This document shows positions 1-27,424 of a stretch of 27,424 bases of DNA, in pieces; position 1 is the first letter of the stretch; each line of letters starts with the position of its first letter. The notes below the pieces were generated by a model, which did no database searches, was not told where the DNA came from, and was given only the letters and a program-made list of their open reading frames with translations. The DNA is taken from positions 1 through 27,424 of the IMG/VR virus record IMGVR_UViG_3300025872_002288. The stretch is one strand, 5' to 3'. Source of the DNA: a virus. A program made the translations under genes and the position numbers.

Positions 1-169
1 CGAATCCAGGTAACTGATAGGCACTGCAAGTAGGAGTGAAAGCGCCAGGCAAGCTAAACAGGACCACACGCTTTCCATTGAAAAGTTCTGCAGATGTTTT
101 ATTTACAAACTCGCCAGATTCACGAAGCACAAACTGTACTTGTGGAACTTCATATTGTTCTTTACGCAT
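1..169 (-). CDS. Peroxiredoxin (Prx5-like), 3' end outside window
   Basis: The 56 visible residues carry the peroxiredoxin active-site loop LFSLPGAFTPTCSAYQLPGF, with the peroxidatic cysteine at residue 48. This is the hallmark of the Prx5/AhpC-TSA group of thiol peroxidases, which reduce hydrogen peroxide and organic hydroperoxides using glutaredoxin or thioredoxin. The start ATG (167-169) has a strong Shine-Dalgarno sequence, TGGAGG, in the bases just upstream (174-179). It is the last visible gene of the hli/petF cassette driven from about 1.45 kb, 11 nt after a short Hli gene, so it probably protects the infected cell from photosynthetic oxidants. The C-terminal part, including any glutaredoxin domain, lies beyond the window. 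Family certain; exact subfamily inferred. Confidence 0.88.
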   Translation of the reverse strand, partial: MRKEQYEVPQVQFVLRESGEFVNKTSAELFNGKRVVLFSLPGAFTPTCSAYQLPGF

Positions 170-180
170 TTTAACCTCCA

Positions 181-300
181 TCAAAATACACCGGGAATGA
201 TTTGACCAGTGACAAGGTATGACCCCATAGCAGATACAATTCCAATCATTGCTGCCCAACCATTAATACGCTCACTGCGCTCGTTAAAAAGATTTTTCAT
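181..300 (-). CDS. hli: Short high-light-inducible protein (39 aa)
   Basis: This ORF is too short for standard ORF calling. It encodes 39 residues beginning [20 protein letters not shown] and ending in TGQIIPGVF. The ER-NGWAAMIG stretch is the chlorophyll-binding helix signature of Hli/Scp proteins, single-helix relatives of light-harvesting proteins that protect photosystems and bind chlorophyll. The start overlaps the stop of the upstream gene as ATGA (297-300) and an AAGGAG ribosome site sits within that gene. Usual phage Hlis are 40-70 aa, so this is a minimal form with almost no N-terminal tail. It is the second Hli in the same operon. Confidence 0.88.
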   Translation of the reverse strand: MKNLFNERSERINGWAAMIGIVSAMGSYLVTGQIIPGVF

Positions 301-494
301 TTATTTTCTCCTTGATAAGGGTGTTGTTGTTTAAGATTATGGTCTGGATTACATACCAGTTTTTCTTTTACAGGTTTGATGACAATAAACTTGTCATTCT
401 TTAGGGTGCCTGCCACCTTTACTTCAAGTTCTAGATCATTCCAATCTAGACTTTGGAGGGCAACTCCAAGTTGCCCCAGCATTCCAGCACTCAC
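297..494 (-). CDS. Hypothetical protein (65 aa)
   Basis: No family is recognised. The chosen start is GTG (492-494), which overlaps the ferredoxin stop as GTGA; an ATG four codons later (480-482) is the alternative. The product is soluble, has no membrane segment, alternates acidic and basic residues in its first half, and ends in a polar tail. It sits between petF and the short hli gene with 3- and 4-nt overlaps on both sides, so it is almost certainly translated as part of the photosynthesis cassette. The overlaps and shared promoter suggest a redox or photosystem-related role, but nothing in the sequence proves that. Confidence 0.62.
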
Positions 495-781
495 AGATTC
501 TCTTCCTGCTCTGTCAAGATTACACAGTCGCTAGTGGGGTATGCTACACAAGTTAGAATAAACCCATCAGCAATCTGGTCATCATCAAGGAACGACTGCT
601 CTTCATTATCTACTGTGCCGCTAATGAGTTTGCCAGCACAAGAAGAGCAAGCACCAGCACGGCAACTGGAAGGTAGATCAATGCCAGCTTCTTCAGCTGC
701 TTCAAGAATGTATTGATCTTTGGCGCATTCAAAAGTGTTTTCAGTGCCATCAGGGGATTGAAGAGTAATAGAATAAGTCAT
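491..781 (-). CDS. petF: Plant-type [2Fe-2S] ferredoxin
   Basis: The 96-residue protein has the complete plant-type cluster signature: Cys40-x4-Cys45-x2-Cys48-x29-Cys78, in [11 protein letters not shown] and LTCVAYP. Length and motif match cyanobacterial PetF, the soluble electron carrier that takes electrons from photosystem I to FNR, thioredoxin reductase, bilin reductases and other enzymes. The start ATG (779-781) overlaps the stop of a 28-codon ORF as TGATG, and its own stop overlaps the next gene. Ferredoxin is a known cyanophage auxiliary gene, thought to keep electrons flowing to phage-encoded reductases. An additional partner here could be the iron-sulfur 3-dehydrase at 13.9-15.2 kb, but that is speculation. 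Confidence 0.95.
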
Positions 782-867
782 CAGTAAGTTTCAGATAGTT
801 GATTAACGGAGTGTGCCAACAAAACAAAGAAGGCAACACTTGTAATTGTAAAGATTATTTCGGGCAT
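781..867 (-). CDS. Tiny single-span membrane peptide (28 aa)
   Basis: This short ORF starts with ATG at 865-867, behind a clear CAGGAG ribosome site, and its stop overlaps the petF start as TGATG, which suggests translational coupling. The peptide [20 protein letters not shown] plus eight residues is a single hydrophobic helix with short polar ends. Its size, topology and cassette position resemble one-helix photosynthetic subunits. The N-terminus loosely recalls PetM of the cytochrome b6f complex and the C-terminus loosely recalls PsaM, but a short hydrophobic helix can look like many things. Coding status is likely from the ribosome site and overlap; function unknown. Confidence 0.65.
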
Positions 868-885
868 TTTTTGTCTCCTGGAATA

Positions 886-1200
886 CTAGTGAAAACCAGC
901 ACCAGACATCCAACCCTCTTGGAAGTTTTCAGAACCTCCTAAAGAAGGTAGAGGATCAAGTGCTATAGTTGTAGCAACATTCTTTGTTGCAATCTGATAC
1001 ATAACCTCATGGATATTTTCTGGTTCCTTGGGTTGAGGTTCATCATACTCAGGAATCAATTGCAAATCTGCCTCTGCTTGCTCTCTTGCTTCTTTCAAAG
1101 CTTTCGCAGCAACTGATTTTTCTGTTAAAGGAGCAGGACCAAACCAAGGGTCATCTTCCAATATTTCAGGGGCAGGAACACCAATATAAGTTAGTTTCAT
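886..1200 (-). CDS. Hypothetical protein (104 aa)
   Basis: No recognised domain. The protein is soluble and has three visible parts: an N-terminal segment with several Pro and Trp residues (DDPWFGPAPL), a charged helix-prone middle rich in Ala, Glu and Lys, and an acidic Pro/Glu stretch. It ends with an aromatic, glycine-rich tail. It lies 6 nt after the first hli gene and 18 nt before the 28-aa membrane peptide, so it is a member of the same early operon. The ribosome site is weak (GAAGAAA). It may be a cyanophage-specific conserved protein; I cannot assign a role. Confidence 0.72.
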   Translation of the reverse strand: MKLTYIGVPAPEILEDDPWFGPAPLTEKSVAAKALKEAREQAEADLQLIPEYDEPQPKEPENIHEVMYQIATKNVATTIALDPLPSLGGSENFQEGWMSGAGFH

Positions 1201-1206
1201 TTTTCT

Positions 1207-1416
1207 TCAGAAGACCCCAAAGAAGAGTTTGCCAGTGAGAGTATAAGAAATAACACCAGCAACAAAACCGAGCATTGCCCAACGCCCATTTGCTTTCTCC
1301 GCTTTTACTGCATAAGGTTCAATACCATAACGCTCAAGGTCTTCTTTGGTCATATACATTGAAGGTTCTTTGGCAAACATATTCATTTGTCCAAATTCAT
1401 TTTTTGTTACAGTCAT
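1207..1416 (-). CDS. hli: High-light-inducible protein (69 aa)
   Basis: The C-terminal half holds EKANGRWAMLGFVAGVISYT, the ExxNGRxAMLGF chlorophyll-binding helix of the Hli/Scp family, which dissipates excess light energy and stabilises photosystem II during stress. The reading frame is open back to 1476, but a perfect sigma70 promoter lies at 1444-1472 and would start transcription near 1437. The ATG at 1414-1416 (MTVTKNEFG) is therefore chosen, giving 69 aa, which is normal for a phage Hli. It is the first gene of the operon containing petF, a second hli and peroxiredoxin. The N-terminal tail of about 35 residues is polar and differs from the short Hli at 181-300. Confidence 0.93.
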   Translation of the reverse strand: MTVTKNEFGQMNMFAKEPSMYMTKEDLERYGIEPYAVKAEKANGRWAMLGFVAGVISYTLTGKLFFGVF

Positions 1417-1443
1417 TGTCTTTTTGTAAAGATTTATAACAGA

Positions 1444-1472
1444 ATTATATAGTAAAAAGAAGGAGGTGTCAA
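1444..1472 (-). promoter_or_regulatory. Perfect sigma70-type early promoter
   Basis: On the minus strand, TTGACA (1467-1472) and TATAAT (1444-1449) are separated by exactly 17 bp. Transcription would start near 1437 and run into the hli gene at 1416. The -35 box lies inside the stem-loop of the preceding terminator, so terminator and promoter are one compact cassette. It should be read by host RNA polymerase early in infection. Confidence 0.9.
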
Positions 1473-1480
1473 GCACCTCC
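1453..1480 (-). terminator. Intrinsic terminator downstream of pstS
   Basis: A perfect 7-bp stem, GGAGGTG / CACCTCC, with a 5-nt loop CTTGA is followed by TTCTTTTT on the minus strand. It lies about 43 nt after the pstS stop. Its loop and 3' arm contain the -35 element of the next promoter. Confidence 0.88.
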
Positions 1481-1500
1481 TGTTATGATTTCCTAACAAT

Positions 1501-1520
1501 AATAAGTATTAATACTTATT
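1501..1520. repeat. 20-bp perfect palindrome after pstS
   Basis: AATAAGTATTAATACTTATT is exactly self-complementary and lies 3-22 nt beyond the pstS stop. With no true loop and only A/T pairs it is a weak hairpin as RNA. It could be a secondary mRNA 3' end, an RNase site or a protein-binding palindrome. Confidence 0.55.
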
Positions 1521-1522
1521 AT

Positions 1523-2488
1523 TTACTTCCCAATACGGGCAACAGCAATGCGTGATTTGTTGAGAACCGAACCTGCAAGAGGAACATATCCAAGATCATC
1601 AGCAATCATCTGTGCCTTTGTACTTAGAGCATAGTTTAGAGCACCACGAATATCATCTGCTTTTGCTCCATTACCGGTCTTATAGGCAAGAACCCAAGTC
1701 AAAGTAGAAATTGGATATGCACCAGCACCAGAAGGATTCGGATTTTCGCCAGCAAGATTAGCATCCAGTTTAATACTATTCAGTGCAGCAGAACCAGAAG
1801 CAGCGGTAGGAAGAACAAACTTACCTGCCTTGTTTTGGATTGCTGCTGCCTGAAGTTTGTTTGCTTTTACAAATCCAGTATTCACATATCCAATTGCACC
1901 AGGAGTGTTGCGGATGGTTCCAGAGACACCTTCGTTACCTTTGGCACCAACACCAGTAGTCCAGTTGATAGACTTACCAACACCAGTAGTCCATCCACCA
2001 AAAGCGTCTAATGAATTAGTAAAAGCAAAAGTAGTCCCAGAACCATCAGAACGATGAACAACACGAATAGGACCATTACCACAGTTTGGAAGTTGTTTCC
2101 AGTCATTAATTTGACCTTGGAAAATACCAACCACTTGTTTCTGAGTAAGTTTCAGAGAGCATCCAGGTTTGTTATAAGCAACGGCAATCGTTCCACCTAC
2201 CATAGGGATTTGAATAACACCACGCTTCACTTTTGCTGCTTCTGCAGGTTTGATTGGTTCATCGCTTGCTGCAAAGTCAACCGTGCCCGCAAGGAATTGA
2301 CGAACACCAGCACCAGAACCAACGGACTGATAATTAACCCTACTCCCAGAAGTTCGTGCATAGTCTTGGAACCATCGTTGATAAAGAGGTGCGGGGAAAG
2401 TGGCACCTGCACCATTCAGAGTTGTTCCTGCAAATGCTGCGATAGGAGAAAGAGCAAGACTAATAGCAATAAAGTTTTTGAGTTTCAT
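1523..2488 (-). CDS. pstS: Phosphate ABC transporter substrate-binding protein
   Basis: The 321-residue protein is a periplasmic high-affinity phosphate-binding protein. Residues 1-20 form a Sec signal peptide ending AFA before GTTLNGAGATFPAPLYQRWF. Family motifs follow in order: GAGATFP, SVGSGAGVRQF, an AASDEP segment, the phosphate-contacting RSDGSGTT near residues 146-153, and GAIGYV. Length matches PstS. PstS delivers phosphate to the host PstCAB transporter; the phage supplies only this soluble component, a well-known cyanophage auxiliary gene induced when the host is phosphate-starved. Upstream is a candidate Pho box with a correctly placed -10 element. There is no strong Shine-Dalgarno sequence. 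A porin gene lies directly upstream behind a separate terminator. Confidence 0.96.
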   Translation of the reverse strand: MKLKNFIAISLALSPIAAFAGTTLNGAGATFPAPLYQRWFQDYARTSGSRVNYQSVGSGAGVRQFLAGTVDFAASDEPIKPAEAAKVKRGVIQIPMVGGTIAVAYNKPGCSLKLTQKQVVGIFQGQINDWKQLPNCGNGPIRVVHRSDGSGTTFAFTNSLDAFGGWTTGVGKSINWTTGVGAKGNEGVSGTIRNTPGAIGYVNTGFVKANKLQAAAIQNKAGKFVLPTAASGSAALNSIKLDANLAGENPNPSGAGAYPISTLTWVLAYKTGNGAKADDIRGALNYALSTKAQMIADDLGYVPLAGSVLNKSRIAVARIGK

Positions 2489-2511
2489 AAAAAGTGAATA
2501 ACTACAAAGAA

Positions 2512-2556
2512 AGTCTAAAAGAGATGAAAGTAAAGGTCAACTAAGAAAAGGTTAAT
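2512..2556 (-). promoter_or_regulatory. Candidate Pho box and -10 for pstS
   Basis: On the minus strand there are three 8-mers at strict 11-bp spacing: ATTAACCT (2549-2556), CTTAGTTG (2538-2545) and TTTACTTT (2527-2534). The cyanobacterial PhoB box is a direct repeat of CTTAACCT-like octamers separated by 3 bp. Repeat one matches 7 of 8, and the others are weaker. A -10-like TAGACT (2512-2517) lies 9 bp beyond the last repeat, the spacing expected for PhoB-activated promoters that lack a good -35. Confidence 0.62.
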
Positions 2557-2578
2557 AAAAATCCCCCTTGCGGGGGAT
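2557..2578 (-). terminator. Intrinsic terminator after the porin gene
   Basis: Minus-strand stem ATCCCCC-GCAA-GGGGGAT followed by TTTT, 26 nt after the porin stop. It separates the porin transcript from the pstS promoter region. Confidence 0.9.
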
Positions 2579-2604
2579 AAATGAAGTTTATACCTTGGAG
2601 GTTA

Positions 2605-4101
2605 TCAGAAGGTGAACTTGGTTTGGATTACACCACCAAAGTTGGAAGAAGCATCGGTAAATGCTTGGTTGTTGGAAGCATAGAATACTGCGGGAGTAAC
2701 AGTAATGTTATCGCTTACACGATACTTATAGAATACTTCCCACATTGTTGCATCTTTATCCAGTCCTTCTGCATTGCCAGGTTGGCCAACAGCAACACCA
2801 GCAGAGTTACCTTTGGCGAACACATCACTCCATTGAAGACCAGCATACCAAGTTTGCGAATCAGTAGCACCAGCAGGAGTTGCCTGACCTTCTGCATTCA
2901 GACTTACAGTATTCCAACCGTAACCAGCGGAAACAGAAGGAACAATACCAGACTTAGAAGGTTGCCAGTAAGCACTCAGAGCATAACCATTAGAGGTTTG
3001 ACCTGGGGCAAGAGCACCAGAAGCACCAGCAACACCATTAAAGGTACGAACACGAGTGCCTTCAGTACCATAACGATAACCGAATGCAATACCGTAGTTA
3101 GGAGCACGATAACCGATCTGTGCCAGAGTGTTCAGAGCACCCTTTTCGTTAAACTCACCTTTGGTGGAATCACCACCATTTTGAGCAACATAGTTCAGAC
3201 CAGCAACGAAACCTTTCTTACCTTGTGACCACTGGGCACCAAAACCAGCACCAGTTGCCTTGTTATAGACACCAGGAGCACCAGCAAGTTGGAAGAAGTC
3301 TAGAACTTCCGACTTATATGCAGTAGGAATCCAGGTCATCTCGGTGTTACGAACCAGAGCACCAGCAGTCAGAGTTACACCCTTAGCAAGTGCAGGGAAC
3401 TGGTAGTACAAACGGTCAAGAGTGACTGCATTTGCGGTGCTCTCTGCCTTATCCAGTTTGAATAGAGAAGAACTAGAACCGAAAGGTTGACTGGAGAAGT
3501 TACCAGAACGCAGACGAGTGCGGAGCAGGTCTTTACCAGTAAACGAAGTATCAAGGTTCAGACGAAGATCATAGTTGAATGCAGTATTACCAACATTCGT
3601 ACTTGCAGTTGAACCAGGAGTCCAAGCATTATCTACACCACCAAGAACGAAGTTTGCTTCGCCTTTCAGTTTAGTGGTGGTAGAAAACTGAGTTGCTTCA
3701 AGTTGTCCAACTTTGGTTTCAAGGTTAGAAACTTTGCCTTGAATTACAGTAAGTTCATCACGGAACTCATTAGCAAGACGCTTGAGTTCATCAGTATTTT
3801 CAGTTACACGATCCAGGCAAGCGTTCAGAAGAGCAGCAGCCTCGTAGCGGGTCATTGCTTTACCGCCACCAAAAGTTCCGTTAGGATAACCAGCAACACA
3901 TCCGTAGCGTTCTACGAGATTGTTGAGTGCTTGATAAGCCCAGTCAGTGGGTTGCACATCAGAAAGTTGTGAGACGCTTGTGACCTGCTCAGAGGTGGCA
4001 TATTGGTTGACTGCTGCCATATTCAGTTCTGCGGCATTCGCAGCAACAGGAGCAACCATACCCAGAGCAACGGGTGCAAGCATCAGTTGTTTGAGTTTCA
4101 T
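2605..4101 (-). CDS. SLH-domain outer-membrane porin (Som/OprB type)
   Basis: The 498-residue protein is built like cyanobacterial Som porins. It has a signal peptide ending around ANA at residues 21-23, one SLH domain at about residues 42-98 (DVQPTDWAYQALNNLVERYG, then GYPNGTF and MTRYEAAALLNACL), a short coiled coil to about 135, then a beta-barrel domain ending in KFTF with the C-terminal Phe typical of outer-membrane proteins. SLH binds cell-wall polymer and the barrel forms a diffusion pore. It follows the sugar operon behind a terminator and precedes pstS. In marine picocyanobacteria a related porin (phoE-like) belongs to the phosphate-stress set, so a phosphate-uptake role is reasonable but inferred. 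It was clearly captured from a host. Confidence 0.92.
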   Translation of the reverse strand: MKLKQLMLAPVALGMVAPVAANAAELNMAAVNQYATSEQVTSVSQLSDVQPTDWAYQALNNLVERYGCVAGYPNGTFGGGKAMTRYEAAALLNACLDRVTENTDELKRLANEFRDELTVIQGKVSNLETKVGQLEATQFSTTTKLKGEANFVLGGVDNAWTPGSTASTNVGNTAFNYDLRLNLDTSFTGKDLLRTRLRSGNFSSQPFGSSSSLFKLDKAESTANAVTLDRLYYQFPALAKGVTLTAGALVRNTEMTWIPTAYKSEVLDFFQLAGAPGVYNKATGAGFGAQWSQGKKGFVAGLNYVAQNGGDSTKGEFNEKGALNTLAQIGYRAPNYGIAFGYRYGTEGTRVRTFNGVAGASGALAPGQTSNGYALSAYWQPSKSGIVPSVSAGYGWNTVSLNAEGQATPAGATDSQTWYAGLQWSDVFAKGNSAGVAVGQPGNAEGLDKDATMWEVFYKYRVSDNITVTPAVFYASNNQAFTDASSNFGGVIQTKFTF

Positions 4102-4120
4102 AAGTTTGTATTTCTTCTAT

Positions 4121-4149
4121 AGAATATGAAAAAAACCTTAAGTTGTTTA
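4121..4149 (-). promoter_or_regulatory. Weak candidate promoter for porin
   Basis: TAAACA (4144-4149), 17 bp, TATTCT (4121-4126): four of six matches in each box. It has the same layout as the stronger cassettes here, with the -35 in the terminator loop and the -10 just past the T-run. A separate promoter is needed because a terminator precedes the gene. Confidence 0.3.
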
Positions 4150-4154
4150 AGGTT
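4129..4154 (-). terminator. Terminator of the large polysaccharide operon
   Basis: Minus-strand stem AACCTTAA / TTAAGGTT (8 bp, 5-nt loop) followed by five to seven T, about 30 nt beyond the stop of the last glycosyltransferase gene. It is the only convincing terminator found after that operon starts near 23.1 kb. Confidence 0.87.
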
Positions 4155-4184
4155 TCAGTATGTTACAACGGTTTTTTTGATTTG

Positions 4185-5036
4185 TCAAGCGGGTGGTTGT
4201 TCCGCTCTAGGAATAGGACCATTTGCATCAAATCCTGGAGGCAATCCAAACTCATATGGATGCCAATTCATAAGTTGATCCAATCCACCCTCAAGATTAT
4301 AACTATCTCTTTCCCAGAAATTAATAATGCCGTTATAACTATCCCTATGGAAAATATCAATATGCTCTGGATGAATCGCAGATCCAAGATCTAAACGATA
4401 CACAAAGATTGGGAAACAATAAGACTTTCCAGTATTTAAAATCAAATCTTCAGATACTGCTCTAGGATTAACTCCATTATCAAGTTTATACTTATTATTT
4501 GGTTTGATGTGATTCTTATAAATCTTTTCTGCGTGATGTCTGGTGATTATATAAGCAGCAGCAGAAAAATCATTAATAAATCTAGGGTGAAGATTGATAT
4601 AGATTGTTGCTGGATTGATAGTCGTTAGTTGTACCGTATCATAATCATACGGCAACTTAGCATACATATCAGACCAAGAAAACTGCCAATACTTAGCAGT
4701 GTCAAATAAAATATCATCCTCAAGAATTAGAATCTCAGGATAATCAGTTTCTTCAATAAAGTAGCGAATACACTTCAAATGAGAAAGGCAACAACCAATC
4801 TCATTCATACTCATATTATCAGGTATCTTGCCCTTAAGAAGATCTGTTACATCGCCATCTCTACCATCAACACCAGAAATTCTAGTGTGATTCTCAATCT
4901 GCCAATAAGAAAACTGAGTCTCCATGTGCTGACGACGATGCCCATCAGCATCTAAATTCATCCAAAGAATAGGAGGAAGATTGGTAAGTTTATATGCGGA
5001 TTTATTCTTGTCCATCATTAATACGGATCCATTCAT
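4185..5036 (-). CDS. Glycosyltransferase family 25 protein
   Basis: The 283-residue protein has the GT25 layout: PPILWMNLDADGHRRQHM near the N-terminus, the conserved GCCLSHLKC segment at residues 81-89 and the metal/nucleotide motif LILEDDILFD at 103-112. GT25 enzymes (LgtF, LpsA and others) transfer galactose or glucose onto lipooligosaccharide cores from UDP-sugars on the cytoplasmic face. It is the last gene of the sugar operon. The first possible ATG (5034-5036) overlaps the upstream fucosyltransferase by 35 nt; ATGs at 5018 and 5015 give a more usual overlap and none has a clear ribosome site, so the start is uncertain. The proline-rich C-terminus may be a linker or tail. Confidence 0.88.
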   Translation of the reverse strand: MNGSVLMMDKNKSAYKLTNLPPILWMNLDADGHRRQHMETQFSYWQIENHTRISGVDGRDGDVTDLLKGKIPDNMSMNEIGCCLSHLKCIRYFIEETDYPEILILEDDILFDTAKYWQFSWSDMYAKLPYDYDTVQLTTINPATIYINLHPRFINDFSAAAYIITRHHAEKIYKNHIKPNNKYKLDNGVNPRAVSEDLILNTGKSYCFPIFVYRLDLGSAIHPEHIDIFHRDSYNGIINFWERDSYNLEGGLDQLMNWHPYEFGLPPGFDANGPIPRAEQPPA

Positions 5037-5826
5037 CGGGTATCAAATCTTTAGTATTTAAATCTTTTGTATATCCTGTTTTTCCAAACCACTGAACAGG
5101 AGCAATCACCTTTTTATCTTTGTTAGAAGATAACCAAGCTCCCCACCAAGAAAATGAAGAGTTGGCAATAATAAAATCATCGCACAAAGACATCAGACAA
5201 AGATCAACTCTATTGTCTGTATTTTCAGAGATCAAAAATCTGTCATTAGAAAATAGTTCTTGCTGATTACACCAGTCGGGATCATCAGAAAAAACCACTA
5301 CATTCCTATCTTCGTCAAAGTGCTTCAATGCCGCTTCATAATACTCAAGAGGTAGATTAAAATGATTTTCTTTATTGATAAGATAATCTGTGCGGCGAAC
5401 ATGGAGTGCGATAGGATTTTCTACCGTAGAAATCATTTCTTTACAAGGTCCGAGAATCTCATTCTTAAATGTAAAGTCTTCACGAATCTCTTGTTCAATA
5501 TGTTTGAAATATTTTTCAGTTTGAAAATATCCCTGCAAACTTACATGGTCAGGACAAAGAGTAAAGATCTCCTCATCAAACTCATGAAACCTTTCTTTGA
5601 CTACTGGAGCATGTCCATTATTCAATAGTCCAATATTAACATTCAAATCAAAGGAATCAAATAGTTCGGTCCTGAGTTTATTTCCGATTCCATCATCTAC
5701 AGCAACTGTGTGATTTGGAATGCAAACATCAGCACCCACATTCCTAGCAATACCTTTCAGTGAGGCATACTGGAACATCTGATTTGCCAGACGACCCATT
5801 CTACCCAATGCATTAAATCCTATCAT
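5002..5826 (-). CDS. GT11 alpha-1,2-fucosyltransferase-like protein (copy 2)
   Basis: The 274-residue protein has GT11 signatures: GRLANQMFQYASLKGIA at residues 11-27, the donor-binding HVRRTDYL at 142-149 (Arg144, Arg145 and Asp147), and ANSSFSWWGAWL at 221-232. GT11 enzymes use GDP-L-fucose or a related GDP-L-sugar to make alpha-1,2 linkages on glycans. The gene overlaps its upstream neighbour by ATGA. It is a diverged paralogue of the GT11 gene at 6626-7498, from which it is separated by one GT2-like gene. Both share the DLIP-EW C-terminal motif. With Gmd and a GME homologue in the same operon, GDP-L-fucose-like donors are plausible substrates; the linkage cannot be read from sequence. Confidence 0.92.
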   Translation of the reverse strand: MIGFNALGRMGRLANQMFQYASLKGIARNVGADVCIPNHTVAVDDGIGNKLRTELFDSFDLNVNIGLLNNGHAPVVKERFHEFDEEIFTLCPDHVSLQGYFQTEKYFKHIEQEIREDFTFKNEILGPCKEMISTVENPIALHVRRTDYLINKENHFNLPLEYYEAALKHFDEDRNVVVFSDDPDWCNQQELFSNDRFLISENTDNRVDLCLMSLCDDFIIANSSFSWWGAWLSSNKDKKVIAPVQWFGKTGYTKDLNTKDLIPDEWIRINDGQE

Positions 5827-6629
5827 ACCAATTGTTCTCTACGTTTTTTTAGATAGTCTTGTTGTTGATAATACTCTATGAGTTTATCTTTGTCAAATGT
5901 TTTTATAGTATTCCAAAGTTGATAGTTATTATTAAAGTTTGGATTACTGAACCAAGAGTTATGAGTTCTTGAATGTTCTAGATGATAAACGTAGTTTTCA
6001 ACTCTCCCAATACGATTACCAAGAACACTCATGCGATAATAAAACTCATCATCTTCACATCCCCAAGATACAAAGTTCTCATTCATCATAAAAGAGTCAA
6101 TATACTTTTGACGATTCACAAACTGAGTCCAACCTATCGTTGAGTTTGAGAGTATTTTTCTTTTATCTAAGATAGAAGTGTCCAGAGTATTAACAAACTC
6201 CTCATAGATATCTGGATTATACTCTGCCCTCCACTGATAAATCCCACAACCATAAGGATAGATGACATCTGCTTGATCACCAATGATTGCTTCATATGCT
6301 TGATAGTATGATGAGATTGGCAGAATACAATCCGCATCATAGTTTGCCACAACTTTAGTATTAGAAGCAATGATCAGATCATTTAAAACTTTGCTTTTAC
6401 AAAACAAAGATTCGTTTGATTCCTCAAAAAGATATTCAAGATTAGAAGTATCAGCATACTTTCTAATCTCAGGTATTGCCCTGAACTTAAAAGTTTGATG
6501 ATGCGATACCTCCTTAACCAATACTTTAGCAGGAATGTGTCTTAAAAGATAAGAGACAGAAGATATTATATTTCTCAATCTATCTTCTGTTTCTATTCTA
6601 GTTGGTATGAGAAATGTTAAATCCATCAT
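5823..6629 (-). CDS. GT-A glycosyltransferase, family 2-like
   Basis: The 268-residue protein has a GT-A fold pattern: an N-terminal DLTFLIPTRIE beta-strand, a DxD metal motif at YDAD (residues 97-100), and a C-terminal WGCEDDEFYYRM segment. The latter resembles the GWGxEDxD motif of the galactosyltransferase/GalNAc-transferase C-terminal domain. It likely transfers a sugar from a UDP donor in the cytoplasm. The start and stop overlap the flanking GT11 genes by 4 nt (ATGA), so all three are coupled. The two fucosyltransferase-like genes flank it, suggesting one repeating unit or side branch. Donor unknown. Confidence 0.82.
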   Translation of the reverse strand: MMDLTFLIPTRIETEDRLRNIISSVSYLLRHIPAKVLVKEVSHHQTFKFRAIPEIRKYADTSNLEYLFEESNESLFCKSKVLNDLIIASNTKVVANYDADCILPISSYYQAYEAIIGDQADVIYPYGCGIYQWRAEYNPDIYEEFVNTLDTSILDKRKILSNSTIGWTQFVNRQKYIDSFMMNENFVSWGCEDDEFYYRMSVLGNRIGRVENYVYHLEHSRTHNSWFSNPNFNNNYQLWNTIKTFDKDKLIEYYQQQDYLKKRREQLV

Positions 6630-7498
6630 CGCTGAATTCTATCCTCAGGAATAGGTTCAATAACCCAAGACTCAGGAATCAAATCTTTGGTATTATTGAA
6701 AGAAAGTCTTTCTCCAAACCAAGGATTTTGAGCAATCACTTTCTTATTTGGATTCTTCTGTAACCAAGCACCCCACCAAGACAGCGAACTATTAGCAATA
6801 ATAGCATCACTACACATACTCATTAGGCACAAGTCATAAAAAGGAACAAGAGATTTTTCCATTTGACCTGCGCCATTCAGTACTTGCTTAGGATAGTAAA
6901 TCCTGGTTTCGGAAAGATAGAAACGATCACCCTGGAATAGTTTTTGTTCCTTTACCCAATCAAGATCATCAGAACAAATCAATACTGGTTGATTATCTGA
7001 GAAATGCTTTTCAAGAAGATACTCATAATGATCAACGACAGGCATAGGATACCAGTCAGGACGACCTACATTGTCACCTCTGCGGATATGAAGCAGAACA
7101 ATGTTCCCATTAAATTGCTCCATAAACTCATTACAAGTTCCATGGATCTCATCTTTAAACTCAAAGTCTTCACGAATAGAATCTTCAATATGTTTGAAGT
7201 ACTTTTCACTCTGACGATAACCATCAATGTTTACATTATCTGGACAGTTATTAAAGAGTTCTTCATCAAACTCAAATCCAGGTTCATCTAGAGTTGGACC
7301 ATTTTGAATGAATCCAACATTTTTTACATTCTTAAGTTTGAATGCATCAAAGAGACCGTAGTTAGCATATGTTGGTGCGTCCTCAGGAGGAATGCACCAA
7401 TCAAGATTATTATTTGCAGCAATACCACGAAGTGCTGCATATTGGAACATCTGGTTCCCCAAACGACCATTTGTTCCAAGTCTGTTATATCCAATCAT
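6626..7498 (-). CDS. GT11 alpha-1,2-fucosyltransferase-like protein (copy 1)
   Basis: The 290-residue protein starts MIGYNRLGTNGRLGNQMFQY, the GT11 N-terminal motif, with LLHIRRGDN at 135-143 (Arg139, Arg140 and Asp142) binding the GDP-sugar, and ANSSLSWWGAWL near 243-254. It should transfer L-fucose, or another GDP-L-sugar, in alpha-1,2 linkage. It resembles the gene at 5002-5826 along its length but is longer in the middle and has a longer C-terminus, so the two probably have different acceptors. The start overlaps the nucleotide-sugar dehydrogenase stop as ATGA. Confidence 0.92.
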   Translation of the reverse strand: MIGYNRLGTNGRLGNQMFQYAALRGIAANNNLDWCIPPEDAPTYANYGLFDAFKLKNVKNVGFIQNGPTLDEPGFEFDEELFNNCPDNVNIDGYRQSEKYFKHIEDSIREDFEFKDEIHGTCNEFMEQFNGNIVLLHIRRGDNVGRPDWYPMPVVDHYEYLLEKHFSDNQPVLICSDDLDWVKEQKLFQGDRFYLSETRIYYPKQVLNGAGQMEKSLVPFYDLCLMSMCSDAIIANSSLSWWGAWLQKNPNKKVIAQNPWFGERLSFNNTKDLIPESWVIEPIPEDRIQR

Positions 7499-8637
7499 AA
7501 GTCAATCCAAAATACTTCTTCGTTAGGAATACCAAAAATCAATCTATCATTATACTGTTTTTCCAAGTTATCTCTTATTTCAGAATCAATAGAATCATAG
7601 TCAGTCACATATACCTTATAGTTTTCTTGGATCAAATCATAACATAAACGATATTGCTGACTTTCGGTTAGAATATCTGTCCCTGCTTTATATGTAATAT
7701 AGTGAAAAGCAAAAGGAAGTCCTCTAGTATTTTTCTTAATGAAATAATCTTTCAAGAACTTAGCGTGTTCATTGTTAAAATTGTCAGTCGTAAGACCTAG
7801 GTTATATTCAAGTCCAAGTTTTTTTGCATAAGCAGCAAAAGAACGATTGTCTCTTGGTAAGCACGGACCACCAAATCCATATCCATATTTCAAAAACTTA
7901 TTGCCAACCCTAGTATCATTACCGATTGCACTCAATACAGAATCAATTTCATCTTCCAAACCAGACTTGGTTAAAACTTCCCCAACCATATTAGCATAAC
8001 TAATCTTGGTTGTGAGATAGCAGTTAATAGCAAGTTTAACAATTTCGGAAGCAGTCAAAGACATAAAGTTAATCTTTGGTTCTGACACTTGAATCTTGTG
8101 ATAGATCTCACTGATCAGAGATTTAGTTTTTTCAGAATATCCCCCAACCAAAACCATGTCAGCATGTTGAAGATCACGAACGATTGTTCCCTGAGCAATA
8201 AACTCTGGATTATAGAATACATCTACTCCAAGAGAATCTAGTTGCTTTTGGAAGTTTTCACAATCTCCAGGATTCGTTGTACATCCTACAACGAATGCTT
8301 TTCCATTAACTGTAGTATCTACCTCTTGAATATCGTTTACAACCTGCCAAACAGCACTTACATCATAACTACCATCTGGCAAAGAAGGAGTTGCTACAAG
8401 CGTGTAGATCAGATCACACTCACGGATAACCTCTTTATTATCAGTAGTAGATCTAAAGTTTATAGCATCATCTAAAAGGTCAGAAACCTGTGGTTCATTA
8501 GTTTTGATGATTCTATCATTTAGACCATTAACATAGTCCTCACGAATGTCAGAAACTAAGACTTCATACCCTGCTTTTTCTAAAAGAAGAGCAAAGCAGA
8601 TACCAAGTCTGCCTGCTCCAATAACTCCAATCTTCAT
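7495..8637 (-). CDS. UDP-glucose/GDP-mannose dehydrogenase family protein
   Basis: The 380-residue protein has the full family layout: Rossmann motif GVIGAGRLG at residues 4-12, the NPEFIAQGT loop at 143-151, the SEIVKLAIN helix with Lys201, and the catalytic cysteine in YGFGGPCLPRD (Cys259). These enzymes oxidise C6 of UDP-glucose, UDP-N-acetylhexosamines or GDP-mannose to uronic acids with two NAD. The C-terminal substrate domain is present but somewhat short. The gene overlaps nadE upstream and a GT11 gene downstream by 4 nt. The GDP-mannose-centred genes nearby make GDP-mannose one possible substrate; sequence alone does not decide. Confidence 0.88.
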   Translation of the reverse strand: MKIGVIGAGRLGICFALLLEKAGYEVLVSDIREDYVNGLNDRIIKTNEPQVSDLLDDAINFRSTTDNKEVIRECDLIYTLVATPSLPDGSYDVSAVWQVVNDIQEVDTTVNGKAFVVGCTTNPGDCENFQKQLDSLGVDVFYNPEFIAQGTIVRDLQHADMVLVGGYSEKTKSLISEIYHKIQVSEPKINFMSLTASEIVKLAINCYLTTKISYANMVGEVLTKSGLEDEIDSVLSAIGNDTRVGNKFLKYGYGFGGPCLPRDNRSFAAYAKKLGLEYNLGLTTDNFNNEHAKFLKDYFIKKNTRGLPFAFHYITYKAGTDILTESQQYRLCYDLIQENYKVYVTDYDSIDSEIRDNLEKQYNDRLIFGIPNEEVFWIDL

Positions 8638-9407
8638 AGTTTAAATGTAGGAATAGAAACCATTTTATGTTTGTTTTGATTATGAAACTTTTGATAAATG
8701 TTTATCGCAAGTGTTTCTTGCTCATTAAGGAACATAGGATCTTCAGAGAGACCCCTTTCCATCACCCATTCTAACATTTCATATGATGTACCAATCTGAT
8801 CTTCATCAGTTCTTCCATCATCCCAAAGACCATCAGTTGGTTTTGCTTGAATAATACGCTGGTCAATTCCTAGCGACTTACCAAGTTCCCATACTTCAGT
8901 TTTGTAGAGATCTGCAATGGGAGCAATATCAACTCCACCATCACCATATTTAGTATAAAATCCAACACCATAATCTTCAACTTTATTTCCAGTACCAACA
9001 ACAACACCACCAACAGATGTAGCAACTTGATAAAGAGTTACCATACGAAGGCGTGATCTACTATTAGCAAGAGCGAGTTCATTGAAACCCATTTCTCGCA
9101 TAGTAAATTTAAAAGAATCAAAAACTTTAGTAAGGTCAAACTTATTCGCTATTACATTTGGAAAGTTTGCTTGCAACCATTTCAAGTGGGCGTCGGATAA
9201 AGTTTCCTGTTCTTCTTTTTGGTGAATAGGCATTCCAAGAGCATAAGTAGGAAGTCCAGTGGATGCAGCAAGAGTTGAAGAAACTGCCGAATCAATTCCA
9301 CCAGAAACACCAACTACAAATGCTTTGATATTATGTTCAATAACATAATCACCCAACCACTTCACTATTCTATTTTTTACATCATTATAGTCAGTGATAC
9401 GATTCAT
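8634..9407 (-). CDS. nadE: NH3-dependent NAD+ synthetase
   Basis: The 257-residue protein has the ATP-pyrophosphatase P-loop VSGGIDSAV at residues 34-42 and the NadE-specific stretches GTGNKVEDYGVGFYTKYGDG and KPTDGLWDDGRTDEDQIG. These bind deamido-NAD and ATP. Its size matches single-domain, ammonia-using NadE, which makes NAD+ in the last biosynthetic step. It lies inside a sugar operon between a PMI-type cupin and an NAD-dependent sugar dehydrogenase. It either supplies NAD for the oxidoreductases encoded around it, or is a specialised amide-forming enzyme in sugar synthesis. The start has a good AAGGA site, and an extended -10 promoter lies just upstream. Confidence 0.92.
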   Translation of the reverse strand: MNRITDYNDVKNRIVKWLGDYVIEHNIKAFVVGVSGGIDSAVSSTLAASTGLPTYALGMPIHQKEEQETLSDAHLKWLQANFPNVIANKFDLTKVFDSFKFTMREMGFNELALANSRSRLRMVTLYQVATSVGGVVVGTGNKVEDYGVGFYTKYGDGGVDIAPIADLYKTEVWELGKSLGIDQRIIQAKPTDGLWDDGRTDEDQIGTSYEMLEWVMERGLSEDPMFLNEQETLAINIYQKFHNQNKHKMVSIPTFKL

Positions 9408-9429
9408 TTCATTCCTTGATTTTTCAACT

Positions 9430-9438
9430 ATTATAGCA
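9430..9438 (-). promoter_or_regulatory. Extended -10 promoter before nadE
   Basis: TGCTATAAT on the minus strand is a perfect extended -10 (TGn-TATAAT) in the 35-nt gap between the cupin and nadE, the largest gap in this half of the operon apart from that before the GDP-mannose 3,5-epimerase gene. There is no good -35. It may add internal transcription of the last six operon genes. Confidence 0.5.
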
Positions 9439-9442
9439 CAAA

Positions 9443-9784
9443 TCAGTTAGTTCTGCCATAGTCATCTTCAAGTCTCACAATATCAGACTCTTCACATTTG
9501 TCACCCATTTGAACTTCGTAGAATAAGATACCGTCAGGACCTGCCTTCATACGATGAACTTGCCGAATACCAATCCTAAAGAAATCTCCAACTTCAACTG
9601 AAAATGTAATCCGATTAAGTGTTATGTCTCCATCACCCTCAACAACTACCCAATGCTCATCTCTATGATTGTGATATTGTAGAGAGAACTGTTGATTTGG
9701 ACTTACATAGATCTTCTTAAGTTTGTAGTAATCTTTTTCCTCTATGGTTTCAAACCATCCCCAAGGTCTTTCTTCTCTATTCAT
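9443..9784 (-). CDS. Cupin, mannose-6-phosphate isomerase type II-like
   Basis: The 113-residue protein is one cupin barrel: RPWGWFETIE near the start, the metal-binding LQYHNHRDEHWVVVEGDG segment, and GDFFRIGIRQVHRMKAG carrying the last ligand His. This matches the C-terminal isomerase domain of bifunctional ManC/WbpW enzymes, which interconvert fructose-6-phosphate and mannose-6-phosphate for GDP-mannose synthesis. Here it stands alone without the guanylyltransferase domain. The start at 9784 (MNREERPWG) is preferred; the frame is open to 9817, with another ATG at 9790. It overlaps the upstream gene by 8 nt. It could feed the Gmd/GME branch. Confidence 0.85.
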   Translation of the reverse strand: MNREERPWGWFETIEEKDYYKLKKIYVSPNQQFSLQYHNHRDEHWVVVEGDGDITLNRITFSVEVGDFFRIGIRQVHRMKAGPDGILFYEVQMGDKCEESDIVRLEDDYGRTN

Positions 9785-10517
9785 TTTCATAAATCCAGTT
9801 AGGATTTCGGTAAACAAGATTTATCTCATTATGATGAGTCTGTTCTTGATTTGGATGTCTGCGTTGGTACATATGAATCTCATTTTTATGACAATACTTA
9901 TCAATCAAATAGCAAATAGATGTACCAACAGTATGAATTTCTGATGCGTTCTCAAATGCTTTAATCCAATCAAAGACATTGAATCCATTTGCTTTATCTT
10001 GCTGAAGATTCATATAATGAACTTTCTTATCAGTATTGACATTGAAGTTATCTGAGTCGTCAGGATCAGTGCCAAAGGCACGATTAACAATCACATAATC
10101 ACCAGTAAGTCCATAAGTCTCAATCAACTTATTTTCCCTTTCCTCATCTCTAATGATATCAAAAGACTTCCTATAATCGGAGATAGGAACAGAAAGAAAA
10201 TAATATTTTGCTGCCATTACAGAACATCTTGGAAGATACCTGTCAGCAAAACTTGCAGGAACATAAAGTTCATTTTCAGTTTGATGAATATTTACTGTTC
10301 CATAATATTGTTTGAGAGGAAAATCATCAGACTCCCTAACCCAAACAAGATTATCTTTTTTCAGATACTTTACAATCAAGTCATAATAAACATCACCAAC
10401 GGGATAGTAAACAGTATATCCCTCCCCAATGATAACATCAACTAACCTCTGAAGCCATAAAACATCACCCAGACCTACTGGTTGATAAATCAAACAAGTT
10501 TTATTTGTAGTACTCAT
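9777..10517 (-). CDS. Putative GT-B (heptosyltransferase-like) protein
   Basis: The 246-residue protein begins with CLIYQPVGLGDVLWLQRLVD, similar to the GDxLxxxP N-terminal motif of family 9 (ADP-heptose) transferases. It has a C-terminal EIHTVGTSICYLIDKY stretch, like the second Rossmann domain of GT-B enzymes. It is shorter than typical GT9 proteins (about 320-350 aa), and other parts are not recognisable, so this is a fold-level guess. It overlaps the SDR upstream by 17 nt and the cupin downstream by 8 nt. Two other genes here (18010-18939 and 18930-19820) share similar weak GT9-like features. Confidence 0.6.
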   Translation of the reverse strand: MSTTNKTCLIYQPVGLGDVLWLQRLVDVIIGEGYTVYYPVGDVYYDLIVKYLKKDNLVWVRESDDFPLKQYYGTVNIHQTENELYVPASFADRYLPRCSVMAAKYYFLSVPISDYRKSFDIIRDEERENKLIETYGLTGDYVIVNRAFGTDPDDSDNFNVNTDKKVHYMNLQQDKANGFNVFDWIKAFENASEIHTVGTSICYLIDKYCHKNEIHMYQRRHPNQEQTHHNEINLVYRNPNWIYENE

Positions 10518-11337
10518 AACAGTCCCTAATACCTTTTTCTAATCCATCATACTCAATGCAAGATATGTTATTGGGAGATCCGCAATATGGATACTCAACA
10601 TAACTTCCTTGCTTTATAATATTAACATTATGACCATCAAGATTATTAATCATCTCAGCAATTTCGCTCAGATAATATTTCTCATTATACACACAGTTAA
10701 CATCACGAACAAGTGATCCGCTTCCCATTCTCAAAAAATAACTGATAATCTTATACAAATCATTTGCATAGATAAAATCTATTTTTCTATCTTTAAATAT
10801 CTGAATATCCTTCCCATTAATATAGTTGTTAATATTAGTATTAAAGAACCTACTAGGTTCTTCGTATGGACCAAAGCATCCAAAGATTCGAAGATTGATA
10901 CCCTTCCGATTATCCAAAACTCTTTTAGCAATACAGTATTTGGAGAATCCATATTTGTCGGATGGAATAACTTGCCCAAAGTCACTGGGAGATGGTTCCT
11001 CTACTGGGGCTGGGCGTCCATAAGAAGCTCCACTATCCAAGTTAATAAACAAATCAGTTTTATCAATATGCCTGAAGATATTTTCAAACATATTCATATT
11101 GGTATAGAATATTGACGGACCATCTTCAATTTCCCTACGACCACCTACTATTGCCCCGTGAATAATAGCATCATATCGCTGATTATTGAATAATGAATCG
11201 ACTTCACTAGTCACTTCCAATCTAACTTGATGAGATCTTGGTCTGACAATCTCCCATCCTTCTTGCTCCAAAAGAGGAACAATCTGGCGACCAATAAAAC
11301 CATTACCGCCAGTAAAAAGAATCTTACCCTTTTTCAT
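10501..11337 (-). CDS. NAD(P)-dependent sugar epimerase/reductase (SDR)
   Basis: The 278-residue protein is an extended short-chain dehydrogenase/reductase: nucleotide motif TGGNGFIG near residue 9, the catalytic serine region NLDSGASYG, and YGFSKYC, giving the YxxxK catalytic pair. A sugar substrate is likely; candidates are 4-keto-6-deoxy or 4-keto-3,6-dideoxy sugars made by enzymes in the same block, in the role of ColC, Fcl or YerF. The frame is open to a GTG at 11355, but the ATG at 11335-11337, with GGAAG in front, is preferred. It overlaps PanB upstream by 14 nt. The exact reaction cannot be read from sequence. Confidence 0.82.
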   Translation of the reverse strand: MKKGKILFTGGNGFIGRQIVPLLEQEGWEIVRPRSHQVRLEVTSEVDSLFNNQRYDAIIHGAIVGGRREIEDGPSIFYTNMNMFENIFRHIDKTDLFINLDSGASYGRPAPVEEPSPSDFGQVIPSDKYGFSKYCIAKRVLDNRKGINLRIFGCFGPYEEPSRFFNTNINNYINGKDIQIFKDRKIDFIYANDLYKIISYFLRMGSGSLVRDVNCVYNEKYYLSEIAEMINNLDGHNVNIIKQGSYVEYPYCGSPNNISCIEYDGLEKGIRDCYEYYK

Positions 11338-12190
11338 ACTTCCAACTAGAATCACTTAACAACTTTTCAAGTTCCTCATCTTTAATTTCGTAGAAGTTTT
11401 CTTCAGCAGGAAACTTAAGATCACGAACTTCATTTACATAATCAGTTAAAGCAGATTGGATAAGTTGACCTGCTTCGCAATAACGCTTCACGAACTTAGA
11501 TTTAAACTCCCAAAAGAGTCCAATCAAATCGTGCATAATCACAAGTTGACCATCAACCTTATCACCAGCACCAATACCATAAACAGGAATATCAAGGTTC
11601 TCTGCGATCATAGCAGCAGATTCTCTTGGCATTGCTTCTAAAAGAAGAAATGAACATCCAGCATCTTGAAGTCTCAATGCTTGATCAAGAATAACTTTAG
11701 CCTGATCTGCAGTTTTACCTTGCACTTTATATCCACCAAGCTTTGCCCGTGTATGTGGAGTCAATCCAAGATGACTCATTACCATAATACCAGCACTACA
11801 GATCGCCTTTACACGATCAACCATACATCCCTCAACTTTAACTGCATCCATTCCCGCTTGAATGAAAGCACCTGCATTGGTAATAGCATCCTCGTTGGAA
11901 ATTTGATATGACATATAAGGAAGATCCCCAACAGTAAACGCACGATTTACTCCACGGGATACTGCCCTTGCTGAGCGCAGCATATCATCCATTGTCACTG
12001 GAATAGTAGTTTGATATCCCAAGGTTGTCATTCCCAAAGAATCGCCAACGAGAACCCAATCTACTCCAGCATTATCCGCCATAAGTGCCTGTGGATAATC
12101 ATATGCAGTGACTCCAACGGTCTTTACTTTATTTTGCTTTTGCTTCTGCAACTTCAATATAGTTACTTTATCTTTATTATCAGCTGGCAT
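11324..12190 (-). CDS. panB: Ketopantoate hydroxymethyltransferase (PanB)
   Basis: The 288-residue protein has every PanB landmark: LVGDSLGMTTLGY with Mg ligand Asp50 and Ser51, GDLPYMSY with Asp89, VKVEGC with Lys118 and Glu120, VMSHLGLTP with His140, LLEAMPRES with catalytic Glu185, and PVYGIGAG. These align with the E. coli active site. PanB moves a one-carbon unit from 5,10-methylene-tetrahydrofolate onto alpha-ketoisovalerate, the first step of pantothenate and CoA synthesis. In this operon it is flanked by a ThDP enzyme (4-nt class spacing, TGATATG) and an SDR. It may act on a different alpha-keto compound in sugar modification. Family is certain; the substrate here is open. Confidence 0.92.
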   Translation of the reverse strand: MPADNKDKVTILKLQKQKQNKVKTVGVTAYDYPQALMADNAGVDWVLVGDSLGMTTLGYQTTIPVTMDDMLRSARAVSRGVNRAFTVGDLPYMSYQISNEDAITNAGAFIQAGMDAVKVEGCMVDRVKAICSAGIMVMSHLGLTPHTRAKLGGYKVQGKTADQAKVILDQALRLQDAGCSFLLLEAMPRESAAMIAENLDIPVYGIGAGDKVDGQLVIMHDLIGLFWEFKSKFVKRYCEAGQLIQSALTDYVNEVRDLKFPAEENFYEIKDEELEKLLSDSSWKYEKG

Positions 12191-12191
12191 A

Positions 12192-13892
12192 TCAATCTAG
12201 GGGGGTTACAATCATATTAGCATAAAATTCCTCTCTAGACAAGAAAGGATACATATCTTCCAAAGGTTTAGCAGTGACAGCTCCATTTTCGTTTTTCTTA
12301 CCCATAAGAGTAGGAACAACTTCCTGCCATTTTTGGCAAATCACTTCAACTATCACTGGGGTATCAAATTTAAAAATCATTCTCAGAGAATCATCAAACT
12401 GCTGATACTTTTCAATCCGAATGTAAGGAATCTTATATGCATGAGCAATGTCAGCAAGATCTGGAAAAGAAATGCCACTATCAGCATCTGTTCCAATCTC
12501 CCTACCATCAAAAAACTTTTTCTGAGTAGTTCTAATGGATAGATACCCATCATTATTCCACACAAAAAGTTTGATCGGTAGTTTGTGATGAACAATAGTC
12601 TGAAGTTCTTGAATGTTCATTTGGAGTGAACCGTCTCCAGTAACTCCAATTACATTCTTTGCACCAGCAAAGGATGCTCCAATACAAGCAGGAATAGTGA
12701 ATCCCATTTCTGCTTGAGCACTTGTGGTTACATAACGATCATTCCCTTTAATATCAACTGCCTGAGAGCAAACATAATAAGCAGATCCTGCATCAGAAAT
12801 CACAACACTACCTTCAGGTTTATGTTGATTCAGTTTGCTCATAAAGTCATAGAGATTGATTCCATTCTCATCCGATTCATAGGGAGGAGTAATGGGCCAA
12901 GATTCTCTCCAACCTAAACACTTCTGCTGCCACCCTACAGATTCGGAAGAAATATTATACAAATCAAAAAACTCTTTTAGATCTGTATGAATAAACTTAT
13001 CAATCTTTACAGTGTTTTTTGAGTGCTCATCAGCATCAATATCAACTACAACTACCTTTGCTTCTCTAGCAAACTGACTATAGTTATATCCAGTTACGGG
13101 AACTGGAAGACGACAACCAAGAACCAAAAGAAGATCGCAGTTCTGCATCGCAAAGTTTCCTGCTCTGGTTCCTTTGATCCCTACTCTTCCAACAAAATAA
13201 GAATCATCAGACTCAATCAAGTCAACCGCATTAAAAGAAGTTACAACAGGAATCTTTGAGTTATGAATATAATCTCTGAACTGTTCTTTAGAGATTCCTG
13301 CACAGTTAACACCATTTCCTGCCAGAATCAGAGGTCTCTTCGCATTCTTAACTTCTTCAACAAGATCAAAAAGATTCATTGATGCTCCCTGAAGATCCAT
13401 TGGAACATCAATCCAAACAGGACCAGGACGACCAGTTGTTGCCTGCTTGATTGCTTCCCGAACTACACTTTCAACTTCATCAACACTCTCAATAATCTTA
13501 GCAAACTTAGTGATTGGTTTCACAATCTCAACAATATTTGCTTCCTGAACACCAAGATTACGAACTCCTCTTGGGGAAATTTGATTAAGGTTTACATTAC
13601 CAGACACAAAAATAACAGGAACACTATCCTGCCAAGCATCCAAGAGACCAGTAATAGTGTTAGTGCCACCACATCCAGTGGTAGGACACACTGCAGCAAC
13701 ACCACCTGTGTATTTTGCATAAGTAACTGCTGCCATAGCAGATGCCTGTTCGTGGTGATTGCAAACTACTTTCATCTCAGGATGACAAGCAATAGCATCA
13801 TTCAAAAACATTGCGCCACCACCTGTTACAGTAAAAATGTGATGGGCACCTGCCTTATAAACTTGATCAATAATATAATCTACTACTCTCAT
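12192..13892 (-). CDS. ThDP-dependent acetolactate synthase-like enzyme
   Basis: The 566-residue protein has the three-domain ThDP layout: catalytic glutamate in NHHEQASAMAA (Glu48), a central Rossmann-like domain (LILAGNGV), and the ThDP/Mg motif GDGSLQMNIQELQ to WNNDGY at about 420-450. Closest in style are IlvB and the sugar-modifying YerE, which adds a two-carbon acetyl unit from pyruvate to C4 of a 4-keto-3,6-dideoxyhexose to make a branched sugar. The immediate upstream gene is an RfbH-type 3-dehydrase, the enzyme that makes that keto substrate, and the two overlap as ATGA. A YerE-like role is therefore inferred. Plain acetolactate synthase or a decarboxylase remain possible. Confidence 0.88.
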   Translation of the reverse strand: MRVVDYIIDQVYKAGAHHIFTVTGGGAMFLNDAIACHPEMKVVCNHHEQASAMAAVTYAKYTGGVAAVCPTTGCGGTNTITGLLDAWQDSVPVIFVSGNVNLNQISPRGVRNLGVQEANIVEIVKPITKFAKIIESVDEVESVVREAIKQATTGRPGPVWIDVPMDLQGASMNLFDLVEEVKNAKRPLILAGNGVNCAGISKEQFRDYIHNSKIPVVTSFNAVDLIESDDSYFVGRVGIKGTRAGNFAMQNCDLLLVLGCRLPVPVTGYNYSQFAREAKVVVVDIDADEHSKNTVKIDKFIHTDLKEFFDLYNISSESVGWQQKCLGWRESWPITPPYESDENGINLYDFMSKLNQHKPEGSVVISDAGSAYYVCSQAVDIKGNDRYVTTSAQAEMGFTIPACIGASFAGAKNVIGVTGDGSLQMNIQELQTIVHHKLPIKLFVWNNDGYLSIRTTQKKFFDGREIGTDADSGISFPDLADIAHAYKIPYIRIEKYQQFDDSLRMIFKFDTPVIVEVICQKWQEVVPTLMGKKNENGAVTAKPLEDMYPFLSREEFYANMIVTPLD

Positions 13893-15196
13893 TTTTGAAA
13901 AGTTGAAGTAATGGAACCGATGTAATCAATCATTTGATCTGTAATAGTTGGCGAACATCCAACAAAGAAAACAAGATCAAGAACTTTACAGGCATTAGGA
14001 TAATTCTTATAATAATCAAGATGACTATATCCAGGATGCATCAAAATATTACCAGCAAAATAATTCCTAGTCTGAATCCTATTAGACTCAAGGTGCTGAG
14101 TTAGTTTATTTTTAGTGTCTTTGGAATCACAAACGATGGGAACACCAAACCAACTAGTTTCTGCTTGAGGAAGTTCATTAATACTGCGGACACCAGGAAT
14201 CTTTTCAAAGTGTTCTTGGATTTTTACTTTGTTCAGTCTGCGAAGATAGTGAATCTCTTCAAACTTTTCAATCTGAACAGATCCTAGAGCACCTTGAAAA
14301 TCCATAGGTTTGAGATTATATCCCATTTGACTATAGACATATTTGTGATCAATGATGCCATCATATTTTTCAATCCACTTATCAAACCTCTTACCACAGA
14401 CTCCACAAGAGAGAAGATTCTGAGCACCTACACAATAACAATCACGCCCCCACCAAGCAAGACTACGAGCAATATTGATGAGTTCTTCGTCATCACTAGA
14501 TACCATTCCACCTTCTCCAGTACAAATATGATGTGCTGGATAGAAAGAACAAGATGCTGCAATAGAATAATCGGTCAGGTATTGATCATTCCACTTACTA
14601 CCAAGAGAGTCGCAGTTATCTGAGATCAGATAAATTTTATTCCTCTCGCAGATATCAATAAGTTGATCAAGGTTATATGGATTTCCAAGAACAGGAGATG
14701 AAATAATACCACGAGTACGGGTAGTAATCTTATCTTCAATCTCATTAATGTCCCAGTTTAGATCCGAAAAATCAATATCAACAAATACGGGTTTTAGACC
14801 AGTCTGAACGATAGGTGCAATCGTGGTTGGGAACCCCACACAAGAAACAATAATTTCATCGCCGTCTTGCCAACCAAACCTTTTCTTTAGAGCAGACATC
14901 ATGATCAGGTTAGCAGAACTACCTGAGTTGACCATCAAAGAATATTTCTTATTAAACTTCTTTGAAAACTTATTCTCAAACTTGTGTACTTCTTCGCCAG
15001 AAGCAAGCCACTTACCAGCAAGAAAAGACTTAAGAATTACACCAATCTCTTCGTTTGTCCAATAAGGACCAGAATAATAAACAGGAGATTGTCCAGGAAC
15101 AAACTCTCCACTGTTAGCAAGATATGGAAAAAGATCTTCTTCAGTTGATGTGATATTTTGAAGAAAATCTTGGATTAAAGTATTGATGTTGCTCAT
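13889..15196 (-). CDS. RfbH/E1-type Fe-S PLP 3-dehydrase
   Basis: The 435-residue DegT-fold enzyme has SFYPAHHICTGEGG, where His222 replaces the usual PLP lysine, the signature of dehydrating E1/RfbH enzymes rather than aminotransferases. Cys195 (in NCDSLG), Cys253, Cys255 and Cys267 (before GKRF) fit the E1 [2Fe-2S] pattern: the first gap is exactly 57 residues and the second is one. The last gap is 11 rather than 7 because of a short insertion that adds Cys264. E1 removes the C3 hydroxyl of CDP-4-keto-6-deoxyglucose with electrons from a reductase. CDP-sugar enzymes RfbF and RfbG are not visible here, so the nucleotide may differ. The C-terminus FQK overlaps the next gene. Confidence 0.92.
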   Translation of the reverse strand: MSNINTLIQDFLQNITSTEEDLFPYLANSGEFVPGQSPVYYSGPYWTNEEIGVILKSFLAGKWLASGEEVHKFENKFSKKFNKKYSLMVNSGSSANLIMMSALKKRFGWQDGDEIIVSCVGFPTTIAPIVQTGLKPVFVDIDFSDLNWDINEIEDKITTRTRGIISSPVLGNPYNLDQLIDICERNKIYLISDNCDSLGSKWNDQYLTDYSIAASCSFYPAHHICTGEGGMVSSDDEELINIARSLAWWGRDCYCVGAQNLLSCGVCGKRFDKWIEKYDGIIDHKYVYSQMGYNLKPMDFQGALGSVQIEKFEEIHYLRRLNKVKIQEHFEKIPGVRSINELPQAETSWFGVPIVCDSKDTKNKLTQHLESNRIQTRNYFAGNILMHPGYSHLDYYKNYPNACKVLDLVFFVGCSPTITDQMIDYIGSITSTFQK

Positions 15197-15198
15197 AG

Positions 15199-16050
15199 TT
15201 ATTTTGTGATTTGATCAATGTAATCTAGTGCCTCTTGACTTACAGCAGTTCTAAACCATTTACGAAGACCTCCGTTGGTTTTATTCACTTCTGCTGCCAA
15301 AGATCCACCAGCTTGATGTAGTACTTTAACTACCATTCTATCACCATTTACAGGATCGTCAAGGCACAACTGCCCATCTTGCACATACAAATTTCTCCAA
15401 CTGTCCCAATGAGTTTCTTCACCCCAAGTGTTACATACACCGTAGGAAAGACCTGTTCCCATCAGATCTATAACCTTTGCAGAGTATTTCCCACAATGAA
15501 ACAACTGATTTAAAGTATCTTGCTCATCCCCAAGACCATGGAAATAAGGATCAACTTCAGTCTTGATTCTATATGCTTCTTTGTTTAGATTATGCCAGTC
15601 ATACCAAAACTCTTTATTATTTGAAGCGATCAAACCTGCATTGATGAACTGTTGGACTGGAATCGGACTTCCATTACCAAATGGAGGAAGATGTGCAATA
15701 GTGATTCCTTGATGAGAACTTGCCTTACCGAGTGAGTTATTATTCCTCACTCCAATAATATCCTCATCACTTTCAAATAACTCAGTCAGTGGTCCAGTAA
15801 CAACAGAGTCCCCATCAATATGAACCACCATATCATAATCATTAATGAATGGCATACAAGTTGGTGCCATCATCCAGACAGGTTGAAGCCAAGGATCACT
15901 CACCTTAGCTTCCTCAGTCATCTTGGAATCAAAAATAAAAAAGTCAATGTCCGGATGAAAATGTTTGAAAGATTTGACCAGATCCTCAACTCCAATCAAA
16001 TCAACATAGTCATCAGTACACCAAGTGGATACTGCAATTCTTTTAGACAT
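15199..16050 (-). CDS. Putative GT-A glycosyltransferase (GT8-like)
   Basis: The 283-residue protein has MVVHIDGDSVV at about residues 74-84, a DxD-type metal motif (Asp79 and Asp81), followed by QQFINAGLIASN and GDEQDTLNQLF. That order (DxD, then NAG, then an acidic DEQ) is typical of family 8-type GT-A enzymes that use UDP-sugars. No signal peptide or membrane segment is visible, so it is cytoplasmic. It starts 2 nt after the DUF6165 gene. The assignment is to fold and general activity; donor and acceptor are unknown. Confidence 0.72.
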   Translation of the reverse strand: MSKRIAVSTWCTDDYVDLIGVEDLVKSFKHFHPDIDFFIFDSKMTEEAKVSDPWLQPVWMMAPTCMPFINDYDMVVHIDGDSVVTGPLTELFESDEDIIGVRNNNSLGKASSHQGITIAHLPPFGNGSPIPVQQFINAGLIASNNKEFWYDWHNLNKEAYRIKTEVDPYFHGLGDEQDTLNQLFHCGKYSAKVIDLMGTGLSYGVCNTWGEETHWDSWRNLYVQDGQLCLDDPVNGDRMVVKVLHQAGGSLAAEVNKTNGGLRKWFRTAVSQEALDYIDQITK

Positions 16051-16052
16051 AA

Positions 16053-16424
16053 TCAGTTATATTTTGGAAGGATCTTCTGCTCTTTAATTTGACTATTAGT
16101 AAGTTGATTGATCTCGTTCTTTACATAGAACCTTTGATCATTATTATGATAAACATCTCTCGCAAGTTGAATAAATGTTTCATCAAAAACTTTATTCTTT
16201 TCGCAATTGCGGATATCATCCTCAACATCCCAAATAGTTTTATTTACATCTCTGAGAGCATTAATCAGATTTTGAGGAACATTCAGTTCTTCGACAATAG
16301 GAGTGAGATAGTTCAGTTCATATTCGATGCTTTTAAGTTTTTCTTCACTATCACACTTTTCTTTTTTGATTTCAAGAATCGTCATTTTATCTACGATTTC
16401 ACCAACAGACACTTCAATCTTCAT
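16053..16424 (-). CDS. DUF6165-like protein
   Basis: The 123-residue protein starts KIEVSVGEIVDKMTILEIKK, the recognisable DUF6165 opening, a small, mostly helical family found in polysaccharide loci next to glycosyltransferases. Its biochemical function is not known to me. A strong GGAGGAAAA ribosome site precedes the ATG. It sits between an FkbM methyltransferase (12-nt gap) and a GT8-like gene. Many charged residues and no membrane segments suggest a soluble, possibly scaffolding, partner. Family recognition is by the N-terminal motif. Confidence 0.78.
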   Translation of the reverse strand: MKIEVSVGEIVDKMTILEIKKEKCDSEEKLKSIEYELNYLTPIVEELNVPQNLINALRDVNKTIWDVEDDIRNCEKNKVFDETFIQLARDVYHNNDQRFYVKNEINQLTNSQIKEQKILPKYN

Positions 16425-16436
16425 TTTTCCTCCAAA

Positions 16437-17213
16437 TCATTTCCATTTATTGAAGGGATATGTATCCCAATTTTTTGCTAGATATTCTTCACCAAAAAGT
16501 TTAGTTCCAGCATTTCCATCCTTGAATGGTGGTAGTTTTCTACCTTTTCTTACAAATAAAGAATCTCCCCACATTTCTCTCTCATATGAAGGAGACATTT
16601 CTTTAAGTTCAAATCCCCTTTCAGATAACCACTGAACAATCTCTTCATGAGATACTCCAGATTTATGTCTGTCATCAAGAGTTGTTTCAAGATCAACTAC
16701 ATTGATATAATCAAGATACTTTTCAAATCCAATCAATACATCAAGTTCTGCTCCCTCAACATCAATATTCAAGAAGTCATATTCATTCATATCAATCTTA
16801 TTCTCCTCAATCACAGTTGCAAGAGTTTTAGTCTTGACTTTGATTGAGTTTACTTTGTTCCACTCGGGAAGACCTTGATAAAAACTTGAACCATGTTCCG
16901 CAAAGTAAAAGTTTTTAACACAGTTGTCTTCACGATAAACAAACTCATTGAAGATTTGAAATCCCCATTTATCAGCAACAGGTTTTGCCATATTCTGATA
17001 GATGTTTGGATTTGCCTCAACTCCCACAACTTTATTACCAAAGAGTTTGGTATAGCATCCATATTCAATAAAGTCCCAAAGACCAACATGAATCACGCCT
17101 TTAGGTTGAACATTAATCCTTTCAAAGATTCCAGTGTATTCTGCAGTAGGATTATCCCAAACTGCATATCCAGTCTCTTTATTCCAAGAGGCATAAGGAC
17201 CTAACATACTCAT
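16437..17213 (-). CDS. FkbM-family methyltransferase
   Basis: The 258-residue protein has a Rossmann methyltransferase core: KGVIHVGLWDFIEYG (a degenerate SAM loop), VVGVEANPNIYQNM (SAM-binding acidic strand), and FLNIDVEGAELDVLIGFE, the FkbM signature. FkbM proteins O-methylate sugars or polyketides, and in polysaccharide operons they usually cap or decorate sugars. The N-terminal loop has GLW rather than the usual GAN or GDG, so binding of SAM could be altered. It starts with ATGA overlap to the GT10 gene. Confidence 0.86.
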   Translation of the reverse strand: MSMLGPYASWNKETGYAVWDNPTAEYTGIFERINVQPKGVIHVGLWDFIEYGCYTKLFGNKVVGVEANPNIYQNMAKPVADKWGFQIFNEFVYREDNCVKNFYFAEHGSSFYQGLPEWNKVNSIKVKTKTLATVIEENKIDMNEYDFLNIDVEGAELDVLIGFEKYLDYINVVDLETTLDDRHKSGVSHEEIVQWLSERGFELKEMSPSYEREMWGDSLFVRKGRKLPPFKDGNAGTKLFGEEYLAKNWDTYPFNKWK

Positions 17214-18013
17214 GAGAAATACCTCCCATAGATATAATCTTCTAAAATTTCCATTTCCTTTGCCTTCTCAAGATTTTCTTTTATGGCATCCATCTTACTA
17301 TAATAGATTTCATCTGATACCTCAAACTCTTCAGTAAGATCAATGATTCCATCTTTATTAAAGTAATCACCAATATCGGGAGCACCAAGATAAACAGGAA
17401 TAGTACCAGTAGCAAAACAATCTAAAAGTTTTTCTGTAAAGTAAGTTTCATACTGTCCATTTTCAATGGCAACAGAGAACATATAATCACACAAACCTTC
17501 TTCTTTATTTGCAATCTCCTTAAATCCTCTACCATACATATCAACCTGCCCCCACAGTCTTTCCACCCATTCAAGGCGAAGTCTGTGACCCTCACACATA
17601 GTTTTATTAGATGAAATCATGGAAATCATCTTTGTTTTGTCATAGATTTTTGGATCCTGAATCCAAAATCCTTGGGCAGGACACCACTTAAACTTAGAAT
17701 CTATAGCAAGCAAATCTTGATTGTGAGTAAAGATTGCATCAAAAGTATTGAGATATTTCTCAGGAAACATCCTTACATGATCTACAATTTGTGGAGTGAT
17801 GTATTTGGACTCAAGTAACCAACCATATTTTGGTCCAGGGATATCATCTATTTCAGCTTGCCCTAAAGTACTGTCAATATAAAAGGTTGCTTCCCCACTA
17901 CCATCCTTGACCCATTCAATATATTTTGACTCTTTCCCGTGAACCGAATATCCCTTGTTTCCGTTTGTGAGATGAGTGAATGTATTTCCTACAAGATTAA
18001 ACTTTGTTTTCAT
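17210..18013 (-). CDS. GT10 alpha-1,3/4-fucosyltransferase-like protein
   Basis: The 267-residue protein carries the family 10 donor-site motif from about residue 178: FSVAIENGQYETYFTEKLLD, continuing CFATGTIPVYLGAPDIGDYF. Glu184/Asn185 and the TEK triad contact GDP-fucose in known GT10 enzymes. They make alpha-1,3 or 1,4 fucose branches, as in Lewis antigens. The enzyme is on the short side, with no membrane anchor. It overlaps both neighbours by ATGA. Together with two GT11 genes it supports a glycan rich in fucose or fucose-like sugars. Confidence 0.9.
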   Translation of the reverse strand: MKTKFNLVGNTFTHLTNGNKGYSVHGKESKYIEWVKDGSGEATFYIDSTLGQAEIDDIPGPKYGWLLESKYITPQIVDHVRMFPEKYLNTFDAIFTHNQDLLAIDSKFKWCPAQGFWIQDPKIYDKTKMISMISSNKTMCEGHRLRLEWVERLWGQVDMYGRGFKEIANKEEGLCDYMFSVAIENGQYETYFTEKLLDCFATGTIPVYLGAPDIGDYFNKDGIIDLTEEFEVSDEIYYSKMDAIKENLEKAKEMEILEDYIYGRYFS

Positions 18014-18939
18014 GGTACAATCAAATCTAATTGTTTAATATCAAACTTTGATAACTTAATATCTATAAGATTTTTTGTGAAGGGTCCTTCACCGAGTTTG
18101 CAATATTCATAAAGTGCTCTCGTTGGATCTGGCATATTGGGATCTTCATAATCAATAAAGAACATGAGTTTCAGGCAACTCAGATACTTGAACAAATCAA
18201 AAATACCAGAACACTGTCCAATAATAACAAGATTTTGATGCCTCACAACATAATCTAAAAGATCCTGTAGTTCATACTTATCCAAAGGTTCCGTTCCCTC
18301 AAATGTCTTTTGATTCTTAAAGACATTTGTTTTCTTTGTCATATTAACGATTACTTTATATCCCTTCTCTTTCATTTTCAATACAACATTTTCCCAGAAG
18401 GAATCATTGAGTTGATAACTATCACCTCGTTCAGGAAAAAGAATGCAAGTTTTTTCTTCAATATCTTTTGTAGCATTTAAATCATACTCATAAATCTTTT
18501 GAAGAATGCCAGTATTGTGAATATTATTCAAATAATCCCAATCCTTGAATGGCATATGAGTTACCTTAAGTTTGCCATAGGTATGTGCATTCTGCACGAT
18601 CTGTGGATCTTGTGGATAGAATCCATTACAAGACATTAGGACTTCCTCTTGGTCAATAGGATATCCCTTATAAACCTGAAAATCATCTGGATAAATTACA
18701 ATCTCCTCACACTTATGGGGAGAGGGAACGTAGTTGTCAAGAATAAACTTAATCCCATTATAGATTCTCTTTTGACATAGAATCTTATACGAAACAGGGG
18801 ATCTAGACTCCAAGAATAGAGTTGCTGCAGTTGCATCTCCCATTCCCCAGCACATTAAATACCAGTTTTCATTTTGGAAGATTGACTTATTAAGATTCAA
18901 AGTTTCTTCGTATGTTATTTCTCTTACAATCACTGACAT
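18010..18939 (-). CDS. Unknown protein with heptosyltransferase-like fold features
   Basis: The 309-residue protein is not clearly assignable. The C-terminal half holds TCILFPERGDSYQLNDSFWE, a strand-turn like the second domain of GT9 enzymes, then GYKVIVNMTKK, and NLVIIGQCSGIFDLFKYLSC where GT9 enzymes carry their donor-sugar loop. The N-terminal half has WYLMCWGMGDATAATLF, a possible degenerate first-domain loop. The gene overlaps the one before it by 10 nt and the next by 4 nt. It may be a GT-B glycosyltransferase of unknown specificity. Confidence 0.55.
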   Translation of the reverse strand: MSVIVREITYEETLNLNKSIFQNENWYLMCWGMGDATAATLFLESRSPVSYKILCQKRIYNGIKFILDNYVPSPHKCEEIVIYPDDFQVYKGYPIDQEEVLMSCNGFYPQDPQIVQNAHTYGKLKVTHMPFKDWDYLNNIHNTGILQKIYEYDLNATKDIEEKTCILFPERGDSYQLNDSFWENVVLKMKEKGYKVIVNMTKKTNVFKNQKTFEGTEPLDKYELQDLLDYVVRHQNLVIIGQCSGIFDLFKYLSCLKLMFFIDYEDPNMPDPTRALYEYCKLGEGPFTKNLIDIKLSKFDIKQLDLIVP

Positions 18940-19820
18940 AAAATGTTCTCCAAAATGCCAAAACTTTCCTGTGTGATATGACTATGAATGTTTGTTGCCT
19001 TATAAAGTTTTTTATTAAACCAAATTTCTAAATCTGGTTTATGAATATTGTCTTGCGTTTGAGTAATCAAGATTTTATTTTCATTCCTAATGTTACTATT
19101 GTGCATTGAAGAAGCAACAGCTGCTCCACTGAACCTACCAACTATTATATCACAAAAAATACTCAAATACGAGTTATGCAATATATCAGAAGGATATTTT
19201 CCAAAAACATCTGGTGTGTAAAAAATATTTTTATTAGTAACTTCTTTTGATTCTTTATTAGTATAATAAAAGTCCCAATCTTTATGTTGATTGGATAGTT
19301 TAAATATTCTATCTAACCAGTCTTCGTTATCAGTCTGTCCAGATTTTCCCTTATGGTTCAGAAATAAAACTTTTCTTCTACCATTATTCTTTAGAGATTT
19401 TATTTTATTCACAGACTCCTTATTGAGGATTAACTCATAATCAAAGTTAATACCTAGATTATCTGGAACTAAAATATCAAAACCATGCTTCCTAAAAATA
19501 AAATTCCAGGCACGTCTATGGACAAAAAAAGTGTCCTCTAGACCTGGAAAAGTTTGATCAGTTTCTGTTTGCGGAATAATCAGTTCAGAGTATTCTCTAT
19601 TACACAACCAGGTAGGAATATTAATATCTCCACATATCTCATTAGTAGAAATAAGTCCGGGAACTGTTTTCATGAAAATCTCAGGAAAAACAGTTCCATC
19701 GGACCCATAGATGTATTGATAGTATTCATGCTCTGGACATTTTTCAACCAAAAGATTGATAAATGGAGCAGCGAATAAAAAGTCCCCTAGATGTGCTTCA
19801 GTGTAAAAGCAGATCTTCAT
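18930..19820 (-). CDS. Unknown protein, weakly GT9-like
   Basis: The 296-residue protein begins MKICFYTEAHLGDFLFAAPF, resembling the GDxLxxxP opening of ADP-heptose-type transferases, then a long central part with no clear motif. A C-terminal stretch FCDIIVGRFSGAAVASSMHN fits a nucleotide-sugar-binding loop. It lies between GME (2-nt gap) and another weakly GT9-like gene, so a role in the same glycan is likely. Domain assignment is tentative. Confidence 0.55.
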   Translation of the reverse strand: MKICFYTEAHLGDFLFAAPFINLLVEKCPEHEYYQYIYGSDGTVFPEIFMKTVPGLISTNEICGDINIPTWLCNREYSELIIPQTETDQTFPGLEDTFFVHRRAWNFIFRKHGFDILVPDNLGINFDYELILNKESVNKIKSLKNNGRRKVLFLNHKGKSGQTDNEDWLDRIFKLSNQHKDWDFYYTNKESKEVTNKNIFYTPDVFGKYPSDILHNSYLSIFCDIIVGRFSGAAVASSMHNSNIRNENKILITQTQDNIHKPDLEIWFNKKLYKATNIHSHITQESFGILENILCQ

Positions 19821-19822
19821 AT

Positions 19823-20890
19823 TCAGACGGGGTGGTACATAGGAGCATCTTTGTAGACTTGAGCATTAATCCATTCGTAAGTTCTACGAATTCCTTCCTC
19901 TAGAGTCATTGTATAATCCCAACCAAGTTTTTCACGAATCAAATCGTTATTTGAATTACGACCACGAACACCCAGAGGACCATCAATATGATTCTTTTCT
20001 ACATTTTTACCAGATACTTTTGCTGCAGTATCTGCAAGTTGATTGATAGTAACCATCTCCTCAGAACCAATGTTCACAGGACCTTCAAAGTCTGACTTCA
20101 TCAGACGACGAGTTGCTTCAATACATTCTTCAATAAACAAGAAAGAACGTGTTTGCTCTCCGTCACCCCAAATATCAATGGTTCCACCCTGAGGAGGAAG
20201 TTCAGCAACCTTACGACACATGGCAGCAGGAGACTTTTCTTTACCACCAGTCCAAGTTCCTTCTGGACCAAAGATGTTATGGTAGCGGGCAATCCTTACT
20301 GGAATACCATAGTTACGACTATAAGAGAGATACAGACGCTCAGAGAAAAGTTTCTCCCAACCATACTCAGAGTCAGGTCCAGCAGGATATGCATCCGATT
20401 CCCTCAACCCCGGATTGTTCACATCCATCTGTGCATATTCGGGATACATGCAAGCAGAGGATGAGTAGAAGATTTTAGTTTTGTTAGTTCCCGTAAAATC
20501 ATTCAGTTTTCTTACAGAATCCAGAATGTTTAGATTAATGAGAGCAGAGTTATGCATCACATCTGCATCATGATCCCCAGTAAAGATATATCCAGCACCT
20601 CCCATATCAGCAGCAAACTGATAAATCTCATCAAAGGTTTCAATGTGCTTAGATGGTACAAAGTGATAATAGTTGCCAGCATATCCTTTGAACTGAACAA
20701 CCTTCTCAACTAAGATTTGATCAGTCAAGTCTCCACGAATAAACTCATTTGCCGCAGAAATAGAAAACTCAGGATACTTAAGATCAACTCCACGAACCCA
20801 ATACCCTTCTTCACGAAGTCTACGAACCATGTAACTCCCAATAAATCCACCAGCACCACATACAAGTGCTGTCTTTTGTCGTTCACTCAT
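19823..20890 (-). CDS. GDP-mannose 3,5-epimerase
   Basis: The 355-residue extended SDR has NAD motif VCGAGGFIGSYMVRRL, the catalytic cysteine loop SSSACMYPE, YGWEKLFSE with the Tyr-Lys pair, and the long C-terminal family signatures FGPEGTWTGGKEKSPAAMCR, GDGEQTRSFLFIEECIE and GPLGVRGRNSNND. These match plant and bacterial GME, which makes GDP-L-galactose and GDP-L-gulose from GDP-mannose without net oxidation. This gives the operon an L-sugar donor besides fucose-like ones. The ribosome site AAGGAG is 8-13 nt before the ATG. It follows the ColD-type gene after 37 nt. Confidence 0.93.
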   Translation of the reverse strand: MSERQKTALVCGAGGFIGSYMVRRLREEGYWVRGVDLKYPEFSISAANEFIRGDLTDQILVEKVVQFKGYAGNYYHFVPSKHIETFDEIYQFAADMGGAGYIFTGDHDADVMHNSALINLNILDSVRKLNDFTGTNKTKIFYSSSACMYPEYAQMDVNNPGLRESDAYPAGPDSEYGWEKLFSERLYLSYSRNYGIPVRIARYHNIFGPEGTWTGGKEKSPAAMCRKVAELPPQGGTIDIWGDGEQTRSFLFIEECIEATRRLMKSDFEGPVNIGSEEMVTINQLADTAAKVSGKNVEKNHIDGPLGVRGRNSNNDLIREKLGWDYTMTLEEGIRRTYEWINAQVYKDAPMYHPV

Positions 20891-20927
20891 TTATCAAACT
20901 CCTTTTAGTTAAAGTTTATTTTGTAGT

Positions 20928-22091
20928 TTAAATATTGTCAAGTATTTTAGATAATACTTTCATTTGTTGTGATGTCACAAAATGATTATTACCAACATAT
21001 ACACCACTTGTATGTAGAACTTCTACATTTAGTTTATCTTTCTGAGTGCAAACTTCATATTTTTTGAATGCAGGATGTCTCAAAAGATTACCACTCACAA
21101 TAGGACGATGCTCAATTCCTTTTGAATCAAAGATGTCCTTTAGTTTATTCATGTTTTCAGAATCTTTACAAATGATCGGGAAGCAGAAACTACTGTTTCC
21201 GGATCTATACTCCGGAACATAGAACTTGTGAGCATTACGGGCAATAGAAAGACAAAAATCTTTATAGTTTCTCCTACGGATTTCAATCATATCATTAAGT
21301 CTCTTCAACTGAGAAAGTCCAAGAACAGCACAAACTTCATGATTTCTGAAGTTATATCCATCAGTCATAAACAGAAACTGTTTTGAAATGTCAGGATTTT
21401 CTTCAATATACTGCTGAAATCTTTCTGGACTAGATTCTCTTGCCATTCCATGACTGCGCTTCATTCGCATCAGTTCATACAAATCCTTATTATTTGTACA
21501 AACCATACCACCTTCAATCGTAGTCATGTGGTGTCCAAAGTAAAAACTAAAAGTAGAACCTAAAGAATCTTTTCCCCTACGGACTCCGCTATTACTTTCT
21601 ACCCCATGAGACTCACAAATATCCTCAAGAATAAGAGCATTTGGGAATAACTCTTTATATTTTTCTACATTTGCAGAAATACCAAGAAGATGAGTGATGA
21701 AGATTGCTTTTACATCTGGATGTTCTTTTGCAATATACTGAAGATCGTCTTCATCAAAACTAAAATTGCGAAGGTTTACATCACAGAAAATAGGAGTAAG
21801 TCCAGACTGAATAACTGGAGCAACATTAGTAACCCAAGTACAAGCGGGAACAATGACTTTATCTCCATCTTGTAGATTGTAGAGTTCCTTAACTGAAGAA
21901 ATCAGAAGAGAGTTTGCGGTACTACCAGAAGAAACATAAAGAGAATAATCACAACCCAACCAGTCTGACCATTGCTTCTCAAACTCACGAACTTTTGGTC
22001 CATTTGTCAGGCGGCTGGTAAGAAGAACGAACTTCGCCATTTTTAAACGATCAGCAAGAGTGATCGTATCTTTCATAAGTGGCCAATACAT
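20928..22091 (-). CDS. ColD-type GDP-4-keto-6-deoxymannose 3-dehydratase
   Basis: The 387-residue PLP enzyme has the DegT fold, with SSGSTANSLL early and FSFYFGHHMTTIEGGMV around residues 181-197. A His (187-188) replaces the lysine that forms the Schiff base in aminotransferases. ColD of E. coli has 388 residues and His188 in this role, and lacks the Fe-S cysteines of RfbH; this protein lacks them too. ColD converts GDP-4-keto-6-deoxymannose to its 3,6-dideoxy form, en route to colitose. The substrate would be made by the Gmd encoded just upstream (16-nt gap). A ribosome site GGGAGGAA precedes the ATG. Which enzyme carries out the next reductive step is unsure. Confidence 0.93.
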   Translation of the reverse strand: MYWPLMKDTITLADRLKMAKFVLLTSRLTNGPKVREFEKQWSDWLGCDYSLYVSSGSTANSLLISSVKELYNLQDGDKVIVPACTWVTNVAPVIQSGLTPIFCDVNLRNFSFDEDDLQYIAKEHPDVKAIFITHLLGISANVEKYKELFPNALILEDICESHGVESNSGVRRGKDSLGSTFSFYFGHHMTTIEGGMVCTNNKDLYELMRMKRSHGMARESSPERFQQYIEENPDISKQFLFMTDGYNFRNHEVCAVLGLSQLKRLNDMIEIRRRNYKDFCLSIARNAHKFYVPEYRSGNSSFCFPIICKDSENMNKLKDIFDSKGIEHRPIVSGNLLRHPAFKKYEVCTQKDKLNVEVLHTSGVYVGNNHFVTSQQMKVLSKILDNI

Positions 22092-22107
22092 ATCTTATTC
22101 CTCCCTA

Positions 22108-23115
22108 TCAAAACCGCAGTTCATTCAAGCACATATCTCGCACAAGTTCATCAAAACTAATTTTTGGTTCCCACCCAAGTTTTTCTCTTGCTTTAGATGA
22201 ATCACCAATCAAAGTATCAACTTCAGATGGACGGAAGTATTTCTCACTGACTCGGATTACAACTTTGTCACTTACGGTATCAATACCAACCTCATCAAGA
22301 CCTTCACCTTCCCAGCGAATATCCATACCAAAGTAAGGAGCACACTTCTCAACAAACTCACGAACAGAGTGTTGTTCTTCAGTTGCAATCACATAATCAT
22401 CTGGTTCATCTTGCTGGAGCATTAACCACATTGCTTCCACGAAATCCTTTGCATGTCCCCAGTCACGCTTTGCATTCAGGTTGCCAAGTTGAACGCAATC
22501 CAAAAGACCAGATTTAACCTTAGAAAGTCCAATCACGACTTTACGGGTCACAAAAGTTTCACCACGACGAGGAGACTCGTGATTAAAGAGAATACCAGAA
22601 CTCGCATGAATACCCATTGATTCACGATAGTTCTTAGTAATCCAATGTCCATACAGTTTTGCTACTCCATAAGGAGAGCGTGGATAGAATTGAGTAGTTT
22701 CTCGCTGAGGAATTTCTTGAACCAAACCGAACATTTCAGAAGTAGATGCCTGATAGAAACGGACATCCTTTTGCATACCAAGAATACAAAGACTGTGAAG
22801 GATTCTTACTGTTCCAAGTGCATCCACCTCTGCCGTATATGCAGGCATTTGAAAAGAAACTTTCACATGACTTTGTGCTGCAAGATTGTAAATCTCAGTA
22901 GGTTCAACTTCCTGAATAACATGAAGAATATTTGTAGAATCTGTCAGATCTGCATGATGCAAAATAACATCCGAAGACAGATGATCAATCCTATCATTAT
23001 TAATTGAAGAACTTCTTCTTATAGTACCATGTACTTCATACCCCCTTGATAAGAGAAGTTCAGCAAGATACGATCCATCTTGCCCCGTGATTCCAGTAAT
23101 AAGTGCTCTTTTCAT
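22108..23115 (-). CDS. gmd: GDP-mannose 4,6-dehydratase
   Basis: This 335-residue enzyme is a textbook Gmd: NAD motif [29 protein letters not shown], catalytic TSEMFG, the YGVAK Tyr-Lys pair, [16 protein letters not shown] and [19 protein letters not shown]. It converts GDP-mannose to GDP-4-keto-6-deoxymannose, the shared precursor of fucose, colitose and perosamine. It is the first gene of the 19-kb operon. The frame is open to a TTG at 23121, but the ATG at 23113-23115 is chosen because it lies 20 nt from the predicted transcription start. It has no strong ribosome site. Confidence 0.97.
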
Positions 23116-23134
23116 ACACAAAATATTTTTCTAT

Positions 23135-23163
23135 ATTATACAAAAAAAGAGGAGTTTGTGCAA
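23135..23163 (-). promoter_or_regulatory. Early-type promoter of the large operon
   Basis: Minus strand: TTGCAC (23158-23163), 17 bp, TATAAT (23135-23140). The -10 is perfect; the -35 matches three of six. As at 1444-1480, the -35 is in the loop and arm of the upstream terminator and the -10 follows its T-run. Confidence 0.72.
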
Positions 23164-23167
23164 CTCC
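23142..23167 (-). terminator. Terminator of the small early operon
   Basis: Minus-strand stem GGAGTT-GCACA-AACTCC followed by TCTTTTTTT. It closes the transcript that begins near 24.1 kb and is fused to the promoter of the sugar operon. Confidence 0.85.
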
Positions 23168-23178
23168 CCCTAGGTAAC

Positions 23179-23277
23179 TCAGGCTCGCCACCAATTCTTT
23201 AACTGGAAATTGGAAACCAGGCGGAGAAAGAATTCCCCATCCGCACCAACGGCATTTAAGAGATGACGTAAACTCAT
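23179..23277 (-). CDS. Candidate 32-aa ORF
   Basis: MSLRHLLNAVGADGEFFLRL plus a Trp-rich, basic end (NWWRA). The ORF fills the space between the second copy of a leader repeat and the operon terminator. A GGTGGAG site lies 14-20 nt upstream and serves better a 4-codon ORF whose TGA overlaps this ATG (ATGA), which would allow coupling. The same DNA can form stems (CCAATT with AATTGG, and GCGGA with TCCGC), so a structured RNA is the alternative. Confidence 0.42.
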   Translation of the reverse strand: MSLRHLLNAVGADGEFFLRLVSNFQLKNWWRA

Positions 23278-23328
23278 AATAGGGTCATTTTGACTCCACC
23301 AGTATAAGTTTTAAGTCGTTCCAGGACT
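23275..23328 (-). repeat. Leader repeat, copy A
   Basis: On the minus strand the order is AGTC-N7-GACTTAAAA, then ACTGGT, a GGAG-type site, an AAAA run and an ATG. Copy B (23545-23595) has the same order and near-identical blocks. It spans the end of the 78-aa gene and the start of the 32-aa ORF. Confidence 0.6.
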
Positions 23329-23547
23329 AAAGAAAAGTTGGGTTAACTTTGATATCTCGGTAATACCAAAGAAAGCACATAAGAATAGTACATCCCAAAG
23401 TTTCAGTTTAATAGCAAAAGGTATTGTGAGTAATCCCCCAACTACTTTTATTACCAAACCGTATTTAAATTCTCCCCATAACATAGTTTGATAACCAATT
23501 ATGAGGAGAATGTTTCCAATCCACCGAAGTAAATCAGATTTAGACAT
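23311..23547 (-). CDS. Small multi-span membrane protein (78 aa)
   Basis: No family name is recognised. The protein has two or three hydrophobic stretches, at about 9-22, 31-45 and 50-62, separated by short polar turns, and ends in a polar tail (FFSPGTT). That suggests an inner-membrane or thylakoid protein. It lies in the small operon before the sugar locus. Its start sits at the end of repeat copy B, with GGGAG at about -15, and no other close ribosome site. Confidence 0.75.
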   Translation of the reverse strand: MSKSDLLRWIGNILLIIGYQTMLWGEFKYGLVIKVVGGLLTIPFAIKLKLWDVLFLCAFFGITEISKLTQLFFSPGTT

Positions 23548-23595
23548 AAGGGGTTTTGCTCCCGACCAGTGCGCTTTTTAAGTCATCCCGAGACT
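23545..23595 (-). repeat. Leader repeat, copy B
   Basis: A diverged duplicate of copy A, beginning AGTC-N7-GACTTAAAA, with ACTGGT, GGGAG, CAAAA and CCCCTTATG. It lies wholly in the intergenic gap before the 78-aa membrane protein. The AGTC/GACT arms can form a small hairpin. Confidence 0.6.
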
Positions 23596-23597
23596 AT

Positions 23598-23843
23598 TTA
23601 ATCATCCTTCACATAAGCAGGCACCATATCTGGATCTAACCAGCAGGTATAATCATGATCTTCCATAGCAGTAATGAGTTGCATCTCATTATCGCAAAGA
23701 TACATATCACGATAACGCCCAGTGTATGCGTCTACTTTTTGAATACGACAATCAGGTTTTCCATTGATTTCAAGAGTTCCGACTTGAACATAACGATACG
23801 GGAAACGCTCAAGCAGAACAGTAGGTTTCCTAACGACTTTCAT
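23598..23843 (-). CDS. Hypothetical protein (81 aa)
   Basis: No recognised domain. The soluble protein has a basic N-terminus (MKVVRKPTVLLERFPYRYVQ), a strand-rich middle and an acidic end (VKDD), so it may be a small beta protein. The ATG at 23841-23843 overlaps the upstream stop as TGATG; the frame also has an unlikely TTG start one codon earlier. It is the second gene of the operon behind the promoter at 24081-24109. Confidence 0.72.
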   Translation of the reverse strand: MKVVRKPTVLLERFPYRYVQVGTLEINGKPDCRIQKVDAYTGRYRDMYLCDNEMQLITAMEDHDYTCWLDPDMVPAYVKDD

Positions 23844-24058
23844 CAACCAACCTCAACGGATTCGAGATCAGCAAGAACATATTCCATAAGCATCTCATAA
23901 TCATCCAGAGGATCACCAGAGAACACTACACCTTCGTTTTCGTAGAAACGACGAACCTTTTTGTAGAGTTTCGGATTCTTTACATCAAGGTAGAAATCGC
24001 CATTTGCGGCACCACGAAGGGTTTGAATGTCTTTCTTGAATTTTGCTGTGAGAGTCAT
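23843..24058 (-). CDS. Hypothetical protein (71 aa)
   Basis: No family recognised. The frame is open to 24109, but the promoter at 24081-24109 makes the ATG at 24056-24058 (MTLTAKFKK) the logical start. The protein is charged, with a basic first half (KKDIQTLRG, KLYKKVRRFYENEG) and an acidic helical end (DDYEMLMEYVLADLE). It is a first gene after a strong early promoter, which for phages often means a small host-takeover or regulatory protein, but this is inference. Confidence 0.75.
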   Translation of the reverse strand: MTLTAKFKKDIQTLRGAANGDFYLDVKNPKLYKKVRRFYENEGVVFSGDPLDDYEMLMEYVLADLESVEVG

Positions 24059-24080
24059 TGTTTTGAATGTTGACCTTAGT

Positions 24081-24109
24081 ATTATAAGGGTTTGACTTGA
24101 AGAAGTCAA
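24081..24109 (-). promoter_or_regulatory. Early promoter overlapping a stem-loop
   Basis: Minus strand: TTGACT (24104-24109), 17 bp, TATAAT (24081-24086). The -35 forms the 5' arm of a perfect hairpin TTGACTT-CTTC-AAGTCAA (24092-24109). No T-run follows, so this loop is not itself a terminator. Confidence 0.85.
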
Positions 24110-24112
24110 GAT

Positions 24113-24132
24113 GGACAGTAGAGTTTCTGTCC
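24113..24132 (-). other. Hairpin directly 3' of tRNA-Met
   Basis: GGACAG / CTGTCC, 6-bp stem with an 8-nt loop, starting 2 nt past the mature tRNA 3' end. Likely a processing or end-protecting element. Confidence 0.6.
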
Positions 24133-24134
24133 GA

Positions 24135-24207
24135 TGCTGGTTGTGGGGAACGATCCCACCTATGCCGATTTATGAGATCGGTGCATTCACCAGATTGCTA
24201 AACCAGC
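24135..24207 (-). tRNA. tRNA with anticodon CAU (Met, or Ile2 if lysidine-modified)
   Basis: Cloverleaf of 73 nt: acceptor GCTGGTT / AACCAGC, anticodon stem CCGAT / ATCGG perfect, loop CTCATAA, T-stem GTGGG / CCCAC. The T-loop is ATCGTTC: positions 54 and 58 are A and U rather than the normal U and A. CCA is not encoded. The CAU anticodon alone cannot separate elongator Met from lysidine-modified Ile. Confidence 0.85.
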
Positions 24208-24211
24208 ATTC

Positions 24212-24234
24212 GCTATTCGCAAATAGAGAATAGC
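24212..24234 (-). other. Hairpin directly 3' of tRNA-Ile
   Basis: GCTATTC / GAATAGC, 7-bp stem with a 9-nt loop, 2 nt past the tRNA 3' end, in the short gap before tRNA-Met. Confidence 0.6.
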
Positions 24235-24236
24235 AA

Positions 24237-24327
24237 TAGGGACACTTGGATTCGAACCAAGACCTCGCGCTAATCTGGCGCTAATACGGAGTATAAGACC
24301 GCTGTTCTACCGTTGAACTATGCCCCC
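24237..24327 (-). tRNA. tRNA with apparent UAU anticodon (Ile) and long variable arm
   Basis: About 91 nt. Acceptor GGGGGCA / TGTCCCT (two G-U pairs), D-stem GTTC / GAAC, anticodon stem GCGGT with TCCGT (one U-U mismatch), loop CTTATAC giving UAU, T-stem CTTGG / CCAAG with loop TTCGAAT. The variable region is about 24 nt and can form GCGC / GCGC, a type II feature expected in Leu, Ser or Tyr, not Ile. The tRNA call is firm; the identity is less so. Confidence 0.75.
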
Positions 24328-24329
24328 AC

Positions 24330-24355
24330 AAAAAATCACGAACCTTCTTCGTGAT
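24330..24355 (-). terminator. Terminator overlapping end of the antitoxin gene
   Basis: Minus-strand stem ATCACGAA-GAAGG-TTCGTGAT followed by TTTTT. Its 5' arm encodes the last codons and the stop codon lies in the 3' arm. It sits 3 nt before tRNA-Ile. Confidence 0.85.
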
Positions 24356-24566
24356 CGGTGTGGATTCGTATCATTTCGTCATCCACAACTGAATCTATCG
24401 CATACTTTATAGTTTCATTGTATGGAACTATCACTGCACTTCTTCCCCCATCTTTAATAATAAAAGACTCTCCATTTTCTACTCTTTTCATTAAGTTATC
24501 AAAATCTGCTTGAAACTCTTCTACTGTAAATGCCTGAAGTTCTGAAAGTTCTGAATACATTTTCAT
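24336..24566 (-). CDS. Phd/YefM-like antitoxin
   Basis: The 76-residue protein has the Phd/YefM N-terminal fold: LQAFTVEEFQADFDNLMKRV, followed by ENGESFIIKDGGRSAVIVPY, the strand-helix DNA-binding unit of type II antitoxins, then an acidic C-terminal tail that normally wraps a toxin. No toxin ORF is adjacent. The frame runs upstream through tRNA-Pro, so the ATG at 24564-24566 (or 24558-24560) is the sensible start, with no strong ribosome site. The last codons form half of an intrinsic terminator. An orphan antitoxin in a phage may neutralise host toxins; that is an inference from other phages. Confidence 0.85.
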   Translation of the reverse strand: MKMYSELSELQAFTVEEFQADFDNLMKRVENGESFIIKDGGRSAVIVPYNETIKYAIDSVVDDEMIRIHTDHEEGS

Positions 24567-24583
24567 AAAGTAAAGTTTTATGA

Positions 24584-24655
24584 TCGGGGTGGAGAGGATC
24601 GAACTCCCGTCTTCATCTTCCCAAAAGATGCCGTCTACCGCTGACTTACACCCCG
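24584..24655 (-). tRNA. tRNA-Pro (UGG)
   Basis: 72-nt cloverleaf: acceptor CGGGGTG / CACCCCG, D-arm with AGCGGTA, anticodon stem CATCT / AGATG with loop TTTGGGA (UGG), T-loop TTCGATC. The 5' end abuts the stop codon of a 38-codon ORF. CCA is not encoded. Confidence 0.92.
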
Positions 24656-24772
24656 TTATTTGTTTCTGTGTATAAACATAATACCAGCAAATGGTACGAC
24701 TGTCAACCCACATCCACAAAGAAAAAGAAAGAAAGGATTTGATGCTAGTGCTTCAACTAGTTGAAAAATCAT
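24656..24772 (-). CDS. Small membrane protein (38 aa)
   Basis: Too short for normal ORF calling. The start overlaps the upstream stop as ATGA, with a strong GGAGGGGAAG ribosome site, and its TAA ends exactly where tRNA-Pro begins. The peptide is MIFQLVEALASNPFFLFLCG followed by a hydrophobic stretch with two Cys and a basic end (HRNK), one membrane span with the positive side at the C-terminus. The promoter for tRNA-Pro lies inside this gene. Function unknown. Confidence 0.72.
   Translation of the reverse strand: MIFQLVEALASNPFFLFLCGCGLTVVPFAGIMFIHRNK
24678..24706 (-). promoter_or_regulatory. Early promoter for tRNA-Pro and antitoxin
   Basis: Minus strand: TTGACA (24701-24706), 17 bp, TATTAT (24678-24683). 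It is inside the 38-aa ORF; the start site would be near 24671, about 16 nt before the tRNA 5' end. Confidence 0.82.
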
Positions 24773-24969
24773 CTTCCCCTCCAGTTCTTATATTCATAAT
24801 ACATGTATTGGTCCACTTCGTCAAGTCCCTGTAACGGAGCAGTAACTTCCCAAGTAGACCATTCTTCACAAAACTGTTTAATATCTATATTGTTCATAAT
24901 AGAGTATCCGTGCATTCTTACAAAAGCAGACATTGCAAAGTGATACTTCTGTTTATTGGGGATATGCAT
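24769..24969 (-). CDS. Hypothetical protein (66 aa)
   Basis: No family recognised. It is a soluble, aromatic-rich protein (MHIPNKQKYHFAMSAFVRMH and VDQYMYYEYKNWRGR). The start overlaps a possible 30-codon gene by 17 nt, and its stop overlaps the next small gene as ATGA, so it is embedded in a chain of coupled small genes. There is no other ribosome site than sequence inside the upstream ORF. Confidence 0.68.
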   Translation of the reverse strand: MHIPNKQKYHFAMSAFVRMHGYSIMNNIDIKQFCEEWSTWEVTAPLQGLDEVDQYMYYEYKNWRGR

Positions 24970-25045
24970 GAGTCAATCCCCAATAAATCCACAGACCAAT
25001 AGTTGACCCATAAATGAGTGTTAGTGCCAAAAGTGTTTTACTCAT
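24953..25045 (-). CDS. Candidate 30-aa membrane peptide
   Basis: MSKTLLALTLIYGSTIGLWI followed by YWGLTHAYPQ: a single hydrophobic span. The ATG (25043-25045) overlaps the upstream stop by 8 nt with GAGGA just before it, and its end overlaps the next gene. It explains an otherwise empty gap of 68 nt. Coding is likely but not proven. Confidence 0.52.
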   Translation of the reverse strand: MSKTLLALTLIYGSTIGLWIYWGLTHAYPQ

Positions 25046-25328
25046 CTTCCTCGTCCTCATAAGTTGATGGTTCTTCAAAGAGTTCATCCATTTTCTGTTG
25101 GAGAATTCTTTGGTGCAGTTCCTGCAAATCTTCTTCGGTGAATCTAACCACTAGTAGAGGATCTCCTGCTTTAACGTCGTTTAATTCTGGATGTTTTACT
25201 TTTGGACTTTTTGAATACCCATGACGAGCATTCATAATCATCCACCCCTGAACAAACATTGACAGGGCAATCACCACAAGAATAAACCAAGGAACTAAAA
25301 AGATTAGTTCAGAGTGATTTTGAGCCAT
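25038..25328 (-). CDS. Membrane-anchored acidic protein (96 aa)
   Basis: No family recognised. Residues 8-31 form one strong transmembrane helix (LIFLVPWFILVVIALSMFVQ), then a basic turn (NARHGYSKSPKVKH) which would stay cytoplasmic, and a helical, acidic C-terminus (RFTEEDLQELHQRILQQKMD, ending EDEEDE). It overlaps the gene before by 25 nt. The shape is an N-terminal anchor with a cytoplasmic coiled region, suitable for a membrane-associated partner-binding protein. Confidence 0.78.
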   Translation of the reverse strand: MAQNHSELIFLVPWFILVVIALSMFVQGWMIMNARHGYSKSPKVKHPELNDVKAGDPLLVVRFTEEDLQELHQRILQQKMDELFEEPSTYEDEEDE

Positions 25329-25507
25329 GGAAGTAATGGAGGAATAACTCCTACAAGTCTCAAAAGTCCTTCAGCAAATAAAGCAAGAACCACCCAACCG
25401 ACGCACATACTAATGATAGAAGCATTACGGTTGTGTTGTCGTATTGCTGCATCAATCATCTCCTGAACTTCTGAGCGTGTAATAAACTCTTCTTGTTCGT
25501 GCATCAT
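25304..25507 (-). CDS. Small membrane protein (67 aa)
   Basis: The N-terminal half is a charged helix (EEFITRSEVQEMIDAAIRQH), and residues 30-60 are hydrophobic with a proline-rich loop (VGVIPPLLPWL), so one or two membrane spans. It overlaps the upstream gene as ATGATG and the downstream one by 25 nt. No known family; a two-gene pair with the 96-aa anchor protein is possible. Confidence 0.72.
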   Translation of the reverse strand: MMHEQEEFITRSEVQEMIDAAIRQHNRNASIISMCVGWVVLALFAEGLLRLVGVIPPLLPWLKITLN

Positions 25508-25752
25508 TGGTTTGGATGATCTTGTTCCAGTTCAGTCAATCTCTTTTCCCAAGTAACACCACCTTCTTTTCCTCTACTTGAGTTAATACAAGTATCATCT
25601 CCATGTTTATTACAAACTAATCCTGCAAGATCTAGTTCGTTTCCTTTTTTTCCGGTTCCGGACCAGTAGTGCTCTCCATTAATCCAAACAGCACCACACT
25701 TTGGGCATTCCTTTCTTTCCAAAGAAAGATCAGACAGCTCTTTATCAGTCAT
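25504..25752 (-). CDS. Putative zinc-ribbon protein (82 aa)
   Basis: The ATG at 25750-25752 is chosen: AAGGAG lies 8-13 nt upstream, and the gene overlaps the one before by 8 nt. CPKCGAVW (Cys16 and Cys19) and a later pair, LVCNKHGDDTC (Cys47 and Cys55, with a nearby His), look like a small metal site. A conserved WSGTGKKG loop lies between them. It may be a nucleic-acid-binding or HNH-like remnant; no catalytic motif is complete. Confidence 0.75.
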   Translation of the reverse strand: MTDKELSDLSLERKECPKCGAVWINGEHYWSGTGKKGNELDLAGLVCNKHGDDTCINSSRGKEGGVTWEKRLTELEQDHPNQ

Positions 25753-25960
25753 CTGTGTACTCCTTAAGGAACTTTTCAAAATTGGTCGTATCCTTAATCA
25801 GTTGTCTTTTAAGGTTCCAACCCATCCATTTCATCTGGACTCTTACTGCAGCATACCTAACTTGTAGGTCTGCATATTGAAAAAGTCTCATGGTTTCATC
25901 ATAACCCGCGTATACTACTAATGCAATAAATGTCAGCATTAGAAGATAAAACCCTGTCAT
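25745..25960 (-). CDS. Membrane-anchored protein (71 aa)
   Basis: One N-terminal transmembrane helix (FYLLMLTFIALVVYAGY), followed by a basic, amphipathic region (RYAAVRVQMKWMGWNLKRQL) and an acidic end. No family recognised. It is the first gene after tRNA-Ser, behind an extended -10 element at 25992-26000. Confidence 0.75.
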   Translation of the reverse strand: MTGFYLLMLTFIALVVYAGYDETMRLFQYADLQVRYAAVRVQMKWMGWNLKRQLIKDTTNFEKFLKEYTDD

Positions 25961-25991
25961 TTTTGTATTTTGATATATTTAATATGTAGAC

Positions 25992-26000
25992 ATTATATCA
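25992..26000 (-). promoter_or_regulatory. Extended -10 element
   Basis: TGATATAAT on the minus strand is a perfect extended -10. No good -35 is visible. It lies 32 nt before the 71-aa gene and 34 nt after tRNA-Ser, in the largest gap nearby. Confidence 0.55.
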
Positions 26001-26033
26001 TTTCTTAAAGATTGTAATATGTTGATATAAAAA

Positions 26034-26118
26034 CGGAAAGGGTGGGATTCGAACCCACGGATGCTTTCACATCGCTAGTTTTCAAGACTAGAGCCTTCAA
26101 CCACTCGACCACCTTTCC
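26034..26118 (-). tRNA. tRNA-Ser (UGA)
   Basis: 85-nt type II tRNA: acceptor GGAAAGG / CCTTTCC, anticodon stem CTAGT / ACTAG with loop CTTGAAA (UGA), long variable arm with GATG / CATC, T-loop TTCGAAT, discriminator G as usual for Ser. CCA is not encoded. A T-run follows directly. Confidence 0.95.
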
Positions 26119-26128
26119 AGTGGGAGGT

Positions 26129-26380
26129 TCAGCGAACCTCAAAATCCAAACGCTTTACTTTGCGTTGGCGTCTTGCTTCTTGAAAAGCAAGATCTTGTGA
26201 AGTCAGAACATTTGATTTTTGTTCTTTCTGAATAGAGTTTAACATAACAATGTGGGATAAGTCAAGTGCTGAAATCTTATCTCCACGAATTGTTGCCATA
26301 TTTGGACAACCACAAGTTACTGTTTTTGATGGGTGTCCTGTTAATTCTCTATTACAATCTTTGCATCTTATTGAAATCAT
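26129..26380 (-). CDS. Small Cys-rich conserved-type protein (83 aa)
   Basis: The N-terminus has MISIRCKDCNRELTGHPSKT and TCGCPN, two Cys pairs (6/9 and 23/25) spaced like a small zinc ribbon. The C-terminal half is helical and strongly basic (FQEARRQRKVKRLDFEVR). This suggests nucleic-acid binding. It lies between Dps-like and tRNA-Ser genes. The ribosome site is weak. No exact family can be named. Confidence 0.75.
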   Translation of the reverse strand: MISIRCKDCNRELTGHPSKTVTCGCPNMATIRGDKISALDLSHIVMLNSIQKEQKSNVLTSQDLAFQEARRQRKVKRLDFEVR

Positions 26381-26395
26381 TATTCTTCATCCTAA

Positions 26396-26830
26396 TCATT
26401 GCAGGTGTGCTCTTAACTGCCAAACAAACTTACCGTGCGATTCCATTAAATCTTGAACTAAATTTGCTGTAGCATACGACTTTTGATTTTCAGATTCCTC
26501 TGAGATCTCTGTCATTAGTTCACAAAACTTGGTGTTATTATCAAGAAGTTCCTGAAGCATTTCTTTTGCTCCTGTTGAACTTGCTGCCTCTTTGATTTGA
26601 GTTACCTCTAACATTCTAGAAAGAGAACTGAGAGGTTTTACATTCAAATAACGCATATGTTCTGAGAGACGATCAATCTCTTCAAACATAGTCTCATACT
26701 GACCACCAAAGAGTTGGTGTAATTGAGTGAAGTCTTCACCTACAACATTCCAGTGAAATGCCCAAGTTTTATGGAATAAAACAAAAAGCGATGACTGTGC
26801 ATCACTTAGTAGTTTATAAAGTTTTTCCAT
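26396..26830 (-). CDS. Dps-like ferritin-fold protein
   Basis: The frame is open into the tRNA region, but the ATG at 26828-26830 gives a 144-residue protein with the Dps four-helix layout. Ferroxidase ligands at the dimer interface are present as His26 (FHWNVVG), His38 (LHQLFGG), Asp53 and Glu57 (EEIDRLSE). The position of E. coli Dps Asp67 is Gly42 here, so one iron ligand is missing. Dps proteins store iron, use up peroxide and, in some cases, coat DNA. It lies after tRNA-Val, with an ATAAATA late-promoter-like sequence upstream. The function is likely anti-oxidant, in line with the peroxiredoxin. Confidence 0.85.
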   Translation of the reverse strand: MEKLYKLLSDAQSSLFVLFHKTWAFHWNVVGEDFTQLHQLFGGQYETMFEEIDRLSEHMRYLNVKPLSSLSRMLEVTQIKEAASSTGAKEMLQELLDNNTKFCELMTEISEESENQKSYATANLVQDLMESHGKFVWQLRAHLQ

Positions 26831-26847
26831 TATACTCTTTTTATTTT

Positions 26848-26855
26848 TATTTATC
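26848..26855 (-). promoter_or_regulatory. Late-promoter-like octamer before the Dps gene
   Basis: GATAAATA on the minus strand differs by one base from the T4 late consensus TATAAATA and lies 18 nt before the ATG. A/T-rich surroundings make a chance match possible. Confidence 0.4.
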
Positions 26856-26858
26856 AAG

Positions 26859-26931
26859 TGGGCGATACTGGAATCGAACCAGTGACATTCTCCTTGTAAG
26901 GGAGACGCTACTACCGCTGAGCTAATCGCCC
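26859..26931 (-). tRNA. tRNA-Val (UAC)
   Basis: 73-nt cloverleaf: acceptor GGGCGAT / ATCGCCC, D-arm GCTC / tAGC, anticodon loop CTTACAA (UAC), T-stem CTGG with loop TTCGATT. CCA not encoded; discriminator A. Confidence 0.95.
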
Positions 26932-26935
26932 TAGG

Positions 26936-27007
26936 CTCCACAACCTGGATTCGAACCAGGGACCAAATGATTAACAGTCATCTGCGCTACCGCTGCGCCA
27001 TTGTGGA
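26936..27007 (-). tRNA. tRNA-Asn (GUU)
   Basis: 72-nt cloverleaf: acceptor TCCACAA / TTGTGGA, D-arm GCGC / GCGC, anticodon stem ATGAC / tCAT with loop CTGTTAA (GUU), T-stem CCTGG / CCAGG, discriminator G. Only 4 nt separate it from tRNA-Val. Confidence 0.95.
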
Positions 27008-27011
27008 ATGT

Positions 27012-27083
27012 ACCTCTGTCTGGGAATCGAACCCAGTTTCCAAGTGCATTGTCTGCCTGTCCTTACCAATAGACTACCAGAGG
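27012..27083 (-). tRNA. tRNA-like gene with unpairable anticodon arm
   Basis: 72 nt. Acceptor CCTCTGG / ACAGAGG pairs six of seven, the D-arm GTCT / GGAC pairs, and the T-arm CTGGG-TTCGATT-CCCAG is perfect, so three arms are good. The 21 nt meant for the anticodon arm and variable loop (GGCAGACAATGCACTTGGAA plus A) do not give a 5-bp stem with a 7-nt loop and U33 in any register I tried. It may be a pseudo-tRNA, or a tRNA-shaped RNA with another role. Confidence 0.6.
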
Positions 27084-27275
27084 GTGGTGGGTGGTGAGAT
27101 TCTATCATACTCACAATCAGGGGGTCTCACTGATAGTAACGTTCCCTGATACTTTCGGATCCCTAGGTCTTATTGGGTTCTGCAACTCTAGTCTCCTAGT
27201 CTTACAGCGGGCACCACCCCTATCCTACTCTACATTACCCCGTGCTTGACCACGTAGGTTTTTCTGTCACACCCA
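27084..27275 (-). ncRNA. Unassigned, possibly structured RNA in tRNA cluster
   Basis: About 190 nt between tRNA-Gly and the tRNA-like gene without a plausible ORF on the transcribed strand. Local stems are visible: GTGAG / CTCAC around an 11-nt loop, CGTG / CACG, CTAG-GAGA-CTAG and ATCAGGG / CCCTGAT. T4 has stable RNAs C and D of unknown function inside its tRNA cluster, so the position is suggestive. Promoter at 27380-27408 should transcribe it. Confidence 0.4.
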
Positions 27276-27297
27276 GAGAATCTCCGTCGAGATTCTC
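27276..27297 (-). other. Hairpin directly 3' of tRNA-Gly
   Basis: GAGAATCTC-GACG-GAGATTCTC, a perfect 9-bp stem with tetraloop, 1 nt past the tRNA 3' end. No T-run, so not an intrinsic terminator. Confidence 0.7.
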
Positions 27298-27298
27298 A

Positions 27299-27369
27299 AG
27301 CGAAATACGGGATTCGAACCCGTGACACCAACTTGGAAGGATGGGATGTTACCACTACACCAATTTCGC
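27299..27369 (-). tRNA. tRNA-Gly (UCC)
   Basis: 71-nt cloverleaf: acceptor GCGAAAT / ATTTCGC, anticodon loop CTTCCAA (UCC), T-stem ACGGG / CCCGT with loop TTCGAAT, discriminator T (U). It is the first gene after the promoter at the right end. CCA not encoded. Confidence 0.95.
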
Positions 27370-27379
27370 GTATGAGACA

Positions 27380-27408
27380 ATTATAAACTATTTAAGTTTT
27401 ATTGTCAA
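27380..27408 (-). promoter_or_regulatory. Perfect sigma70-type promoter of the tRNA cluster
   Basis: Minus strand: TTGACA (27403-27408), exactly 17 bp, TATAAT (27380-27385). The start site would be near 27373, four bases before the tRNA-Gly 5' end. Confidence 0.92.
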
Positions 27409-27424
27409 GCAGGCACGGAGAGGG

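Follow-up and report, generated by a model that had tools for sequence, protein, structure and literature searches.

In the uncultured marine phages compared here, PanB probably makes a side-chain precursor rather than vitamin B5, and its likely place is that of donor maker in a pathway to a C-branched dideoxysugar, both statements being inferences made without activity data. The window on which this work is based (the whole stretch of DNA analysed, 27,424 nucleotides long) is a cyanophage-like IMG/VR fragment which carries intact genes for an RfbH-type 3-dehydrase, a YerE-like ThDP enzyme, PanB and an SDR. The gene identities, the conserved linkage and the exchange of PanB with other enzymes are shown by the comparisons described below.

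The four genes are consecutive and all intact (Table 1), as had been proposed from the sequence alone, and they represent the Pfam families DegT, TPP enzyme, Pantoate_transf and Epimerase. The same sequence-only reading described the genes as overlapping, which held in part: the RfbH-type and ThDP genes overlap by 4 nt and the PanB and SDR genes by 32 nt, a figure that drops to about 14 nt should an internal ATG be the SDR start, whereas the ThDP and PanB genes are separated by 1 base.

Table 1. Features of the window, with positions counted from its first nucleotide.
Feature	Position	Strand	Remarks
Conserved neighbour, no family assigned	9777..10517	(-)	no Pfam match
SDR	10501..11355	(-)	intact ORF, 284 aa
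PanB (ketopantoate hydroxymethyltransferase fold)	11324..12190	(-)	intact ORF, 288 aa
YerE-like ThDP carboligase	12192..13892	(-)	intact ORF, 566 aa
RfbH-type PLP/Fe-S 3-dehydrase	13889..15196	(-)	intact ORF, 435 aa
Conserved neighbour, possible glycosyltransferase	15199..16050	(-)	no Pfam or NCBIfam match; DGD-like motif by eye
Second 3-dehydrase, ColD-like	20928..22091	(-)	His replaces Lys; without the RfbH cysteines
GDP-mannose 4,6-dehydratase (Gmd)	22108..23121	(-)	TIGR01472 521 bits, cut-off 415

For the RfbH-type protein, the best PDB matches are 3bcx and 3bb8 (CDP-6-deoxy-4-hexulose-3-dehydrase), and RfbH is the top NCBIfam model, but under its cut-off (375.5 versus 423 bits). The PLP lysine is replaced by a histidine (FYPAHH) and the Cys-rich stretch CYC...C..C is present. 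A histidine occupies the PLP-lysine position in 69/69 aligned DegT proteins (from 67 of the 80 viral loci kept in the PanB scan, plus the window), from which we infer that these neighbours are of the 3-dehydrase type and not aminotransferases. The enzyme itself is predicted, without activity data, to make a 4-keto-3,6-dideoxy sugar nucleotide. The SDR matches Pfam Epimerase (90.5 bits), and members of its ORF family are present in 56 of the 81 clustered records, window included; its proposed role as reductase of the new branch ketone is an inference which goes beyond the sequence.

The best PDB match of the ThDP protein is 8rph (365 bits), the structure of JanthE from Janthinobacterium sp. HH01, a characterised YerE-like carboligase (PMC12188165), followed by 5ahk (264 bits), which we take to be PpYerE, and by plant AHAS at about 203 bits and lower. 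From this ranking, in which YerE itself was not included, the protein is inferred to be a YerE-like carboligase, nearer to YerE-like enzymes than to AHAS. The GDG motif and the HEQ glutamate are invariant across the 16 rows of the ThDP alignment, and JanthE, the nearest solved structure by sequence, differs in having CDG where the window protein has GDG.

PanB scores 323.5 bits against PF02548 (Pantoate_transf, cut-off 28.7) and lies above the NCBIfam panB equivalog cut-off (282.3 versus 207.55 bits), while its AlphaFold model (mean pLDDT 77, used solely for fold confirmation) matches 1o68, 3vav and 1m3u with probability 1.00. Nine residues, which we take to be catalytic or substrate-binding (including Mg and 2-oxoacid binding), are identical in 81/81 viral and 71/71 cellular aligned PanB proteins, the latter being E. 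coli and 70 of the 80 bacterial loci (the remaining ten gave no matching ORF in the caller). Two further claims made before any database search can thus be judged: an intact PanB with all its active-site residues held, given the kept residues and the profile score, and an acetolactate-synthase-like ThDP enzyme in the role of YerE held as YerE-like, its best solved relative being JanthE.

The viral scan with PanB returned 103 relatives, of which 80 loci were kept, and a ThDP gene is present in every one of these, with at most 180 nt between the matches. The pairing is not due to chance, because it recurs in 80/80 related viral loci, among which 71 PanB stretches are distinct. In the window and in the 78 loci whose ThDP ORF reaches 450 aa or more, the ThDP gene is the next ORF to PanB (gap of -100 to +102 nt), and either gene may come first. 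The ThDP enzymes paired with PanB fall into three classes, of which the second and third share just 31-36% identity with the window enzyme, and on a quick-method ThDP tree of 60 rows the PanB label needs 5 changes, with gain and loss not distinguishable. Same-label near-copies (>70% identity), edge loci and six of the 20 bacterial loci were left out of this tree. Many cassettes derive from the PanB-led scan, which is a selection; in the ThDP-led scans PanB was found in 35/38 loci (in the remaining three the sequence stops at the ThDP gene or shortly after it), and in broader scans in 80/118 loci (not deduplicated). Not every PanB cassette has a 3-dehydrase close by: one was found no more than 4 ORFs from the ThDP gene in 60 of the 83, which counts against the pathway proposed below. 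No PanB was found in the stretches read of four phage loci that have RfbH without a ThDP gene.

Among isolate phages, matches to PanB occur in 13 of 50,697 records (none named Synechococcus phage) and matches to the ThDP enzyme in 46, all below 60% identity and, for the ThDP enzyme, 30.5% in the top row. In the one PanB record opened (MaAM05), PanB lies near panC, guaD and suf genes, and most of these 13 matches are presumed to be host DNA. On plasmids, the 25 rows listed each for ThDP (1,318 records) and PanB (640) are ordinary or unnamed genes.

The position next to the ThDP gene behaves as a slot whose occupant can be exchanged, a finding which is shown here and is new. In 111 viral cassettes (non-edge, with distinct ThDP sequences, near-copies counted, slot-gene examples checked by HMM), the slot holds PanB in 83, an HpcH/HpaI-type gene in 8, DJ-1/PfpI in 6, NeuB in 3, a DmpG/HMGL-type gene in 2, an aminotransferase in 1 and none of the listed families in 8, and two slot genes never occur together. 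The 20 bacterial cassettes (from 21 loci, L241 being left out with its ThDP ORF missed by the caller) contain no PanB, and aldolase-type genes fill the slot in 8: AcDH+DmpG in L222 and L249 (both short contigs), HpcH-type in L221 and L250, and HMGL-type in L244, L245, L247 and L248. L221, L250 and all four HMGL loci also carry RfbF, RfbG-like and RfbH genes. Among the other bacterial cassettes are 4/20 with an aminotransferase in the slot, 1/20 with DJ-1/PfpI and 6/20 with none of the listed partners.

At the family level, most of the enzymes exchanged with PanB belong to families making 4-hydroxy-2-oxoacids. The slot-type aldolases, NeuB and PanB make products of this type. The YerE-like enzyme ErwE prefers 4-hydroxy-2-oxoacids as donors (PMC12247030). 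The reactions of the HpcH-type and HMGL slot genes are, nevertheless, only assumed, given that the former reach only 32.5-37.6 bits with their family model (cut-off 25), a weak match, and that in L244 the HMGL gene falls far under the aldolase cut-offs. The aminotransferase partners would give a plain 2-oxoacid, against the donor reading. The exclusivity probability of 4.5e-8 for the 11 aldolase/aminotransferase cassettes assumes an independence which the cassettes lack, so exclusivity was not rested on this value and the tree count was used instead. DJ-1/PfpI proteins, found in six viral slots and one bacterial slot, are not known to make 4-hydroxy-2-oxoacids and also count against the donor reading, as do the 8/111 viral and 6/20 bacterial cassettes with none of the listed partners.

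In the PanB tree, 34 viral rows of the window's kind form one clade with 100/99 support (47 of the 81 type-1 viral rows were left out), and the top full-length bacterial match among those kept is 53% identical. The bacterial scan, made on genome contigs, kept 80 of 589 relatives, and closer bacterial PanB may exist. The position of E. coli Ile200 is Y or F in 81/81 type-1 viral PanB versus Y in 2/71 cellular ones, and that of Val214 is I in 81/81 versus 7/71. Y/F204 and I218, which we take to be at pocket positions, are kept in 81/81 type-1 viral PanB, and four proteins of the second viral type have Y, I, L and Y at 204 and I at 218. An altered pocket in the viral PanB is possible, but this is a hint only, the second-type residues being variable and the pocket role assumed.

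PanC was found in 0/126 viral loci (a set with overlapping scans and some contigs present twice) versus 57/80 bacterial PanB loci, and tblastn gave no PanC match in the window. The Pfam scan, which covered 20 of the 32 window ORFs, brought no other pantothenate gene over its cut-off, the single sub-threshold match being to PanE/ApbA (21.9 bits, cut-off 22.2) in a UDP-glucose-dehydrogenase-type ORF (7495-8637). Within these searches, the earlier claim that no other pantothenate gene is nearby held, and, as judged by PanC in the window and the 126 viral loci, PanB is without a pantothenate gene context.

We propose that the block encodes a phage route to a C-branched 3,6-dideoxy sugar. The RfbH-type enzyme would strip the 3-OH from an NDP-4-keto-6-deoxyhexose, and PanB, with 5,10-methylene-tetrahydrofolate as the one-carbon source, would hydroxymethylate a host 2-oxoacid (pyruvate, 2-oxobutyrate or 2-oxoisovalerate, which one is undetermined), yielding a 4-hydroxy-2-oxoacid. 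The ThDP enzyme would then decarboxylate this donor and join the hydroxyacyl unit to the C4 ketone of the NDP-4-keto-3,6-dideoxyhexose, the branch ketone would be reduced by the SDR, and the finished sugar would enter a phage-remodelled surface glycan. Substrates, step order, nucleotide carrier, biological role and enzyme activities are all inferred, and no chemistry is proven. It is known that JanthE takes 4-hydroxy-2-oxovalerate, with benzaldehyde (PMC12188165), and that in vitro the E. coli PanB joins formaldehyde to several 2-oxoacids (PMC10127515). If the PanB product were ketopantoate, its quaternary carbon would make it an unusually hindered ThDP donor, which speaks against the proposal. 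Neither the window nor any of the 126 viral loci gave a match to RfbF (cytidylyltransferase), so a full CDP route is not encoded in these stretches and the nucleotide of the acceptor is undetermined; for RfbG, the window, which is a fragment, gave only a 24% match to another SDR. Both genes are present in bacterial homologues. In one locus (L342), the dehydratase upstream of the ThDP gene fits a dTDP-glucose model best, under its cut-off (306.7 versus 365.1), and hence the carrier may not be CDP.

The sequence-only reading of a phage branched dideoxysugar pathway including PanB is therefore supported on comparative evidence, without enzyme activity data. Two of the checks it suggested, co-occurrence of PanB with the ThDP gene and phylogeny, were run and both favour it, since the pair is constant in the viral loci and viral PanB does not cluster with the sampled housekeeping-type PanB. 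Its option of hydroxymethyl transfer on an alpha-keto intermediate is the favoured one, modified to a free 2-oxoacid that then serves as ThDP donor, while the yersiniose-type two-carbon unit is corrected, as the branch need not be two-carbon. A bolder reading, towards which we lean only slightly, is that PanB has become, by one or possibly several recruitments, a folate-dependent donor maker for sugar branching, that the carbon from methylene-tetrahydrofolate ends in the side chain of C-branched sugars at the surface, and that phages swap this module against pyruvate aldolases and NeuB, diversifying the branch.

Other explanations must be weighed against the donor reading. PanB could be a vitamin auxiliary gene that raises host pantothenate/CoA in infection, its position in a glycan island being accidental; the protein is complete by profile and catalytic residues, and a viral "pantoate transferase" was earlier read as CoA boosting (PMC8940887). 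We regard this as unlikely, given the PanC distribution, the ThDP gene in all 80 PanB loci, the slot swaps with other genes and the failure to find PanB in the four RfbH-only phage loci. Slightly less likely still is that ketopantoate or pantoate, the product of an intact PanB, is attached to the sugar as an acyl group, a possibility close to the side chain made and then attached that had also been suggested at the outset, and not the option favoured by the comparative evidence. No acyl-activating or amide-forming gene is named in the 20 window ORFs scanned, where PanE/ApbA is just sub-threshold; moreover, the DegT neighbours are dehydrase-type (His), not aminotransferases, and the constant partner is the ThDP enzyme.

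It is also very doubtful that PanB hydroxymethylates the 4-keto sugar itself, beside the ketone, whether in place of ThDP branching or following it. This would equally account for the co-occurrence and would suit a PanB diverged from sampled housekeeping-type PanB, but the residues taken to bind Mg and the 2-oxoacid are kept and the same slot holds genes of 2-oxoacid aldolase families. Finally, the ThDP enzyme could be an acetolactate synthase, the pair topping up valine/pantothenate precursors, as the best NCBIfam model is AHAS (348.5 bits, though under the cut-off of 738). This again seems highly improbable: the PDB search ranks JanthE higher than the AHAS entries, RfbH and SDR genes accompany the ThDP gene both in phages and in several bacteria, and no IlvC/IlvD is named in the 20 window ORFs scanned.

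A close parallel is the erwiniose pathway of Pectobacterium atrosepticum, where ErwE joins a hydroxy-functionalised 2-oxoacid unit to CDP-4-keto-3,6-dideoxyglucose (PMC12247030), a likeness of published function, with the sequence and cluster of ErwE outside the comparison; the difference is that PanB and folate are the proposed source of the phage donor. The yersiniose gene set is RfbF-RfbG-RfbH-YerE-YerF. The phage block resembles it in joining RfbH, a ThDP carboligase and an SDR (a bacterial homologue, L210, has RfbF, RfbG, RfbH, ThDP and SDR), and differs in the added PanB and in RfbF not being found; YerE, additionally, prefers pyruvate (PMC12247030). Compared with the housekeeping PanB (E. 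coli KPHMT, 1m3u), the phage protein has the same fold and catalytic residues, but falls in a separate clade and has no PanC in its loci.

If the donor reading is true, a gene which an ocean survey put among the vitamin B5 auxiliary genes belongs to the synthesis of surface glycans, and the blocks offer natural pairs of enzymes with which tertiary alcohols could be made. It would also suggest that phages vary the branch carried by host surface sugars, perhaps, as a speculation, against superinfection or co-infecting phages. For uncharacterised YerE-like enzymes of phages and bacteria alike, the slot exchange predicts the class of donor.

Both flanks of the block are conserved to some extent. 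The ORF upstream of the RfbH-type gene, possibly a glycosyltransferase judging from its motif, belongs to a family present in 25 of the 81 clustered records, where it adjoins RfbH, and the ORF beyond the SDR is kept in the nearest relatives (e.g. L002, L004, L005 and L006).

The gene identities of the four-gene block and the linkage of PanB to the ThDP gene are firm. The block genes (RfbH, ThDP, PanB and SDR) lie where the sequence-only reading had placed them, and all are intact, on the minus strand and within a glycan island; the sole correction to that reading concerns its claimed overlap of the ThDP and PanB genes, which are separated by 1 base. The top solved relatives of the window RfbH are the CDP-4-keto-6-deoxyglucose 3-dehydrases 3bcx/3bb8, and the ThDP protein scores highest against 8rph (365 bits), which is JanthE, a YerE-like carboligase (PMC12188165), followed by 5ahk (264 bits) and plant acetolactate synthase (about 203 bits and lower). 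PanB scores above the cut-off of the panB equivalog model, it retains all nine of the residues checked (which we take to have active-site roles), and PanB structures are the first matches of its predicted AlphaFold model (mean pLDDT 77).

The PanB-led viral scan returned 103 relatives; the analysis retained the top 80 loci (71 distinct PanB stretches). A ThDP gene lies at no more than 180 nt from PanB in all 80, and is the next ORF to PanB in the window and in all 78 viral loci whose ThDP ORF is 450 aa or longer. PanC was absent from all 126 viral loci, a set pooled from two scans that share some contigs; it was found within the examined stretch of 57 of the 80 bacterial PanB loci, with one extra match in the E. 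coli control (L209), and the ThDP query proteins had no match in any of those 80. PanB tracks the ThDP enzyme rather than RfbH, as seen by comparing phage loci having RfbH only with the ThDP classes. RfbH proteins 53-62% identical to that of the window occur in the isolate cyanophages S-B43 and RN05-S, in the single-cell virus AG-345-D19 and in one uncultured large phage, and the stretches read from these lack both a ThDP gene and a match to PanB. The window's PanB clade, on the other hand, is found next to ThDP enzymes of three classes, and the two genes can come in either order; the second and third classes are 31-36% identical to the window ThDP protein. A 60-row ThDP tree, built by a quick method, needs five changes to account for the label "PanB". 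In one phage contig (L316) the ThDP gene is split into three reading-frame pieces.

Broader ThDP-led scans gave 118 loci, 38 of them cassettes without PanB. With duplicates merged, 116 distinct ThDP sequences remained; five at a contig or locus edge were set aside and 111 were counted. Within four ORFs of the ThDP gene, the slot (the position of its partner gene) holds PanB in 83 (the next ORF in 81), an HpcH/HpaI-type gene in eight, DJ-1/PfpI in six, NeuB in three, a DmpG/HMGL-type gene in two, a class I aminotransferase in one and none of these partners in eight; no viral cassette among the 111 has two listed partners together. HMM checks of examples confirmed HpcH_HpaI (weakly, at 32.5 and 33.9 bits, cut-off 25), HMGL, NeuB, DJ-1_PfpI and the aminotransferase; locus L324 encodes a 4-hydroxy-2-oxovalerate aldolase and an acetaldehyde dehydrogenase, both above cut-off.

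Some features of these cassettes were observed in passing. The DJ-1/PfpI gene adjoins the ThDP gene in PanB-free cassettes (L304, L307, L321, L323, L325, L326 and the bacterial L229), and a cupin-like gene accompanies such cassettes, scoring in L304 23.7 bits, under the Pfam cut-off of 27.2. The ThDP ORF is 785-862 aa long in L229, L251, L321 and L323, with N-terminal parts similar by eye. Judging from sequence alone, a NeuB-family synthase in the slot (L329, L330, L246) would supply a long polyhydroxy 2-oxoacid as donor, and the resulting branch would be large. A B12-binding radical SAM protein, encoded near PanB in L027 and related loci (ORF family 21, 15 loci; third ThDP class), could conceivably methylate the donor or the sugar.

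Coordinates of the block genes and of further features in the window and compared loci
Sequence	Feature	Position
Window	RfbH	13889-15196
Window	ThDP	12192-13892
Window	PanB	11324-12190
Window	SDR	10501-11355
Window	NAD synthetase (NadE)	8634-9407
Window	ColD-like 3-dehydrase and Gmd	20928-23121
Window	tRNA genes	24133-27369
L304	DJ-1/PfpI beside ThDP	6761-7972
L329	NeuB family	6764-7849
L330	NeuB family	3898-5004
L246	NeuB family	10815-11903
L027	B12-binding radical SAM	6479-7999
L015	PfkB kinase and cytidylyltransferase-like	9674-10790
L316	split ThDP	4989-6803

In four bacterial phyla, the numbers of genomes with relatives of the window ThDP protein (E <= 1e-90) were 10 of 193, 2 of 329, 8 of 296 and 1 of 77, and none of 20 bacterial cassettes has PanB. 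An acetaldehyde dehydrogenase and a 4-hydroxy-2-oxovalerate aldolase adjoin the ThDP gene in L222 and L249 (both aldolases above the equivalog cut-off), and an HMGL-type gene sits between RfbH and ThDP in four closely alike loci (L244, L245, L247, L248), that of L244 falling short of the cut-offs for aldolases (46.7 vs 229 bits). An HpcH-type gene is present in L221 and L250, NeuB in L246, DJ-1/PfpI in L229 and an aminotransferase in L223, L224, L226 and L210, a locus of an Omnitrophota MAG with the order RfbF-RfbG-aminotransferase-ThDP-SDR-RfbH. Six loci have none of the listed partners (L225, L227, L228, L242, L243, L251); among these, L227 and L228, with RfbF, SDR or RfbG-like genes, ThDP and RfbH, are inferred to resemble a pyruvate-donor, yersiniose-like form.

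As is established biochemically, DmpG, HpaI-type aldolases, NeuB and PanB each yield a 4-hydroxy-2-oxoacid, and several 2-oxoacids accept formaldehyde in vitro via E. coli PanB (PMC10127515); based on these shared products and this breadth, we propose the slot as the donor maker. The slot gene would make the 2-oxoacid donor of the ThDP enzyme, PanB being the most frequent choice among the phages sampled (its 2-oxoacid substrate is undetermined), and the branch of the sugar would carry hydroxymethyl-derived carbon, on a nucleotide carrier still undetermined. This donor-supply reading, inferred from sequence alone, is probable and well supported by slot exchange, but not proven; by the same kind of inference, the block is likely to be a branching pathway of the YerE/ErwE type in which the donor enzyme is new.

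Regarding the acceptor, the DegT neighbours vary, being of the Fe-S RfbH type or of types without the cysteines, and in all 69 DegT rows (drawn from the window and from 67 of the 80 viral loci) a His occupies the PLP-lysine position of aminotransferases, which fits a 4-keto-3,6-dideoxy sugar. RfbF had no match in the window or in any of 126 viral loci, and the dehydratase adjoining ThDP in L342 is best fitted by the dTDP-glucose model, yet scores below its cut-off. Genes for a PfkB kinase and a cytidylyltransferase-like protein, reminiscent of a split HldE, lie near the block in L015 and others (ORF families 8 and 10, 24 and 23 loci), and may point to heptose nucleotide synthesis by these phages.

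Among the 80 bacterial loci kept, the closest full-length PanB is 53% identical to that of the window (56% for a truncated match, L161). The 34 viral rows of the window's PanB type form a single clade (support 100/99, 107-row tree), whose sister (100/95) comprises phage L199 and the bacterial rows L095 and L130, from genomes each carrying a further PanB match. When three more phage rows are included, a second viral PanB type (L199, L294, L300, L322) is intermixed with L095 and L130 at low support, and therefore phages might have acquired PanB of this kind on more than one occasion. A bacterial, Chloroflexota-type group (L103, L143, L148, L152, L088) falls outside the main PanB group and its loci have no PanC match; another role for PanB is conceivable there. 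In the record MW495066.1 (L082), named Microcystis phage MaAM05, a single stretch carries guaD, panB, panC and suf genes, and this stretch resembles bacterial DNA.

Pantoate transferase is the most abundant of the marine viral vitamin genes of PMC8940887, where it is interpreted as CoA boosting, rfbH is listed among marine viral genes (PMC10653327), and a review of YerE-like enzymes mentions viruses solely as unexplored. No paper connecting PanB of viruses with a ThDP-containing sugar cassette was found in the open-access literature searched; one ocean-wide survey (PMC11360552) left out contigs with lipopolysaccharide islands and could therefore have missed the cassette.

The virus record itself has 27,424 bases and a GC content of 37.8%. 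Both its flanks resemble cyanophages: all 77 records matching its right part are Synechococcus phages, and of the 413 that match on the left, 412 have Synechococcus, Prochlorococcus or cyanophage in their names. Its glycan island also carries Gmd, a second 3-dehydrase, UDP-glucose-dehydrogenase-type, fucosyltransferase-type and FkbM genes. This second 3-dehydrase is ColD-like and adjoins Gmd, which suggests a second dideoxy sugar route in the same phage, perhaps colitose-like; NadE also lies within the island, and the window has eight tRNA genes.
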